Source: Rhodospirillaceae bacterium
Lineage (GTDB): Bacteria > Pseudomonadota > Alphaproteobacteria > MPNO01 > UBA2964
Reading direction: 5' to 3'
Assembly: GCA_002720855.1 (NCBI GenBank)
Contig: PBIN01000015.1
Location: 1 to 64,000 of the forward strand
DNA: 64,000 nucleotides
The stretch's first letter is position 1. The number at the start of each line of letters is the position of its first letter. The notes under the pieces were generated by a model. That model was not told the DNA's origin and searched no databases. It saw only the letters and a list, made by a program, of their open reading frames with translations. Of this stretch, positions 1 to 64,000 are shown piece by piece. A program made the translations under genes and the position numbers.

Positions 1-23
1 GCGAAATCAAAAGAAATGCACCT

Positions 24-57
24 GAAAAGAAAAAAGAGCCGCCACGAGGGCGGCTCT
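24..57 (-). terminator. Rho-independent terminator, minus strand
   Basis: A perfect 9-bp stem (AGAGCCGCC at 35-43, GGCGGCTCT at 49-57) encloses a 5-nt loop. Read on the minus strand the stem is followed by a run of T with one C (complement of 24-34), the standard intrinsic terminator layout. It would stop transcription coming leftward from the DUF1192 gene at 225-407. The 58-224 stretch between them holds no convincing gene. Confidence 0.8.
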
Positions 58-224
58 AGTTCAACAGGGAGGCGTCAAAAGGATGGGATGAGGATCCAAT
101 GACGTGATGCATAGGAGAACCTATTCATCACTGTGAACTTTATAAGCCTTAGGTTAAAGAATGGTTAACTAGATAAATACTTTTAAAATACCCACAAATA
201 TTTATTTGGACTGCATAACTGCCA

Positions 225-407
225 TTATTTTTTAAATAGCGCCTCCGCGGCACTGACATGCGATTTTTTGGCGGCAATATCTGCTTCCACACGAGCGATT
301 TCTGTTTTTAGCTCAGCTATGTATTCTTCGAGTTGCTCGATCGAAAGTTTCTCTATGTCGCGTTGCGTCCAGTCATTAGGCCGGACGATATCATCTTCAT
401 CATCCAT
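225..407 (-). CDS. DUF1192 family small protein
   Basis: This 60-residue acidic protein matches the DUF1192 family, short proteins found mainly in Alphaproteobacteria. The diagnostic part is an N-terminal DEDD stretch, a central LSIEQLEEYIAELKTEI block and a helical C-terminus ending in Lys-Lys. The whole second half looks like one amphipathic or coiled-coil helix. The start is supported by a GGAGGG ribosome binding site about 9 bases upstream. It is divergent from the quinone oxidoreductase at 484, and the two families often sit side by side in this class. No biochemical function is established for the family; a structural or partner-binding role is only a guess. Confidence 0.85.
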   Translation of the reverse strand: MDDEDDIVRPNDWTQRDIEKLSIEQLEEYIAELKTEIARVEADIAAKKSHVSAAEALFKK

Positions 408-483
408 AATAACGCACCCTCCTCTTGCCAGTTTGAATCGGGGAGATTAGACCTGCAACCGTTTTTAACATTCCTACAACCGG

Positions 484-1494
484 ATGAAATCCATGATGCA
501 TGATCTGCCCGAAAAAATGACAGCTATCGAAATAACGCAACCGGGTGGACCAGAGGTCCTAAAACCAACGCAACTACCTGTTCCGTCTCCCGGCACTGGA
601 GAGATACTCGTTAAAGTTACTGCCGCAGGCGTAAACAGACCGGATGTCATGCAACGTCTCGGTAATTATCCTCCTCCAAAAGGCGCGCCTGAAACACCTG
701 GTCTGGAAATAGCTGGGACTATTGCAGCCATCGGCGAAGATGTAACAGGTTGGAAAGTTGGCGATGAATTGTGTGCCCTGGTTGCGGGTGGCGGATATGC
801 TGAGTATTGCATAGCGCCTGCACTTCAATGTCTCCACATCCCACGCGGTATGGATATGACAGAGGCTGCGGCACTGCCGGAGACCTTTTTTACTGTCTGG
901 GACAATGTCTTTACGCGAGGTGGCCTCAAAAAGGGCGAAACAATCCTAATTCACGGTGGTTCAAGTGGGATCGGAACAACCGCGATCCAGCTCGCAACAG
1001 CAATAGGCGCGAAAGCCCTGGTGACGGCCGGATCAGCAGAAAAATGTGAGGCGTGCGAAAAACTTGGCGCCATTGCCGCATTTAATTATCGCGAAACTGA
1101 TTTCGTGGAAGGTGTTCAGGCTGCAACCGGCGAAATGGGCGTCGACGTCGTCCTTGATATGGTGGGTGGCGATTATGTCGCCCGCAATCTGCGTGTCCTG
1201 GCCAAGGGCGGCCGTCTGATCCAAATTGCGGTCCAGCATGGGACCAAGGCGGAAATCCCGGTCCATGTGATCATGATGAAGCAAATTACATTCACAGGTT
1301 CGACGTTGCGACCACGGTCGGTTGAAGAAAAAGCATTGATTACCGAGCAACTTCGTGAGAAAGCATGGCCCCTAATTGAGGCGGGCAAGGTCAAACCGCT
1401 GATACATGAGCAATTTCCACTCGAGGAAGCCTCCAAAGCCCATGCTTTGATGGACAGCAGCGCTCATATCGGTAAAATTGTCCTGACCGTTTAA
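484..1494 (+). CDS. NAD(P)H quinone oxidoreductase, PIG3/zeta-crystallin type
   Basis: A 336-residue medium-chain dehydrogenase/reductase of the zinc-free quinone oxidoreductase branch, expected to transfer hydride from NADPH to quinones in the cytoplasm. Visible features are the N-terminal GroES-like fold, with VTAAGVNRPDVMQRLGNYPPP in the position typical of PIG3-type enzymes, and the nucleotide-binding loop HGGSSGIGTTAIQ near residue 158. Zinc-site cysteines of true alcohol dehydrogenases are not seen. The start is uncertain: ATG 484 gives the longest form, but ATG 517 (MTAIEITQPGG) matches the usual N-terminus better. It is divergent from DUF1192 and followed by trcR. Confidence 0.9.
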   Translation: MKSMMHDLPEKMTAIEITQPGGPEVLKPTQLPVPSPGTGEILVKVTAAGVNRPDVMQRLGNYPPPKGAPETPGLEIAGTIAAIGEDVTGWKVGDELCALVAGGGYAEYCIAPALQCLHIPRGMDMTEAAALPETFFTVWDNVFTRGGLKKGETILIHGGSSGIGTTAIQLATAIGAKALVTAGSAEKCEACEKLGAIAAFNYRETDFVEGVQAATGEMGVDVVLDMVGGDYVARNLRVLAKGGRLIQIAVQHGTKAEIPVHVIMMKQITFTGSTLRPRSVEEKALITEQLREKAWPLIEAGKVKPLIHEQFPLEEASKAHALMDSSAHIGKIVLTV

Positions 1495-1617
1495 CGGTGT
1501 GTGCCGGTCTAATGATCGCCACGCTATTTCGCCCCAAAGTAAGCAATCCGCGTGGTGGCTTGCAGCTGTCGGTTCGGCGGCGGGGTGTTGCGTGTGTCCG
1601 AAAACAAAGGAGAGACC

Positions 1618-2505
1618 ATGAGTCAGGTCCTTATGCCAAAAGCAACGGCTGTTTGGCTAATTGAGAATACAGCGCTGACATTCGATCAGATATCGGATTT
1701 TTGCGGATTACATCCACTGGAAGTGCAAAGCATCGCAGATGGCGAAGCAGCAATAGGCATGGTCGGTTACGATCCGATTACGAATGGCCAGCTAACGCAG
1801 GAAGAGATTGACCGCTGCGGCGCAGATCCTGACGCGCGGCTCGAAATGGCGGAGGTAAATGTGCCGCGTCCGACAGCTCGAACCAAGGGGCCGCGTTATA
1901 CCCCCGTTGCGCGTCGTCAGGATCGTCCCGACGCCATCGCTTGGTTGGTGCGGAATTTCCCGCAATTGTCAGATGGACAGATTTCCAAACTCGTGGGTAC
2001 CACCAAGCCAACGATCAACGGTGTTCGTGACCGAACACATTGGAATATTAACAACATCAAGCCTCGTGACCCGGTAGCCCTGGGTCTGGTCGCGCGTGAC
2101 GATCTAACGGCAGCAATCGAGAAGGCTAATCGCGCTGTCGAAAGAGCGGAAAAACGAAAAGAGAAAGAGGCAAAAAAAGTCGAGCAGGAGAATGCTCCGG
2201 CTGCCACTGCAGACCAGGTGGAGGAAAGTGCGCCACCTCCCACGGAACCCCCAATTGCCGAGGCTCCGGTATCGGCAGAAGCGCCAACGGCCGAACCTGA
2301 ACTGAAACCGGAAGACGTTTTTGCAGCGCCTCCCGAAACAAGTTCGCCAGCGCCAGAGCCCGCTGAAGAAGCGGCTCCAGAAGAGGCCGCGCCTGCCGCC
2401 GACGACGATGGCAACCCATTTGCCGCTCTCAGTCAGCTTCTGCCTCAAGACGAATCTCAATCGTCGGAAGAGTCCGATGGCGATACCGAAGAACGGCAGG
2501 ACTAG
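1618..2505 (+). CDS. trcR: Cell-cycle transcriptional regulator TrcR (DUF1013)
   Basis: A 295-residue protein of the DUF1013 family, known in Caulobacter as TrcR, a transcription-associated cell-cycle regulator conserved in Alphaproteobacteria. The N-terminal 170 residues carry the conserved family core (MPKATAVWLIENTALTFDQI and AIAWLVRNFPQLSDGQISKL), which looks like two helix-turn-helix-like halves. Then comes a charged Lys/Glu helix and a low-complexity Ala/Pro/Glu tail of about 100 residues, variable in the family. The start is ATG 1618, which has AAAGGAGAG just upstream; an in-frame extension to 1552 lacks family similarity. It sits alone between the quinone oxidoreductase and a metallo-hydrolase. 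Confidence 0.9.
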   Translation: MSQVLMPKATAVWLIENTALTFDQISDFCGLHPLEVQSIADGEAAIGMVGYDPITNGQLTQEEIDRCGADPDARLEMAEVNVPRPTARTKGPRYTPVARRQDRPDAIAWLVRNFPQLSDGQISKLVGTTKPTINGVRDRTHWNINNIKPRDPVALGLVARDDLTAAIEKANRAVERAEKRKEKEAKKVEQENAPAATADQVEESAPPPTEPPIAEAPVSAEAPTAEPELKPEDVFAAPPETSSPAPEPAEEAAPEEAAPAADDDGNPFAALSQLLPQDESQSSEESDGDTEERQD

Positions 2506-2542
2506 CGAGCAACCGGTTCATCAGATACTGAATCGCTAATCT

Positions 2543-3565
2543 ATGGCGAAAAAACCGGACTATCCGTTCGAACGCCTCGACTATGGTGAGACAAAGGAAG
2601 TAGTTCCGGGCATCCATTGGATTCGGATGCCTCTCCCCTTTGCTCTAAATCATGTAAATTTGTGGCTGATCAGCGACGGTGACGGCTGGACGATTATCGA
2701 TACCGGCTACAACACGGAAGAAACGCGCGAAATATGGGAAAGCGTTTTTGCCGATCTACTCGACCGCAAACCAATAAACCGAGTCATCGTCACCCATTTC
2801 CACCCTGATCACGTCTCCCTCGCCGGCTGGCTCATTGAAAAATGGGACATTCCGCTATGGATGACATATTCGGAGTGGATGCAAGCCCAGCTGAACCGGT
2901 TCGGCGGTCCTACAGCGGATATAGATGCACGCATGAAATTCTATACAGAGCACGGCATGGAGCAGTCCGGTATCGACGGTTATCGGAAAACACGCCCCGA
3001 TTTCTCAAAGATCATCCTGCCATTGCCTACGGGTTTTCGCCGTATGGTCGACGCGGAGAAATTTGTTATTGGTGATCACAACTGGCAGGTAATTACCGGT
3101 GGCGGTCATTCGCCCGAGCACGCAGCGCTCTGGTGCGAAGACCGGAACGTTTTGATTTCAGGTGATCAGGTATTGCCGCGGATTTCCACTAATATAAGTT
3201 TGCAATGCAACGAACCCGATGGCGATCCATTGCGATTGTATCTCGATAGCCTCGAAAAATTTCGACATCTTCCTAAAGATGTCTTTGTATTGCCGTCGCA
3301 CGACCGCCCCTTTTACGGACTACATGCTCGCATTGATGCCTTGGGCGAACATCACGCTGAACGACTGGATGCAGCGGTCGAAGCCTGTGAAAAACCAAAG
3401 ACCGCGCGCGAATTAATTCCGCATTTATTTAGACGAGAGCTTGATCAACATCAGCTTGGCTTTGCCATAGGTGAAGCCATGGCTCACGCCAATTATCTCG
3501 TCACAGACGGACGGCTTTCAAAATCGCGTGGAGACGACGGAATTATCCGTTTTTCTCAGGTGTAA
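2543..3565 (+). CDS. MBL-fold metallo-hydrolase
   Basis: A 340-residue metallo-beta-lactamase-fold hydrolase, probably cytosolic, as no signal peptide is visible. The metal-binding motif THFHPDH gives His85, His87, Asp89 and His90. Further ligands fit GGGHSPEH near residue 187, SGDQVLPRI near 210 and PSHDRP near 257. The C-terminal 90 residues form the extra helical domain typical of glyoxalase-II-like and LACTB2-like proteins. The substrate is unknown; thioester or lactone hydrolysis is likely for this subgroup. Its stop codon abuts the end of the convergent acyl-CoA ligase gene with no spacer. Confidence 0.85.
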   Translation: MAKKPDYPFERLDYGETKEVVPGIHWIRMPLPFALNHVNLWLISDGDGWTIIDTGYNTEETREIWESVFADLLDRKPINRVIVTHFHPDHVSLAGWLIEKWDIPLWMTYSEWMQAQLNRFGGPTADIDARMKFYTEHGMEQSGIDGYRKTRPDFSKIILPLPTGFRRMVDAEKFVIGDHNWQVITGGGHSPEHAALWCEDRNVLISGDQVLPRISTNISLQCNEPDGDPLRLYLDSLEKFRHLPKDVFVLPSHDRPFYGLHARIDALGEHHAERLDAAVEACEKPKTARELIPHLFRRELDQHQLGFAIGEAMAHANYLVTDGRLSKSRGDDGIIRFSQV

Positions 3566-5206
3566 CTAACCCTGACGGGCCTGCGCTTCGAGCTCCCGCA
3601 ATGCGCGCCGATCAATTTTCATTAGGGTTGTTCGCGGCAGCATGTCCACGAAGGCCATTTCCTGCGGCACTTTATAGCCACCGATTTTCCGGACCCCGTC
3701 TTTAAGCTCAGCGACCAACTTATCGTCCACCTCTACACCTGGTTTCAGCACAATGAACGCCTTCGCTTGTGTGAGGCCTTCGCTGTCTTCGTAAGACACA
3801 ACAGCGGCCTCCAAAACACCATCGTGTTCTGTGATCGCCGCCTCGACTTCAATTGGCGATACCCACAACCCCTTGACCTTAAAGACATCATCGCTGCGAC
3901 CGGAAAACCAAAAATAACCATCGTCGTCGAATTGCAGCGTGTCACCGGTGCGGGCCCATTCCCCAACAAACGTATCCCGGCTTTTCTCGAGCTTGCGCCA
4001 GTAAAAGAAGCATGTGGTACTGCTGCCGATCCAGGCTTCACCGTCGGTGTTTACTTCCGTCACCTCATTACCATCATCGTCCATGAGTTTGACATCATAT
4101 CCAAAGACGGGTTTGCCTAGACTGCCGCGTCTATATTCTTTCGGGCGATTAGCAATCCATTCGTAGGTAATCTCCGAAGATCCAATCGAGTCCAGAATCT
4201 CGAGGCTAAACAGCTCTTCGAATTTCTCGAACACCTCGGGTGGCATTTTTTCGGAAGCTGAGGTCACCAATTCCAGCGAAGAGAAATCCGGCACCCGTTC
4301 TTGCTCTGCGAATAGAAGAAGATTCTTGATAATCGTGGGTACTGTGATCAACTTGTTGGGCTTTGTTTTTTCAATCACACCGACGACATTTTCGGCAGTG
4401 GGCGGCAGGCGGGAAATTACACTCGTAGCGCCGAAATAAAACGGTATGAGCACAGCTGGCCAAATGCCGTGTGTAAAATACTTCTTGGATGTCGCGTGAA
4501 CGACATCGTCGGGCCCATATTCCATAAAAGTGCCGTGCCGTTCGGGGACTAAATAGAAATCATGAGCAAGGTGGGTAATACCCTTGGCTGGCCCGGTGGT
4601 GCCACCTGAGTAAAACATATAGGTGACGTCGTTGTAGTGAAGAGGCACAGGTGCGAACGTCGTGGGGTGGCCTTCGACCATTTCATTGTAGGTAAGCGTG
4701 TTCCGGTCGCCGGCCTCAGGGGCACCCCCGATATCACTCCCGCGGACGATGACGTTCTCCAACGTCCACGGCATATCATCGGCAATGTCGCCGAGTTTTT
4801 CCGACTGTTCGACATCAATGAAAAGCGATTTAGCGGCTGTATCCTGTAGAAAATAAGCCAAATTTGGCGCTTTATAGGCGTCCGAGACAACGACCGGTAC
4901 AATCCCGGCGCGGATCGCGCCAAACCACATGGCCATATACTCAACGCTATCGGTGCCGAAGAGCAGAATGCGTGAACCGGTTTCAATATTAAGCGCCTTC
5001 AGGCCATTTGCGGCCCGGCAAACATGGCCAATAAATTCCTGGTACGAATAACTTTCGTCATCGACGATGAGAGCGGTTGCCTCTGCTTTCTCCGTTGATA
5101 GGTGTTTGTCGAGAACGACATTGTTGGGATTAAAATATTCCGGAATTTCCGGATCGTTCCATGCACGCCATTCGTCGCCGAAAATTATGTCTTTATGATC
5201 GCTCAC
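3566..5206 (-). CDS. Benzoate-CoA ligase family acyl-CoA synthetase
   Basis: A 546-residue AMP-forming acyl-CoA synthetase of the ANL superfamily. The P-loop YSGGTTGPAKGITH is at residues 199-212. The A5-type motif GSSEITYEW, the A7/A8 region TGDTLQFDDDGYFWFSGRSD and the A10 lysine region (RTTLMKIDRR) are all present. FFYWRKLEKSRDTF and SGRSDDVFKVKGLWVSPIEVE resemble benzoate-CoA ligases rather than acetyl-CoA synthetase or fatty acyl ligases. Translation starts at GTG 5206 behind AGAAAGAAG. It is the last gene after oxc and frc on the same strand, 87 bases after frc, so it may activate a carboxylate tied to oxalate metabolism. Substrate specificity cannot be read from the sequence. Confidence 0.85.
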   Translation of the reverse strand: MSDHKDIIFGDEWRAWNDPEIPEYFNPNNVVLDKHLSTEKAEATALIVDDESYSYQEFIGHVCRAANGLKALNIETGSRILLFGTDSVEYMAMWFGAIRAGIVPVVVSDAYKAPNLAYFLQDTAAKSLFIDVEQSEKLGDIADDMPWTLENVIVRGSDIGGAPEAGDRNTLTYNEMVEGHPTTFAPVPLHYNDVTYMFYSGGTTGPAKGITHLAHDFYLVPERHGTFMEYGPDDVVHATSKKYFTHGIWPAVLIPFYFGATSVISRLPPTAENVVGVIEKTKPNKLITVPTIIKNLLLFAEQERVPDFSSLELVTSASEKMPPEVFEKFEELFSLEILDSIGSSEITYEWIANRPKEYRRGSLGKPVFGYDVKLMDDDGNEVTEVNTDGEAWIGSSTTCFFYWRKLEKSRDTFVGEWARTGDTLQFDDDGYFWFSGRSDDVFKVKGLWVSPIEVEAAITEHDGVLEAAVVSYEDSEGLTQAKAFIVLKPGVEVDDKLVAELKDGVRKIGGYKVPQEMAFVDMLPRTTLMKIDRRALRELEAQARQG

Positions 5207-5293
5207 GGTGTCTTCTTTCTCACATCAGTTCTATTTAATTTCGCGCAATTTTTTCCTGCCGCACGCTGCCAGACAAAGGCATGCTTGGAAACC

Positions 5294-6544
5294 TTAAATC
5301 GCCCCTTCTTCCCGCGCTGCCGCTATCTCTTCGTCATCCAAACCAATGACAGTTTTTAAAATTTCTTCTGTGTGTTCTCCGAGCAGCGGCGAACGCTTAA
5401 CATCGGAAGGAGAATCCGAAAGTTTTACGGGATTGCCAACTGTCAAATACTTGCCACGTTCGGGATGATCAACTTCAACGACTGTCCCTGTCTCACGCAA
5501 AGACGGCTCTTCGGCCAGTTCCTTCATTGAGAGAATTGGCCCACAAGGAATATTGAGAGGATTGCATTTGTTCATCACCTCAAACTTGTCCAGTGTCATC
5601 GTCCATTCTTCAATAGCATCGAATATCGGTTTGATCTTATCCAGCCGTGCATCGGGCTTTGCATAACCTGGGTCTTCTTTCCACTCCGGTTTGCCGATGA
5701 GATCACAAATATTGCCCCAAACGGCTGCTTGCGTAATGAAATATACATATGCGTTAGGATCGGTTTCCCAGCCTTTGCATTTCAAAATCCAGCCTGGTTG
5801 ACCGCCTCCAGAGTCGTTTCCAGCGCGAGGTGTAGCCTCACCAAAGGGAATGTCCTGGCCATATTGGCTGTATTCCTTGAGCGGTCCGCGTGTCAGCCGC
5901 TGCTGATCACGCAGCTTCACGCGCGAAAGGTTTAACACGCCGTCCTGCATGGCACATTCGACCCGTTGCCCTTTGCCGGATTGTTCACGTTGAAATAGTG
6001 CGGTCACAATTCCAAATGCCAAATGCAGCCCCGTGCCCGAATCTCCGATTTGGGCGCCGGTGACGATGGGAGGCCCATCCAGAAAGCCCGTCGTTGAGGC
6101 GGCGCCGCCGGTGCATTGCGCAACATTCTCGTACACCTTGCAATCTTCATACGGCCCAGGGCCAAAACCCTTGACGGATGCGTAGATCATCCGCGGATTG
6201 ATTTCCTGAATTTTCTCCCATGGAAAACCCATTCTATCGATCGCGCCTGGCGCGAAATTTTCAACCATCACATCGCATTCTTTGATGAGTTTGGTGAAAA
6301 TCTTGCTCCCGCTTTCAGTCTTGGGATTCAATGTAACGCTGCGTTTATTGTGATTAAGCATGGTGAAGTAAAGGCTATCGACATCTGGAATATCGCGTAA
6401 CTGACCGCGCGTCGCGTCACCAACTCCCGGCCGTTCAACCTTAATCACGTCTGCGCCGAACCACGCGAGTAACTGCGTACAGGTAGGGCCTGACTGTACG
6501 TGGGTCATATCCAGAATTTTTACACCTTCCAGTGCTTTGCTCAT
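5294..6544 (-). CDS. frc: Formyl-CoA:oxalate CoA-transferase
   Basis: A 416-residue class III CoA-transferase (CaiB/BaiF family) closely resembling formyl-CoA transferase. The enzyme moves CoA from formyl-CoA to oxalate, giving oxalyl-CoA for decarboxylation. The catalytic aspartate lies in QIGDSGTG (Asp168 from this start). The mobile glycine loop before QPGW reads SGGGQ at 245-249, one glycine fewer than the GGGGQ of Oxalobacter. DMTHVQSGP and VERPGVGD near the N-terminus are hallmark blocks. Start chosen at ATG 6544, behind AGGA at 8-base spacing; a GTG one codon earlier is possible. It follows oxc by 42 bases, so the two are almost surely co-transcribed. Confidence 0.93.
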
Positions 6545-6586
6545 CACTTCATTCCTGTTTTTAAGAGTTTCTCTAAAGCCAGCATG

Positions 6587-8299
6587 CTATTTCTTGGCAA
6601 CAACACTCTGCGGATTGAGATTACCGATACGCCCGCTTTCTGTACCCGCCTCTGCATCAATTACCGCGTTTACCAGCGCCGGCTTGCCAGAATCCATAGC
6701 CGCGTTCACCGCCTGCGATAGCTCATCGGGCGAGGTAGCATTGTATCCAACACCGCCAAAGGCCTCCATCATCTTGTCGTAGCGAGCGTCTTTGACAAAC
6801 ACCGTTGTGGCGACGTCTTCTCCAGCAGGATTAACATCGGTACCCCGGTAAATCCCGCCGTTATTGAAGACAACGACACACACCGGCAGATTGTAGCGGC
6901 AGATGGTTTCGATCTCCATGCCTGAGAAACCAAACGCGCTATCGCCCTCGACTGCAAGAACCGGATTTCCGGTCTCAACCGCAGCGGCAATCGCCGTTCC
7001 CATTCCGACACCCATGACGCCCCAGGTTCCAACATCAAGCCTTTTGCGGGGCTGATACATATCGATAATGCTCCGCGCAAAATCAAGGGTATTGGCGCCT
7101 TCGTTAACAAGGATCGCATCTGGCCGCTCCTTGATGATCGTACGCAATGCGCCAAGCGCTCCATGGTAATCCATCGGCACATTATTATTTTGTAATCTAG
7201 GGGCCATACGGGCGACATTACTCTCAACCTTTTCCCGGACCGCATCCGTCCACGCGGCGGACGGTTTTTTCCAGCCCTTACCCATGCCTTCAAGCATTGC
7301 CTCAACGCAGGAGCCAATATCACCAACAACTGGTGCAGCAATCTCAACGTTGCTGTCCATTTCCCGAGGCTCGATATCGATATGGACAAATTTCTTTGGC
7401 GTCTCACCCCAAGCCTTTCCTTTACCGTGAGATAGTAGCCAGTTAAGCCGCGCACCGATCATCATCACGGTGTCAGAATCCTTGAGCACCAGAGAGCGGG
7501 CTGCTCCGGCAGATTGCGGGTGCGTGTCGGGCAAAATGCCCTTCGCCATACTCATTGGTAAATAGGGAATGCCACTTGATTCAACCAGTGTCCGGATCGC
7601 GTCGTCAGCCTGAGCGTAAGCTGCACCCTTACCAAGGATGATCAAAGGCCGTTCAGCATCCTTGAGAACATCGAGCGCTCTGCCGATGGCCTCCGGTGAG
7701 GGAAGTTGACGCGGTGCGGCATCAATCACTTTGACCAACGAGCCTTCTCCAACATCGGCATCCATTACCTGACCAAGCAATTTGGCCGGAAGATCCAGAT
7801 AAACCCCACCCGGACGCCCGGAAACGGCAGCCCTGATGCAACGCGCAATACCAATGCCGATATCTTCTGCATGCAAAATACGGTAGGCCGCTTTGCAGAG
7901 AGGTTTGGCAATCGCTAGCTGATCCATCTCTTCGTAGTCGCCTTGTTGCAAATCCACGATTTCTCGTTCCGAAGAGCCGCTAATCAAGATCATCGGAAAA
8001 CAATTTGTCGTCGCATGCGCCAACGCTGTCAGACCGTTGAGAAAACCAGGTGCCGAGACCGTCATGCAAATTCCGGGTTTTTGCGTCAAATAACCAGCAA
8101 TTGCCGCAGCGTATCCGGCGTTTTGTTCGTGGCGAAACGAAAGCACCCGCATACCAGCTGCCTGCATGTAACGGCCCAAATCGGTGATTGGAATGCCCGG
8201 AACGTTATAGACTGTATTGATATCGTTTAGCTTCAATGCGTCGATAACGAGGTGAAATCCGTCCGTTAGATTGCCTGTCTCTTCGACTTCTTCCGACAT
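6587..8299 (-). CDS. oxc: Oxalyl-CoA decarboxylase (ThDP-dependent)
   Basis: A 570-residue thiamine-diphosphate enzyme that decarboxylates oxalyl-CoA to formyl-CoA and CO2 in the cytoplasm. The ThDP-activating glutamate is in [11 protein letters not shown] (Glu58). The active-site pair lies in [10 protein letters not shown] (Tyr122, Glu123), and a tyrosine in [10 protein letters not shown] matches the late active-site tyrosine of the Oxalobacter enzyme. The ThDP/Mg motif begins at [11 protein letters not shown] and ends at NNGG. Length matches the family (about 565-570). ATG 8299 has an AGGAAAAAG site. It is the first gene of the oxc-frc-ligase transcript and is divergent from a TRAP transporter operon across a 164-base gap. 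Confidence 0.95.
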
Positions 8300-8339
8300 A
8301 TTCTTTTTCCTAAACTAATTTGCGCCAAATTCGTGCAAG

Positions 8340-8356
8340 GTGAGTTTCTAACTCAC
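8340..8356. promoter_or_regulatory. Inverted repeat between oxc and the TRAP operon
   Basis: A perfect 7-bp inverted repeat, GTGAGTT-TCT-AACTCAC, lies in the divergent intergenic region 8300-8463, 41 bases upstream of oxc and 107 bases upstream of dctP. Its size and position fit an operator for a dimeric regulator serving both transcripts, but no regulator gene sits beside it. A short hairpin in the oxc leader is an alternative. Confidence 0.35.
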
Positions 8357-8463
8357 TATCGTCGCCAAACGACCGCCGGTGATATTCTTATTTGTCAGAC
8401 CCCGCCGCAACCTTTATGGTTCCCACCGTAGTAAAAATATTTCCTAAGTAAATGGGGGACCTC

Positions 8464-9447
8464 ATGAAACGTATGCTTACCGGAATTGCCGTCGCTGGCA
8501 TGATGCTCGGCGGACTTTCCGTTGCGGCGAATGCAGCAACAATCAAGATTCTCGCTAGCTGGAATAAAAACGTCTGGCCTACCTACGTGGTGCTTGATGC
8601 GTTTGTCAAAAACGTGAAAAAGCTGGGCGGAGATAAGATCAAGATCAGAATTAGTGGACCAGAAGTCGTACCTGGTTTTGAACAACTCCAGCCCGTAAAG
8701 GCAGGAGTTTTTGATCTTCTGTTCACCCATGGTGTTTATCACATGGGTTCAAAGGGACTTTCCGCGATTATCGACGCGATGAATGCGGATCCTGTCGGCA
8801 AACGCACTTCTGGTGTTTGGGATCATCTCGACAAGTTCTATCAGAAAACGCATGGCCTTAAGCTGATTGCTATCTCACCGAACAGCACAAAGGGCTATCA
8901 CATTTTCTTAAAGAAACCCATCACAGGCGGTAACTGGAAAGGCCGTAAAATTCGCGGCACCCAAACCTATCATGGCGTTATTCGTTTATTTGGTGGGGAA
9001 CCCGTCGTAATGCCTGGCTCACAGGTTTATTCGGCATTGGAAAAAGGTGTCGTTGACGGCGCTGCATGGCCAGCTGCTGGCATGCTGAGCATGAAACATT
9101 TCGAAGTTGCCAAATATAAGGTTCGCCCAACATTTGGCACGTCAACCCTACCATTCCTGATGAACCTCAAAAGCTTTAACAAGCTCAGCAAGGAAAAGCA
9201 GAACATTCTTCTGCAAGCAGGTTATATGACCGAGCTTGAAATGCCCTGGAAAGGCGATCAGGTCCAAGCCAAGGAAGATGCTGAACTCGCGAAACGTGGC
9301 GTAAAGATCACCCGTATTCCGGCAGGTGAAGTGGCGAAAATGCGCAAAGCCTTCTCAGAAAGTATCTGGAAGCTTGGTGAAAAATGCTGCGGCGAGGACG
9401 CGAAGAAGCTTCGCGCTCTTGCGGAAAAAGCAGGTCTTTCCTGGTAA
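8464..9447 (+). CDS. dctP: TRAP transporter solute-binding protein DctP
   Basis: A 327-residue periplasmic binding protein of a tripartite ATP-independent transporter. A clear Sec signal peptide (MKRMLTGIAVAGMMLGGLSVAANA) precedes mature ATIKILASW. The DctP core is visible, including the GRKIRGTQTYHGVIRLFGGEPV segment that carries the carboxylate-binding arginine, followed by YSALEKGVVDGAAWP. Start taken at ATG 8464, five bases after a GGGGGA site, rather than ATG 8452. Its permease genes follow directly. Divergence from oxc-frc makes oxalate or a related small carboxylate a plausible ligand; that is inference from context. Confidence 0.9.
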   Translation: MKRMLTGIAVAGMMLGGLSVAANAATIKILASWNKNVWPTYVVLDAFVKNVKKLGGDKIKIRISGPEVVPGFEQLQPVKAGVFDLLFTHGVYHMGSKGLSAIIDAMNADPVGKRTSGVWDHLDKFYQKTHGLKLIAISPNSTKGYHIFLKKPITGGNWKGRKIRGTQTYHGVIRLFGGEPVVMPGSQVYSALEKGVVDGAAWPAAGMLSMKHFEVAKYKVRPTFGTSTLPFLMNLKSFNKLSKEKQNILLQAGYMTELEMPWKGDQVQAKEDAELAKRGVKITRIPAGEVAKMRKAFSESIWKLGEKCCGEDAKKLRALAEKAGLSW

Positions 9448-9469
9448 CAACTTTCTATTGATATAGAGT

Positions 9470-9498
9470 GGGCTGCGGTGACGATGTCATCGCAGCCC
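9470..9498 (+). promoter_or_regulatory. Intercistronic hairpin between dctP and dctQ
   Basis: GGGCTGCGGTGAC (9470-9482) pairs with GTCATCGCAGCCC (9486-9498) around a 3-base loop, with a single G-U wobble in 13 pairs. It is followed by CTCCTTTAGATT, with too few T for a strong terminator. Located 22 bases after the dctP stop and 24 before dctQ, it probably protects the dctP message or partly terminates it, so that the binding protein is made in excess over the permease. Confidence 0.65.
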
Positions 9499-9522
9499 CT
9501 CCTTTAGATTGTCGTTGGTTTA

Positions 9523-10044
9523 ATGGGTATTTACCGCACATTCGAACGTTGCCACGACTGGCTGACTGTCGTGGGTTACTATCTCGCCTGTGTAGCGCTT
9601 AGCATTATATTTGGCGCATACATCATCGAGGTATTTGCAAGATATTTCTTCAACGCGCCACAATGGTGGGCGAGCGAGGCTGTATCTTACTCGCTCTGTG
9701 CCTGCACCTTCCTAATGATGCCCTATGTGACCTGGAAGAGAGGTCATGTTGCGGTCGCTCTAATCTTTGATCTGCTGCCCAGAAATGGGGCTCGGGTCGC
9801 GTTGTGGCTAACTTATCTGCTCGGCGCTCTTTTCTGCGGATTCGCAACATGGATATCGTTTGACGAAACGGTACGCCAATTTATCCACAATATCAGTTTG
9901 ATGGCGGTCAAACCCGTCCCGAAATACCTTATTTCGATTTTTATTCCGTTTGGCTTTGCCAGTTCGACACTTCATTTCCTACGGTTTCTGGACTTCAAGG
10001 CGATCGATCCGGACAATGCCACCGGCGGATTTGGGGAAGCCTAA
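9523..10044 (+). CDS. dctQ: TRAP transporter small permease DctQ
   Basis: A 173-residue inner-membrane protein with the four-helix pattern of DctQ subunits. Hydrophobic segments lie near residues 17-37, 50-70, 89-110 and 135-155. The conserved region FARYFFNAPQWWASEAVSY followed by MMPYVTWKRGHVAV is typical of the family. It acts with DctM to move solute captured by DctP using an ion gradient. It ends 3 bases before dctM, consistent with translational coupling. The upstream hairpin separates it from dctP. Confidence 0.88.
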   Translation: MGIYRTFERCHDWLTVVGYYLACVALSIIFGAYIIEVFARYFFNAPQWWASEAVSYSLCACTFLMMPYVTWKRGHVAVALIFDLLPRNGARVALWLTYLLGALFCGFATWISFDETVRQFIHNISLMAVKPVPKYLISIFIPFGFASSTLHFLRFLDFKAIDPDNATGGFGEA

Positions 10045-10047
10045 ATC

Positions 10048-11361
10048 ATGGGTTGGGAAGCAACATTAATTACAGCGATTATGCTGCTTCTGGCCGCCTT
10101 TATGTCTGGCGCGCCGCTCTTCGTTGCTTTTCTTGCCATCAATATAACAGGTGTAGTGATTTTTCTGGGACCCGCAGGGTTCGGAATGGTCGCAAACTCT
10201 ATCTTCGATACCACCAATAATGCTGACCTTGCGACAATCCCGCTCTTTATTTTGATGGCAGAGGTTTTGTTCCGGTCGGGCACAGTCGACATATTATTCG
10301 ATGCGGTGGACAAATTAATTGGCCGTATGAAAGGTCGACAATATGTGTTGACGATCTCTCTTTCGACGGTTTTTGGAGCGCTCTCTGGCGCTGGAATGGC
10401 GGTTGCGGCAATGTTGGCACGAACCGTCTTCCCGACAATGCGTAATCGCGGTTACGATTCCAAACTTGCCATAGGGAACATTCTCGCCGGCGCGAGCCTG
10501 GCACCAATCATTCCGCCAAGTGTTCTTGCAATTGTTATCGGTACGCTCTCCAACACATCGATTGCAGGACTGCTGATCGGCGGAATTATTCCGGGCCTTA
10601 TGTTATCAGCCATGTTCCTGACCTATACGATGACCCGCGTAAAACTAAATCCGGCGCTGGCACCAAATGACAACGACAATGATGCGCCGAAGATCTCTGT
10701 CGGCGAGAAATTGCGTGCTCTCGCGGGATGCCTACCGTTTGCATTGATCATCTTTTCGGTAATGGGCTTTATTATGTTTGGCATCGCGACACCGTCTGAA
10801 GCGGCTGCCACCGGCGTGCTCGCGGCAATAATCACCGCTGCCTATTATCGCAAATTGAGCTGGAAAATGATGACAGAGTCGCTTGGAACAGCGGCTTTTA
10901 TTACCAGCATGATCCTGCTCATCATGGCGAGTTCCCGCATGTTTAGCCAGTTACTCGCCTTTACCGGTGCGACAACTGAGCTCACCAATCTGATCGTTAA
11001 TCTTGGCTGGCATCCCATGCTGATGCTGTTCATCATGATGGCGATCCCGTTTGTGCTCTGTATGTTTATTGACCAGATTGCGCTGATGCTGGTTGTTATT
11101 CCTATTTACCAGCCCCTTCTCGCAACGCTCGGATTTGACCCGATTTGGTTCTGGCTGATTATGTTACTCAACGTAACTGTCGGCGGAATTTCACCGCCAT
11201 TTGGCTATGTCATATTCGCTTTTCAGGGGGCAGCGGATAAAGTCCAGATTGCTGAAGTGTTTAAAGCGTCCTGGCCCTTTGTCGCTTTATTCCTGCTTGG
11301 CATGGTCGCGCTAGCTGCATTCCCGCAGCTCGTGACGTTCCTGCCAAACCTCATAAAATAA
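10048..11361 (+). CDS. dctM: TRAP transporter large permease DctM
   Basis: A 437-residue polytopic membrane protein of the DctM family, the main transport subunit, with about 12 hydrophobic segments. Signature blocks include LSTVFGALSGAGMAVAAMLA, the GASLAPIIPPSVLAIVIG region, FGIATPSEAAATG and VTVGGISPPFGYVIF. Length is normal for the family (about 425-440). It is the last gene of dctP-dctQ-dctM. Its stop is only 5 bases from the end of the convergent methyltransferase remnant, with no visible terminator between. Confidence 0.92.
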   Translation: MGWEATLITAIMLLLAAFMSGAPLFVAFLAINITGVVIFLGPAGFGMVANSIFDTTNNADLATIPLFILMAEVLFRSGTVDILFDAVDKLIGRMKGRQYVLTISLSTVFGALSGAGMAVAAMLARTVFPTMRNRGYDSKLAIGNILAGASLAPIIPPSVLAIVIGTLSNTSIAGLLIGGIIPGLMLSAMFLTYTMTRVKLNPALAPNDNDNDAPKISVGEKLRALAGCLPFALIIFSVMGFIMFGIATPSEAAATGVLAAIITAAYYRKLSWKMMTESLGTAAFITSMILLIMASSRMFSQLLAFTGATTELTNLIVNLGWHPMLMLFIMMAIPFVLCMFIDQIALMLVVIPIYQPLLATLGFDPIWFWLIMLLNVTVGGISPPFGYVIFAFQGAADKVQIAEVFKASWPFVALFLLGMVALAAFPQLVTFLPNLIK

Positions 11362-11366
11362 AATTA

Positions 11367-11962
11367 CTATTTGACCGCTTCGAGGTTGAGACTCATCAAA
11401 CGGCCATTTTGCTTATCCATATGGGGCAAGTGCGCCTGCGAGTAATCGTCGAGATCGGAATGCTCTGTTTTCCGCCAATCCCATCGCCTCACCTCTGAAA
11501 ACCCTGCCTGCAGCAAAAGTCCCGACAAGAGAGGTTCTCATCGAATATCATATGATGAAAGTCTGTTTCATCCCGTTGACCACCGCAAATCAAGCCAACC
11601 AACCCAGATAACCCGTCCTTTAGACCTTGCTCGTAATAGATCGCTGCACAGGCGGCAAAATCAGGTACAGCCAGTCTAAGAACACCGCCGGGTTGCAAAA
11701 CCCGCTGCCATTCCTGCAGGACGTCGACAATTTTGAAGCGGCCAAAATGCTCCAGGACATGGCAGGCATAGATCAGTTCCGACGTATTGTCTGGTATGAA
11801 GGATAGGGAATCGATTGAACATTGTTGATCCACATGCGGATAGGGCTGGATATCCACATGAAAAAATCCAGGAATGTATTTTTCTCCGCACCCCAAATGC
11901 AAACGCTGCATACCGGGTACCGCTTCGACGCTCTTTATAGGCCTCGGTATAGAGTCAGCCAT
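11367..11962 (-). pseudogene. SAM-dependent methyltransferase, -1 frameshift
   Basis: The first 140 residues form a class I methyltransferase domain: motif I is LHLGCGEKYIPGFFHVDI, and CHVLEHF and WQRVLQPGGVLRLAVPDF follow. After HHMIFDE the frame breaks and reaches a stop at 11489. Shifting frame at about 11535-11536 restores a sensible C-terminus (PLLSGLLLQAGFSEVRRWDW onward, ending LNLEAVK at 11367), so one base, probably an A of an AAA run, is missing. The start overlaps the end of the upstream TPR glycosyltransferase by 8 bases, suggesting they work together. Real pseudogene versus sequencing error cannot be decided here. Confidence 0.8.
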
Positions 11963-14126
11963 GCGGTTCTACTCCATTGCACCAGTCGGTCCACATGTGC
12001 CTGATAACACTTTCCATCGCCGTTACAAATTGTTTTTGGTCGGCAATGGGTGAGTGCATGACCTGCCGCCGGAGTGTTTTGCGATAGTTGGAAATTCTAT
12101 TTTTTTGATCAGCGAGGGATTTTGCAAGACGAATATATGACTGCCGATTTTCTGCAATGAGTTCCTCCAGTTTGGCAACTTTCAGGATCCCCGCAGCCAT
12201 TCTCGATACATACTTGTCACCCGCCATCGTAATGACCGGCACACCCATCCAAAGGGCTTCACAAATCGTCGTGGCGCCAGAATACGGGAAAGTGTCGAGC
12301 ATAATATCGATCTTGCTGAATAGAGATAAATGATCAGACTTTTTAGGAAGATGGTCGAGCAAATCCAATCGGTCTGGCGAAATGCCTTCTGCTGAAAAAA
12401 TTGCAGTGACACGTTGACGCAACTGTTGATCACCAAGCCCTCTGCCTTTGATAAGCATTCGAGAGTTTGGCACCGCCGAGACGATCTCCGCCCAACAACG
12501 CAAAGTATCATCATTCAATTTGCTGAAATTATTTAACGACCCAAAAGTTAAATACCCCGCCGTCTCAAATGGCGGATCGGTTATCGCAGGTAAATCATCA
12601 TCACCGGCATAGCAAAACAGGGAATCCGGCAAACGAATGAGATTTTCACAGTAGTGATCTTCATTCTCAATAGGATCGGTAACACTGTCGGTGATGCGCC
12701 AACCCATCGCCTCTAACCCCGTTGTTCCACCGTAGCCGAGCCAGCTCGCCTGTACCGGTGCGGGTTGCCGCGCAAATGTCAGCAACCGGTTCCCGGCAGT
12801 GTGACCCGCGACATCAATGAGCACATCAATTTTATCTTCACGAATTTGTTCTGCCAGCTGTTCGTCGCCCTGCCCAAATGTTCGCCGCCAGCAATCCGAA
12901 TGTGTCTCAAACCACCGCGTTTGATCGTCTACCCGGGCGACATCAGCATAGGAATAAATCTCGACCTTATCTCGGCCGTGGCACGCATAGAGCGGTGACA
13001 GGAACCGGCCAACTGCGTGGTCATGAAAATCCGGCGACACATAGCCAACGCGTATTCGACGATCAGAAATAGGGTCGTTTAAGTGCAGCTTCTTTATCTC
13101 TTTTAGAGAAGCTGCATGTCGTGAATTCCAGTTTTCCGCCTCGCCCTTAATGGTCATTGCAGAAGTGGCAGGATCGAGCGAAAGGGAGAACAGCAAATTG
13201 CTGTGCGCCATTGCGTTGGAGGGATCAAGCGCTATTGCACGCCTAAAACTATTAATGGCGTCAACCGGCTGTCCCATTGCGCGAAAGAGATTTCCGAGAT
13301 TATTCCACGCTGCCGGCATATTGGGCTCGAGATCGAGCGCCGTGCGAAAGGCAACCTCCGCCTCAAAAAACCTTCCTTGTGCCTCGAGAACACCGCCAAA
13401 GGTCAGCTGGGTAATCGCGTGGCTATCGTCTATGCTGATCGCCTCTCTGCACTGCTTCTCTGCATCGTCGATTTTTCCCAACATCGCCATAACATTGGCA
13501 AGATTGTTGCGTGCAGAGAGTTCTTTTGGCGCGACCGATATCGCTTCCCGGAATACCGTGGATGCCTCTTCAAAACGTGCCTGCAAATATAGCCCCGTGC
13601 CGAGATTGTTATAGGCCTCGTAATATTCCGGTTCGATTTCTATTGCCTTGCGAAAGGAATGTTCCGCATCACGTGCCATACCGCACCGGTTTAACGCTAT
13701 ACCCAAATTGTTATGCGCTACTGCATATTCCGGGGCGTGACCAACAGCTGTCTTATAGGCTGCTATCGCCTCGTCAAAAGCGCCTACCTGCCTGAGTATA
13801 TTCCCGTGATTATTGTGATAGACGGCATTTGCGGGATCCAATGTCAGGGAGCGCTCGATGAGCTCTAGCGCTTTTTCCGCCTGCCCCAGTTCACCGGCTA
13901 TAACACCCAGAAAGTTTAGAGCGTCGGGTAAGTCTGGGTAACGATCCAAAACGGATTGATAAAGTCCAGCAGCGCGCGTGAGATCGCCGGATTGATGCAA
14001 CGTGACCGCAGATTCCAGATCGCGGATTATGTCAGAGGTCAGATTTGCGGCAACAGGCGGCTGCACTCCCCGCTTTCGGGCTCTTTTTGCCAAACGGCTG
14101 GTCTGACGACGCTGAGCGCGGTTCAT
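11955..14126 (-). CDS. TPR-repeat O-GlcNAc transferase-like protein (SPINDLY/OGT, GT41)
   Basis: About 723 residues. The N-terminal third carries around eight tetratricopeptide repeats in tandem, each with the AHNNLG- or AWNNLGN-type signature. The C-terminal half is a GT41-type domain: RRIRVGYVSPDFHDHAVGRF, VDVAGHTAGNRLLTFARQPAPV region, SWLGYGGTTG and LDTFPYSGATTICEALWMGVP. Such proteins transfer a sugar to protein side chains or act in glycan assembly; the acceptor is unknown. The start was set at ATG 14126 (MNRAQRRQ) with GGGGA upstream instead of the longer frame from 14165. It overlaps the methyltransferase by 8 bases. Confidence 0.88.
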   Translation of the reverse strand: MNRAQRRQTSRLAKRARKRGVQPPVAANLTSDIIRDLESAVTLHQSGDLTRAAGLYQSVLDRYPDLPDALNFLGVIAGELGQAEKALELIERSLTLDPANAVYHNNHGNILRQVGAFDEAIAAYKTAVGHAPEYAVAHNNLGIALNRCGMARDAEHSFRKAIEIEPEYYEAYNNLGTGLYLQARFEEASTVFREAISVAPKELSARNNLANVMAMLGKIDDAEKQCREAISIDDSHAITQLTFGGVLEAQGRFFEAEVAFRTALDLEPNMPAAWNNLGNLFRAMGQPVDAINSFRRAIALDPSNAMAHSNLLFSLSLDPATSAMTIKGEAENWNSRHAASLKEIKKLHLNDPISDRRIRVGYVSPDFHDHAVGRFLSPLYACHGRDKVEIYSYADVARVDDQTRWFETHSDCWRRTFGQGDEQLAEQIREDKIDVLIDVAGHTAGNRLLTFARQPAPVQASWLGYGGTTGLEAMGWRITDSVTDPIENEDHYCENLIRLPDSLFCYAGDDDLPAITDPPFETAGYLTFGSLNNFSKLNDDTLRCWAEIVSAVPNSRMLIKGRGLGDQQLRQRVTAIFSAEGISPDRLDLLDHLPKKSDHLSLFSKIDIMLDTFPYSGATTICEALWMGVPVITMAGDKYVSRMAAGILKVAKLEELIAENRQSYIRLAKSLADQKNRISNYRKTLRRQVMHSPIADQKQFVTAMESVIRHMWTDWCNGVEPHG

Positions 14127-14233
14127 TAATGTGTCCCCAAGAGCCGCTTTTGCGCAGCCAGGCACACACCTTAAATTGAACCTGTTAAGGCTGGCTTAAC
14201 CATAAACCCCAGCTTGCGGGATCGGTAATTGGA

Positions 14234-15721
14234 TCAGGCGCTTGCGGCTGCTCCTGCCGACGTCCCTGCAAGTTTGCCAAAGACAGAACCCGCCGTCAGA
14301 CCCGAACCACCCGGATAGTTAAAGTAGAAGAGCCCACCGACGCATTCGCCGGCCGCATACAGACCTTCCATTGGCAGAAGATCGGTATCCACCACCTGTC
14401 CATCCGTATTGATACGTAAACCACCGAACGTGAATGTTACGCCGCAGGTGATCTGATATGCCTCAAACGGCGCCGTATCGATCGTTTGCGCCCAGTTGGA
14501 CTTATTGATCTCAAGACCTTCGGTACAACGCCCATCCTTAACGTTCGGGTTGTACTCGATATCTTGATTGACCGCCGCGTTATAATCTTTGATTTCCTGA
14601 AGGAAACCTTCCTTATCGACGCCTTCAAGCTTGTCGGCGAGATCTTCGATGGTATCAGCCGTAACTTTCGTAACCTGGCGGATTGAATATTCATCTCGCT
14701 TGAGGTGGGCTACTTTCGCGTCCAATACCTGCCAGGCAAATTGCGCCGGCTGCTCAAGAATAACCCGGCCATATTTTGCATAGGTGTAGTTCCGGAAATC
14801 CGCACCCTCATCAACAAAGCGCTTGCCGGTTGCATTCACCATGATGAAAAACGGATAGGAGTGTTTCTGGAATTGGTCACCGACTGCAAGATCGCCAAAT
14901 TCGGGAGCATTGCGATCCCAGCCAACGGCATGACAACCAGACCAGTTACCATATGTAGCCGCACCGATGTCTGTCGCCATGCGAATACCATCGCCCGTGT
15001 TGAACCGCGTGCCGCGAATTTTCGCAAGATCCCAGCCTGGGCCAAGATAACGTGTACGCCACTCCGGGTTTGCCTGAAAACCACCTGATGCCATTACCAC
15101 TGCCTTGCAGGTAAGTTCCTTAACTTCATTACCCTGCTTCATCCGCACGCCGGTAACCTTGGCACCGTCAAACATGAGGCTCATAGCCCGCGTTTCGAAC
15201 ATGGTTTCGATGCCGCCCGCTTTTGTGATTTCCTGTTGGGCTTCAAAGAGACCCGGGCCACCGCCGTTTGTTTCGACCGTCAATCCGCCCCAGAATTTGA
15301 ATTTTCCGTCGATTTTGAAAGCCTGGCGTCCATAAATTGGTACAAAACGAATGCCCTTTTCACGCATCCAGATCAGTGTATCGAGGCTGCGCGTAACCAT
15401 AATCTCCGCCATATCCGGATCGGTGCGGTATTGCGTGACCCGGAAAATATCATCGAAGAACTGGTCTTGCGTATAAGTGCCGAAATCTGTGTCTTCTATT
15501 TCCTGATCGGAAAGCTCAACAAGTTTCTGGATGTCTTCAACGCCATCATAAACGACACGCATCGCGCCGGCTGTAAAACGTGTATTGCCGCCCGCTTCGT
15601 CCTCCGGAGCGCGTTCCAGCATGACAATTTTCTTAGCGCCTGCATCCTGTGCCGCCATCGCCGCACATGCTGCCGCGTTGCCCGCGCCAACGACAATTAC
15701 ATCATAATCCGTATCAGCCAT
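14234..15721 (-). CDS. tcuA: FAD-dependent tricarballylate dehydrogenase-like flavoprotein
   Basis: A 495-residue flavoprotein of the fumarate reductase/succinate dehydrogenase family. The FAD dinucleotide motif is VVGAGNAAACAAMAAQDAG at residues 11-29, then LERAPEDEAGGNTRFTAGAMR, which matches TcuA, the enzyme that oxidises tricarballylate to cis-aconitate. The C-terminal GECVGGLFYFNYPGGSGLTAGSVFG is the usual second FAD-contacting block. No TcuB-like electron-transfer partner or TcuC permease lies beside it, so the substrate may be another di- or tricarboxylate. It has no signal peptide and is probably cytosolic. The upstream AAAGGAAAA site supports ATG 15721. Confidence 0.82.
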   Translation of the reverse strand: MADTDYDVIVVGAGNAAACAAMAAQDAGAKKIVMLERAPEDEAGGNTRFTAGAMRVVYDGVEDIQKLVELSDQEIEDTDFGTYTQDQFFDDIFRVTQYRTDPDMAEIMVTRSLDTLIWMREKGIRFVPIYGRQAFKIDGKFKFWGGLTVETNGGGPGLFEAQQEITKAGGIETMFETRAMSLMFDGAKVTGVRMKQGNEVKELTCKAVVMASGGFQANPEWRTRYLGPGWDLAKIRGTRFNTGDGIRMATDIGAATYGNWSGCHAVGWDRNAPEFGDLAVGDQFQKHSYPFFIMVNATGKRFVDEGADFRNYTYAKYGRVILEQPAQFAWQVLDAKVAHLKRDEYSIRQVTKVTADTIEDLADKLEGVDKEGFLQEIKDYNAAVNQDIEYNPNVKDGRCTEGLEINKSNWAQTIDTAPFEAYQITCGVTFTFGGLRINTDGQVVDTDLLPMEGLYAAGECVGGLFYFNYPGGSGLTAGSVFGKLAGTSAGAAASA

Positions 15722-15810
15722 ATTTCCGTTTTCCTTTAGTCCGGCAATTCATTTTGTGGGTGAGGATATACCGGCTTACCGCAGACGCGACAAGTGCAAG
15801 AGTCGGTCGA

Positions 15811-16596
15811 TTATGCTTCCAAAAATTCGACCAACGCTTCGGTATATATATCGGGTTGTTCAATATTAGAAAGGTGAGCCGCATCGGGGACGACAAATGT
15901 CTTGGCGCCAGGGATACTGGCGGCGATAAGCTCGCCATATTCGGGAATTGTTGCCGGGTCCTTTTCGCCAATTATTACGAGCGTGGGCACATCGACCTTA
16001 TTGAGTTCGTCACGAAAATCCATATCTCGGATCGCGACACTGGAAGAAAGATAACCCTCCCGGTTGGTCTCATGAATAAATGCCCGCGCAAAATCGATCG
16101 TCGATTTGGTATCGGCACGTTCAAGATAGCCGGGTGTAAACCAGCGCTTGATCGATGCTTCGGCTATAGCGGGGATCCCATCGTTTGTCGCCATGTCGAT
16201 GCGCTCGCGCCACATTTCCTTATCGGGGAAATAACAGGCGGTATTGGAAACCACCAGCTTGTTCAGCCGGTCCGACGCATTCATACCGAGCCATTGCCCA
16301 ACCATGCCGCCCTTGCTGAGCCCGCAAAATGAAACCTTATCGATCCCCAACGCGTCCAAAAGGCCAAGGACATCCTGTGCCAGGAGACCAATTGTATAGG
16401 GGCCGTCTGTGACGGGCGTCGATCCATGGCCGCGATTGTCGTAGCGCAATATGCGATAACGGTCCTTCAGGCGTTCAACCTGGTCTTTCCACATCGCCAG
16501 CGACGTCGCCAATGAGTTGCTAAAGACGAGGACAGGCGCATCGTCGGGCCCGTCCAGCTCGTAATTTATCGATATTCCATTGGCTTCAATAAGCAT
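15811..16596 (-). CDS. pcaD: 3-oxoadipate enol-lactonase-like alpha/beta hydrolase
   Basis: A 261-residue alpha/beta hydrolase matching 3-oxoadipate enol-lactonase over its full length. The oxyanion region is VFSNSLATSLAMW. RYDNRGHGSTPVTDGPYTI follows, then the nucleophile elbow CGLSKGGMVGQW with Ser94, an acid in IGEKDPAT and the catalytic histidine in DAAHLSNIEQP. The normal role is hydrolysis of the lactone in the beta-ketoadipate pathway for aromatics. No pcaB, pcaC or pcaG/H genes are nearby, so a related lactonase role cannot be excluded. It lies 89 bases from tcuA on the same strand, possibly one transcript. Confidence 0.78.
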   Translation of the reverse strand: MLIEANGISINYELDGPDDAPVLVFSNSLATSLAMWKDQVERLKDRYRILRYDNRGHGSTPVTDGPYTIGLLAQDVLGLLDALGIDKVSFCGLSKGGMVGQWLGMNASDRLNKLVVSNTACYFPDKEMWRERIDMATNDGIPAIAEASIKRWFTPGYLERADTKSTIDFARAFIHETNREGYLSSSVAIRDMDFRDELNKVDVPTLVIIGEKDPATIPEYGELIAASIPGAKTFVVPDAAHLSNIEQPDIYTEALVEFLEA

Positions 16597-16678
16597 GGCG
16601 ATACTCTTTTCCCCTGTTTATGAAATGTTTTTCTGATAGTAGCTCAACTGCAACGCGCTAGGAAGGTGGGTGGCATCA

Positions 16679-17773
16679 TCAGGGCCTGCACGCGATCTTG
16701 TTCGCTGCCTTATTTTTTAAATTCCTGTAGTTTTTCGGATCAGCAAGTACCTTCGCTTCAGCGAGACGCGTAACCGGTTTACCCTGCAAATTGGCAAGTA
16801 ACCAGTCTATATCGGTACTGACATCGCCGCGCCCTTCGCGCCGTATCGTTGGCCCGGTAGTGAACTGTCCGTCTTTTAATTGACCAAGCGAAAATCGAAA
16901 TGCGTAGTTTGGTGTCAACCCCATTCGAAGGTCGGCAACGCTAACCTCATCGCCGTCTAATATGACCCGATAAAAACCGCGACTGAATTTTTCGACTTTG
17001 GCGATCCGTCCAGAGGAGTCAACGCAGGGTTTCAAATCCAGGTGACGAGGGTAAGTATAGAGCGTCGCTGTTTCGGGCCCGCCAAACATCGGCATATATA
17101 AATTGAAGTACAAATCGCCATCGATACCGACGACGCGCCAATGAAACGAATTGAACGGCGTCGGTATCGCCATCAATTGATCGGGAGATATCTTGTAGCT
17201 CGCCAACCAGTCCTGAGCGCGTTGCGTCATCCATATCTGGCCAATAGCTGTCCATCCCAAATAGGCGGTCGAAAGCCCGAGGCAAATGACGACTGCTTTT
17301 CCAAGACGCGCAGTCACACTTCGAACCAAAAACGCCCAAACCATTAGGACGAGCAACGGTAGGGTATATAACGGGTCAATAATGAATATGGAGCCAAGGG
17401 CAATTGGCTCTGGGGAAATCGGCCAGAATAACCGTGTTCCGTAGACTGTAATTGCATCCAGCAATGCATGGGTGCTCAAACAGAGAAAAACTGCGGCATA
17501 GGTCTGAAACGGTTGATCGCGCAGCGATCTAAACAGGCGCCGTATTGCTTCGCCGATGACAGGTGTTAGTGCGGCATGAACAAATAACGAATGTGTCCAT
17601 CCACGATGCTCAACAAAGGAGTCAATTGGATCATCAGGGGCAAGATAGACGTCAAGATCGGGCAATGTCCCGAGAATACCGCCGGTCAGAGCGGCTCGCC
17701 TCGGACCGATTTTACGCCCCAAGACGGCTACGCCGACGCAGGCGCCGAGTGTGAATTGTGTAACGCTATCCAT
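16679..17773 (-). CDS. YdjM/DUF457-like membrane-associated metal-dependent hydrolase
   Basis: A 364-residue inner-membrane protein of the LexA-binding YdjM (DUF457) family. The N-terminus MDSVTQFTLGACVGVAVLGRK and the following GTLPDLDV and HRGWTHSLF are hallmark positions; their Asp and His residues, with STHALLDAIT, are proposed metal ligands. Around five hydrophobic segments span residues 5-190, and the C-terminal 170 residues look soluble. The family is called a metal-dependent hydrolase from sequence only; the substrate is unknown. It stands alone between the lactonase-like gene and a divergent LLM oxidoreductase. Confidence 0.82.
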   Translation of the reverse strand: MDSVTQFTLGACVGVAVLGRKIGPRRAALTGGILGTLPDLDVYLAPDDPIDSFVEHRGWTHSLFVHAALTPVIGEAIRRLFRSLRDQPFQTYAAVFLCLSTHALLDAITVYGTRLFWPISPEPIALGSIFIIDPLYTLPLLVLMVWAFLVRSVTARLGKAVVICLGLSTAYLGWTAIGQIWMTQRAQDWLASYKISPDQLMAIPTPFNSFHWRVVGIDGDLYFNLYMPMFGGPETATLYTYPRHLDLKPCVDSSGRIAKVEKFSRGFYRVILDGDEVSVADLRMGLTPNYAFRFSLGQLKDGQFTTGPTIRREGRGDVSTDIDWLLANLQGKPVTRLAEAKVLADPKNYRNLKNKAANKIACRP

Positions 17774-17958
17774 CTTATCCGGAGAAAACTATTTGCTGCA
17801 TTCTTATACATTTGATGATGACGAACCGCCAGTTCGACAAGGTGCCGTTTCGCGGTATTGGTTTCCTATCGTCATGTTCTATATCATGTTACCGAACTTC
17901 CTAGTTAAGCACTCGTTACCTCGTTTCAATTGCTAAATTCCAATAGTGAATAAAGTAC

Positions 17959-18993
17959 ATGACTACTAAAAAGATGCAGTTTGGTCTCGCCATTCGCGGC
18001 CAGTATGCGGCCGATCAGGATATTGAAAAATGCTTTGAAGAGCTGGTCACAGAGTGCAAAGCCGCTGAGGATCATGGCTTCGATTCCATCACCAAGACCT
18101 CACATTACAGCACTGCACCCTTTCAGGCGTTCCAGCAACTTCCAATCCTCGCGCGCCTTAGCGCAGAAACCACACGCGTTCGCCTCAATGCGGGCATCAT
18201 TCTTCTGTCGCTTCACAAACCCTTGGATATCGCCGAACAGCTTGCGACCATCGATATCATGTCTGGCGGCCGCCTGATTTGCGGTGCAGCACTTGGCTAT
18301 CGCGAGGTGGAGTTCGCAGCATTTGGCAGCAAGGTCAAAAGTCGCGGAAAGTTGTTAGAGGAAAATCTTGTCGCCCTGAAACGACTTTGGACGGAAGACA
18401 GCGTTTCAATGGAAGGCAGTCATTTCGAGCTTAAGGAGGCATCCTGTTGTCCAAAGCCACTGCAACGGCCACATCCGCCAATCTGGATCGGTGCCAATGC
18501 AGATCCCGCAATCAGGCGCGCCGCCCGGCTCGGTGATTGCTGGTATATCAATCCGCACAACAAGATCAGCGATATTGAAAAACAAATTGAAGTCTACAAA
18601 CGGGCGCTTGAAGAGTTCGATAAGCCCTTTCCTGATGAGCTACCGATGAGGCGCGAAGTCTTTGTCGCGGAAACCCGTGAAGACGCGCTGCGGCTGGCGG
18701 GGCCATACATCAAAAAGAAATACGACGCCTATCAGAACTGGGGTCAGGGGGATCAACTTCCGGAAGGCGATCAGAACCTTGCTCTAGCCTTTAATGAATT
18801 GGCAGGTGACCGGTTCATCATTGGCTCTCCGGACGACGTCACCGAACAGATCGTCAATCTCAATAAAACAATTGGCACGAACCATCTGATCATGTCTGTA
18901 CAGTGGGCCGACATGCCGCACTCATTGACAATGGATACACTCGCCATTCTGGGTGAAAAGGTCCTGCCACAGGTACAACAGGCGTTGGATTAG
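17959..18993 (+). CDS. LLM-class flavin-dependent oxidoreductase
   Basis: A 344-residue luciferase-like TIM-barrel oxidoreductase, the group that includes bacterial luciferase, alkanesulfonate monooxygenase and F420-dependent enzymes. Supporting blocks are FGLAIRGQ at the N-terminus, TTRVRLNAGIILLSLHKPLDIAEQLATIDIMSGGRL in the centre, and HPPIWIGANADPAIRRAARLGDCWY. The flavin or F420 preference cannot be read with confidence. No flavin reductase is adjacent. The gene is followed at 61 bases by an interrupted MFS transporter, so the pair may once have been a uptake-plus-oxidation unit. Confidence 0.85.
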   Translation: MTTKKMQFGLAIRGQYAADQDIEKCFEELVTECKAAEDHGFDSITKTSHYSTAPFQAFQQLPILARLSAETTRVRLNAGIILLSLHKPLDIAEQLATIDIMSGGRLICGAALGYREVEFAAFGSKVKSRGKLLEENLVALKRLWTEDSVSMEGSHFELKEASCCPKPLQRPHPPIWIGANADPAIRRAARLGDCWYINPHNKISDIEKQIEVYKRALEEFDKPFPDELPMRREVFVAETREDALRLAGPYIKKKYDAYQNWGQGDQLPEGDQNLALAFNELAGDRFIIGSPDDVTEQIVNLNKTIGTNHLIMSVQWADMPHSLTMDTLAILGEKVLPQVQQALD

Positions 18994-19053
18994 AAACTAG
19001 ACGCCGGCGTTTCGCACGAATGCCCGTGGCTTCGAACCCCAAATTATTGCACC

Positions 19054-20304
19054 ATGACGGCAATGACCTGGATACCATCAGACAAAGCCAAGATCCGAAT
19101 GATCTATGCAATCGCGTGTTTGGGTTGCGCCCTAGTATTCGGGCTAACGCTTATCATCCCATTACGTCTCCATCTCGAAAATTCCTGACCCGGTTATCAA
19201 GTGGGGATAGTAGTAGGATCATTGGGCATCGTCTCAATTTGCAGCGCAATTTATCTCGGGGCCCTTTTTGACAAGCTTGGTCAACGAAAATGCTTCCTTT
19301 ATTCCGCGTTAGTTATCATTGGAGCAAGCGTCATTTTGATAATGACCAATGCGATGATAGTTCTTCTTTTATCATTCGCAATTTTAAAAATATCTGCGTT
19401 GGGTATCACAATTTTCGCAGCAGCCGCGATCGGTCAAACAAAAGAAGTAAAATTTAAGAAATTTTTTTGGCTATCAGTTTGGGGGTTTTTGGGAGGAGCG
19501 CTAGGACCTCCTGCAACCGGATATTTTTATGATGCACTCGGTAGTGAAACCAGTGCTAGCTTTTTTGCCATTGTCGGAGCTTGCGTTCTTATCCTTTCAT
19601 TCTTTTTTGAAGACCGAAAAGAATTAACTCGAAATTCAATGGGACCAATTGCTGTACACAAATCATCAGCAAAATTACTCGCAATTCCTGGTATATTAAC
19701 CCCTATTTTGGTTGTTTACCTGCAGGGGAATTACGAGGTTTTGGTTAAACTCCCGGGAATGGAACTGTTCGGCCAAATCATTTCTGAAAAACGCAATGTG
19801 TTAGATTTAAAGGTAGAACCTTTAGAATTTTACCTTCAAAAAATTTATGTAATCGTCAGCTATTTGCTGGCTTTGATATTTGGATTTTTTGCTAGCTTAT
19901 CGATGTTGCGGCGATGGTCCCATCATCGTTTCTTAGTCATTGGAATTTCATGTCTTTGTTTGACAACCGTTATTGCAAACTTACTCAGTAGTTACGGATT
20001 AGTGGTTTCGATAATGGCGGGCATGTTCTTTGGTATAGCTTTGGTCCTATACATACTTAGTTACTCTATTCCTTCCCAGTGTGTTGGTCCGGAGCATCAA
20101 GGAAAGCTAATGGGACTGCGTGCATTCTGCATTTCACTAGTCGGTGCCACCTCTTTAAAATTCGTTGTTTGGACCTATGATTTAGATGGAATTTTAGAGA
20201 GCGATGCCAATTTAACGACAGCATTGTCCTGTGTCGTTTTTCTTATCGGCACAATTTACCTCGCACGCCGCATAGGTTTCTTTCCCGAAAAACAGTCCTC
20301 GTAA
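19054..20304 (+). pseudogene. MFS transporter interrupted by in-frame TGA
   Basis: Translation from ATG 19054 gives a first membrane helix (IYAIACLGCALVFGLTLIIP) and then hits TGA at 19186-19188 (codon 45). The same frame continues at once with PGYQVGIVVGSLGIVSICS and the MFS loop YLGALFDKLGQRK, so stop and flanks lie in one original gene. The remaining 367 residues have about ten helices. GTG 19201 could restart but would lose helix 1. The gene is visibly more AT-rich than its neighbours, with many TTT, AAA and ATT codons, suggesting foreign origin or relaxed selection. Readthrough is possible but has no sequence support. Confidence 0.8.
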
Positions 20305-20306
20305 GG

Positions 20307-21329
20307 CTAGTGTTGCTCCGCCTCAATATCCCGGCGGAGCATACGGCGGGCGGCAATGCCGGGCGCATCGACATTGATATCGATAAATCCGCGATCAGGT
20401 TCGGATTCCAGCATTTTTTGCTGCGCTTCGAGCACCTCGACATCTTCATCGAAGGTCTGGGACACCATTTTAAACAGGTCTGCCGAAACTTCTTCATCGC
20501 CAAGCGCAAAATCGCGCGCATGCCCGAAGAAGTAATATGTCGAGTTCTCGGTTTCTGGAGTCGGCGCATTGAGATTGCGTATATGCATACCGGCCTCGGG
20601 CTCGCCGTCTTCGGGATCGCATATCCCTGCATCACAAGCCCCTGCCCTGATTTGCGTAAGACAGGGTGAAAATGTCTCGACAATCTGCCAGCGATCAACG
20701 GTGCCTCGGAAATTGCCCAACGCCTGGAACATCGGCGGTGCCGGCCGGTCAATAATCCAGCGGGTCATGCGTACCAACTCTTCTTCCCGGTCCGTTTTTA
20801 TCGGAAACTCACTGATATCGCCGGTACCCAACGTATTGAGATGCACATAGGCGAGGTGTGATAGATCGAGAAGATTGTCGGTAATCAGTTCGTAATTGCA
20901 GTCGAGCTTGAGGTACTTACCCTTAACAACCTCCCAATCCGGATGATCGAACCACCACCAGTTGGGTATTAAACTCTCGTCAGCCCGTTCCGGATCGCCC
21001 ATCCAAATCCACAACCACTTCCAACGCTCGATCAACGGATAGGATTTTACGACCGCACCCGGTGGTATCCGTTTTTGTCCTGGAATTTTGATACAAGCGC
21101 CCGACTGATCAAACTCAAGCCCGTGATAGCCGCACTGCAAATTATCGCCGACGACCTTGCCCATGGAAAGCGGAAGTGCACGATGACAGCACCGATCCTC
21201 AAGTGCCACCGCCGTGCCGTCTTCGGTACGATACAGAACAACAGGTTTGCACAGCAAAGTCCGGGCCAGGGGTTCCTCTGTTACCTCGTGGTCCCATGCC
21301 GCGACATACCAGCAGTTTTTGCGAAACAT
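20307..21329 (-). CDS. Rieske aromatic-ring oxygenase, VanA-like
   Basis: A 340-residue oxygenase subunit of the vanillate O-demethylase/phthalate dioxygenase type. The Rieske [2Fe-2S] ligands are in DRCCHRALPLSMG and NLQCGYHGLEF near residues 45-72. The mononuclear iron site begins at DNLLDLSHLAYVHLNTLG. KNCWYVAAWDHEV at the N-terminus is typical of the group. These enzymes need a ferredoxin-reductase partner (VanB type), which is absent nearby. The substrate could be a methoxy-aromatic or an N-heterocycle. GAGGAG upstream supports ATG 21329. It forms a probable operon with the SDR gene 15 bases upstream. Confidence 0.88.
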   Translation of the reverse strand: MFRKNCWYVAAWDHEVTEEPLARTLLCKPVVLYRTEDGTAVALEDRCCHRALPLSMGKVVGDNLQCGYHGLEFDQSGACIKIPGQKRIPPGAVVKSYPLIERWKWLWIWMGDPERADESLIPNWWWFDHPDWEVVKGKYLKLDCNYELITDNLLDLSHLAYVHLNTLGTGDISEFPIKTDREEELVRMTRWIIDRPAPPMFQALGNFRGTVDRWQIVETFSPCLTQIRAGACDAGICDPEDGEPEAGMHIRNLNAPTPETENSTYYFFGHARDFALGDEEVSADLFKMVSQTFDEDVEVLEAQQKMLESEPDRGFIDINVDAPGIAARRMLRRDIEAEQH

Positions 21330-21344
21330 ACTGATTCAAACTCC

Positions 21345-22106
21345 TCAGTAACCGACTATCACCTCGCCTGAATTCGGGCTAATGACCTGACCGGTTATCA
21401 TTTCCGTTTCATCCGATGCCAGCCAGGCGACAGCGTACGAAATGTCCTGCGAATTGGTCAAACGGCCGAGCGGCATTTTCTTACCGCGCTCTTCAATCAT
21501 TTCTGGAGTGTTACTGCCCTGTGTCATCCCTGTCAGAATGAATCCTGGTGCGACGGCATTAACGCGAATTTTGTGAGAGGCAAACTCCCGCGCCCACGCT
21601 TTGGTAAAACCAGACAATGCCGCTTTGGCCGCTGCGTAATGGGACGCAAAATCGCTTCCACCCATCGCGTATATCGATGAAATTATAACGATACTCCCCG
21701 AATTTCGTGCCTTCATGCCCGGAAGAACCGCCTTGGTGGCAAAGAAGGAGCCGCGCACCTGGATGTCAAACATCTGATCGAAAACGGCTTCGTCGATATC
21801 TTCAATTGCCAGTTTGTTGCCGCTCACCCCCGCATTGTTGACAAGGATGTCGATCTTTCCGTGATCGGCCTCAGCTTTGGCAATTTTGGCGGTAAAGTCG
21901 GGCACGTCGCGAACATCGGCGATCAGCACAGATGCCTTTTGACCGTTCGTGTGCACCATTTCAGCGGTCTCAAAAGCGCCCTCTTCCTTAATATCATGGA
22001 CGATAACGTCGGCACCGCGTTCCGACATCAGCACGGCGTGGCTACGTCCCATACCGCCGCCGGCCCCCGTGATCAGCGCCGTTTTGCCCTCTAATGTTAC
22101 CGCCAT
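21345..22106 (-). CDS. SDR family oxidoreductase
   Basis: A 253-residue short-chain dehydrogenase with all classical parts: cofactor loop TGAGGGMGRS, NNAG stabilising motif (LVNNAGVSG), catalytic Ser in IVIISSIYAMGG and the YAAAK pair in FASHYAAAKAALSG. The aspartate in VIVHDIKEEG after strand 2 suggests NAD rather than NADP. The start at ATG 22106 has GGAGG at seven bases; the longer frame to 22166 begins outside the conserved fold. It sits directly upstream of the Rieske oxygenase, so it may dehydrogenate its product or a related alcohol. Confidence 0.9.
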   Translation of the reverse strand: MAVTLEGKTALITGAGGGMGRSHAVLMSERGADVIVHDIKEEGAFETAEMVHTNGQKASVLIADVRDVPDFTAKIAKAEADHGKIDILVNNAGVSGNKLAIEDIDEAVFDQMFDIQVRGSFFATKAVLPGMKARNSGSIVIISSIYAMGGSDFASHYAAAKAALSGFTKAWAREFASHKIRVNAVAPGFILTGMTQGSNTPEMIEERGKKMPLGRLTNSQDISYAVAWLASDETEMITGQVISPNSGEVIVGY

Positions 22107-22213
22107 GTCTTTGCCTCCCATGCGTTCTCTTGTAATGTGCCCGCGAATTTTAAACGCGAATACCATGCAATTGGAATGGTAGCCGCCTGAAAAGAAGTGT
22201 CAGGGAGTAATAG

Positions 22214-23593
22214 ATGGCAGTGCAACCCGCACCCGGCGTTGGCCAGTACGACGTTAAAAATCCGAAGTTGCGCAGTTTTCATGACGCGCGCGAGAACTTT
22301 CTCTCCGGCGACGATACGCCGCGCGATTATCTGGAACGCTGCATTGCTGTCGTCGAAGAATGCAATGACGCGGTGAAAGCCTGGGCATTTCAGAATTTTG
22401 ATCGTGCCCGCGTAATGGCGGATGCTTCAACGAAGCGCTACGCGGATGGCAACCCTCTATCCTTGATCGATGGCATGCCGATTGGGATCAAGGACCTGAT
22501 CGAAACCTGTGACATGCCGACGGAATATAATTGCGAACTGTTCAAGGGAAACCAGCCGATCCGGGATGCCGCATCGGTTTACTTTCTGCGGCAGGGCGGC
22601 GCCGTCCTCATGGGCAAAACCGTTACCGTGACACTCGGCGGTGGCGACCCATCGATGACACGCAATCCATACGACACTGAGCGCACTCCCGGCGGCTCCT
22701 CAAGCGGAACCTGCGCTGCCGTTGGTGCTGGCATGATGCCGGGAGGTCTTGGCACTCATGCACGTGGCTCTACGATCAGGCCCGCAAGCTTTTGCGGTAA
22801 TTACGGGCTTAAAGCCACCTTTGGTGCACTGAACCGACAGGGTGGATTCTCTGCGGCTGAGACGATGGATCATCTTGGTGTACTCGCCGGCTCTATCGAA
22901 GATATGTGGATTATGGCCCGCTATATCTCCGAGACGGCAGGCGGCGACCCTGGGCATCCGGGGCTTTATGGCAGCCGCACACCGCCACCCGCCAAGAAAC
23001 CCGAACGTCTGATCGTTTTGGAGACCGCTGGTTGGGCCGAGACCGACGATGCCAGCAAGGCCGCGTTTAATGATGTTATTGCCAAGCTCTCGGATGCCGG
23101 CTGCGAAATCTATACCCGCAAGGACGACCCCGCGATCGAGGCTTATGAGGCGGAAACAGCAGAGTCTCCGGAGTTGTGGCGTCAGCTTTATCGGTTCGAG
23201 ATGCGGTTCCCGATGTATCAGTATCTTGACTATGACGCTGATAAGATTCCGCCACGTCTTAAAGCAGGCATTCAGGAAGGCGCTGGCCTAACCCAGGCCG
23301 AATACCGTACTGCACTCGCACGACGTGTCTATTGGCGCGAGATGCACGACGCATTGGCACGCCGTTGCGACGCGATGGTCACTCTGTCCTCACCTGGCCC
23401 CGGGCCGGTAGGCATTGATCAGGGAAGCGCAATTTATAACGAAGCTTCATCGATTATCGGTATGCCAGCAATTTCCTTGCCTGTCATGACTGTCGAAGAC
23501 ATGCCACTCGGATTGCAGATCAAAGGCCGCGTTCACGGCGATGAAGCTCTGACCGCCGCGGGCCGCTGGATTAGCCAGCTCTTGCTACAGTAA
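22214..23593 (+). CDS. Amidase (amidase-signature family)
   Basis: A 459-residue amidase-signature enzyme that hydrolyses a carboxamide to acid and ammonia. The Ser-cisSer-Lys triad is recognisable: Lys93 in GIKDLIE, the cis-serine in TPGGSSSGTCAAVGAG, and the nucleophile Ser186 in THARGSTIRPASFCG. Length is typical. The usual TGGS before the nucleophile is ARGS here, an uncommon but tolerable variant. A GGGAG site upstream supports ATG 22214. It is divergent from the SDR-Rieske pair and may release ammonia from an amide intermediate; the substrate is unknown. Confidence 0.87.
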   Translation: MAVQPAPGVGQYDVKNPKLRSFHDARENFLSGDDTPRDYLERCIAVVEECNDAVKAWAFQNFDRARVMADASTKRYADGNPLSLIDGMPIGIKDLIETCDMPTEYNCELFKGNQPIRDAASVYFLRQGGAVLMGKTVTVTLGGGDPSMTRNPYDTERTPGGSSSGTCAAVGAGMMPGGLGTHARGSTIRPASFCGNYGLKATFGALNRQGGFSAAETMDHLGVLAGSIEDMWIMARYISETAGGDPGHPGLYGSRTPPPAKKPERLIVLETAGWAETDDASKAAFNDVIAKLSDAGCEIYTRKDDPAIEAYEAETAESPELWRQLYRFEMRFPMYQYLDYDADKIPPRLKAGIQEGAGLTQAEYRTALARRVYWREMHDALARRCDAMVTLSSPGPGPVGIDQGSAIYNEASSIIGMPAISLPVMTVEDMPLGLQIKGRVHGDEALTAAGRWISQLLLQ

Positions 23594-23678
23594 CGTTGTA
23601 TTTGATGTCGTGAAGCAGCGAAGATAGGCTGATAAAACCACTTGATCCTATTTCGAACGACTAAATGGAAAGGATGTT

Positions 23679-24014
23679 ATGCCTAATATCTTGAAGATCA
23701 CGATATTTGTTCTTTTCGCTTGTTTGGCCGCCCCACATTCTCCATCCCACGCTGCAATGCCCGGTATTCCTCAATGTGAGACAGCCCTGAAGTACATGAC
23801 TGACCGCAAATCTGCGAAATACCTCGCGGCGTTGGTAAAGGGCAATTGCCATATTATGTACGCGAAAGGTTGGCTGTCGGGAAAAGGTAAGTCCGCCAAA
23901 ATCTGCAAGGCTGCATGGAAAAACTTGGAAAAGACCAAAACGATTGTCGCCGCACAAGCTGTGGTTACGCGAAACTGCCCGTACATTTATTCGCAGGGTT
24001 GGCGTAAACGGTAA
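23679..24014 (+). CDS. Small secreted protein of unknown function
   Basis: I do not recognise this 111-residue protein. It has a signal peptide (hydrophobic ITIFVLFACLAA, cleavage likely after SHA near residue 25) and a basic mature part of about 85 residues with four cysteines that could form two disulfides. The sequence repeats loosely: KGNCHIMYAKGW near the middle and TRNCPYIYSQGW at the end share a C-x-x-x-Y-x-x-GW pattern, so it may be an internal duplication. AAGGATGTT upstream supports ATG 23679. It lies 45 bases before hyuA. Confidence 0.65.
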   Translation: MPNILKITIFVLFACLAAPHSPSHAAMPGIPQCETALKYMTDRKSAKYLAALVKGNCHIMYAKGWLSGKGKSAKICKAAWKNLEKTKTIVAAQAVVTRNCPYIYSQGWRKR

Positions 24015-24059
24015 GGCGGAAGTTGAATTTCTCAAAGAATTGATCGGAATTGAAAATTT

Positions 24060-26129
24060 TTGGCTAAATACAGACTAGGTGTCGACGTTGGTGGAACGCA
24101 TACCGATTTAGTACTCACGGACACTCGCACCAATAAAATTCTGATCGAGAAAGTTCATTCGACCCCGGCGAATCCGTCGCTTGGCGTACTCGAAGGGGTG
24201 CAGCGTTTTTTTGCGCGCGGTGTCTCCGCAACCGATATCGACTTTTTCAGCCATGGCACGACGGTAACAACGAACGCACTTCTTGAAATGAAGGGCGCCT
24301 CGATCGGTTTACTTATTACCAAAGGGTTTCGGGCAATTCAGGTCGTGCAAAGCCAGGCCCGCGAGAGCAACCAGTTCGAGTTGAAGTTCCAGCGTCCCTC
24401 CGAGCTCGCCTCACAGCAAATGACGAGAGAAATTACCGGCCGTATTGATTATGCGGGGGAGCAGGTAGAACCCCTCAATGAAGATGACGTGCGACAGGCG
24501 ATTACCGATCTAAAGGCCAAAGGCGCAACCTCTTTTGCTGTTTGCTATGTCTTTTCCTTTATGAACCCGGCTCACGAACAGCGAACCGCTGAGATTGTTC
24601 GCGAGGAAATGCCGGAAGCCTTTATATCTTTATCATCTGAGGTCTTGCCGCGTATCCGTGAATGGCCCCGCATGTCGACAACCATGCTGAATGCCTATCT
24701 TGAACCGGGCCTCGCGCGTTATGCGGATGATTTGGACAAAGGACTTGATACGGCGGGTGTCGCGACGGCGAGGCGTTTCTTGATGCAGTCCAATGGCGGT
24801 GTCATGCCATTGGGGGCCACCGCTGGCGGCGGACGCACAGTACACACCTTGCTGTCGGGTCCTGCCGCAGGCGTGCAAGCGACGGGTTATGTTCTCGGCG
24901 AGCAACAAGGCTGGTCACAGGTTGTTACCATGGATATGGGGGGCACGAGTTGCGACATCGCATTTATCCAGGACAGCAAACCACTTGAAGTTACGGAGGG
25001 GATGATTGCTGAAAGGCGTCTCGATGTTCCCGCATTCGATATCAGCACAATTTCTGCCGGTGGCGGCACCATCGCCCGACTAACAGCTGCCAATTTCATG
25101 AGCGTTGGGCCCGATAGCGCAGGAGCGGATCCCGGTCCGGTTTGTTATGGCCGAGGTGGCGACAGGCCGACAGTTACCGATGCCGATCTCATATGCGGAT
25201 TTCTCAATCCAGAGCACCTTTTGGGTGGCGGGACACCGCTTGATCGCGATGGCGCGGTCAAGGCCGTAGAGGACACTATTGCAAACGCCATGGATCTTTC
25301 AGCGGAAGAAGCAGCGGCCGGGATTATTCGACTTATAAATGCACGCATGGCGGATGAAATTCGGGTTCAAGCGGCGAAAAAAGTTATCGATCTCGCAACA
25401 TTTACGCTTGTACCTTTTGGTGGCGCTGGTCCAGTCCACGCAGCGATGGTTGCTGATGAACTGAACATTCCCCGAATTCTGGTGCCGCCTAATCCGGGCG
25501 CGTTTTCAGCGCTTGGCCTCCTTTGCTCGGATATCGTGCACGACTACATCCGTTCAGATATTCGCGAAATCAATAACCTCGAATCCGCTGACGCAGAAGC
25601 CTATTTCGTTGGATTGGAAGAACAGGCGACAACCGACCTTGCCAATGAGGGGCTCGGTGAAAACGAGCGAGAGTTCATTCGTGATCTTGATCTGCGCTAT
25701 GCGGGTCAAGGATACGAGATCCGTACACCTCTTGAAGGACTAAGCGCCAGCCCAATGACAGCCGATGGTCTCGCACAAGTTCAGGAACGATTTCACGAAC
25801 TCCATCAAACGCTGCATGGCCATTCGGCACGCGATCAGGAAATCGAGGTCGTCAGTTATCGAGTTCGTGTTCGGGTACCTGTAGCCAAACAGGACCTCCC
25901 TGAAACTGCTATTCTCGATGGCGTTACCGAGCCCGTTGGCGAACGAGTCGTCACCTACGATGGCAAAGAAAAATTCAATGCACCGGTCTTTACCCGTGAC
26001 ACCCTGAAATCTTCCGTCATCCAGGGGCCCGCAATTATTGAACAGTTTGATTCAACAACCGTTCTGCCGCCCGGCTGGACAGCCAAACTCGATAAATTCC
26101 GCAACATTGTCGGGGAAAGGAACCGATAG
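24060..26129 (+). CDS. hyuA: Hydantoinase/oxoprolinase A-type subunit
   Basis: A 689-residue subunit of the N-methylhydantoinase/5-oxoprolinase/acetone carboxylase-related family, which couples ATP hydrolysis to amide ring opening. The ATPase fold starts at LGVDVGGTHTDLV and continues with DFFSHGTTVTTNALLE, VVTMDMGGTSCDIAF and FGGAGPVHA. It must start at TTG 24060, because an in-frame TGA lies at 24051-24053 and the family core begins at residue 4. The ribosome site is weak, so expression may be low. It pairs with HyuB one base downstream. Confidence 0.9.
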   Translation: MAKYRLGVDVGGTHTDLVLTDTRTNKILIEKVHSTPANPSLGVLEGVQRFFARGVSATDIDFFSHGTTVTTNALLEMKGASIGLLITKGFRAIQVVQSQARESNQFELKFQRPSELASQQMTREITGRIDYAGEQVEPLNEDDVRQAITDLKAKGATSFAVCYVFSFMNPAHEQRTAEIVREEMPEAFISLSSEVLPRIREWPRMSTTMLNAYLEPGLARYADDLDKGLDTAGVATARRFLMQSNGGVMPLGATAGGGRTVHTLLSGPAAGVQATGYVLGEQQGWSQVVTMDMGGTSCDIAFIQDSKPLEVTEGMIAERRLDVPAFDISTISAGGGTIARLTAANFMSVGPDSAGADPGPVCYGRGGDRPTVTDADLICGFLNPEHLLGGGTPLDRDGAVKAVEDTIANAMDLSAEEAAAGIIRLINARMADEIRVQAAKKVIDLATFTLVPFGGAGPVHAAMVADELNIPRILVPPNPGAFSALGLLCSDIVHDYIRSDIREINNLESADAEAYFVGLEEQATTDLANEGLGENEREFIRDLDLRYAGQGYEIRTPLEGLSASPMTADGLAQVQERFHELHQTLHGHSARDQEIEVVSYRVRVRVPVAKQDLPETAILDGVTEPVGERVVTYDGKEKFNAPVFTRDTLKSSVIQGPAIIEQFDSTTVLPPGWTAKLDKFRNIVGERNR

Positions 26130-26130
26130 G

Positions 26131-27786
26131 ATGGCCGTCGATCCAATCACTGTTGAACTGCTGCGCAATCGCATCGCCAGCCTCATGGAGGAGATGGACT
26201 ATCATTTCTACAGATCGGGATACTCGACAATTGTCCGCGAAAGCCGTGACTTCAGCTGCGTAATTATTGACCCAAATGGCCGCTTGCTTGTTGCACCGTG
26301 GATGTTCTTTCATTCGCCAGTTTATTACCACGTCGTCCGGCGTATCAAAGATATCTACGGGATCGATGATCTTGCCGATGGCGATGTCTTTGTGACCAAT
26401 CATCCCTACGAAGGCAACATGCCACATGCATCCGATATGGGATTTATCTCTCCGATATTTTACGACGGTACCTTGGTCGCCTTTGCAGCAACAATCGCTC
26501 ACAAAGCTGATGTTGGCGGAACCGTGCCGGGCAGCACCTATGGTTCTGCAACGGAGCTTTATCACGAAGGTATGATGCTGCCGCCAATTCGTATTCATCG
26601 CGCGGGCGAACCTGTGGACGATGTCATGCGTCTGATCTCTGCGAACACCCGAGCGCCCTATGTTGTGCTCGGGGATATTTCCGGCCAAATCGGTGTCACA
26701 CGTATCGGCCGAAAACATATGCAGGAAATGTGTGCCCGTTTTGGCGTCGAAACGGTTCTCGATTCAATGGATGCAATGATCGAGGCTTCTGGTGAGGAAT
26801 TTGCCGCCGCCCTCAGGGAGATTCCCGATGGTTTTGCGGAGGCGACAGGTTATCTCGATCACGATGGTGTAGATGAAACCACGAAGGTCAAACTCAACGT
26901 CAAAATTACAATCAAAGACGGCAAACTGCATTTTGACTTCACGGGCTGTGATCCGCAGACACAAGGCCCCGTAAATTTGCGCATCGCAATGGTCGAGGCT
27001 TGCGTCTATTACTGTCTGATCGGGCTGATCGACCCAAACCTCCGCTATAGCGACGGCATCCGCGACCTCGTTACGTTTGAGTTTGCGGAACGCAGCGTGC
27101 TGAGTGCGGAACCGCCGCGTCCCTGTTCGAGCTATATGAAATGCTGTTTAAAGCTTTGTGACGTGATTCTAGAAGCGATGGATCCACTCCTGCCAGGTCG
27201 TGCGATCGCACATTCGGGCGGCAGTGGTGGCTCGATCATTGTCGCATGGAAAGGCGATACACGCCCCAAGCGCGGCAATCAGTACGAGATTTTTGGATCA
27301 GCGTATGGCGCGGGTGCCGGTGCCGATGGTGTTTCCGGCGTCAGCGTTATGCTCGCAAATCTTTTTGCAGCGCCCGTTGAGATTATCGAGGCCGAGTTTC
27401 CGTGCAGGATACGTGAATTCAACTTGAACACGGATTCCGGTGGTGCCGGTGAATTTCGAGGTGGATTAAATTTTGTACGGGAATATGAAATGCTCGAACC
27501 CGCCGAAATAGTCTATCGTGCTGACCGTTCAATCGAGCCGCCTGCTGGGTTGCAGGGCGGCGAGCCAGGTGGCCCCAGCCGCTTTGTCGTAAATCCGGGA
27601 ACGCCTGGTGAGGAAATAATGCCGTCCTCGGCGCGTATGAATTTGCCCGAAGGTACGGTCTTTAGGGTCAACGGACCCGGAGGGGGCGGTTATGGCGATC
27701 CAAAGAAACGCGATCCCGAGGCGTTGGCCAACGATATTGCAGAAGGCTATGTTTCGGAGGAAGCCGCAAACAAGTTTTATAAATAG
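26131..27786 (+). CDS. hyuB: Hydantoinase/oxoprolinase B-type subunit
   Basis: A 551-residue hydantoinase B/oxoprolinase family protein, catalytic partner of HyuA. MAVDPITVELLRNRIASLMEEM is the standard N-terminus. DVFVTNHPYEGNMPHASDM, followed by FAATIAHKADVGG, contains the conserved Asp/His residues thought to bind metal, and RVNGPGGGGYGDP is the typical C-terminal block. The start is ATG 26131 behind GGGGAAAGGAA; the longer in-frame reading overlaps hyuA and lacks similarity. Together HyuA and HyuB would hydrolyse a cyclic imide or hydantoin such as N-methylhydantoin or 5-oxoproline; the exact substrate is open. Confidence 0.92.
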   Translation: MAVDPITVELLRNRIASLMEEMDYHFYRSGYSTIVRESRDFSCVIIDPNGRLLVAPWMFFHSPVYYHVVRRIKDIYGIDDLADGDVFVTNHPYEGNMPHASDMGFISPIFYDGTLVAFAATIAHKADVGGTVPGSTYGSATELYHEGMMLPPIRIHRAGEPVDDVMRLISANTRAPYVVLGDISGQIGVTRIGRKHMQEMCARFGVETVLDSMDAMIEASGEEFAAALREIPDGFAEATGYLDHDGVDETTKVKLNVKITIKDGKLHFDFTGCDPQTQGPVNLRIAMVEACVYYCLIGLIDPNLRYSDGIRDLVTFEFAERSVLSAEPPRPCSSYMKCCLKLCDVILEAMDPLLPGRAIAHSGGSGGSIIVAWKGDTRPKRGNQYEIFGSAYGAGAGADGVSGVSVMLANLFAAPVEIIEAEFPCRIREFNLNTDSGGAGEFRGGLNFVREYEMLEPAEIVYRADRSIEPPAGLQGGEPGGPSRFVVNPGTPGEEIMPSSARMNLPEGTVFRVNGPGGGGYGDPKKRDPEALANDIAEGYVSEEAANKFYK

Positions 27787-27797
27787 TGCTTGGATAC

Positions 27798-28163
27798 CTA
27801 GGCGGATTTGCGTTTGCGAAGCAGTTCCCGGCGTAGACGGCCGGTAGATAGCCCTTCAAGAGTATTCAGGATGTCATCATCCAGCTCGACAAAATTTACC
27901 GCGAGCAGTTTTCGATTAAAATCTATCCGAACGATTTCCGCGCGTACGACATGCTGGAATACCATATTGCCTACGGTCGCTTTAATGCCAACGACGGGCG
28001 TCTCCCCAATCTGAAAATCGCCATAGAAGGAATAGAGCAGAAAACCGCCCAAACTCCAGTTAGCAGTTTCATAGCTGTTTCCGTCGAGATCGACTTTCAA
28101 CGGGATTTCCTGAATTCGCCTGTCACGGCGGCGCTCAGTCGTTCTTGATTTTACAACTTTCAT
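27798..28163 (-). CDS. PilZ-domain c-di-GMP-binding protein
   Basis: A 121-residue single-domain PilZ protein. The c-di-GMP motifs are present: an RxxxR-type arginine cluster at the N-terminus (ERRRDRRIQEI) and ANWSLGG (N-x-S-x-x-G) about 25 residues later. The end is strongly basic (RLRRELLRKRK). Such stand-alone PilZ proteins pass on second-messenger levels to motility or surface-polysaccharide machinery. It is convergent with hyuB, 11 bases apart, and has no obvious functional partner here. Confidence 0.82.
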   Translation of the reverse strand: MKVVKSRTTERRRDRRIQEIPLKVDLDGNSYETANWSLGGFLLYSFYGDFQIGETPVVGIKATVGNMVFQHVVRAEIVRIDFNRKLLAVNFVELDDDILNTLEGLSTGRLRRELLRKRKSA

Positions 28164-28360
28164 TTCATCAACTCGGAATACACGGACCCTAATTATCTGC
28201 TTGAATTAATGACAATTTGTTAACGAATGAGCAGCGCATGTAACTGAGGGCCAGACCTTTCAGCTACCAAATTCCCCTGTAAGATGGAAAAAGTTTCAGA
28301 TGGTCACGCGATGCCACCAGATTTGCAGATGGAAATTCGCCCACATGCCGGACACTCGAT

Positions 28361-29626
28361 TTGACTAATCCAATATCAGCGGGCCCTTCAAAAAAGGATC
28401 TCCATTCGGTTTACGCCTTTGGCATATTCAGTATGGCGCTGATCGATATCTTCGTTCTGTTGATCCCGATTTTTGCCAAAGAATCACTGGGGATGTCTGA
28501 TGGTGAGATTGGCACGCTAGTAGGTGCGCGATCCATATTGTCATTATTTTTATCAATTCACGGCGGTGCCCTCATGGACCGATACGGCACCCGCCGTATT
28601 ACCCTGATGTTTACTGGTGCGGTTGTAATCTGCGGCCCCATATTTCCCCTTCTCTCAACCTTTTGGGCGTTGTTGGTCCTACAGGCAATTAGCGGATTTG
28701 CCATTTCACTTGGATGGTCGGGCGCACAAACCCTGATCGCCCGCATCGCCGATGGAGACGCAGAGTATATCGGCCGTTTTAGTACTTTCGCGCGTATCGG
28801 CACCACCATTGCACCCATTTTTGCGGGTCTTCTATTCGACATTGGTGGCGCGTGGCTTGCATACGGATTTGGAACGGTTTGGGCGGCGTGCGCTTTTTAC
28901 GCCTTGTGGCGCACACCAGAACCAAACCCCCGGTCGCGCGTAAAAAACGCTGTCGAAAATCCCAAATTTCGTTTGTCCGATATCATGCCAAAGGTGTCTG
29001 ACTACCGTGCCTCGTTTGCCCTTATGGCAATTCCAGCAGTTGCATTTACGGCAGTGGCCATGCTGGTTCGAAATTCAACATACAACCTTCAAACATCAAT
29101 TTATGTCACTTACTCGTATGACGCAGGACTTACTGCCACAAAAATCGGCCTGTTGTTCGCTGCTATTGAAATGGCTGGCGCGTTCGGTTCCTGGTATTCA
29201 GGCCGCGCTATGCGAAAATTTGATCCCATCAATTTTCTTGTGTTGACCACCTTTGTCACCGTGTCCTTGATCGCCGCGACTCCACTCATCGGGGGTATGG
29301 GAGAAGGCGCATGGGCTATTTTTGGTTGTTTACTAATTGGTCAGGTTATCCGCGGGTATATGCAAGGTGTTTCCCAACCAATATTATTCTCTGTACAGGC
29401 AATCTCTGTGACGAAAGAACAGCAAGGAATTGTCGTCGGTTTACGGCAGACGATGAACCGGTTTGGCGGCATCGTCATCCCACCCATCGCAGGGTTCACG
29501 TCAGATTTCTACGGACGCGAAGAAAGTTTCTACATTGTTGGCGGCGGATTGCTGTTTATTCTCTTGTGTTTAGCGGTATACGGCCATTTCGTTCCAAGAA
29601 TTGCGACACCGAGTAAATCGGATTAG
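28361..29626 (+). CDS. MFS transporter
   Basis: A 421-residue major facilitator with 12 predicted helices. The loop after helix 2 reads GGALMDRYGTRR, the MFS motif A, and a second-half equivalent lies around YSGRAMRKFDP. The only start near the first helix is TTG 28361, so the start is provisional. The 28164-28360 gap upstream holds no gene. It probably takes up the substrate of the FAH-family hydrolase operon that follows 85 bases downstream, but substrate class cannot be told from sequence. Confidence 0.85.
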   Translation: MTNPISAGPSKKDLHSVYAFGIFSMALIDIFVLLIPIFAKESLGMSDGEIGTLVGARSILSLFLSIHGGALMDRYGTRRITLMFTGAVVICGPIFPLLSTFWALLVLQAISGFAISLGWSGAQTLIARIADGDAEYIGRFSTFARIGTTIAPIFAGLLFDIGGAWLAYGFGTVWAACAFYALWRTPEPNPRSRVKNAVENPKFRLSDIMPKVSDYRASFALMAIPAVAFTAVAMLVRNSTYNLQTSIYVTYSYDAGLTATKIGLLFAAIEMAGAFGSWYSGRAMRKFDPINFLVLTTFVTVSLIAATPLIGGMGEGAWAIFGCLLIGQVIRGYMQGVSQPILFSVQAISVTKEQQGIVVGLRQTMNRFGGIVIPPIAGFTSDFYGREESFYIVGGGLLFILLCLAVYGHFVPRIATPSKSD

Positions 29627-29646
29627 TATGAGTGTCAGATTCTAAA

Positions 29647-29688
29647 AAAATCGATATTTTAATGACTATCGATTTTATATCGATATTT
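29647..29688. promoter_or_regulatory. Candidate GntR operator cluster upstream of the FAH operon
   Basis: A perfect 10-bp inverted repeat, AAAATCGATA (29647-29656) and TATCGATTTT (29667-29676), is followed directly by the palindrome ATATCGATAT (29677-29686). The 9-mer TCGATATTT occurs at 29651 and 29680. The cluster ends 24 bases before the FAH-family start codon, where a repressor would block transcription. The same 9-mer occurs beside the GntR gene at 32552. Confidence 0.6.
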
Positions 29689-29711
29689 ATGCTTCGAAAA
29701 AGGGGAACTAG

Positions 29712-30587
29712 ATGCGGTTGATAGCATTCGATAAAAACGGCAATGCCACAATGGGCGCCCGGGACGGCGATGCCGTCATTGATCTATCAGTTGCAGCCCC
29801 GGAATTGCCGGATAATTTAACGGATATCATTAAACTTGGACAAACCGGCATTGACCAGATTTCCACAGCGATCTCTGGCGCCGGCGACGACGCACGTATC
29901 GCTTTAAACGATATTAAATACCTACCTCCAACGACAAATGCCGGAAAAATTATTTGTCTTGGCCTCAACTATGCGGATCATGCGGCGGAAGGCGGACATA
30001 AAAAGCCAGAATATCCGTCATTCTTTTTGCGAACCAACCAGACTTTGGTCCCGCATCAAGCACCCATTTTGCGACCGGTGGTATCTGAGCAGCTCGATTA
30101 TGAAGCGGAGATGGTCGCAATTGTCGGCAAACAGGCGCGCCATGTGAAACAGGCAGACGCTCTTGATTATATTTGGGGATATTCGGTCTTTAACGAAGCT
30201 TCCATCCGCGAATATCAGCGTAAGACCGCGCAATGGACGATTGGGAAAAATTTTGACAACACTGGCGGCTTTGGTCCTGAAGCGGTGACCGCCGATGAAA
30301 TTCCACCCGGGGGCAATGGATTACGTATTCAGACCCGCCTCAACGGCGAAATTCTTCAAGACGCCAATACAGATGACATGTTGTTTGACGTAGCTGAAAC
30401 CGTTGAATTGCTGACGGAATGCTTGACCTTGGAGCCAGGCGACCTATTAGTCATGGGGACCCCTTCAGGGGTTGGTCATGCGCGCACGCCGCAGCTATGG
30501 ATGAAGGCAGGCGATATTTGCGAAGTTGAAATTGAAAAAATCGGACTTCTGCGAAATCCGATAGAGGATGAAGTTTTACCGGGCTAA
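29712..30587 (+). CDS. Fumarylacetoacetate hydrolase family protein
   Basis: A 291-residue FAH-superfamily protein, the fold used for C-C bond cleavage, decarboxylation or isomerisation of oxo-acids. The core starts at KIICLGLNYADHAAEGG, and the metal site is in LDYEAEMVAIVG (Glu/Glu, with Asp further on near WGYSVFNEASIREYQ). GDLLVMGTPSGVGHARTP is the C-terminal hallmark. The N-terminal 75 residues form the usual regulatory domain. AAGGGGAACTAG precedes ATG 29712. It is first in a probable FAH-RutE-OsmC operon behind operator-like repeats. Confidence 0.9.
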   Translation: MRLIAFDKNGNATMGARDGDAVIDLSVAAPELPDNLTDIIKLGQTGIDQISTAISGAGDDARIALNDIKYLPPTTNAGKIICLGLNYADHAAEGGHKKPEYPSFFLRTNQTLVPHQAPILRPVVSEQLDYEAEMVAIVGKQARHVKQADALDYIWGYSVFNEASIREYQRKTAQWTIGKNFDNTGGFGPEAVTADEIPPGGNGLRIQTRLNGEILQDANTDDMLFDVAETVELLTECLTLEPGDLLVMGTPSGVGHARTPQLWMKAGDICEVEIEKIGLLRNPIEDEVLPG

Positions 30588-30608
30588 TTCGGTATAGAAA
30601 GGAAAATC

Positions 30609-31247
30609 ATGGACCCCGTACAAGAGGCCATCGAATCCGTTGACGCATTGCGAAAACGGATATCTGAGATTAGTGAAGACGGACTCGATCTGTTGCTTCG
30701 CCAGGCTAGAACCCACAACGCCTGGACCGACAAGCCTGTTTCCGACGACCAGCTGAAATCACTTTACAATCTGGTCATCAATGGCCCGACGAGCGGCAAT
30801 TGCCTGCCGTCACGATTTATTTTCTGCCGAACGCCGGAAGCCAAAGCGCGCCTCATCGCCTGCGTCAATCCAGGGAATGTTGCCAAAATCGAAGCGGCAC
30901 CAGTTTGCGTCATCATTGGGTATGACGTCGCCTTTTGGGAACATCTTCCAAGACTGTTCCCACACAGAGACATGACGGGTCCCTACAAAGACAATCCGCA
31001 GAATGCCGAAACAGCGGCGTTCCGTAACGGTTCATTGCAAGGTGCCTACCTGATACTTGCGGCCAGAGCTATGGGCCTCGATACCGGTGCAATGTCAGGC
31101 TTCAACAATCAGGCGGTTGACGAAGAGTTTTTCGCCGGCACAACTGTGAAATCCAATTTTCTGTGCAATATTGGGTATGGTGAAACATCTGGCATATTCC
31201 AGAAATTGCCACGGTTCGACTTTGATGAAATCTGCGACATAATCTAA
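30609..31247 (+). CDS. rutE: Malonic semialdehyde reductase RutE-like (nitroreductase family)
   Basis: A 212-residue flavoprotein of the nitroreductase family most like RutE, which reduces malonic semialdehyde to 3-hydroxypropionate in pyrimidine degradation. The FMN-contacting LLLRQARTHNAWTDKPV, NGPTSGNCLPSRFIF, FRNGSLQGAYLILAARAMG and KSNFLCNIGYG blocks are conserved. No other rut gene is nearby, so it may reduce another short semialdehyde produced through the FAH-family enzyme. AGAAAGGAAAATC gives a good ribosome site. It begins 21 bases after the FAH gene. Confidence 0.85.
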   Translation: MDPVQEAIESVDALRKRISEISEDGLDLLLRQARTHNAWTDKPVSDDQLKSLYNLVINGPTSGNCLPSRFIFCRTPEAKARLIACVNPGNVAKIEAAPVCVIIGYDVAFWEHLPRLFPHRDMTGPYKDNPQNAETAAFRNGSLQGAYLILAARAMGLDTGAMSGFNNQAVDEEFFAGTTVKSNFLCNIGYGETSGIFQKLPRFDFDEICDII

Positions 31248-31265
31248 TCGATTAAGAAAACAAAA

Positions 31266-31730
31266 ATGGCCGACGCAAAACCAAAAACAATTGTCCAATA
31301 CACTCTAAATGGTGAATCCCTTTCTCACGCCAGAACGGACATCGAAACGCGTGATGTCGATGTAACAATCGATGAACCCACACAGCGTGGCGGCACCAAC
31401 ATGGGACTCACACCCACCGAAACGCTTGTAGCCGCTCTTGTCGGCTGCACCAACGTCATCGGGCAACGGGCCGGTGAAAAGCATGGCGTTCATTTTGAAG
31501 ATTTGACAATCGATGCGCTTGCCGATTTTGATCGGCGTGGTGTGTTGTTCGAAGAAGAGATCGAGGTTCCCTTTCCAAAGATTGTCCTGACGATCAAAGG
31601 AAAAGCTGACGTCGACGATGCAACTCTCGAAAATGTCAAAGCTGACCTCGCCAAGTTTTGCCCCATTGCGAAAGTAATCCGAAATTCGGGTACTGAGGTC
31701 GAAGAAGTCTGGGAAATTACAAAACCGTAA
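31266..31730 (+). CDS. OsmC family protein
   Basis: A 154-residue OsmC/Ohr-fold protein. The two redox cysteines expected for peroxide reduction are in LVAALVGCTNVIGQ and KFCPIAKVIRNSG. GGTNMGLTPTETLVAALVGCT is the helix-bearing hallmark. It probably protects the cell from organic hydroperoxides or reactive electrophiles. It begins 18 bases after rutE, so is the third gene of that operon, and converges with the GntR gene with a 16-base gap. Confidence 0.87.
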   Translation: MADAKPKTIVQYTLNGESLSHARTDIETRDVDVTIDEPTQRGGTNMGLTPTETLVAALVGCTNVIGQRAGEKHGVHFEDLTIDALADFDRRGVLFEEEIEVPFPKIVLTIKGKADVDDATLENVKADLAKFCPIAKVIRNSGTEVEEVWEITKP

Positions 31731-31746
31731 TTAAAACCGCGAAGCG

Positions 31747-32469
31747 CTAACTTTCTTCAAATTCGGAAATCGTTTCGCGGATTATGCGAGCGGTCCGTTC
31801 ATAATGCGCCAAAAGTAGCGATACGGCCTCGTCTACGTTGCGATCCGTCGCTGCCTTGGTCATGGCTTCATGCTCGGTGAGTTCGTTCCGTTTGGGATAG
31901 CTCACGATAATCGCCAATTGCCGATATCGATCCGCTTGATCATTGAGCTGGGCGCAATATTGAAGCAACCACCGGGAACCACAGGCGGATAAAAGCGATA
32001 AATGAAATGCCCGATGAAGATCCTCCCACTGAGGATTGACGGAGTAATGATCCTCGCTAGAGGAACGGCGGACGCGGGAAAGGCGATGGAACGCTAATAC
32101 CAATCTCTCTTCCCAATCTGCATCGCCATTCGTGATCGACTCTCGTAAAGCGATTTCTTCAAGCCAACACCGCGTTTTTAACAATTCTTCAAGATCAGCA
32201 AGGCTTGCCGACGCTACGCGGAAGCCCTTCTGGTCCTCCCGCGTAACCAGCCCGTCGGCTGACAAACGATTCAATGCCTCACGGATTGGGCTATTACCGA
32301 CCTCGTAACGTGTCCGCAACGCTTCCGTACGTAGTTTTTCGCCAGGTGGCAGCGAGCCGGAAAGAATATCACCTCTCAGGCGGTCATAAACCGTAGACGC
32401 AAGGGTACCTGCGGACTCCTGGCCGTTTGTTTCCACCAATCTCGTTAGAGTTTCAGTATAAGGTGGCAT
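31747..32469 (-). CDS. GntR family transcriptional regulator, FCD type
   Basis: A 240-residue GntR regulator of the FadR/FCD subgroup. The winged helix is at residues 20-85 (STVYDRLRGDILSGSLPPGEKL, then REALNRLSADGLVTREDQKGFRV). The all-helical FCD ligand domain follows, with the metal-site pattern of Asp/His residues in LHRAFHLSLLSACGS and LTEHEAMTKAA. The start ATG 32469 has AGGAAAA upstream and matches the family N-terminus; the in-frame extension to 32541 does not. It is divergent from a broken DctP gene and convergent with the FAH operon, so it is the natural candidate regulator of both. Confidence 0.88.
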   Translation of the reverse strand: MPPYTETLTRLVETNGQESAGTLASTVYDRLRGDILSGSLPPGEKLRTEALRTRYEVGNSPIREALNRLSADGLVTREDQKGFRVASASLADLEELLKTRCWLEEIALRESITNGDADWEERLVLAFHRLSRVRRSSSEDHYSVNPQWEDLHRAFHLSLLSACGSRWLLQYCAQLNDQADRYRQLAIIVSYPKRNELTEHEAMTKAATDRNVDEAVSLLLAHYERTARIIRETISEFEES

Positions 32470-32548
32470 TATTTTTCCTGTGCTTCCTGCCTTACGAAAT
32501 CCCTTTAGGACATTAAAACCTGATGACAGTGAGAAACACAATCAAATA

Positions 32549-32565
32549 ATTTCGATATTTAATTA
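32549..32565. promoter_or_regulatory. TCGATATTT site between gntR and the DctP remnant
   Basis: AATTTCGATATTTAATT is an imperfect AT-rich palindrome around the same TCGATATTT 9-mer (32552-32560) that occurs twice before the FAH operon. It lies 80 bases upstream of the GntR start and 62 bases upstream of the divergent dctP start. It could serve autoregulation and control of the former TRAP operon. Confidence 0.5.
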
Positions 32566-32626
32566 ACAAAGGTATTTATTTCGACTTTCCTATCAAAAAA
32601 TCAGAGCAGCAAATGGGAGAAATCAT

Positions 32627-33255
32627 ATGGTAGCGAATAAGTTTAGTATCGGAAGGACGACAGGCATTGCCGCTGCGGTTGCGGTTAGTCTAACTGCGTT
32701 TAGCGGTTCGGCCCTTGCCCAAAAGGAAATTAAACTCACTGCGATCGACGGCTATCCCGCCAAAGCGCTTTGGGTAAAGACATTTGTTAAATATTTTGTA
32801 CCTGCCGTCGATAAGGCATTAGCCAAAACAGGCAACTACAAGATCAAGTGGAACCTCGCCTGGGGCGGTCAGACCGTAAAACCCAAAGGAGTTTTCAAAG
32901 GACTGCAAAAGGGTTTGGGTGACCTCGGTATTGTGACGACTGTGTTCCACGCAGATAAAGCACCTCTGCACGGGCTTTCATTTGCAACCCCTTTGTCACA
33001 ACAGACCCAGGATTGCTGGCGCGAACTTTCGACGACATGGTCGCCACGCATCCAGATTTCAAGAAAACATGGGCGAAATACAACCAGGTCTATTTGACCA
33101 ATTTGGCCGTTCTTGATTCATACAACATGTTTTTCAAGAAACCGATTACCCAGCTTTCAGGTCTCAAAGGTAAGAAAATTGCCGCTGCGGGGCTGAACAT
33201 GCGTTATCTCAAAAACACTGGCGCAAAGGGCGTTGGCGGTAGCCTTGTCGGTTAG
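32627..33255 (+). pseudogene. TRAP solute-binding protein DctP, frameshifted and 3'-truncated
   Basis: A signal peptide (TTGIAAAVAVSLTAFSGSALA) and DctP N-terminus are clear. At about 32988-32994, in a CCCCTTT run, the frame shifts: the expected FVTTDPGLLARTFDDMVATHP is read only in the next frame. That frame continues through NLRYLKNTGA-like sequence (KIAAAGLNMRYLKNTGAKGVGG) and stops at TAG 33253, roughly 100 residues before the normal C-terminus. No DctQ or DctM follows. So this copy has two lesions and is non-functional unless the sequence is in error. ATG 32627 has GGGAG upstream. Confidence 0.85.
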
Positions 33256-34513
33256 TATCGTTGCCACCCTCACCATTCACAATAACGGTGTTTTGCGAAA
33301 TATCAGTTCCGCTCAAGTCACCAATATTTATGACATCGGCCGCAGAACCAAGAGTAAGCTCAACAGTTTCGATACCATTGAGATTCAGTGTACCGCCGCC
33401 AGCAATAGTTAGCTGAACGCTACCGCCGACATTCGTGATAGTGACGTCATTCGCGCTCGTAGGGTTGGCAGCTATGACAATTTTATCATTGGCTGCAGCG
33501 GACCCCGCAAAAAACGCTGTCTCGCCAGGACCAGGAAAACTGACGCTCGCGACGCCTGCAATATCGATGGGCGCGTCAGGATCAGCTGTTGTCTGTTCAT
33601 TATTTTCGGCCGAGTCGGGATTACGGTCGTCCTCAACCGGTGTTTGAGGACCTGCACCCTGAAGAGGCAGCGGTACGAAGCCATCCAGTGCAGCGACCTG
33701 CACCGGTGGGAGAAATGAGGCATCTGGTGCAAGCGAAGCACCAGGATTACCTTCTGACGCATCCGGCGCCTGCGGTGCCTGGGAGCCTTTTTGTTCGCCA
33801 CCTGTTGCCGGCGACAATGCCGGGGATTGGGTCCAAGTGGAAATGTCGACACCAAATAACTCGACAAACTCCGCAAAATCGGGCTTGGCGACTTCAACCG
33901 GAGGCCGAAACAAACTAAATACTTTGGCTGTCGCAAACTCTTCTTGAAGAACAATGGCTGCGCCTGCGGTCAGGACACGGGTAAATCCAATCGTACTGTC
34001 CGGATTACGCAGCAACGTAAACACATTTTCCACCGCCTCTGCTGCTGCCCGGCCAGCTACACGGCCGTTATTGACCTGCAATGTGGCAACGGGCGTCCGG
34101 ACGATCGCGCCGGGGTCACCCGAGAAACTTTCGCTACGATGCGAAAACCCAAACCGGCCATGGAGAACAAAATAGACCGGTTGAGGCGACTGATCGCTCC
34201 CGGTAGGCGCTACAGACTCTACGAGCATGCGTCCTTTAGCGCCGAGAAAAAACTCTGAATTATTTGAGAAGTTAATTGTTACCTGAGAATCATCGCGCGT
34301 TGCTACGATATCGCCGCGATAGATTGGCATATCTGCCGTCAGGGTTACTGTACTGCCATCAACCCGGGTCACTACAGAATTGCCATTCACCGCACCCACT
34401 GTTCCGACGGGCGTTGGCGGCGCCTGGGCTAATCCTTCGGGCGCAGTTTTCCCCTGCGCCGTGTTTTGCGCCAAGGCTGGATTCTCAAAAGGTGGAACGG
34501 GGCGTGAAGCCAT
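33209..34513 (-). CDS. FecR-domain surface protein, 3' end lost
   Basis: The open frame codes 434 residues. Residues 30-220 contain a FecR-type domain (YRGDIVATRDDSQVTINFSN, then EFFLGAKGRMLVE and IVRTPVATLQVNNGRVAG), followed by a Pro/Ala/Gln-rich linker and a beta-rich segment ending VIVNGEGGNDT, where calcium-binding repeats would normally begin. After about 33257 the frame reads antisense through the DctP remnant for 15 residues to a chance stop, so the true protein is truncated here. Such proteins are often long, type I-secreted surface proteins without a signal peptide, and none is seen here. Confidence 0.65.
   Translation of the reverse strand: MASRPVPPFENPALAQNTAQGKTAPEGLAQAPPTPVGTVGAVNGNSVVTRVDGSTVTLTADMPIYRGDIVATRDDSQVTINFSNNSEFFLGAKGRMLVESVAPTGSDQSPQPVYFVLHGRFGFSHRSESFSGDPGAIVRTPVATLQVNNGRVAGRAAAEAVENVFTLLRNPDSTIGFTRVLTAGAAIVLQEEFATAKVFSLFRPPVEVAKPDFAEFVELFGVDISTWTQSPALSPATGGEQKGSQAPQAPDASEGNPGASLAPDASFLPPVQVAALDGFVPLPLQGAGPQTPVEDDRNPDSAENNEQTTADPDAPIDIAGVASVSFPGPGETAFFAGSAAANDKIVIAANPTSANDVTITNVGGSVQLTIAGGGTLNLNGIETVELTLGSAADVINIGDLSGTDISQNTVIVNGEGGNDTNRQGYRQRPLRQCF
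33252..33258. other. Junction where two convergent genes both end abruptly
   Basis: Left of this point DctP homology holds to GGSLVG; right of it the FecR-domain protein, read leftwards, holds to GGND. Each gene's remaining sequence is replaced by the other's antisense. A single deletion between two convergent genes would produce exactly this, as would a false assembly join. No inverted repeat or insertion sequence is visible at the junction. Confidence 0.75.
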
Positions 34514-34636
34514 GCGGTCCCTTTACCGTCAAAAGCGTATTTTACTGCGGAAAGCCATCTACCAGCCTACTCCGCAAACAGCGTGGCACCTTCCCCCGTA
34601 TTGTCCCGACGCCTTTAACAAACGTATAAAGACCGC

Positions 34637-34660
34637 CGGTCCGGGAGTTTCCCCGGACCG
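34637..34660 (-). terminator. Hairpin terminator after the OmpA lipoprotein gene
   Basis: CGGTCCGGG (34637-34645) and CCCGGACCG (34652-34660) form a perfect 9-bp GC-rich stem with a 6-base loop. It lies 22 bases beyond the stop of the minus-strand OmpA gene. The following T-tract is short (GGCGGTCTTTATAC on the minus strand), so termination may be incomplete. It lies between the OmpA gene and the FecR-domain gene downstream. Confidence 0.6.
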
Positions 34661-34681
34661 TGATCTTATCCAAACCGAACC

Positions 34682-35542
34682 TTAGTAGGTGACAGCAATA
34701 ACTGCCCGACGGTTCTTAGCATTCTTGACGCCATCTTTCGTTTTCACGGCAGGCGTTGATTCGCCCCGGACAACAGTCGAGACGATGCTCTTCTTGACGC
34801 CAGCTTTTATAAGACCGGCCGCTACAGCATCTGCACGCGATGCCGCAAGTTTGGTGTTATAAGAATTGGTACCTGAACGATCAGTGTGGCCATAGACTTT
34901 GATCTGTGCAGTCTTGCGGCGTTTGATGAACTTCTTAACGCCCTTGATTTCAGAAGCGCCGTCTTTGTTTACCTTCGCGCTGTTATAGGCGAAATAAACA
35001 ATGAAGTTCCGAGTCAAAAGCCGGCGAGTCATACGCTTGGGCTTGGGCTTCGCAGCAACAACAGCCGGTTCTAGGGCGTCTTCAAGCAAAGACATAGCGC
35101 CATAAAACGCGCTCCGACATTTCTGGATATCTCTCTTTTGCAGGTTCTCTTCAGCTTCCTGCATCCAGCAATCGAATTGAACCTGAGCGTTCGCAGCGTG
35201 TTTGGGTGCCTTTTTGATACCACCAGCCGCAAATGCAGATGTTAAACGACTCCGCGCTTTCGTGAGTTGTTTCTTGTGTTTGCTTACCAATTTCCGGGCA
35301 TTGATCGCCTCCGGACCAGTTGGCTTGCCCTTCGCGGCCATTTGAGCGCGGTCAACAAACGCATTGCCATCGCCCCAGTCATCTTCTTTATATTCGGCGC
35401 GGGCAAGTTTCACATATCCGTCCCGAAGGCCTTTTTCATAGGCTCCGCCCTTCACTTTCATTTTGGCGACCTCGTCGGTGCTACAACCAGCAGCTAAAAT
35501 ACCAATCGCCAAAACCGCAAAAATATTTTTAACGCTTCCCAT
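34682..35542 (-). CDS. OmpA family outer-membrane lipoprotein
   Basis: A 286-residue lipoprotein: signal sequence and lipobox LAAGC near residues 16-20, a basic helical middle, and a C-terminal OmpA/MotB peptidoglycan-binding domain. In the latter YFAYNSAKVNKDGASEI, VYGHTDRSGTNSYN and LAASRADAVAAGLI carry the Asp and Arg that bind diaminopimelate. It would anchor the outer membrane to the cell wall. The start is ATG 35542 (MGSVKN) with GGGAG upstream, not the longer frame at 35557. The middle is rich in Lys and Ala with three cysteines. It is divergent from the sigma-54 activator. Confidence 0.87.
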   Translation of the reverse strand: MGSVKNIFAVLAIGILAAGCSTDEVAKMKVKGGAYEKGLRDGYVKLARAEYKEDDWGDGNAFVDRAQMAAKGKPTGPEAINARKLVSKHKKQLTKARSRLTSAFAAGGIKKAPKHAANAQVQFDCWMQEAEENLQKRDIQKCRSAFYGAMSLLEDALEPAVVAAKPKPKRMTRRLLTRNFIVYFAYNSAKVNKDGASEIKGVKKFIKRRKTAQIKVYGHTDRSGTNSYNTKLAASRADAVAAGLIKAGVKKSIVSTVVRGESTPAVKTKDGVKNAKNRRAVIAVTY

Positions 35543-35876
35543 TAATTTTTCTCCCATCCCATAAATTAACCTCGGGCAATCCTCCCAGGCATTACTTGTG
35601 CAGCAATACGGTATACTTTAGCAAGAACTGTGCCAAGTCGTGATTGCCACATCAATGGTGAGGTTTCACAAGATTTATCGTTAGATTTCAAGAATTTGAT
35701 TAGTTTTTTTGGATATTACTCCTAAAATTCTGTATTCTGCACTTGAATTAGATGTGTCACAGATTTAGACGTCGATTTTCGGACCGTTGGCTGCAATGGC
35801 CTCACGGGACTATTAGTAATTTATATCAGCGGGCAAAAAGTCCGTCGGATCACGCCTATTAGGGAAATAATAGTTA
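35543..35876. other. Non-coding divergent region, 334 bases
   Basis: AT-rich DNA between the divergent OmpA lipoprotein and the sigma-54 activator. I find no credible gene, strong hairpin or clear sigma-70 or sigma-54 promoter. AGGGA at 35861-35865 may be the ribosome binding site for ATG 35877. The promoters of both flanking genes must lie here. Confidence 0.5.
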
Positions 35877-35972
35877 ATGGCAGCAGAAAATAATTAACAA
35901 ATTCTCCTTGTAGAAGATACGGCTCTCCTCGCTAAAAGCTATATCCAATATCTTCGTAACGACCCCTACACG

Positions 35973-37355
35973 GTGACACACGTTGCAACCGGCAAGGAAG
36001 CCCTGGCCCACCTTTCATCGAACATGCCCGACTGCATCCTGTTGGATCTGGAATTACCCGATATGACCGGGTTAGAGATTATGGAAAAGATCGGCAGCGA
36101 CGGTCTGCCATGTCCGGTCATCATGATAACGGCCCATGGTTCAATTAACGTTGCTGTAGAAGCGATGCGTCTCGGCGCTTTCGATTTTATTGTCAAACCT
36201 TTCACAGCCGACCGGCTCATTGTGACCATGCGCAATGCTTTGGACAGGTTGGCCCTCGAGTCCATTGTCGAAACATATCGTGAGAAAATAGATCGTGATG
36301 GATTTCACGGATTGATCGGTAACTCTTTGAATATGCAAGCAGTTTACCGAATGATTGAAAGCGCTGCTGATTCAAAGGCCACCATATTTATCAAGGGGGA
36401 AAGCGGCACCGGCAAAGAACTCTGCGCGCGCGCCATTCATGAAGAAAGCCCGCGACGTGGCGGACCTTTTATTGCCTTAAACTGTGCAGCAATTCCCAAG
36501 GAATTGATGGAAAGCGAAATTTTTGGCCATATTCGCGGCTCATTTTCCGGCGCCATTTCAGATCGCGACGGCGCAGCGAGCGCAGCGGATGGCGGTACAT
36601 TGTTCCTCGATGAAATTTGCGAGATGGACATCAATTTGCAGTCCAAACTCTTGCGGTTTCTGCAAACAGAAACCTTTCAGCGCGTCGGGAGCTCGGACAC
36701 CGAATCCGTCGATATTCGCTTTATTTGCGCAACGAATCGTGACCCGCTTAATGAAGTCCACGAAGGTCGCTTCCGCGAGGACCTATACTACCGGCTGCAC
36801 GTGATTCCATTGGACCTTCCTCCTTTGAGAGACAGAGGCGAAGATACGGTTACCCTGGCGACATCATTCCTTAGCGAATATGCCGGCCAGGAGAGCAAAA
36901 AGTTCAAGAAACTGTCCATGGCGACCCGGGCTATGCTGCTTTCACACAGTTGGCCAGGCAATGTACGGGAACTACAAAATGTTATGAGGCAAATTGTGGT
37001 CCTGAATGACGGCGATGAAGTTACGCCGGAGATGTTGCCAAAACTATCGGGCTCTCCGGGAAATATCGTTCACACAGAACCGGTTCTTCCGACATCAGAA
37101 CGATCTGACGAAAGCCCAGTTGACGACACGGCCAAAGAGGCTGAGAGCATCCTTGACGATGAGAACGGCGTAGACGGTGACATGGAGGAGCTGGCTGGTC
37201 TCATCAAACCACTGGCAGATGTAGAACGAGATGCGATCGAACATGCAATCAAACTATGTGATGGCAAGGTACGGATCGCGGCCACCCTGTTAGGTATTTC
37301 TCACGCGACCTTGTATCGAAAAATCAATTCCTGGAAAGACGGCGTTCCAGAATAG
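35973..37355 (+). CDS. LuxO/NtrC-type sigma-54 activator with in-frame TAA near its expected start
   Basis: A response regulator with receiver, AAA+ and Fis-type DNA-binding domains. Receiver: CILLDLELPDMTG holds the phospho-Asp, FIVKPFT the lysine. AAA+: Walker A GESGTGKE, Walker B GGTLFLDEI, arginine fingers near RFREDLYYRLHV. C-terminus: VRIAATLLGISHATLYRKI helix-turn-helix. The sigma-54 contact loop reads GSFSGA instead of GAFTGA. The natural start is probably ATG 35877 (MAAENN), but TAA at 35895-35897 follows, and QILLVEDTALLAKSYIQYL then continues in the same frame. GTG 35973 is the first standard start afterwards and would remove the acidic pocket of the receiver. Confidence 0.8.
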   Translation: MTHVATGKEALAHLSSNMPDCILLDLELPDMTGLEIMEKIGSDGLPCPVIMITAHGSINVAVEAMRLGAFDFIVKPFTADRLIVTMRNALDRLALESIVETYREKIDRDGFHGLIGNSLNMQAVYRMIESAADSKATIFIKGESGTGKELCARAIHEESPRRGGPFIALNCAAIPKELMESEIFGHIRGSFSGAISDRDGAASAADGGTLFLDEICEMDINLQSKLLRFLQTETFQRVGSSDTESVDIRFICATNRDPLNEVHEGRFREDLYYRLHVIPLDLPPLRDRGEDTVTLATSFLSEYAGQESKKFKKLSMATRAMLLSHSWPGNVRELQNVMRQIVVLNDGDEVTPEMLPKLSGSPGNIVHTEPVLPTSERSDESPVDDTAKEAESILDDENGVDGDMEELAGLIKPLADVERDAIEHAIKLCDGKVRIAATLLGISHATLYRKINSWKDGVPE

Positions 37356-37372
37356 CGCGTAGCTACAGACCG

Positions 37373-37966
37373 CTACTCAGGGGGTTCGGCTATCGCGACT
37401 TCCTCACAATCAAGCGTCTGTAGCTTGGCATTCAAAATAGGTTCCCCGGCAAACGCTTCCAGATAAAGGCTGGGCATAGGAATTTTCGCAATATCGAGGG
37501 AATCGAGCTTGAAATCGCCGCCTTCACAGAAGCGTGGATCGGAATAAAACGCCAAATTTAGCCGCCCGACACCAGATGCTCCGTCGGTGAATCGATCACA
37601 ACGAAGTGCAATGCGGTAAAACTGGTCGGTAATCAGCCTTTGAATTCTGACGGGGCCGCTACTGGTCAACCGGTGCGGGCCAATTACAATTGTCAACAGG
37701 CCAGTATTGTCCTCGTGCAAAGAATCCGATGAATCGCCTCCAAGCACACCTGCACTACAGGAAAATCGGCCTTGGAAACGATCACCACGCGAGACATCTT
37801 CCATGGCAGACGACAGCACGACACCGCCAAATCCATAGCAGATTTGTGTCGGTTCACTCGCAGCATGCAATGACTGTATCATCGCGATACCCCTTTCCTT
37901 CATCCGCGTACCGCCAATCTCGTGCGACGACGGCGGTACCGAATTGTCGGAGAAGAAATTGCGCAT
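37373..37966 (-). CDS. Protein of unknown function
   Basis: I do not recognise this 197-residue protein. It has no signal peptide or membrane helix, contains five cysteines, and is acidic toward the end (DCEEVAIAEPPE). The middle region (GDRFQGRFSCSAGVLGGDSSDS, then LLTIVIGPHRLTSSGPVRI) looks beta-rich. The start is ATG 37966 with GGGA upstream, preferred to the TTG two codons earlier. It converges with the sigma-54 activator, 17 bases apart. Codon use is like its neighbours, so it is probably a real gene. Confidence 0.6.
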   Translation of the reverse strand: MRNFFSDNSVPPSSHEIGGTRMKERGIAMIQSLHAASEPTQICYGFGGVVLSSAMEDVSRGDRFQGRFSCSAGVLGGDSSDSLHEDNTGLLTIVIGPHRLTSSGPVRIQRLITDQFYRIALRCDRFTDGASGVGRLNLAFYSDPRFCEGGDFKLDSLDIAKIPMPSLYLEAFAGEPILNAKLQTLDCEEVAIAEPPE

Positions 37967-38155
37967 ACTCAATCCCAGTCTGTTTAACCGTTGCAGGACA
38001 ACGGAAACCGGTAAAAAGACAATCCAACCCGACCCAATCGAATACCGTAGACGGACTAGGTCACTGTATTACAAGCAAGAAATATGCCAAGCACCTGAAT
38101 GAGTCTTAAACTGTTGAAATCAAATACATAAACAGTGCTATATGCGCTCGATGAC

Positions 38156-38209
38156 AGGCAAATTTTGGTGGCCAATATCTCTTTGTCACTATTTGAGACA
38201 AATTTGCCT
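38156..38209. repeat. Spaced perfect inverted repeat in a 297-base intergenic region
   Basis: AGGCAAATTT (38156-38165) and AAATTTGCCT (38200-38209) are perfect inverted copies 34 bases apart. They lie in 37967-38263, a stretch with no gene, upstream of the unknown protein on the minus strand and downstream of the M24 gene. The spacing fits two operator half-sites or a long-loop hairpin. The rest of the region shows nothing clear. Confidence 0.45.
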
Positions 38210-38263
38210 AAGAATTTACGGATTTTGGTTAATTTTGAGAATCTTAAAGGTTTTTCCCGGAGT

Positions 38264-39457
38264 TCAAACGGCCAAAAATCCTCTGGGAGCACTATGCAGT
38301 GAAATTCCACCCTCTTCCGTAATGACAATGCATTCGCCGGTTTGCACTCCCGCTGATTTGTCCGTTGTTATGACATTCGGCTGAACAACCATCATCATTC
38401 CCGCCTCCAGGGTAAGGTCTGGCGCCGGCTCTTCTCTGCGACTCGGAAGACCAAGGACCGGCGGAAGATAGCCACCGCCATATCCGTGGATCAAATCGTC
38501 ACAGATTGTGAAACCGTTTTGTTCGATGATTTGTCCCGCTACAATCAGGTCTTCAGGACGGTTTCCGGGTTTGGCAGCAGCACAAATCGCATCGAACGCC
38601 GCGACGGCCGTATCATGTAAATCCCGATATAAAGGTGTGGGTTCAGTGGCAATTGCAAAGCTGCGCAGAACCTGGCCTGAATGATCCCAAAATGACGCTG
38701 TGATTTCGGTAAAAACAATATCGCCTTCCGCAATGGGGCGATGGCTTGTTACCTGTGCCGGCACGTATAGATGAGGCTCCCGCATCGACGTGACACCAAA
38801 AAAGTGGATGCCCGACTTGCCGCCATGCGGCACATATGAATGTTCGACGATATCCGCAAGCTCATGCTCGGTCATACCCGGACGCATTTCATCAACGAGG
38901 GCATCTATCGCGAGATCGGACAGCGCCGCCCCTATGCGGAACCAATCCAGTTCCTCTTGGGATTTCACCAGCCGCAGATTGGTATAGGCGCTGTTGAGAT
39001 TAACGATATGGCCAGCAAATTCATTGAGGATCTCGTAGGGACCAAATGGTAAGGCACCTATTACGCCTATTCTCTTTCCAGCGGCTCCCCGCCGATCAAG
39101 TTCGGAAATGGCCGTCCGAATAGTCGACGCTCCGCCCCAATTTACGCTGGCATCCTCAATCAGTCGCTCGGCGAATGGCGTATGGTTGAAATACTGGATA
39201 TATAGGGAATCCGGTTCGCCCGGCGTCACAATGGCGATCACCTCGGTGGTCACGGGCCATTCCATCAACCAGGGTACCGCCGACCCTCGTCCGCCTGCAC
39301 CATAGAGCAAAAGGTGCGACACATCGTTGGACGACATCAGATCTTCGATTGCCTCCCTCCGTCGGTCGCGTTCAATGGCGGAAAAACGCGGCCATTCCAT
39401 TTCGAAAATCGCTCTTTGCGAATCCGTTAGGTCTGGTGCTGGCGGTTTCTGATACAT
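38264..39457 (-). CDS. M24-family protein lacking several metal ligands
   Basis: A 397-residue pita-bread-fold protein of the Xaa-Pro peptidase/creatinase family. The N-terminal creatinase-like domain (to about residue 165) and the C-terminal M24 domain are both present. Two metal-site positions have changed: the usual first Asp-containing strand reads VFTEITASFWDHSG, and the usual IEPG-type Glu block reads VVQPNVIT, while DLIHGYGGGY and GVQTGECIVIT keep a His and a Glu. That resembles metal-independent creatinase more than a working metallopeptidase. It is divergent from an alpha/beta hydrolase. GAGGG precedes ATG 39457. Confidence 0.8.
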   Translation of the reverse strand: MYQKPPAPDLTDSQRAIFEMEWPRFSAIERDRRREAIEDLMSSNDVSHLLLYGAGGRGSAVPWLMEWPVTTEVIAIVTPGEPDSLYIQYFNHTPFAERLIEDASVNWGGASTIRTAISELDRRGAAGKRIGVIGALPFGPYEILNEFAGHIVNLNSAYTNLRLVKSQEELDWFRIGAALSDLAIDALVDEMRPGMTEHELADIVEHSYVPHGGKSGIHFFGVTSMREPHLYVPAQVTSHRPIAEGDIVFTEITASFWDHSGQVLRSFAIATEPTPLYRDLHDTAVAAFDAICAAAKPGNRPEDLIVAGQIIEQNGFTICDDLIHGYGGGYLPPVLGLPSRREEPAPDLTLEAGMMMVVQPNVITTDKSAGVQTGECIVITEEGGISLHSAPRGFLAV

Positions 39458-39574
39458 GTCAAACCCTCAATCGCAGCATATGAGGTTAGCAGGCGATTTA
39501 TCTCCCGAGTAGGGTGGAAAACAAATGTGTCCAACACAGGTGTCCAGCCCGACTGCCTACGTTATAAAGAAGAT

Positions 39575-40495
39575 ATGACAGAACTAATCCTCCCTACCCC
39601 ATTACAAACCGTTGATGTTACAATGGAAGACGGCGCCATTATTCGACTGCGCCAACATGGCAACGCCGATGGCCCAAGACTCATTCTGGCGCACGGCAAT
39701 GGCTTCGCCACCGATGCCTATTTTCCCTTCTGGAAATTTCTTTTGGATGACTATGAGCTAGTGCTGTACGACCAGCGCAATCATGGTCACAACCCGCGCC
39801 ACGACGACATCGCACATCATGATGTGTCCTATTTCGTCAGCGATATGGATGCCGTGATTGATGGTGCTGCAAGTAAATTTGGCAGCAAGCCAACCGCAGG
39901 GCTGTTTCACTCGATCTCAGCGGTTACCTCCGTATGGCATGCCCTGACAAAGGGGTGGCGATGGGATGCACTCGTCTTATTCGATCCGCCTTTGGTCCCG
40001 AGCCCGGGCCATTCACTCAACGAAATTGCCAGAGACTTTGAATTGATGTTGTCCGATTGGTCAAAAACAAGGCCTGACCGGTTTCCAAGCCCAGAGATCC
40101 TTGCTGAACAATTCGCGAGTTCCAAGAGTTTGAACCGGTGGGTCCCCGGCTCGCATGCACTGATGGCGCGTTCTATTTTGCGTGAAGAACCCGAAACGGG
40201 TGATTGGGTGCTTTGCTGCCCGCCGGAAGGAGAATCCCAGGTCTATAAAACCAACTCCGAATTGCATCTGTGTCCGCAATTCGGAGAAATTCCTGGTCCT
40301 CTAAAAGTTATCGCCAGTGATCCCGACGATCCGAACGTTCGTTCACCCGGCCTTGTGAACCGGGCGTTGCATGAAGAGTTCGGGCATCGTTACGAGGCTG
40401 TTCCCGGCACAACACACATGGTTCAGATAGAGCAGCCGGAGGCTTGTGCGAAAATCGTCACTGACTTCCTGGCAGAGATCGGTTTCAACTCATAA
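39575..40495 (+). CDS. Alpha/beta hydrolase with atypical nucleophile elbow
   Basis: A 306-residue alpha/beta hydrolase: RLILAHGNGFATDAYFPFW forms the oxyanion strand and loop, LYDQRNHGHNPRHDD the next conserved block, and GTTHMVQIEQPEA the catalytic histidine. The nucleophile elbow is AGLFHSISAV, so the usual GxSxG glycines are replaced by Phe and Ser around the presumed serine. Start at ATG 39575 with AAAGAAG upstream; a GTG at 39527 gives an unlikely extension. It precedes the first sulfatase by 24 bases, a likely two-gene transcript. Confidence 0.8.
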   Translation: MTELILPTPLQTVDVTMEDGAIIRLRQHGNADGPRLILAHGNGFATDAYFPFWKFLLDDYELVLYDQRNHGHNPRHDDIAHHDVSYFVSDMDAVIDGAASKFGSKPTAGLFHSISAVTSVWHALTKGWRWDALVLFDPPLVPSPGHSLNEIARDFELMLSDWSKTRPDRFPSPEILAEQFASSKSLNRWVPGSHALMARSILREEPETGDWVLCCPPEGESQVYKTNSELHLCPQFGEIPGPLKVIASDPDDPNVRSPGLVNRALHEEFGHRYEAVPGTTHMVQIEQPEACAKIVTDFLAEIGFNS

Positions 40496-40519
40496 CCCTG
40501 CCAGGAAAGATTAGCGTCG

Positions 40520-42127
40520 ATGGTGCAACAGCCTAATTTCCTCATGTTCATTACCGATCAACATCGGGCAGATCATTTGGGCTGTTATGGCAACACGATT
40601 GTGCAAACACCCAATATTGACGGCATCGCTGCAAAAGGAACCAAGTTCGATAAATTTTATGTCGCTTGCCCCATTTGTATGCCAAACCGCGCGACACTTA
40701 TGACGGGTCGGATGCCGTCACTCCATGGTGTACGCCAAAACGGCATTCCCCTGCCCCTGACATCGACGACATTTACACAGGTGTTGCGCGCTGCAGGATA
40801 TCACACAGCGTTGTTCGGCAAGAGCCACCTCCAATGTATTTCGGCAAATGCGATTGAGGTAGGTTTGCCCGTCCCCGATCCAAATAAAACACAGCCTCCT
40901 GGTGAATTGTCAGAGGCGACAAGAGAGATGTGGTTGGACGGCGATTATGAACAGGAACTGCCGCCGACATGGAAAGAAGATCCAAACTTTGAACCAGCGA
41001 TTCCTTTTTATGGGTTTGACGAACTGGCCCTCGCCATCGGACATAGCGATAGAGTAACTGGACATTATTCACGCTGGCTTGCGGAACGGCATCCAGATCC
41101 TGATTCATTGCGTGGACCTGATAACGCCATACAGTCCAATCGTGAAATCAAGGCACCGCAGGCATGGCGGACGTCAATCCCTGAAGAGCTATACCCGACA
41201 ACGTTCGTTGCAGATCAAACAGTCGAATTTCTGAAAAGGCATGCCTCGTCGGGTGAAGAAAAGCCATTCTTTGCGCAATGTTCTTTCCCAGATCCCCATC
41301 ACCCCTTTACGCCGCCAGGCAAATATTTTGACATGTATGATCCAGCGGATGTCCCTACGCCGGAGGCATTCTTTCACCCGCCAGAAAAACTTCCGCGTAA
41401 TGTTGCCGCTCTCCATGCAGAACGCGACAAGGGAGAAGCCAACAAGTCGGGGCAACGCGGCTTCGGTTGTACGGAAGAAGAAGCCCGCGAAGCGATTGCC
41501 CTAAACTATGGCTCGATCACCATGATCGATGACGCCATCGGTCGCGTCCTCACCGCACTTGAAGAGAGCGGTCAGGCCCAAAATACCGTAGTCGTCTTTA
41601 CAACTGATCATGGGGATTTTATGGGGGACCATCAGCTTCTCCTAAAAGCGGCGATCCACTATCAGGGGCTAATCCGTGTCCCTTGTATTTGGTCAGATCC
41701 CAACTCAAGCATTGGATCGAATACCTCCAATGCTTTTACAGGCACCCTGGATTTAGCGAGTTCCTTTCTCGATCGAGCGGGAGTTGAGGGTTATAACGGC
41801 ATGCAAGGGTTGAGCCTCGGACAGATTGCTGAAGGCGCTGAGGGACATGACTCAATGGTGATCGAAGAGAGCCAGCGCCGTGGATATATGGGGTTTGAAC
41901 CCAATTTTCGAGCCAGAACGTTGGTCGCCGAGCAATGGCGCCTAACGCTTTATTCGGACACGGATTGGGGAGAGTTATACAATCTGGAAAACGACCCCAA
42001 CGAGTTTGAAAATCTTTGGGATGATCCGGGACACAACAAAATCCGTACAGACCTTTTAGAGAGACTGGCACGGCGCATGATGGACCTTGCTGATTCCAGC
42101 CCACTTTCGACCGGGCATGGTCCTTAA
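40520..42127 (+). CDS. Type I sulfatase (arylsulfatase/choline-sulfatase-like), cytosolic
   Basis: A 535-residue sulfatase of the alkaline phosphatase superfamily. FMFITDQHRADHLGCYG-type start (FLMFITDQHRADH) carries the N-terminal metal Asp. The formylglycine site is CMPNR at Cys53-Arg57 (C-x-P-x-R), followed by ATLMTGRMPS. Further metal ligands lie in VVFTTDHGDFMGDH. Aerobic formylglycine-generating enzyme must come from elsewhere. There is no signal peptide, so it acts on an imported sulfate or phosphonate ester. The enzyme at 47190 is a close paralogue with the same motif positions. The stop is 6 bases from the convergent SDR gene. Confidence 0.9.
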   Translation: MVQQPNFLMFITDQHRADHLGCYGNTIVQTPNIDGIAAKGTKFDKFYVACPICMPNRATLMTGRMPSLHGVRQNGIPLPLTSTTFTQVLRAAGYHTALFGKSHLQCISANAIEVGLPVPDPNKTQPPGELSEATREMWLDGDYEQELPPTWKEDPNFEPAIPFYGFDELALAIGHSDRVTGHYSRWLAERHPDPDSLRGPDNAIQSNREIKAPQAWRTSIPEELYPTTFVADQTVEFLKRHASSGEEKPFFAQCSFPDPHHPFTPPGKYFDMYDPADVPTPEAFFHPPEKLPRNVAALHAERDKGEANKSGQRGFGCTEEEAREAIALNYGSITMIDDAIGRVLTALEESGQAQNTVVVFTTDHGDFMGDHQLLLKAAIHYQGLIRVPCIWSDPNSSIGSNTSNAFTGTLDLASSFLDRAGVEGYNGMQGLSLGQIAEGAEGHDSMVIEESQRRGYMGFEPNFRARTLVAEQWRLTLYSDTDWGELYNLENDPNEFENLWDDPGHNKIRTDLLERLARRMMDLADSSPLSTGHGP

Positions 42128-42133
42128 GCCAAT

Positions 42134-42922
42134 TTAAAGTGCGCGGGTTATTCCACCGTCTACTTCAATGAGTGCACCGTTTATAAAGCTGGCTTTCTCG
42201 GAACAAAGATACGTCACCATGTTGGCAACATCTTCTGGTTCTCCAATGCGGCCCAAAGGAAAACTTGCTTCGGATGCCTCACGAATTTCCTTCTCGGTCT
42301 TGCCTGAAATTTTCATCTGCTGCTGAACCAGTGTATTCCAGCGATCAGTTGCAGTCGCCGCAGGATTTACGCCGTTTACCAATACATTGTCAGGGCCGCA
42401 TTCTTCCGCGAGCGCCTGCGTGATATTGAGAACCGCAGCATTGATCGAGCCACCCGCGATATATTTGGCAGCGGGAAAATGCCCACCGCGCCCAATCACA
42501 TTAATGATACGGCCCCATTTGCGTTCGCGCATGCCGCCCATAACGGCCCGCGAACATCTGACGTATCCCATGAGTTTGAGATCGAAGCATGCCTGCCAGG
42601 TTTCATCGTCGATATCACCGATCAAACCCATTGGCGAAGAGCCAGCGTTATTTACAAGAATATCAATTTGACCAAACGCCGAATTCGCTTCCTCTACCAC
42701 CCTCTCGACGTCTTCTGCCTTTGTCATATCTCCTTGCACAGGAACTACGCGACCGGTTCTGTTTGAAGCGACTTCTGCAGCTACTGATGCCAGACGGTCG
42801 GCATCGCGCGCAACAATGGCAACATTTACGCCTTCTTCGGATAATGCTTCTGCACATGCCCGGCCGATGCCTTGACTACCGCCAGTAATCAGCGCATTGC
42901 GCCCAGATATCCCCAACTCCAT
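42134..42922 (-). CDS. SDR-family protein lacking the YxxxK lysine
   Basis: A 262-residue short-chain dehydrogenase fold. The cofactor loop is TGGSQGIGRA, NNAG is in ILVNNAGSSP and the C-terminus is the usual FINGALIEVDGG. The catalytic region reads NVIGRGGHFPAAKYIAGGSINAAVLN: a tyrosine is present, but the lysine four residues on is glycine. Another SDR subgroup is known to carry YIAG-type sequences, so this may be a family trait rather than damage. It converges with the first sulfatase and is divergent from the cupin gene. Substrate unknown. Confidence 0.87.
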   Translation of the reverse strand: MELGISGRNALITGGSQGIGRACAEALSEEGVNVAIVARDADRLASVAAEVASNRTGRVVPVQGDMTKAEDVERVVEEANSAFGQIDILVNNAGSSPMGLIGDIDDETWQACFDLKLMGYVRCSRAVMGGMRERKWGRIINVIGRGGHFPAAKYIAGGSINAAVLNITQALAEECGPDNVLVNGVNPAATATDRWNTLVQQQMKISGKTEKEIREASEASFPLGRIGEPEDVANMVTYLCSEKASFINGALIEVDGGITRAL

Positions 42923-43054
42923 CGATCTCTCCTCTATTGATTACCTCTGTTTAAACTGGTGCCTCCAAGAATTCAAAGAACTGCATTACATTGTCCTGAA
43001 AAAAACCGCGTGATAAATAGGGGGTAAGAAATTGGTCAAGCGAAGGAGGGACCC

Positions 43055-43645
43055 ATGGGAAAGAAGACTCTCCCTGCGTTCGAAAAATTCGTAAACGATC
43101 TCCGCGACATTTGGGCAGAGTTTCCAGATGATGAAACCCGGATGAAACGGGCCCATGTCCTGATGGAACGAGATCTCCTGTCAGACCCTGCATTGCGCGA
43201 GCATTGCAAGAAGTGGCCATCGACAGAGGGTAGAAAGAACCTGCTCTTCTACACCGACCCGGAATATGGCTTTGTTATTAATGGTGTTGTACGCGTTCCG
43301 GGACGAACCGGCAGCGTCCATGACCATGCGGATGGTTGGGTGCTTTACGGATTGCTCGATGGCACAGAATCACTTGAACGCTTTCGCGCCGTCGAATCCC
43401 GCAAAGACGATGGGTACGTTAAAGTCGAACTGGTGAGCGACACAAAGGGAGAAGCGGGAAAAGCCGATTTGGTTCCGCCATTTGATATTCATGCCGAACA
43501 GGGCAGTGATATTCGTTCCGTAGCTGTTATTTTGCGCAGCCGGGTTCTTGTCGGTGAGGTGTTGCAGGGTCGTTATGATCGTGAAACCGGAGAATATTAT
43601 GAGGGCTCCGGGCCACAGCAAATTCCTTACGAACTAAGCGCCTAA
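43055..43645 (+). CDS. Cupin-like metal-binding protein
   Basis: A 196-residue protein with a cupin-type beta-barrel in its second half. VHDHADGWVLYGLLDGTESLERF provides the His-x-His and Glu ligands of a mononuclear metal site, as in cysteine-dioxygenase-like and related predicted metal-dependent enzymes, and PPFDIHAEQG may give the third histidine. The N-terminal 70 residues are helical. GGAGGG upstream supports ATG 43055. It lies 23 bases before the ornithine-cyclodeaminase homologue, so they are probably co-transcribed. Function cannot be named more closely. Confidence 0.7.
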   Translation: MGKKTLPAFEKFVNDLRDIWAEFPDDETRMKRAHVLMERDLLSDPALREHCKKWPSTEGRKNLLFYTDPEYGFVINGVVRVPGRTGSVHDHADGWVLYGLLDGTESLERFRAVESRKDDGYVKVELVSDTKGEAGKADLVPPFDIHAEQGSDIRSVAVILRSRVLVGEVLQGRYDRETGEYYEGSGPQQIPYELSA

Positions 43646-43668
43646 ACACGCAATAGGAATAAGTTTAA

Positions 43669-44658
43669 ATGCCGGACTCTCCGATCTGGATCACTGAGGC
43701 TGACGTAACATCTATGGTAAGTCTTCCAGAAGCAATTGATGCACTGGAACGCGTCCTACCGCTGGAAGCAGATGGCAAAGCCCGAAACATGACCAAAGGA
43801 CACCTGATGGTGGCAGATAACGATGCCATGCATGTCCTTGGTGCTTCAGTTATTGGCGAAGGAATTTGTGGATTTAAAAACTGGATCAACTTGCGCGGTA
43901 AATCCGAAACCATTGTTGAGCTGTTTTCAATGGAAGATGGCGCAAACCTCGCGGTGATCGAAGCAACGGCGTTAGGGCAAATGCGTACAGCCGCTATGAC
44001 TGGTGTCGGCACCAAACGTCTCGCTTCTACGGATGCTGATGAAATGGGAATCGTTGGCTCAGGAAAACAAGCGCTTCCTCAAGTTGCTGCCTGTCACGCT
44101 GCACGACCACTCAGGAAACTCCGCGTCTTCAGCCGCAATCCGGAAAACAGAAACCGTTTCGCAGACAATGTTCGCAAGGAATTCAACTTCGAGGTAATAG
44201 CCTGCGAGTCACTGGAAGATACGGTAACAGACGCGCCCATCGTCACCATCGTTACAAACTCTACCGAACCATTCCTGACCGCCGATATGTTGGCAAAGGG
44301 AACGCATCTAAATGCGATGGGGGCTATCGTCCCCGCGAGGATCGAGTTTACCGATGATGTTTTCGGACGCGCTGACGTTATTGCCGTCGATAATTTTACG
44401 TCCATCCGAAATTTGTCGGCGGAATTCATGAATCATTACGGTGAAGATGAAGCACGCTGGGCGAAGGTACGCAGCATTTCGGAAGTCATCAGAGATAACA
44501 TCACGCGACCGGAGGGCGCCGACATTACACTTTTCAAGGCAATGGGGATGGGTCTTTCCGATCTGTCGCTAGCCATTGAAGTATATAAACGCGCACGTGC
44601 GGAAAACCGGGGCCACAAACTGCCGGAGCGGGTCAAAACACCGCCGCGGCTTCAATAA
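43669..44658 (+). CDS. Ornithine cyclodeaminase/mu-crystallin family protein
   Basis: A 329-residue protein of the ornithine cyclodeaminase family, NAD-dependent enzymes acting on amino or imino acids. Typical sites are GEGICGFKNWINLRGK, the Rossmann loop GIVGSGKQALPQV near residue 125, NSTEPFLTADMLAKGTHLNA and DVIAVDNFTS with the conserved aspartate. Members include ornithine cyclodeaminase, alanine dehydrogenase and ketimine reductase, which cannot be separated here. It follows the cupin gene and converges with the cyclophilin, 6 bases apart. Confidence 0.87.
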   Translation: MPDSPIWITEADVTSMVSLPEAIDALERVLPLEADGKARNMTKGHLMVADNDAMHVLGASVIGEGICGFKNWINLRGKSETIVELFSMEDGANLAVIEATALGQMRTAAMTGVGTKRLASTDADEMGIVGSGKQALPQVAACHAARPLRKLRVFSRNPENRNRFADNVRKEFNFEVIACESLEDTVTDAPIVTIVTNSTEPFLTADMLAKGTHLNAMGAIVPARIEFTDDVFGRADVIAVDNFTSIRNLSAEFMNHYGEDEARWAKVRSISEVIRDNITRPEGADITLFKAMGMGLSDLSLAIEVYKRARAENRGHKLPERVKTPPRLQ

Positions 44659-44664
44659 AGAAGC

Positions 44665-45240
44665 TTACTCCACCTCAACCTTTTCGATCACAACTTCCTC
44701 AAGCGGTACGTCACCCATTCCGCTCAGTTGACCGGTTTGAACACCTTCGATTTGGCGCACAACTTCCATACCCGAAGTCACCTTGCCGAATACTGCATAG
44801 CCCCAACCGCGCGGGCTTTTGTCAGTATGATTGAGGAAGTGATTATCCGCCGTGTTAATAAAAAACTGCGCCGTTGCGGAATGCGGGTCATTGGTCCGCG
44901 CCATCGCAAGTGTTCCCACTAGATTTTGCAACCCATTGTCGGCCTCGTTTTGAATGGGGTCCTTAGTGTCCTTTTTTTTCAATCCCTTCTCAAAACCGCC
45001 GCCTTGGATCATGAAGCCTTCGATCACCCGATGAAAAACGGTGCCATCGTAAAACCCTGCCTTGGCATAGTTCAGAAAGTTCTCGACCGAAGCTGGTGCT
45101 TCGTTAGGCGCGAGTTCAACTTCGATAACACCTAAATTTGTTGTAATTTTCACGCGCTTGCTCCCGTCTGCCGCAAATGCTCCAATTGTGTAGAAAACTG
45201 CAGCAAAGGCAACCATGGCTGTAACATATCGTTTTAACAT
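44665..45240 (-). CDS. ppiA: Periplasmic cyclophilin-type peptidyl-prolyl isomerase
   Basis: A 191-residue cyclophilin with a signal peptide ([23 protein letters not shown]). The active-site region [15 protein letters not shown] is complete, with the catalytic arginine; [21 protein letters not shown] and [17 protein letters not shown] follow. It would speed proline isomerisation during folding of exported proteins. GAGAGAG upstream supports ATG 45240. The ankyrin-repeat gene lies 44 bases upstream on the same strand. Confidence 0.92.
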
Positions 45241-45284
45241 GATTACTCTCTCAAACTCCCTGTCGCAAAAATTGTGAACCGTAC

Positions 45285-46004
45285 TTACGGACGTGCGCCC
45301 GCATTTTCAAGAATCTTTACCATTTCAGAATAGCCGCGGCTGCGCGCCAATGAGAGCGGTGACACACCATCACCATCGGCAATATTCACATCAGCACCCG
45401 CATCAACCAATGCCTTTAGGCAGGCTACATGATTTTTCCCGCCATCACCCAGAACAATGGCTTCGATAAGCGCTGTCCAACGCAAATTATTGATATGGTC
45501 GAGGGGTGCCTTGGCGGCAATAAGCGTTCTAACCACCTCAACATGACCTAGATGAGCCGCCGCTATTAGTGCCGTTCCCTCATAAGGGCTGGTAATCTGA
45601 CCTGCATTTCCACCAGATGCGATAGCAAGTTTGAGCATCGGCACATCGTTAGCGACTGCCGCAATTGTCATTAAGTCGTAGGCTTGCGAGTCCCTGGCAT
45701 CGATATCTGCGCCCGCTGCAATCAAGGCTGTGGCTACAGCAATATCACCCTTATAGCCAGCCACCATAAGCGGTGTGCGACCATGCGGGTCGCGTGCATT
45801 TATTGATGCCGACCGTACTTGCACTAACCGAAGTACGGTCTTTACGTCACCTCTGAAAACAGCCGCATGAAGGCCACGATAATTTGCGATCTCCTCTGAG
45901 CTTGGAGCCGTTTGTGCAATCGCCGCGAAATGAGCACCCAGTACAACGATGCAGGCCGCCAAACACGACCACAATTTTTTTACGCCAGAGGCCCTAGAGG
46001 CCAT
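45285..46004 (-). CDS. Secreted ankyrin-repeat protein
   Basis: A 239-residue protein with signal peptide ([21 protein letters not shown]) and about five ankyrin repeats: [39 protein letters not shown], and later [20 protein letters not shown] and [22 protein letters not shown]. It likely binds a partner protein in the periplasm. The start is ATG 46004 (MASRASG), which overlaps the end of the amidohydrolase by 11 bases, suggesting translational coupling. The longer frame to 46154 runs inside that gene and is rejected. Confidence 0.85.
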
Positions 46005-47043
46005 AAAGCGCCCGCGCATTGTCCTCCAAAATTTTTGCCGCAACTTCTGCCGAGACCTTCCCATCGGAACTAAGTTTGCGCAAAGCCTCAATTTCAGTTG
46101 AGGTATCCGCGTGACCGTAATCTGTACCGACCACCAGTTGCGTTTCACCTGCATATTTCAGGACATATTCGAGATCGTCGGTAACCTGACAGGCAACCCA
46201 AATATTGTTGTCCGCCATAATCGAATCCGTAATCTCCGTACCTCGACGTGCCATCCGCAAACCAAGGTCATTCAGCGCATAGGGTATCCACTGGGCACTA
46301 ACCTCAACGAATCCCCAGCGCAATTTCGGAAACATCGCCGGGATTCCTTTGAACAAAAGCTGATGGAATGTCGCAACAAGCGGCAGCTTGGCTTTGGCAA
46401 AACCGCTATCTTCGCGATACATGCCTTCTAATAGGAAACTGTTATTCCCGGCGTGGAAACAAATCGGAAGATCAAGCTCTTCCGCCATTTCATAGAGTTT
46501 GAAAAACTTTTGCGAGAAGAGCGGCGTATCGTGTTCAATACCGTGCATATAGACACCACAAGCACCATGCTCCTTGCCGAATTCCAACTCTTCGCGGCAC
46601 TTATCCAAATTCAAAAGATGTGGCATCACCACCCAGCGCAAGCGGTCCGGTGCCTGTTTCCAGATTTCGACAAGCCAGCGGTTGTAAGAACGAATTAACG
46701 CATATTCGACTTCAGGGACCTGCGTCCAGGGACGCAAAAAAACGGTCGGATATAAGACCTGCACTTCAATGCCGAGCTCATCCATATGCTTTAGGCGGCC
46801 GGTAACATCTTCCATTTCACGCGATTCTTTGGCCGTGTCCGCACCAATATTGCCTTCTTTAGGAAGCATGCGGTTATCCAGAAACCAGAACTCCCTTTGT
46901 ACGACGCCGACATTGCTTACAACGGAGTGATCAGATCGCTTGGACTGGACAACCAGTGGCCGGTATTTTTCAAATTCCGGGTCCAGGTAATCAAAGGTTG
47001 CTTCGCATTCCACGACATGCGCATCGGAGTCGATTGATCCCAT
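45994..47043 (-). CDS. Amidohydrolase family protein (ACMSD-like)
   Basis: A 349-residue TIM-barrel metal-dependent hydrolase of the amidohydro_2 group. Likely ligands are SDAHVVE at the N-terminus (Asp and His), FHAGN in the middle and TDYGHAD near the end. This group includes decarboxylases such as ACMSD and gamma-resorcylate decarboxylase as well as hydrolases; the sequence VVMPHLLNLDKCREELEFGKEHGACGVYMHG fits it. GGGAG upstream supports ATG 47043. It is divergent from the second sulfatase and overlaps the ankyrin gene. Confidence 0.87.
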   Translation of the reverse strand: MGSIDSDAHVVECEATFDYLDPEFEKYRPLVVQSKRSDHSVVSNVGVVQREFWFLDNRMLPKEGNIGADTAKESREMEDVTGRLKHMDELGIEVQVLYPTVFLRPWTQVPEVEYALIRSYNRWLVEIWKQAPDRLRWVVMPHLLNLDKCREELEFGKEHGACGVYMHGIEHDTPLFSQKFFKLYEMAEELDLPICFHAGNNSFLLEGMYREDSGFAKAKLPLVATFHQLLFKGIPAMFPKLRWGFVEVSAQWIPYALNDLGLRMARRGTEITDSIMADNNIWVACQVTDDLEYVLKYAGETQLVVGTDYGHADTSTEIEALRKLSSDGKVSAEVAAKILEDNARALYGL

Positions 47044-47189
47044 TTGAAGTCTCCCATTCTCATATGTTTGTTTTGTGCCGATACAATACAGGAAAATAAG
47101 GTGAGAGAAATAGCGGTGACAGATTTGGCGGTCAGCGAACGATAAGGTATGAAGAGTTCCAGATTTAAAAGATCAAGTCTTTGTTCAGA

Positions 47190-48794
47190 ATGACCACGCG
47201 GCCAAACTTCGTCCTCATAATAACCGATCAGCATCGTGCCGATTATCTTGGCTGTGCCGGACATCCAGTGCTCAAAACACCACACATCGACTCAATTGCG
47301 GAGTCCGGTGTCCAGTTCAACCGGTTCTATGTTTCCAACCCGGTTTGTATGCCCAATCGGGCAACATTGATGACCGGGCGAACACCTTCGGCACATGGCG
47401 TGAGACAGAACGGAATACCATTACCGCTTTCGTCTAATACATTTGTCGAAATGCTTAGGGTGGCCGGATATAAAACAGCACTGGTCGGTAAGAGCCATTT
47501 GCAGAATTTCACGACCTTCCCGCCGCTAAACCCTGATAGTGATCCGCCGGAGGGATACGCACCACCTCCCGACGCGCTAAAAGAGGCACAAAAAGGTGCC
47601 TTTATGGACGGAAATTATAAACAGGAACGTCCTGATTTTTGGGATACACCCGACGCCAAATTGGAATTGCCCTTTTATGGCTATGAACATGTAGATCTAT
47701 GTTTTGGCCATGGAGATGAATGCGGCGGTGACTATTACTGGTGGCTCAAACAACATCGGGAAGATGCCGATGATTTGATCGGTCCCAAAAATGGAATGGC
47801 ACACGATTATTCCGTCCGGCAGGCATGGCGGACGAAAGTACCCGAAGAACTTTATCCAACAAGATGGATCGCCGATTACGCTGAAAAATATCTAAACGAT
47901 CACGCCAAATCGGGTACAGACGCGCCATTCTATATGGTTGCCTCATTTCCCGATCCGCATCACCCCTTCACACCGCCAGGAAAATATTGGGATCAATACA
48001 AACCGGAACAGATGGAGATACCCGAAGCCTACAACGTCAACGATTGGCAGCCGCCACCACATGTTAAGGCGCTGCTTGACCGGCGCGATGAGGGTCTGCC
48101 ACCCGAGGACGGAATCATGTCATATGGCATCAATGCGCAAGAGGCATTGGAAGCACGCGCACTTACCTGCGGCATGATCTCAATGGTCGATGATGGTGTC
48201 GGAAAGATTCTGGCGGCACTCAAGGCCAATGGGTTGGATAAGAACACCGTTGTAATGTTCACCAGCGATCATGGTGATCATCTCGGCGATCACTGCATGC
48301 TTCGCAAAGGCCCGGCGCATTACCGGGAACTGGTTCGTGTCGCCTTCCTGTGGTCTGACCCTGAAAGCGATGTGGCGGGTGCCGAAACGGAGGCAATTTC
48401 GGGGACTATGGATATCTCCGCAACGATACTCGATCGAGCCAAGGTTGCGCCCTATAACGGCCTACAAGGCAAGAGCATGCTTGAGGTTGTTGCTGACCCA
48501 TCGTCGGACGGTCCGCGTGATGCTTTTTTGATTGAAGAAGACAACCAGCGTGTCTTGCCAGTGCTTGGCAAAGACCCAAAAGCGCGAACGCTGATCACGA
48601 AAGATTGGCGCCTGTCCGTCTATCACGGTCATGACTGGGGCGAACTTTACGATCTGGAAAACGATCCGGGAGAGCTTGTCAATCTATGGGACAGTGATGA
48701 TCATCGCGATATAAAAATGACCTTAATGAAACGGCTCGTGCAGGAACAAATCTCATTAAATGACACATCGCCCCTACCCTTGGGGCGTGCTTAA
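47190..48794 (+). CDS. Type I sulfatase, second paralogue, cytosolic
   Basis: A 534-residue sulfatase paralogous to the one at 40520: the N-terminal NFVLIITDQHRADYLGC, formylglycine motif CMPNR at Cys53, ATLMTGRTPS and the FTSDHGDHLGDH metal block are all shared, as is the tail GELYDLENDPGELVNLWD. No signal peptide is seen. Start chosen at ATG 47190, three codons inside the longer TTG frame. It is divergent from the amidohydrolase and followed at 12 bases by the DUF924 gene. Substrate unknown; a small organic sulfate is likely for this cytosolic subgroup. Confidence 0.9.
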   Translation: MTTRPNFVLIITDQHRADYLGCAGHPVLKTPHIDSIAESGVQFNRFYVSNPVCMPNRATLMTGRTPSAHGVRQNGIPLPLSSNTFVEMLRVAGYKTALVGKSHLQNFTTFPPLNPDSDPPEGYAPPPDALKEAQKGAFMDGNYKQERPDFWDTPDAKLELPFYGYEHVDLCFGHGDECGGDYYWWLKQHREDADDLIGPKNGMAHDYSVRQAWRTKVPEELYPTRWIADYAEKYLNDHAKSGTDAPFYMVASFPDPHHPFTPPGKYWDQYKPEQMEIPEAYNVNDWQPPPHVKALLDRRDEGLPPEDGIMSYGINAQEALEARALTCGMISMVDDGVGKILAALKANGLDKNTVVMFTSDHGDHLGDHCMLRKGPAHYRELVRVAFLWSDPESDVAGAETEAISGTMDISATILDRAKVAPYNGLQGKSMLEVVADPSSDGPRDAFLIEEDNQRVLPVLGKDPKARTLITKDWRLSVYHGHDWGELYDLENDPGELVNLWDSDDHRDIKMTLMKRLVQEQISLNDTSPLPLGRA

Positions 48795-48806
48795 GGAAAT
48801 TCGAAA

Positions 48807-49439
48807 ATGGACGCTGTCGCAGAAGACGTATTGAAGTTTTGGTTTGGCACAACTGACATGGCTCAGCCGATGGAAAAGCGTGAAGTCTGGTTTCGTTCAA
48901 CACCTGAATTCGATCAGACATTGATTGATGAATACACCTCTATTCATGAACAAGCACGGGCAGGTGAACATGACAGGCTCATGGAAACTCCGGAAGAATG
49001 CCTGGCTCTGATCATTATTCTCGACCAGTTCCCACGCAATATTTACAGGGGCACACCCCAGGCATTCGCTGCCGATCCGAAAGCACGCGATGTAACGAAC
49101 TATGCTCTCGATAACGGCTATCACCTCGGTATGGGTCAATGGCCACGAATTTTTTTATACCTGCCGCTTGAGCACAGCGAGGAATTCGCCGATCACGAAC
49201 GGGGCCTGCCCCTCTATAAAGAAGTGGCAGATGAACATTCCATCCAATCCGCTCAGGGCCATTACGATACGATAAAACGGTTTGGCCGTTTTCCTCACCG
49301 GAATGAAGTGATGGGGCGACAGAATACACCTGAAGAAGATGAGTATATGAAAGACCCACCAACATGGGGCAAGACCAAGGCTGAAGTTGAAGAAATGGAA
49401 CGTCAGAAATCAGAGAAAAGTAAGTCTGACTCCGATTAA
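48807..49439 (+). CDS. DUF924 family protein
   Basis: A 210-residue all-helical protein of DUF924, common in Proteobacteria. Hallmarks are EDVLKFWFG at the start, RAGEHDRLMETPEECLALIIILDQFPRNIYRG and the histidine in YLPLEHSEEFADHE. Predicted to resemble TPR-like folds; no activity is established. The C-terminus is highly charged (Glu/Lys/Ser). It follows the second sulfatase by 12 bases, so they are probably co-transcribed, and converges with the aminotransferase. Confidence 0.87.
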   Translation: MDAVAEDVLKFWFGTTDMAQPMEKREVWFRSTPEFDQTLIDEYTSIHEQARAGEHDRLMETPEECLALIIILDQFPRNIYRGTPQAFAADPKARDVTNYALDNGYHLGMGQWPRIFLYLPLEHSEEFADHERGLPLYKEVADEHSIQSAQGHYDTIKRFGRFPHRNEVMGRQNTPEEDEYMKDPPTWGKTKAEVEEMERQKSEKSKSDSD

Positions 49440-49463
49440 TCAGACCATCCAATTTGGCTGGTT

Positions 49464-50684
49464 CTACCGTTCTATGTTTGCGCCGCGCTCGGGAACGCCG
49501 AATTCGCGATGACAAATTTCTGCGAGCTTGGTCACACCGTCGCGAATTTCCTCGATAGTCGGGTTACCAAAACACAACCGCATTTTGTGCGTGCCGGTTT
49601 TGGGGTCGGCGACCCATTCTGCACCTGGATTAATCGCGACACCTTCAGAGCTGGCCACCTCGAAAAGCTTCATGGTGTCGACGTTGTCCGGCAGTGTGAC
49701 CCAGACAAATATTCCACCCGCCGGGTTGGAAACCTCTGCTGCCGTCCCGAACTCTGCTGACAGAGTTTCCAGCATAACGTCGCATTTCTCTTTCAGCACA
49801 CCGCGCAAGTTTGAGACGTGATCTTCAAAATGAGCCGGGCAATATTCACCCAAAACCATCTGTTCCAATGCCCCCGAGCCACCATCGCGTTTTACAGCCG
49901 ACATCCGTGAAAGCATATCCCATTCAGCGACGAGATAGCCGACCCTCAAAGCAGGTGCGATTGTTTTTGAGAATGTCCCGCAAAAGACGACACGACCGTC
50001 ACTATCAAGTGCACGGATTGCCCGGGGACGTTCACCGTCAAAAGTCAGATCCGCATAACAGTCGTCTTCAAAGATTGGCACATCGAAATCACGCGCTAAC
50101 TTTAAAATCTCGAGCCGCCTTTCCTCGGGCATCACGGTGCCAGTTGGGTTCTGCACTGTTGGCACAACATAAATGTATTTTGGCCTGACCCCGTCCTTTT
50201 TCAAATCGTCGAGAATATTGCTCAGCCCATCCGCCCGGATTCCGCCGTCATCCAGTGGTGCGCCCATGCCTCTTACGCCCAGCCGATTGAAACGTTGGAT
50301 AGCGCCCTGATAGGCAGCTTCCTCCAAAATGACGGTATCACCTTCCGCGAGAAGCACGTCATTGACGAGATCAAGCGCCTGCAGCGATCCCGAGACCAAC
50401 AGAATGTCGTCGGCGGTCTGCTGCATGCCTGTCGATTTATTCAGATAACCCGCCAAAAACTCGCGGAGGGGGCGATAACCCTGCGCCCCGCTCTCCAAGC
50501 TATAGGTCGCAAGTGTACTTCCTTCCCGCTTCAGAACGCTCTCGGCCGCATCAATAAAGTCCTGTACGGGGACCGCTGCACCATCGTTGTGACCTCCGAC
50601 GAAATTATATTTGGGAAATCCCGACCAACGCTTCGCGGGCGGCGGAAGTCCGGGACGAAATACGGTTGAATAATCGAAGGCCAT
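49464..50684 (-). CDS. PLP-dependent aminotransferase, class I/II
   Basis: A 406-residue fold-type I aminotransferase. The cofactor lysine is in GTFSKTIAPALRVGY, the Asp in FEDDCYADL, and the substrate arginine region in MRLCFGNPT. YIYVVPTVQNPTGTVMPEERR and GGIFVWVTLP also fit the 2-aminoadipate aminotransferase/MocR-type branch, which often acts on aromatic or aliphatic alpha-amino acids. No DNA-binding domain is attached. It sits next to the NMT1-like binding protein, 45 bases upstream on the same strand, and may belong to the same catabolic block. Confidence 0.87.
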   Translation of the reverse strand: MAFDYSTVFRPGLPPPAKRWSGFPKYNFVGGHNDGAAVPVQDFIDAAESVLKREGSTLATYSLESGAQGYRPLREFLAGYLNKSTGMQQTADDILLVSGSLQALDLVNDVLLAEGDTVILEEAAYQGAIQRFNRLGVRGMGAPLDDGGIRADGLSNILDDLKKDGVRPKYIYVVPTVQNPTGTVMPEERRLEILKLARDFDVPIFEDDCYADLTFDGERPRAIRALDSDGRVVFCGTFSKTIAPALRVGYLVAEWDMLSRMSAVKRDGGSGALEQMVLGEYCPAHFEDHVSNLRGVLKEKCDVMLETLSAEFGTAAEVSNPAGGIFVWVTLPDNVDTMKLFEVASSEGVAINPGAEWVADPKTGTHKMRLCFGNPTIEEIRDGVTKLAEICHREFGVPERGANIER

Positions 50685-50729
50685 GACCCGCTCCTAAATT
50701 ATTAGACTGGGCCGAATTGTACCGCCTTC

Positions 50730-51662
50730 CTAGCGTCCCGATATAGCCTCTTCATAAAAGCTTAAATCGAGGTATTTTTCCGTATCGGTCAGCTGTTTGC
50801 CCTGAGGGGCATATTGACTGCGGATTTCAAGAACGGTCTTCAACCCTTCCATATCCACTTTGCCCATTGGAACAAGGCCTGTTTCAGGTACCAGCAATTT
50901 CTCGAGTGCAGGACCAACCGCCTTTTCGGGCATTTGCGGCATATTGGCACCGAGAATCGTTGCTGCCTCTGCCTTGTTTGCGGGATCAAGCGTCCAGTCG
51001 AGCGCATCCAGATAGCCCTGAATAAAGGAGATCATCGCAGGACGGTTTTCGTTGGCCCAGCCTCGCATTGCACCAAACATTTGCCCGGGATAATTTTTGA
51101 AGGTCTGGAGACTGCTTTCAAGAATGGTGTACCCGCCGGCGCGCGCCTGGCCGGTAAACGGCTCAATCAGCAATGTCCCTGCATGTTCTCCCTCTTGTAC
51201 GGCTTCCCACCGATGGGGGGTGGCGCCAACCGACACCATTTCATAATCGTCTGGTGTAAGACCGGCATTGTCGAGCATTCTGTAAAGCACGAAGGCAAAA
51301 CCCGTCGTCAATGCATCCATTGCAAGTGTTTTGCCCTTTAAATCCTCAAAGCTCTCGATTCCTTTGGCGACCACAAAAGAAAGTTCTATCTGTGTCGAAC
51401 CCATGAAGACGAATAGATCAGGTTCGCGATCAAGTTCTACCTCACCTGCGCCCTCCTGATAGGCGATATAATTGTCTACCGCACTACAGGCGATATCAAA
51501 TTCGCCGCCAACAAGCTTCTGTGCCTGATACATGGAGCTTGGCGTTCGTTCGAGATCGACGGTTACGCCACGCTCCTTGAACTGCCCCTTATCAATGCCG
51601 ACAAAAAGGGGTAACAGTCCGGTCCCCGGAAAGCCAATTAACCTGATATTCGACGTCGCCAT
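50730..51662 (-). CDS. NMT1/SsuA-like substrate-binding protein without signal peptide
   Basis: A 310-residue NitT/TauT-type binding protein fold: IRLIGFPGTGLLPLFVGIDKGQFKERGV, then EFDIACSAVDN and FEDLKGKTLAMDALTTGFAF. Family members usually have a signal peptide, but this one opens straight into the first strand after four residues; GGGAG before ATG 51662 makes a missed upstream start unlikely. No ABC permease or ATPase is nearby. It may be a cytosolic ligand-binding or THI5-like protein. It sits 12 bases after the molybdopterin hydroxylase gene, so they are likely co-transcribed. Confidence 0.78.
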   Translation of the reverse strand: MATSNIRLIGFPGTGLLPLFVGIDKGQFKERGVTVDLERTPSSMYQAQKLVGGEFDIACSAVDNYIAYQEGAGEVELDREPDLFVFMGSTQIELSFVVAKGIESFEDLKGKTLAMDALTTGFAFVLYRMLDNAGLTPDDYEMVSVGATPHRWEAVQEGEHAGTLLIEPFTGQARAGGYTILESSLQTFKNYPGQMFGAMRGWANENRPAMISFIQGYLDALDWTLDPANKAEAATILGANMPQMPEKAVGPALEKLLVPETGLVPMGKVDMEGLKTVLEIRSQYAPQGKQLTDTEKYLDLSFYEEAISGR

Positions 51663-51674
51663 TCCTTTGCTCCC

Positions 51675-54020
51675 TTATGCTTTGTTTCCGCTCTGCATCG
51701 CCTGCCAGATTTTGAGCGGCGTCAGAGGCATCTTAATGTGTTCGACACCATAATCCTGGAGTGCATTTACCACCGCATTTGTTATCACCGCCGGCGCGGG
51801 GGTCGTGCCGCCCTCACCACCCGCTTTTACACCCAACGGGTTGGTTGGCGAAGGAACCTCATTCAACGCTGTTTCGAAGTGCGGAAAATGATCCGCACGA
51901 GGCATGCCGTAATCCATAAAAGACCCACAAAGCGGTTGCCCGTCAGAATCAAACACGCATTCTTCCCACATCGCCTGTCCAACACCCTGGACAATTCCGC
52001 CATGCGTCTGACCATCGACAATTAGAGGATTGATCGCGCGCCCCACGTCATCTACGGCGGCATAACGGACAATCTGCGGTGCACCGGTTTCCTCATCGAT
52101 TTCAATTTCGCAAATATGACAACCATTGGGGAAAACGGGGGTATGCATTTCGTTGTCTTCAATTACTGAAAGCCCGTCAGAGAGATCTTCGGGTAAATCT
52201 ATCGCGGCAGACTCAGCACCCAATTCCATCAGGCTTAGCCGCCGATCCGTCCCTTTGACAAGGAACACCCCGTCCTGAAATTCAATATCCTCTAACGACG
52301 CTTCAAAAACATGCTCTGCAATGCGCTTGCCTTTTTCAATCATCGCTTCTGAAGCTTTGACAATAACCGTCCCCGCCATCCGCATTGACCTGCCCGAATG
52401 CGATCCGCCGCCAACTTTAACAATATCTGTATCGCCAACGATCACATTGACCTGTTCAACGGGAAGGCCCAGAAACTCGGCGGCAACTTGAGCAAAGCTC
52501 GTTTCATGCCCTTGCCCGCTTGGCTGGGTGCCAATCACCAGATCGAGCCGGTCTTCATCTACACGTACATGCAGTTCGGCCTGTTCGACCGGTGTCCCGA
52601 TAGAACTTTCGACATAGTGGGCAACACCGCGTCCGAGAATCTTGCCGCGTGATTTGGCTTCTGATTTGCGCGCGGCAAAACCGTCCCAATCGTTGAGATC
52701 GATCACCATATCGAGACTTTTTTCGTACTTTCCGCTGTCATAATTCATGCCGACCGCATTGGTGTAGGGCATCTCGTCGTCACGGACCAAATTTTTGCGG
52801 CGCAACTCGATTGGATCGAAACCGAGGGTTCGCGCGGTTTTTTCAACCATGCATTCAACGCAATAAATAATTTCAGGCCGGCCGGAGCTTCGATAGGCGT
52901 TGGTTGGCGGTGTGTTGGAGAATGTGGCCCGCGATCGCAAGTGTGCCAACGGAATACGATAGGATCCCGTGATAATGCCGGAGCCTTTTGACAGCGGTGA
53001 TAAGGAAACACATTTCGCGCCGACATTACTTATATTTGAGGAGCGCAGCGCGCGAAACGTACCATCGTCATCCAGCGCGAGTTCCATATCAACAATAAGA
53101 TCACGTCCCTGATAGTCGCTAACGAATGCTTCAGAGCGTTCAACTGTTAGCTTTACCGGTCGTCCAACTTTCCTTGACGCCCAGGCCACCAAGGGAAACT
53201 CGACAAACAGCCGGTTGCGAGTTCCAAAATTGCCGCCAACATCCAACGCATAGACACGCACCTGATTGTTTTCAACACCGAGCACGGCGGCAATCTCACG
53301 TTTTTGCCGAACAGTGCCTCCACTACCGGCATAAACCGTATATTTGTCCTGATCCGGATCATAAATACCGAGCGCAGATCGGGGCTCCATGGGAACGCCC
53401 GTGACTCTTGGAATATCGAAAGACATTTCGACGACATGATCTGCTTTGGCAAATGCTTCGTCTGTCGCGTCCTTGTCACCGAAATAGGTTTCGACAAACA
53501 CATTGTCTGGGATCTCTGCGTAAAGCTGTGGCGCATCCGCAGCTGCGGCTGCGCGTGTATGGGTAACGGCTGGCAGTATCTCATAATCGATTTCCACCGC
53601 TTCTGCCGCCTCTGCGGCCTGTGCTTTGGTTTCCGCAACGACCATTGCTACACCCTCACCGACATAGCGCCCTTTATCTGTGGGAATTACGGTGTTGATG
53701 CCTGCGAAACTACCGTCACCGACCTTGCCACCAGGTCCATGTAACTTCATATCAAATTGCGTCGATGGAAACGGGCTATGCGGAATTTGGCCAAGACCAT
53801 CAGCTTCACAGTCGGCCCCTGTAAAAACGCCCAATACGCCCGGCATGGCCGACGCTGCGCTGGTGTCAATTTGTTTTAACCTGGCATGTGCGAACGGGCA
53901 GCGGACCATCACCGCCCAACATTGGTTGGGTAGGCTGTGATCGTCGCTAAACTCCCCGTTTCCTGTAAGCAGCCGGTGATCTTCTTTGCGGCGAACCGGC
54001 TGGCCTATCGCACCATCCAT
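51675..54020 (-). CDS. Xanthine dehydrogenase family molybdopterin-binding subunit
   Basis: A 781-residue molybdenum-binding large subunit of the xanthine dehydrogenase/aldehyde oxidase/CO dehydrogenase family. The active-site loop AYRSSGR is of form II type (AYRGAGR-like), not the VAYRCSFR of true CO dehydrogenase. GGSHSGRSMRMAG binds the cofactor, and the base glutamate is in GVKAGGEGGTTPAPAV. It hydroxylates a heterocycle or aldehyde. The FAD and [2Fe-2S] subunits that normally complete the enzyme are missing here. Start set at ATG 54020 behind GGAGGTGGAG. Adjacent genes suggest an N-heterocyclic substrate. Confidence 0.88.
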   Translation of the reverse strand: MDGAIGQPVRRKEDHRLLTGNGEFSDDHSLPNQCWAVMVRCPFAHARLKQIDTSAASAMPGVLGVFTGADCEADGLGQIPHSPFPSTQFDMKLHGPGGKVGDGSFAGINTVIPTDKGRYVGEGVAMVVAETKAQAAEAAEAVEIDYEILPAVTHTRAAAAADAPQLYAEIPDNVFVETYFGDKDATDEAFAKADHVVEMSFDIPRVTGVPMEPRSALGIYDPDQDKYTVYAGSGGTVRQKREIAAVLGVENNQVRVYALDVGGNFGTRNRLFVEFPLVAWASRKVGRPVKLTVERSEAFVSDYQGRDLIVDMELALDDDGTFRALRSSNISNVGAKCVSLSPLSKGSGIITGSYRIPLAHLRSRATFSNTPPTNAYRSSGRPEIIYCVECMVEKTARTLGFDPIELRRKNLVRDDEMPYTNAVGMNYDSGKYEKSLDMVIDLNDWDGFAARKSEAKSRGKILGRGVAHYVESSIGTPVEQAELHVRVDEDRLDLVIGTQPSGQGHETSFAQVAAEFLGLPVEQVNVIVGDTDIVKVGGGSHSGRSMRMAGTVIVKASEAMIEKGKRIAEHVFEASLEDIEFQDGVFLVKGTDRRLSLMELGAESAAIDLPEDLSDGLSVIEDNEMHTPVFPNGCHICEIEIDEETGAPQIVRYAAVDDVGRAINPLIVDGQTHGGIVQGVGQAMWEECVFDSDGQPLCGSFMDYGMPRADHFPHFETALNEVPSPTNPLGVKAGGEGGTTPAPAVITNAVVNALQDYGVEHIKMPLTPLKIWQAMQSGNKA

Positions 54021-54111
54021 CTCAATTCTCCACCTCCATACGGTAGCGTATGGTTTTCCCCTTTCATGCCTTATCCATCCCAAGGGGTCAACGGAAGAAA
54101 CCGCCTAGATT

Positions 54112-55176
54112 TTAAGCCCCCAACTGATCCGCAAGCCAGTCGGCAGTCTGCGGCCTAACCTTGTAGGGGCGGTTATGACAGACATGATTTCCATCTTCGA
54201 CAATCGATACAACTTTTGGACCTGAAACCTCAGCCGCCAGCTGGTTCGCCGCTTCGACGGCCGTAATCCGGTCCAGCCCGCCCGCAATAATATAAATCGG
54301 GCAGGTTATATTTTTTGCACACTCCTTCAAGGTGAGTGTTTTGCCATTTTCATGGGCTTCTTCAAGTGTCGTTGCGTGCGACCGGATTCGAAAAACTTCC
54401 TTATTAAGCTCAGACTTCTGATCCCAGTTCTCGGCCCAGTCAAAAGCTCCGGAAATCGCAACGCAGGCCTTGATACGTTTTTCAAATGAAGCTGCTCTCG
54501 GCGCATGATAACCACCGAGACTGACCCCAAACATGCCAATTCGTGTAGCGTCCAGGTCTTCGCGGGTTTCAATCCAGTCGATAATTGCTGCTGCTACAGT
54601 TTCGTAATCTCCCCGAATTGGTAGATCATATTCAGCTTCCCCCTGCCCCGGCCCATCAATGGGCAGCGTGGCCATGCCACGGGCCAGAAAAGCCGGCGCG
54701 TAGCCGTAAATCTCCTCTTTTGTCGCCTCAAGCCCCGGCACCATGATCACCACCGGTGCCTTTTTGATGCCCGCAGGTTTCCGCAAATTTCCAAACAGCT
54801 CGTGACCTTCGAACGGAATGGCTACGCGTTCGCCCGGTGGCTTCATGTGCGGCAAGGCAAGCCGATGGCATTCAACAGCCTTGGCATGGGTCGCCCTCAT
54901 TTCTTCGGGAAACTGAACTGCCATAAATTTTGCAAAATGATAGATCAGGGCCGCCGTTGTCAGATGATCCGCCGCACTCTGCCCTTTTCCGGCATCAAGT
55001 GCCTCGCGGCCCATTGCTTCATGAATTTCGGCCCGTGCCGACCAGCGGGGCAACCAGTCCTCCCAATTGACCAAACCGTCAGTCGCTTCCTGAAAGTCGG
55101 CGAGCGGAACACCGCTGGTTATAAAGCGGGGTGTAAAGTTGCTTATGACGGTATCGATTTGCGGTGCACGAGCCAT
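54112..55176 (-). CDS. Alpha/beta hydrolase, 2,6-dihydropseudooxynicotine hydrolase-like
   Basis: A 354-residue C-C hydrolase-type alpha/beta protein with a helical N-terminal lid domain (residues 1-115) and core after it. The triad is Ser219 in FGVSLGGYHAPRAA, Asp in IAGGLDRITAVEAAN and His in DGNHVCHN; PVVIMVPGLEATKEE is the oxyanion loop. The arrangement fits 2,6-dihydropseudooxynicotine hydrolase, which cuts a C-C bond in bacterial nicotine breakdown. Start at ATG 55176, preferred to 55197. It is divergent from the enamidase-like gene and upstream of the Mo-hydroxylase. Confidence 0.82.
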   Translation of the reverse strand: MARAPQIDTVISNFTPRFITSGVPLADFQEATDGLVNWEDWLPRWSARAEIHEAMGREALDAGKGQSAADHLTTAALIYHFAKFMAVQFPEEMRATHAKAVECHRLALPHMKPPGERVAIPFEGHELFGNLRKPAGIKKAPVVIMVPGLEATKEEIYGYAPAFLARGMATLPIDGPGQGEAEYDLPIRGDYETVAAAIIDWIETREDLDATRIGMFGVSLGGYHAPRAASFEKRIKACVAISGAFDWAENWDQKSELNKEVFRIRSHATTLEEAHENGKTLTLKECAKNITCPIYIIAGGLDRITAVEAANQLAAEVSGPKVVSIVEDGNHVCHNRPYKVRPQTADWLADQLGA

Positions 55177-55292
55177 ATTGCTTTCCCTGAAACGCAATGC
55201 CTTATTGGGTCAAAAGATGCCGTGCCGCCCGCCCCCTGACAAGGGCTGAGCCATAGGATACGCTTTCCATACATAGTCAAACGAGGCGGCAC

Positions 55293-56483
55293 GTGACCAG
55301 TACATTAATTACGAACATCGGTGAGTTTTTTACGGGTGATTTAGAGACCCCCATTGCCGATGTTTCATCCGTTTTTATCGAAGATGGCCGCATAAAATCT
55401 TTTGACCCGGAGGCCGGAACGGAAGCAGACCAATCAATTGATGCCGAGGGTTGCGCAGTGCTGCCGGGTCTCGTGGATGGGCATATTCATCCGGTGTTCG
55501 GCGAGTGGACTCCGGCACAAAACACAATTGGCTGGATAACCAACTATATGCATGGCGGTAGCACGACAATGATTTCCGCCGGCGAACTTCATACGCCGGG
55601 TCTCGATTACGACGATCTTACGGCAGACCTCGTAACCTCCCTCGCCGAAGTTGCGAGAGCGACAACCGGTCGCATTCGCTGGGGCGGGGTAAAAGTCCAC
55701 GCCGGCACCTGCTTGTTGGTACCCGGCATGGATGAATCTCATTTCGACCGGCTCGCCGAAGCGGGATCCATACTCGTCAAGTTCATCTTTTTTCCCCTTG
55801 AGGAGAATAAAGACGAGGCGATCCGCTATTCCGAAATGGCCCGCGAACGCGGTTTGCGGACCAAGGTGCACACTGGCGGTGTTTCCCGATCAGGATCAAG
55901 CAGGGTATGTGGATTTGATACTTTGAAATGGCTGCAACCCGATATTGCTGCTCATGTGTCGGGCGGCCCAATCCCGATGTCCGATGATGACATCGATGCT
56001 CTCGTAGATAATACGGAGTTCGCGCTGGAAGTCTGCTCTTCGAACAATTATCGCTCAACCTATCTACTAGCAAATCGCTTGATGAAGATGGGTCGACTGG
56101 ATCGCATGACGATGGGGACGGACACGCCGGGTGGTACTGGTGTTATCCCACGGGGTATGCTCCGCAACATCCTGTTTCTTTCCTCGATCTGTGAAATGAG
56201 TCCGGGAGAAGCTATTGCCGTCGCAACTGGCAATACAGCCAAAGCCCATGGGCTCGAGGTCGGAATCTTAAAAGAAGACGCACCTGCAGATCTCGTAATT
56301 GCAGGTCCAGTCAAAGGGTCTGAGGGAACGACGTTATCGGACGCGATAGCGCACGGCGACCTGCCAGGAATCTCCTTCGTTTTGATTGATGGCGAAGTCA
56401 TTGTCGAAACACGAAGCGAGCAAACACCACCGCCGATGCAAATCGCTCATTTCTTGGACAGTCCTGGCTGTCCGTTCTGTTGA
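55293..56483 (+). CDS. Enamidase-like amidohydrolase
   Basis: A 396-residue amidohydrolase whose best-fitting family is enamidase of anaerobic nicotinate degradation, which opens 1,4,5,6-tetrahydro-6-oxonicotinate and deaminates it to 2-formylglutarate. NIGEFFTGD opens the protein, metal sites are LVDGHIHPVFG, then KVHTGG, HVSGGP and TMGTDTPGGTGVIP, and GDLPGISFVLIDGE closes it. Start is GTG 55293 with an AGGCGG site. The C-terminus ends in cysteines (CPFC). It is followed at 20 bases by the class II aldolase, so likely one transcript. Confidence 0.82.
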   Translation: MTSTLITNIGEFFTGDLETPIADVSSVFIEDGRIKSFDPEAGTEADQSIDAEGCAVLPGLVDGHIHPVFGEWTPAQNTIGWITNYMHGGSTTMISAGELHTPGLDYDDLTADLVTSLAEVARATTGRIRWGGVKVHAGTCLLVPGMDESHFDRLAEAGSILVKFIFFPLEENKDEAIRYSEMARERGLRTKVHTGGVSRSGSSRVCGFDTLKWLQPDIAAHVSGGPIPMSDDDIDALVDNTEFALEVCSSNNYRSTYLLANRLMKMGRLDRMTMGTDTPGGTGVIPRGMLRNILFLSSICEMSPGEAIAVATGNTAKAHGLEVGILKEDAPADLVIAGPVKGSEGTTLSDAIAHGDLPGISFVLIDGEVIVETRSEQTPPPMQIAHFLDSPGCPFC

Positions 56484-56502
56484 GTTTAGGGAGGAATTCG
56501 TC

Positions 56503-57222
56503 ATGGAAGATATCACCGGCCTTATTCGCGAATTGGTTATCGCCAACCGCATCCTCGCTCGTGAAGGGGTGGTAGATGCGTTCGGTCATATCAGTGTTCG
56601 CAACCCAAAAAACCCGGAGAGCTATTTTATTTCGGTGTCGCGGGCTCCCGAACTCATCACGATGGATGATATCGTTGAATTTCGCCTCGATGGCGAACCG
56701 ATCGGCGATCTCCGAGACCGTACCCCCTATGGTGAAAGAGCTATTCATGGCGGAATTTACGAGGTGCGACCGGAAGTAAACTCCGTCGTCCATAATCATT
56801 CCCAAGAAGTAATCCCCTTCGCCGCCACCAATACGCTTATCAGACCGCTCCTTCATATGAGTGCTCCGATGGGTGCGCATGTACCGATATGGGATATCCG
56901 CGAGAAATTTGGTGAAACCAACCATTTGGTCGTGACGATGGAACAAGGCCGTGATCTTGCTTCAGCACTTGGTGAAAATGCCGCTGCGCTTATGAAACGG
57001 CACGGCTGCGTCTGTGCCCGTCGAAATATTCGTGAAGTAGTAATGACGGCAGTTTACCTCCAAGCAACTGCCAAAATGCTGATGCAAGCCAAATTACTGG
57101 GTGGCGAAATTGACTATCTCACGCCCAACGAGGTTGACCTCTGCAACGTTAATCAACTCGGCCCGCTAGGGTTGGACCGAGCATGGGAATACTGGGTTAT
57201 GCGGTCCGGTTACGCGGACTAA
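56503..57222 (+). CDS. Class II aldolase/adducin family protein
   Basis: A 239-residue zinc-dependent class II aldolase-fold protein. The general-acid glutamate lies in TPYGERAIHGGIYE, the histidine pair in NSVVHNHSQEVIPF and the third ligand in LMKRHGCVCAR. AFGHISVRNP is the conserved N-terminal glycine region. The family includes fuculose-phosphate aldolase, ribulose-phosphate epimerase and aromatic decarboxylases; the context favours C-C cleavage or decarboxylation of a ring-opening product. Start at ATG 56503 with GGGAGGAA. Its stop overlaps the stop of the convergent TauD-like gene by four bases. Confidence 0.87.
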   Translation: MEDITGLIRELVIANRILAREGVVDAFGHISVRNPKNPESYFISVSRAPELITMDDIVEFRLDGEPIGDLRDRTPYGERAIHGGIYEVRPEVNSVVHNHSQEVIPFAATNTLIRPLLHMSAPMGAHVPIWDIREKFGETNHLVVTMEQGRDLASALGENAAALMKRHGCVCARRNIREVVMTAVYLQATAKMLMQAKLLGGEIDYLTPNEVDLCNVNQLGPLGLDRAWEYWVMRSGYAD

Positions 57223-58127
57223 GATAACTTTAGGCGCAAATATTCTGCTTCGTTTATGGGCCGTCCATCAACGACGGTTGGTCCGTCTCCAACGAGAGTT
57301 GTCCGCCGCATTATCCGCGGTTCGTTCTCATCCCAGGGTCGGCCGCGATGCATTACCCGGCGGTTATCCCACATGACCAGATCCCCAACCGACCATTTAT
57401 GACAATAGACGAATTGCGGCTGCGTCGTGAATTCGAGTAACTCTTCAAGAAATTTCACTCCGGTTTCAGGGTCTTCGCCATAGACTTCACCTGCGTGCGA
57501 TCCCAGATAAAGATTCTTGCGGCCTTTCGGGTCATGAGTGCGGACGACCGATTGTGGAACGGGTTTCAAACTCTCCTGTTCCTCTGGAGTAAAGGTCTTA
57601 AAGCCGGTTTTGATCCGTGATGTCATCAGGCTGTGTCCGGCAACCATTCCTTCTGCGCGATTTTTGCGTTCTTCATCTAACGCATCCCACCCTCCGCGTT
57701 CGTCGGCGAATTCGGTTTCGCCGTCCTTACTGGCAACCGTCTCCGCGTAGAGAAACGAATATTTGGAAGGAATGGCGCGAAACGACGCGTCTGAATGCCA
57801 CAATTGATTGGCACGATTATATTTCGCTCGTTCGCTGTTGGGCGCAAGTAACTCGCCATCCGCACCAAGGTTTGACGCATCGGCAAATTCGGCACGGAGC
57901 CGCCGTTTTCTACCCTTTTGATAGGTCACCTCCAGCTCGCCGAACTGGCGGCTAAACGCCATATGTTGCTCTTCGTTCAGAGTTTGCCCGGGAAATAGCA
58001 ACACGCCGTGATCGTCAATCGCGTCAACAATGCTGCGAACGTCTTCGCGGGGTGTCGGTTCTCGCGCATCGATACCTTTGACGACAGCGAAGAAAGTCTG
58101 ACCTAACTGTTCAACTTGGATTGGCAT
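57219..58127 (-). CDS. TauD/TfdA family Fe(II)/2-oxoglutarate dioxygenase
   Basis: A 302-residue 2-oxoglutarate-dependent dioxygenase. The iron triad is His111-Asp113 in NQLWHSDASF and the distal His in RRVMHRGRPW, and the 2-oxoglutarate arginine is in PRIMRRTTLVGDGPT. The family includes TauD (taurine), TfdA (2,4-D) and alkylsulfatase; the TfdA-type VFYFPGQ-like region is LLFPGQTLNEEQHMAFSRQFG. Substrate is unknown. It converges with the aldolase gene, the CTAA overlap holding both stops. Confidence 0.87.
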   Translation of the reverse strand: MPIQVEQLGQTFFAVVKGIDAREPTPREDVRSIVDAIDDHGVLLFPGQTLNEEQHMAFSRQFGELEVTYQKGRKRRLRAEFADASNLGADGELLAPNSERAKYNRANQLWHSDASFRAIPSKYSFLYAETVASKDGETEFADERGGWDALDEERKNRAEGMVAGHSLMTSRIKTGFKTFTPEEQESLKPVPQSVVRTHDPKGRKNLYLGSHAGEVYGEDPETGVKFLEELLEFTTQPQFVYCHKWSVGDLVMWDNRRVMHRGRPWDENEPRIMRRTTLVGDGPTVVDGRPINEAEYLRLKLS

Positions 58128-58219
58128 AACCGGCTCAATGGTTTTTCTGCCCTAACTATACCAAAATTTTTATGCAACGCCTCTTTTCCCGAAGCATCAC
58201 AACTGGCGAAGTGACTTAG

Positions 58220-59626
58220 CTAAACAGCATCGGCCGGAATTAGACCGCCGGGCAAAATCAATGTTGCCCGCAATCCGCCTTCAGGGGCATCTCCGAGGGA
58301 AACATCTCCGCCATATAACGTCGCGATATCGCGAACAATAGAAAGACCCAACCCGCTGCCAGGCGTCGATTCATCTGCGCGTTCGCCGCGCCCAAATATT
58401 TCTTCGCGTTTTTCTTCAGGAACGCCGGGACCGTCATCATCAATTTGCAACTGAATTTGCAACCCACCGCTGCCGGTTTCGGAATAAGATTCAGCAACCA
58501 GCGCGACCTCTCGTCTAGCCCATTTGCAGGCGTTATCGACAAGATTACCCAGCATTTCCTCAAGATCATGCTGTTCACCGCGAAATGCGAGCTCCGGAGG
58601 TGCCTTGACGGAAATAGAAACGCCTTCATGGGCATATATCTTTTCCAGCGTGCGTGCGACGGCCTCCAGCACCGGCAATAATGGTGTTTGACCTCGTAAT
58701 AATGGCGCCTGCCCCATAGCCCGGGCTCGGGCCAAATGATGATCGACATGTCGCCGCATAAGCTGGGTTTGCTCATCGACAATGGTAGAAATATTCTCGG
58801 TTGGAGTTTCGCTTTCATTGCTGAGTACCGCGAGAGGTGTTTTTAAGGCATGCGCTAAATTTCCCACGTGGGAACGCGCCCTGCCCAGCACCTCTGTCGT
58901 GTGATCCAACAAACCGTTCAATTCCTCTGCAAGCGGACTAACCTCTTTAGGGAATGAACCGGTTAACCGTTCCGACCGTCCCTCCCGGATATCCGCCAGC
59001 GATTGTCGAATTCGCTGCAAGGGGAGCAATCCAAATCGAACTTGAATAAACACTGCCAAGACCAGTCCGGCCCACAAAACGCCGAGCGACCAACCAAGTG
59101 TCACGTTAAAACTATCGATGGTATCGACAAGATCCTGGCGATCGGCGGCTACGGAAAACAGATAAGTGCCATCCATCCCGTCCACGGTTATCGGTTTCTC
59201 GATGAGTTGTAGCCTCTGCCCCAATGGACCCCTTGCGCGCGATTTGAGGAGGGCGCCGGTCTTGGTGTCTTCACTGATCGCCAATTCGAAGTCCCACATC
59301 GAACGCGAGCGCGCGATTACGTCGCCGTTGTCGATCCTGGTTATTTGCCAATACCAGCCTGAGTACTGGCGCAGAAATCGTGGTTCGCCGAGACTCTGCC
59401 GTTGAAACAATTCGCGATTGTGTCCCACCTCCACAGCACCGATGAGACTCTCGAGAAGAAATTCCATCCGTTGATCAAACGACTGTTCCAGCGGTCCACG
59501 AAACAGGTTTGAGAGAAGCAGGCCGCCAACAATCAGCATAACGGCAACCCAAAGTCCCGCAGCACCGATCAATCGGAATGCGATCGATTGACCTTTAGAT
59601 GATTTATTTTCGGGAGCCGAGGACAA
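58220..59626 (-). CDS. Sensor histidine kinase, PhoQ/QseC-type
   Basis: A 468-residue membrane sensor kinase. Two transmembrane helices (residues 20-42 and 178-198) enclose a periplasmic sensor of about 135 residues. HAMP follows, then the HisKA helix LAHALKTPLAVLS with His259, N box LGNLVDNACKW, G1 DDGPGVPEE and G2 GSGLGLSIV. Start is TTG 59626 with AAGG upstream; no ATG exists before helix 1. It follows the response regulator by 9 bases and is the last gene of the PepSY-regulator-kinase operon. The signal is unknown. Confidence 0.9.
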   Translation of the reverse strand: MSSAPENKSSKGQSIAFRLIGAAGLWVAVMLIVGGLLLSNLFRGPLEQSFDQRMEFLLESLIGAVEVGHNRELFQRQSLGEPRFLRQYSGWYWQITRIDNGDVIARSRSMWDFELAISEDTKTGALLKSRARGPLGQRLQLIEKPITVDGMDGTYLFSVAADRQDLVDTIDSFNVTLGWSLGVLWAGLVLAVFIQVRFGLLPLQRIRQSLADIREGRSERLTGSFPKEVSPLAEELNGLLDHTTEVLGRARSHVGNLAHALKTPLAVLSNESETPTENISTIVDEQTQLMRRHVDHHLARARAMGQAPLLRGQTPLLPVLEAVARTLEKIYAHEGVSISVKAPPELAFRGEQHDLEEMLGNLVDNACKWARREVALVAESYSETGSGGLQIQLQIDDDGPGVPEEKREEIFGRGERADESTPGSGLGLSIVRDIATLYGGDVSLGDAPEGGLRATLILPGGLIPADAV

Positions 59627-59635
59627 ATCGATACC

Positions 59636-60316
59636 TTAGGTCTTATTCGACTCGGATTCGGGTTCAGAGAGGCGGTATCCAAGTCCGCGCACAGTTTGGA
59701 TGAGTCCCTTGGGAAGCTTCCGGCGCAATCGCCCGACAAATACTTCTATCGTATTGGAGTCACGGTCAAAATCCTGCTCATAAATATGTTCGGTAAGTTC
59801 TGTCCGCGACACGACCTCATCGCGATGATGCATAAGATAGGAAATGACTTTGAATTCATGTGCCGTGAGCGTCACGGGTGCGCCATCAACCGAAACGCGC
59901 CCCGCACGCGTATCAAGCACAACGCCCCCGCAGGAGAGTTCAGAAGCCGCGTGACCCGAAGCACGCCGTATCAGAGCACGAATGCGGGCGAGCACTTCTT
60001 CGATACGGAATGGTTTCGTTACATAATCGTCTGCACCGGCATCAAACCCTGCTACTTTTTCTGACCAAGCATCCCTCGCTGTCAAAATAAGTACCGGTGT
60101 CATTCTGCCGTCGGCGCGCCATCTTTTAAGGACCGTGACCCCGTCCAGCTCTGGCAACCCCAAGTCCAGCACGATGACGTCATAAGGTTCTGTATCGCCA
60201 AGAAAATGACCTTCTTCTCCATCAAACGCGACATCGACCGAATATTGTTCGTCACGTAACGCAGAGGCGAGTTGGCGATTAAGATCTTTATCGTCTTCTA
60301 CAACGAGTATCCGCAT
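59636..60316 (-). CDS. OmpR family response regulator
   Basis: A 226-residue winged-helix response regulator. Acidic pair in LVVEDDKDL, phospho-Asp51 in VIVLDLGLPELDG, conserved Lys in YVTKPFR, and a C-terminal OmpR-type domain (LTAHEFKVISYLMHH, then SNTIEVFVGRLRRKL). The start is ATG 60316 since MRILVVEDD is the family N-terminus; the ribosome site is weak, implying coupling to the PepSY gene 17 bases upstream. It partners the kinase downstream and probably controls the divergent envelope genes at 61056. Confidence 0.92.
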   Translation of the reverse strand: MRILVVEDDKDLNRQLASALRDEQYSVDVAFDGEEGHFLGDTEPYDVIVLDLGLPELDGVTVLKRWRADGRMTPVLILTARDAWSEKVAGFDAGADDYVTKPFRIEEVLARIRALIRRASGHAASELSCGGVVLDTRAGRVSVDGAPVTLTAHEFKVISYLMHHRDEVVSRTELTEHIYEQDFDRDSNTIEVFVGRLRRKLPKGLIQTVRGLGYRLSEPESESNKT

Positions 60317-60333
60317 TTCGTTATCACTGTCGC

Positions 60334-60885
60334 CTAGCGACAACTCCCTCTCACAACACTTCCATTGGCAGCATCAACAAACATTGTGACCCGCTGCCCT
60401 GATGGCCGAAGAATGTTTAAGCGATAGGCAAGCTGATCGCCCCGCCGGATCAATCGTGCACCCAAGAACCGCCCTGGGCACGATGCTTGCACGCCCTGAA
60501 TAATCGATGACAACGGAAGCGCTCGACCGCTTCTCACTGCGTCACGAGCATTATCCTGCTCGCGGTTTCGACGCTGCTGGTTTCGTAAACGCCGGATCCT
60601 TCTGCGCTCCAATACCTCTTCTGGCGGTGATCGAAGCTGCAAATCGTTTCGCCGCGGCGGACGACGAAATCTGGGACCACCACGACGATCTCGTCTTCGC
60701 TGGGCTATCTCGATTCTTGCACTAACTTTTTTCGACGAAATTTCAGAATCGATAAAAATTTCAGAGCGCTGAATTTCTTTTTTGTAATCAGAAATCGACC
60801 CATACGCAGCGGAACCGAAGGCGCAAAGCACCACGCTGGCAGCAACGGCCAGTTGGCTCAAACGCTGGGAAATCCTTCGGTTCAT
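60334..60885 (-). CDS. PepSY-domain secreted protein, arginine-rich
   Basis: A 183-residue exported protein: signal peptide SQLAVAASVVLCAFGSAAYG, a low-complexity middle with dozens of Arg (RRDRRGGPRFRRPPRRN and similar), and a C-terminal PepSY domain (LSSIIQGVQASCPGRFLGARLIR to TMFVDAANGSVVRGSCR) with two cysteines. PepSY proteins paired with two-component systems often feed back on the sensor in the periplasm. Start at ATG 60885 (MNRRIS). It is the first gene of the operon and divergent from the histidine-rich gene at 61056. Confidence 0.82.
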   Translation of the reverse strand: MNRRISQRLSQLAVAASVVLCAFGSAAYGSISDYKKEIQRSEIFIDSEISSKKVSARIEIAQRRRDRRGGPRFRRPPRRNDLQLRSPPEEVLERRRIRRLRNQQRRNREQDNARDAVRSGRALPLSSIIQGVQASCPGRFLGARLIRRGDQLAYRLNILRPSGQRVTMFVDAANGSVVRGSCR

Positions 60886-61055
60886 GGCTCTATTATGCCT
60901 TTTACAATGCAAATCAGCGAGCACCTGTTTACGGGATCGCGCGCGGCATTATTTGCACTTTTTAACCTGAACACAGGATGAACAACGCGTTCAGGTTCGG
61001 CTCAGCACCAATTTGGTCTAATCGCATCGTCACAAACTTCAACTGGAGAGAGACG

Positions 61056-61760
61056 ATGTTAAAAATTATTCGAAATACAGTATTTGCCTTTTTGGGTATC
61101 ACCGCCGTAGCGGCTGTTGCCACACCTGTTAGCGCGGGCCCCTATCATCACGGCTATAAAGTCGTAAAGGTCGTCAAGAAGGTCCACTACCACAAGGTTG
61201 GACATCGTCATTGGCGAAAACATCACCGTGCCCACAAACGTGCGCATCGCCGCTGGCATCGCAGGCACGGCCACTATCACAGCCATCATTCCAACCATCG
61301 CCACGTAACGCATCGTAAAACGGTGATTCACCACGTACCGTCGCGGCCCCGCCATAGCCATCGCTACGGAAACGGTTCGATCGCAGGTGGATTGATTGGC
61401 GCTGCGGTAGGTGGCTTGCTCGGCAGCAACATCGGTAAAGGCAGCGGTCGAACCGCCGCGATCATCGGTGGTGTAATCGCCGGTGCTGTTATTGGCGGCA
61501 ATATCGGCCAATCCATGGACCGTGCCGACCGGTTGGAAGCCAACCGTGCATTAGAGACCGCCAGAACAGGCCAGAACGTTACCTGGACAAATCCGGACTC
61601 GGGTTCCGAATATTCCGTTAAGCCGACACGTACCTATCGTCTCCCCTCCGGCCAATATTGCCGCGAGTTCACCACGTGGGGATGGATTGACGGTTACGAA
61701 ACCAAAATGCACGGCACCGCCTGCCGCATGGCCGACGGTAGCTGGAAAACCGTCAGCTAA
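61056..61760 (+). CDS. Histidine-rich exported glycine-zipper protein
   Basis: A 234-residue envelope protein. A signal peptide (TVFAFLGITAVAAVATPVSA) is followed by about 80 residues unusually rich in His, Arg and Lys (HRHWRKHHRAHKRAHRRWHR and more), then a glycine-zipper membrane segment (GSIAGGLIGAAVGGLLGSNIG and a second copy GGVIAGAVIGGNIG). The C-terminus (TWTNPDSGSEYSVKPTRTY, then CREFTTWGWIDGYETKMHG) resembles 17 kDa surface antigens of Rickettsiales and Rhizobiales. The His-rich part may bind metal or the cell surface. GGAGAGAGACG supports ATG 61056. First gene of a divergent group. Confidence 0.8.
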   Translation: MLKIIRNTVFAFLGITAVAAVATPVSAGPYHHGYKVVKVVKKVHYHKVGHRHWRKHHRAHKRAHRRWHRRHGHYHSHHSNHRHVTHRKTVIHHVPSRPRHSHRYGNGSIAGGLIGAAVGGLLGSNIGKGSGRTAAIIGGVIAGAVIGGNIGQSMDRADRLEANRALETARTGQNVTWTNPDSGSEYSVKPTRTYRLPSGQYCREFTTWGWIDGYETKMHGTACRMADGSWKTVS

Positions 61761-61803
61761 GCCAACCAGTCTCTTTCCACATACAAACCGGGATACGAAA
61801 ACC

Positions 61804-62691
61804 ATGTCGAATTACACGATAACCTCCTCAGCGTTGGGATTGTTGCTGTTCGGCATGGCTTTCCCCGGTTTCGCAGCGGAAAAAGCTCCCCGACTAAATA
61901 TACTGATCTCAAATGCCTCTGGCGCAACTGCCGGTCCTGCTAGGGCTCTGCAGCAGATTGCCGGCGACATCATAATCTCAAAACTCGCTTCGGACGGTCA
62001 TCTGGTTCGCGTTCTCGCAAGACCTGACCGCAAAGGGCCAGCCAAGCTACACCGTATTTCGACAGCACAAAATTCGCAGAAAAAATCTGCAGAGCGGGCA
62101 ATCGGCATCATTCTGAAATCAGAGCTTCGGCTCTACGACAAAGTCTATACACGCCACGCCCGGCTTAATTTGGAAACCGTGATCCGGAAACCGCGACGAA
62201 ACGCGATTATCAGTCGATTGCGAATTCAACCAATGTCCTGGCGTATCCCTGAAGACTGTAATCTCGCCTGCGCCTCTGACACAGCGCGGACCCGCATTGA
62301 AAACAGTGCAAAACGTCTCGCGCGCGCAATCTCGAAAAAACTTGATCGGCTTGCATTGCGGTTAAATCGGAAAGCGGCTGCCAAGAAAAGCGCGAACCCA
62401 TTCAAGTCTGGAAATCGGCAAAAGATGCTTCTCAGTATCGTCGGTATCAATAGCGCTCTGGTTCGCGACATCGAAGATTATTTGATCGTCATCCCCGGAA
62501 ACCGGTCTGTGCTCCGAGACGGAAACACCTTCGCAATTACGCGGAGCACCAAGGCGCCACCAATCCAGCCATTGCTTCGGAAAATGCTCAATCAGCTCGG
62601 CATTTCTGCCGACATTCGGCGGCGGAAATCTCAGATCATCCTAAAAGCCCAAAGCTCGGGCACACCTGAAACCTCATCGATCAATTGGTGA
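61804..62691 (+). CDS. Exported protein of unknown function
   Basis: I do not recognise this 295-residue protein. Its signal peptide (SALGLLLFGMAFPGFA) is clear. The mature part is strongly basic, with a segment RLNILISNASGATAGPARALQQIAGDIIISKL-like (residues 28-60) and a long Lys/Arg-rich middle, and the end may be a small domain (PLLRKMLNQLGISADIRRRK). It could belong to the same envelope-stress set as its neighbours at 61056 and 62726, which are 43 and 34 bases away; a shared operon is likely. Start is ATG 61804 (MSNYTIT). Confidence 0.6.
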   Translation: MSNYTITSSALGLLLFGMAFPGFAAEKAPRLNILISNASGATAGPARALQQIAGDIIISKLASDGHLVRVLARPDRKGPAKLHRISTAQNSQKKSAERAIGIILKSELRLYDKVYTRHARLNLETVIRKPRRNAIISRLRIQPMSWRIPEDCNLACASDTARTRIENSAKRLARAISKKLDRLALRLNRKAAAKKSANPFKSGNRQKMLLSIVGINSALVRDIEDYLIVIPGNRSVLRDGNTFAITRSTKAPPIQPLLRKMLNQLGISADIRRRKSQIILKAQSSGTPETSSINW

Positions 62692-62725
62692 GAAATTGCA
62701 GAACCCTGAAACGGGGGAGGAAACC

Positions 62726-63595
62726 ATGAAAAAGACGAAATTCTTGAAAGCTATACCATTCGTAACTTCGCTGCTTTGCGCCTTTGCCTTGTTGCTGACC
62801 GCAGGCATCCGGACGGCCGACGCGCAGACGAGCGACCACAGACAACAGGAACCCTTCGAGGTTTTTGCGGAGGAAATTCTGAACGGCATAAAGGCCACTG
62901 ATGCCGCCGATATCCCAGCTGTTGGGGGCTATGGGAAACCCCGTATTGCCGTGGTGCCGTTTCGATATGGGAAATCAACCTCCAAGAATAAAGGTCGAAT
63001 CAGCCCCGAAATGGCGCGTGAATTCAATGACCGATTACTCGCAGCCCTCACAAAACAGGGTGCTGGCACTTTTCGGTTTGTTGCCCGCGAAACGCTCAAA
63101 TCGGTGATCCGGGAAATTGACGCGATTGGAGAGCTGGAGCCGGATCGCGACGCCCGCGTTGCGGACCTACTTCGCAATGCCAAGGTTGATATTCTTGTCG
63201 TCGGAACGCTGCGCAAAGACGGCCAGAACGCCAGTCTTTCGTATAAAGCTCTAAGCACTGAGAGTGGTCTTGTCTTCGCCGCAACAACGCCTACGCGCAT
63301 TCAATTGGCAAGCCAGCCGCCTGCTACAATACGCTATCAACAGCCGAAAATTACGCCTGTTATTCTACGAGATCGCCCGCCTTTTACGATGAACCGGCAG
63401 GGACGACGCTCTGTATTTCATGTTCAGCGTATGTTGCACCGCCTTGGTTATAAGCCCGGTCGAATCGACGGCGTTATGAAGGCCCATACGCGCCGCGCGA
63501 TTCGCGCCTATCAACGCCATCACAGCCTCCCTGTAACCGGCCGATTAACTAGACCACTTGTCCGGCACATGCGGCGAGAACTTCGTCATGGGTAA
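62726..63595 (+). CDS. Exported protein with peptidoglycan-binding domain
   Basis: A 289-residue secreted protein. Signal peptide SLLCAFALLLTAGIRTADA. Residues 70-195 resemble FlgO/CsgG-like domains (RIAVVPFRYGKSTSK, then FRFVARETLKSVIREI and LRNAKVDILVVGTLRKDG). The last 65 residues are a PG_binding_1 domain (VFHVQRMLHRLGYKPGRIDGVM, then RRAIRAYQRHHSLPVTG), so it probably attaches to the wall. GGGGGAGGAAACC supports ATG 62726. It follows the unknown exported protein by 34 bases. Its exact role is not established. Confidence 0.75.
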   Translation: MKKTKFLKAIPFVTSLLCAFALLLTAGIRTADAQTSDHRQQEPFEVFAEEILNGIKATDAADIPAVGGYGKPRIAVVPFRYGKSTSKNKGRISPEMAREFNDRLLAALTKQGAGTFRFVARETLKSVIREIDAIGELEPDRDARVADLLRNAKVDILVVGTLRKDGQNASLSYKALSTESGLVFAATTPTRIQLASQPPATIRYQQPKITPVILRDRPPFTMNRQGRRSVFHVQRMLHRLGYKPGRIDGVMKAHTRRAIRAYQRHHSLPVTGRLTRPLVRHMRRELRHG

Positions 63596-63645
63596 AAACC
63601 GGCCTGACCCTCTCATATTCATTATGCGAACGCGCGGAGGACACG

Positions 63646-64000
63646 ATGAGTAGCAGCAGCCAGGAAAATGCGATGACGGAAATCGCGCTTGCTATGGCCA
63701 TGGGATTTTTCAGCGTCATGGTTCTGACGGCGATTTCCATGGGCGCCCCCGTCGCGAAATCGTCATCTAAGCAATCAAATGCCATTCCGATTGCGATCCT
63801 GGCGCAAAACAGCACGTCCGCCAGCAAAGGAACGGCAACCAAAATCACCAAAAAGGATTTGCTCGTCGTTTATGACGGAAAGACTTATCGCGACCGGCAA
63901 TTGGCAACCCTCGATCCAAGACAAATTCGATCAGCTGGACGCGTGATCCTCGCCGTAACTCCGGACCTCTCAATGTCGGCCGCGATGAATGCGCAGAAAA
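63646..64000 (+). CDS. Membrane-anchored protein of unknown function, runs off the window
   Basis: An open frame without a stop before the window end, at least 118 residues. One hydrophobic segment (IALAMAMGFFSVMVLTAIS, residues 13-31) follows a short polar N-terminus (MSSSSQENAMTE); the rest is polar, with KDLLVVYDGKTYRDRQ near residues 73-88. The single N-terminal helix layout would fit an anchored periplasmic protein. GGAGGACACG supports ATG 63646. It comes 50 bases after the PG-binding gene on the same strand. Family unrecognised because the C-terminus is missing. Confidence 0.7.
   Translation, partial: MSSSSQENAMTEIALAMAMGFFSVMVLTAISMGAPVAKSSSKQSNAIPIAILAQNSTSASKGTATKITKKDLLVVYDGKTYRDRQLATLDPRQIRSAGRVILAVTPDLSMSAAMNAQK

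Follow-up and report, generated by a model that had tools for sequence, protein, structure and literature searches.

The window, a 64,000-nucleotide stretch from the genome of an uncultured alphaproteobacterium, carries at 49464–58127 all of the genes named in a first-pass annotation, and profile and structure matches bear out the families given there. Four genes follow one another head to tail on the minus strand, 12–45 bp apart. They encode a PLP fold-type I aminotransferase (49464–50684, the final gene of the operon and a cassette member missing from the first-pass annotation), a protein with an NMT1/SsuA-type solute-binding-protein fold (SBP, 50730–51662), an orphan CoxL, which is a xanthine-dehydrogenase-family molybdopterin large subunit (51675–54083, start likely at 54020), and an alpha/beta hydrolase related to the 2,6-dihydroxypseudooxynicotine (DHPON) C-C hydrolase (54112–55197). 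A 95-bp gap defined by the ORF coordinates (55198–55292), which we infer to be a putative promoter region, separates this group from divergent plus-strand genes for an enamidase-family amidohydrolase (55293–56483) and a class II aldolase-fold protein that is a decarboxylase candidate (56503–57222). The gene for a TauD/TfdA-type 2-oxoglutarate/Fe(II) dioxygenase (57219–58127, minus strand) is convergent with these. Comparison with congeners shows that 58128–58219 is the site at which four of them carry a second orphan CoxL gene, CoxL2, lacking here, whose product is approximately 42% identical to the cassette CoxL.

The first-pass annotation had proposed a comparison of this gene set across genomes, with genes that never co-occur counting against it, and the cassette was found again in five congeners; that of a sixth, G010 (locus L159), lacks the enamidase gene. 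CoxL2 adjoins the TauD gene in four congeners (G013, G017, G015 and G016), and in the fifth, G011, TauD is missing and CoxL2 adjoins the decarboxylase gene. The genomes compared are mostly MAGs, and neighbourhoods were read by tblastn; simple gene calling in GC-rich loci gives shadow ORFs. Related genomes keep the gene order, and against G013 the cassette genes have dN of 0.05–0.11 with dS very high or saturated, indicating purifying selection on all of them, so the grouping is not a chance one.

The cassette CoxL contains MoCoBD_1/2 and Ald_Xan_dh_C domains, and its best solved match is the CoxL of 8uem (E 1.8e-143). Its motif is AYRSSGR and not the form II AYRGAGR, and the catalytic Glu is kept (KAGGEGGT). 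The xanthine dehydrogenase family assigned earlier was correct, but only the large subunit is present: the cassette encodes no 2Fe-2S or FAD subunit, and the closest CoxS elsewhere in the genome lies approximately 46 kb away, so that the form II coxS-coxL-coxM order does not apply. The large-subunit family and catalytic Glu are shared with 6-hydroxypseudooxynicotine dehydrogenase (7dqx) and quinoline 2-oxidoreductase (1t3q); however, those enzymes act as multi-subunit complexes, whereas this CoxL gene stands alone and its product groups with form II CoxL.

For the C-C hydrolase, the closest solved structure is 2jbw (E 3.2e-49), followed by AntI. The Ser/Asp/His triad and the glutamate of the GLE motif align with 2jbw, where we take the residues concerned to be S217, D300, H329 and E148, mapped with an offset of 14. 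Nucleophile, acid, histidine and conserved glutamate are thus retained, but as they are common, at least partly, to AntI-type relatives they are not diagnostic, and the match to the 2jbw system is a distant one. The enamidase matches that of Eubacterium barkeri (2vun) over its full length (residues 1–386, E 1.7e-77), and the HxH, K, H, H and D residues align and are conserved; these are presumably the metal ligands, as in the amidohydrolase superfamily generally. Identity is, however, 38% and the partner genes differ. Orthologs that are 60–79% identical occur elsewhere in the order, in further genera and families, and lie there in unrelated gene settings, and this, together with the absence from G010, suggests that the enamidase gene is a late addition outside the conserved cassette core. 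An alternative to be noted is that this amidohydrolase might be a ring-cleaving dioxygenase like KpiC, which is 28% identical to enamidase (PMC7356986).

The class II aldolase fold called earlier was confirmed (PF00596, E 2.7e-27), but the true start is near 56503, from where orthologs match the whole protein, rather than at 56386 as in the listed ORF, and the best solved relative is a decarboxylase, Mlr6791 (2z7b, E 1.2e-52). With the metal-binding HxH and RHG motifs kept, the product probably decarboxylates (hetero)aromatic carboxylates in a metal-dependent manner. Mlr6791, a 3-hydroxy-2-methylpyridine-4,5-dicarboxylate decarboxylase of the class II aldolase superfamily, belongs to vitamin B6 degradation, but no further genes of that pathway were seen beside the cassette gene. 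The TauD/TfdA protein (PF02668, E 7.5e-55) matches 5bke, a 2,4-D-type dioxygenase (E 1.2e-76), and includes the HxD...H metal triad, with WHSD and MHRGRPW in the translation. The aminotransferase (PF00155, E 1.7e-30; best PDB matches 1x0m/3aov, E ~1e-68) has orthologs of 77–88% identity adjoining the SBP gene in G010, G011, G013, G016 and G017.

The SBP belongs to PF13379 (E 9.5e-22), and the best Foldseek matches of its AlphaFold2 model (pLDDT 94) are 3qsl, TauA, Cmp/Nrt domains and Thi5. The NMT1-like family and fold reported earlier therefore stand. A role in transport was rejected: there is no signal peptide, the frame being open for only 314 codons, with the initial strand of the domain at its very start, and the cassette has no permease gene. 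A DszB- or Thi5-type enzyme was also rejected, as the fold is shared but the SBP has no invariant Cys or His.

The genome has 35 CoxL hits, which correspond to 34 genes, compared with 12 CoxS and 11 CoxM. Orphan CoxL were defined by the absence of CoxS within 5 kb and were counted in this genome (G000) and in G017, G013, G007 and G024. The cassette CoxL is one of 23 orphans among the 35 hits here, and the corresponding figures are 27 of 41 in G017, which is a single contig, 27/40 in G013, 16/22 in G007 and 18/36 in G024. Sixteen orphans, 15 from this genome including the cassette CoxL and the CoxL2 of G013, make up a single clade (100/98) that includes no paired CoxL, and eight more from other genomes (SBP- or enamidase-linked, or CoxL2) fall inside it. 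The orphan motifs vary, and the catalytic Glu is kept in all aligned orphans. The closest relatives outside the clade lie within form II coxG-S-L-M-D-E-xdhC-mobA operons.

The only lone CoxS-CoxM pair of this genome is on contig C7 in a coxG-S-M-D-E-xdhC-mobA operon, in which CoxM directly follows CoxS after a 60-bp gap and coxL is missing. This arrangement is syntenic in G000, G017, G013, G007 and G024; the order has retained the form II operon minus coxL. Form II cox genes are widespread: CoxM of the hub type, as in this operon, was detected in 184 of the 385 alphaproteobacterial genomes sampled. Of the 30 top-ranking hub-type loci, 23 have a CoxL piece in their flanks, and in 7 of the 12 loci fetched whole (G322, G148, G054, G092, G222, G207 and G192) CoxL is located between CoxS and CoxM. 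Eighteen hub-adjacent CoxL group with the 16 orphans in one clade (SH-aLRT 99), separate from the paired CoxL of this genome, and AYRGAGR is present in all eight hub-adjacent CoxL for which the motif was read. Both the large-subunit clade and the gene order are thus shared with the form II Mo-CODH coxSLM operon; the difference is that coxL lies within the operon there, whereas in this order the operon is without it and related large subunits are scattered.

Clade membership would account for the absence of local partners for the cassette CoxL, which is a form II relative and may be served by the separate operon. It would borrow CoxS (2Fe-2S) and CoxM (FAD) from contig C7, and CoxG, CoxD, CoxE, XdhC and MobA would be supplied in trans as maturation factors. 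On these sequence comparisons, we consider the chances evenly balanced that, in this order of uncultured Alphaproteobacteria, a form II "CO dehydrogenase" operon from which the large subunit has been lost is a shared redox and maturation hub, and that at least approximately 16 related large subunits, interchangeable and substrate-specific and scattered among catabolic cassettes like the present one, dock in trans on one CoxS-CoxM pair. Eight orphans fall outside the clade and must have other partners or none, and a second family (G185 and G055) likewise has form II operons that lack coxL, while the CoxL counts cover G000, G017, G013, G007 and G024; both points weigh against the proposal. In four further genomes from the family (G007, G008, G009 and G018) and in G138 an orphan-clade CoxL has the SBP next to it, which could indicate that the orphans act alone or with this cytosolic protein in place of CoxS and CoxM. 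We regard this as improbable, since the SBP is a plain ligand-binding fold with no conserved Cys or His, many orphan loci have no SBP and the orphans have ordinary CoxSLM subunits as their relatives. Frameshifted copies in some relatives (G016) might point to decaying duplicates or assembly artefacts, but the 27 orphans in single-contig G017, the 93% identity and saturated dS of the cassette CoxL against G013 and the catalytic Glu kept in every aligned orphan make that explanation very unlikely.

Nothing on point about shared or orphan Mo-hydroxylase subunits was found in the CC-licensed literature searched. The function of form II Mo-CODH, with AYRGAGR CoxL, has been called unclear or uncertain (PMC13203968, PMC8235418), and assembly in trans would, if true, offer it a testable role; if a single electron-transfer pair serves scattered large subunits, form II cox may function as a common platform for the oxidation of many organic compounds. 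The number of CoxL would then not equal the number of independent enzyme complexes, and "incomplete" cox operons, which for form I have been taken as assembly gaps (PMC13240472), need not be such.

Assembly in trans is better supported by these comparisons than a nicotinate-type pathway. The first-pass annotation had suggested a cassette for breakdown of an N-heterocycle; the homologies, catalytic residues, co-occurrence and catabolic setting were upheld, the last by an extradiol dioxygenase, an FAA hydrolase and a second C-C hydrolase nearby, but the nicotinate or nicotine part was not. No 6-hydroxynicotinate reductase is among the gene families found at 42–63 kb, nor is any known nicotine-pathway gene recognised among the neighbours there. 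A nicotinate fermentation-type pathway was rejected as the default reading on the missing reductase and the position of the enamidase outside the conserved core, and a nicotine pathway on the lack of matching neighbours. The tie of enamidase to anaerobes does not hold, as the THON route has been described from Azorhizobium and Bradyrhizobiaceae, which are aerobic; the enamidase gene is beside that of 6-hydroxynicotinate reductase there (PMC3511419), but none was seen near this cassette.

A pyridine-type substrate is possible. A ring-opening route for a pyridine or related N-heterocycle, combining Mo hydroxylation, C-C hydrolysis, decarboxylation and enamide hydrolysis in one pathway, would fit the adjacency of the genes in five congeners and the best or near-best solved matches, 2vun, 2jbw, 2z7b and 7dqx, which act on pyridines or reduced pyridines. 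These matches are at superfamily distance, though, with conserved residues that are catalytic and not substrate-specific; the Mo subunit groups with form II CoxL and best matches a CoxL structure, the reductase of the enamidase route was not seen nearby and the G010 cassette has no enamidase, and we hold this route to be doubtful. Equally tentative is a carbocyclic aromatic route (phthalate-, hydroxyphenylacetate- or phenylpropanoid-like) with extradiol cleavage. In both G010 and G011 the cassette is flanked by FAA hydrolase and quinone-oxidoreductase-like ADH genes, those for a VOC (extradiol) dioxygenase and a second C-C hydrolase are also beside it in G011, and the decarboxylase has a further, below-cut-off similarity to 3,4-dihydroxyphthalate decarboxylase. 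All of those flanking genes except Amdase are at C15:72.9–80 kb in G000, but that is approximately 15 kb downstream of the cassette, and the enamidase would have no obvious role. No paper was found on degradation genes for homarine, a marine pyridine compound, which is a lead only.

That the cassette is functional, fixed in the chromosome and used in the aerobic catabolism of a cyclic substrate is, taken jointly with assembly on the hub, a proposition to which we give an even chance. The Mo enzyme would hydroxylate or dehydrogenate the substrate, the DHPON-hydrolase-like enzyme would split a beta-diketone-like intermediate at a C-C bond in a retro-Claisen type reaction and the class II aldolase-fold enzyme would decarboxylate. 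The dioxygenase would either hydroxylate a C-H bond or cleave an ether or amine, the aminotransferase would act on a product that is an amino or keto acid, and the enamidase homolog, as a recent addition, would ring-open a cyclic (en)amide on a side branch; the order of these steps is guesswork. The cassette provides a defined set of enzymes for testing.

Searches of open reading frames and protein families across the window confirmed the gene positions and families that the first-pass annotation had assigned to the cassette at 49464-58127. The genes for the C-C hydrolase, a molybdenum-hydroxylase large subunit (CoxL), an NMT1-like solute-binding-fold protein (SBP) and an aminotransferase form a minus-strand group with intergenic gaps of 28, 12 and 45 bp. 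The genes for the enamidase homolog and a class II aldolase-fold protein start from a 95-bp gap on the opposite strand, and the TauD dioxygenase gene is convergent to this pair. The best solved relatives are 2vun for the enamidase homolog, 2jbw for the C-C hydrolase, 8uem for CoxL, 2z7b for the aldolase-fold protein, 5bke for TauD and 1x0m/3aov for the aminotransferase, and alignments show that catalytic positions are conserved. The predicted model of the SBP (pLDDT 94) has a plain solute-binding fold, and this protein lacks a signal peptide.

The cassette recurs in congeners G013, G017, G015, G011 and G016 with protein identities of about 75-94%, though the G015 and G011 contigs are truncated and the G016 copy has frameshifts. 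The G011 cassette has no TauD gene. Between the cassette genes and their G013 counterparts, dN is 0.05-0.11 and dS is either very high or saturated. The G010 arrangement is composed of a second orphan type of large subunit (CoxL2), the decarboxylase, the hydrolase, CoxL, the SBP and the aminotransferase, and includes neither the enamidase nor TauD. Most of the compared genomes appear to be metagenome-assembled genomes of uncultured alphaproteobacteria. SBP-CoxL is the sole pairing kept in other genera of the family, with the hydrolase adjoining it once (G008), and the pair is also present in G138, which belongs to a different family. Enamidase relatives that are 60-79% identical occur in other Alpha- and Betaproteobacteria, and those that are 49-58% identical in Actinobacteria and Chloroflexi, all in different gene settings. 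Because other genera retain only SBP-CoxL and the enamidase relatives lie elsewhere, the linkage of the enamidase to the other cassette genes is a genus-level feature.

The cassette CoxL is one of many large subunits in this genome (G000) that have no small-subunit gene close by. Genome profile counts gave 35 MoCoBD_1 (CoxL) matches, 12 2Fe-2S subunits (CoxS) and 11 FAD subunits (CoxM). The 35 matches used for pairing comprise 34 full genes and one weak, split match, and 23 of them are orphans, with no CoxS within 5 kb, as are 27 of 41 in the single-contig genome G017. The CoxL tree unites 16 orphans in one clade, supported at 100/98, that contains no paired CoxL. Fifteen of these orphans, among them the cassette CoxL, come from G000, and the remaining one is the G013 CoxL2. 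This clade also takes in 8 more CoxL from other genomes, which are SBP-linked, enamidase-linked or of the CoxL2 type, and eight orphan CoxL fall outside it.

A single CoxS-CoxM pair without a CoxL was found in G000, at 137.2-138.6 kb of contig C7. It lies inside a form II operon, coxG-S-M-D-E-xdhC-mobA, that is present in the same order in G017, G013, G007 and G024, which belong to the same taxonomic order. In G000 the operon and an MFS transporter gene that follows it are located at C7:131-139.3 kb (L203:2495-10849), and an MFS gene is likewise present in two of these four genomes. Of the 385 alphaproteobacterial genomes sampled, 184 have CoxM of this type, and a CoxL piece is present in the short flanks of 23 of the best 30 such loci. 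Twelve loci were examined over their whole length. CoxL is located between CoxS and CoxM in 7 of the 12 (G322, G148, G054, G092, G222, G207 and G192), ahead of CoxG in G138 and G240, and set apart, across xdhC and mobA, in G065. The form II operons of G185 (L282) and G055 (L283), from a family other than that of G000, have no CoxL. The operons of G192 (L288) and G288 (L267) carry an extra CoxL immediately after CoxM, and the G288 copy of this CoxL clusters with the orphan clade.

Eighteen CoxL adjacent to operons of this type group with the 16 orphans in one clade (SH-aLRT 99) that excludes the paired CoxL of G000. AYRGAGR, the signature of form II CoxL (PMC8235418, PMC13203968), is present in the operon-adjacent CoxL whose motif was read. 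The motif varies among the orphan CoxL, and the alignment shows that their catalytic glutamate is retained. Gene order and the trees suggest, as the most economical account, that CoxL genes of the form II type increased in number and were relocated away from the operon, and that CoxS, CoxM and the maturation genes remained behind, where they would serve as a common hub for the relocated large subunits.

The cassette had been read in the first-pass annotation as a candidate route for breakdown of a pyridine or related heterocycle, with enamidase noted as an enzyme of anaerobic nicotinate fermentation. The gene identities and their co-occurrence stand, but the nicotinate route is unsupported, because no 6-hydroxynicotinate reductase was seen in the cassette neighbourhood, the enamidase is not part of the core, and enamidase-type routes, accompanied by that reductase, have already been reported in aerobes (PMC3511419). 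The cassette flanks in G010 and G011 include genes for an FAA hydrolase, a quinone-oxidoreductase-like alcohol dehydrogenase (ADH) and a relative of arylmalonate decarboxylase, and G011 additionally has an extradiol dioxygenase, a further amidohydrolase and a second C-C hydrolase. Most of these genes are found in G000 approximately 15 kb past the cassette, at 72.9-80 kb of contig C15. The surroundings of the cassette are catabolic but do not pin down a specific substrate, and a heterocyclic compound and a carbocyclic aromatic are roughly equal options.

Within L057 (G000:C15:64001-84000), the segment at 8923-15968 encodes an FAA hydrolase, an ADH, a second DHPON-hydrolase-like protein, a VOC extradiol dioxygenase and an amidohydrolase, with 78-89% homology to the products of the G011 flank genes. 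Two sulfatase genes are located near the cassette, at window positions 40520-42127 and 47181-48794, and the latter is syntenic in congeners. Hydantoinase/oxoprolinase A and B genes at 24060-27786, preceded by an amidase gene (22214-23593) and followed by an MFS transporter gene (28361-29626), are also present in the window, and these genes together are possibly another cluster for cyclic-amide breakdown. Elsewhere, at L050 (G000:C2:185-204.5 kb), L051 and L059, enamidase paralogs that are 37-39% identical adjoin CoxL of the orphan clade, together with AA_synth (PF06684) and isochorismatase-family genes, and constitute a second recurring arrangement of enamidase with orphan CoxL. TctA transporter genes are present at L050 and L051.
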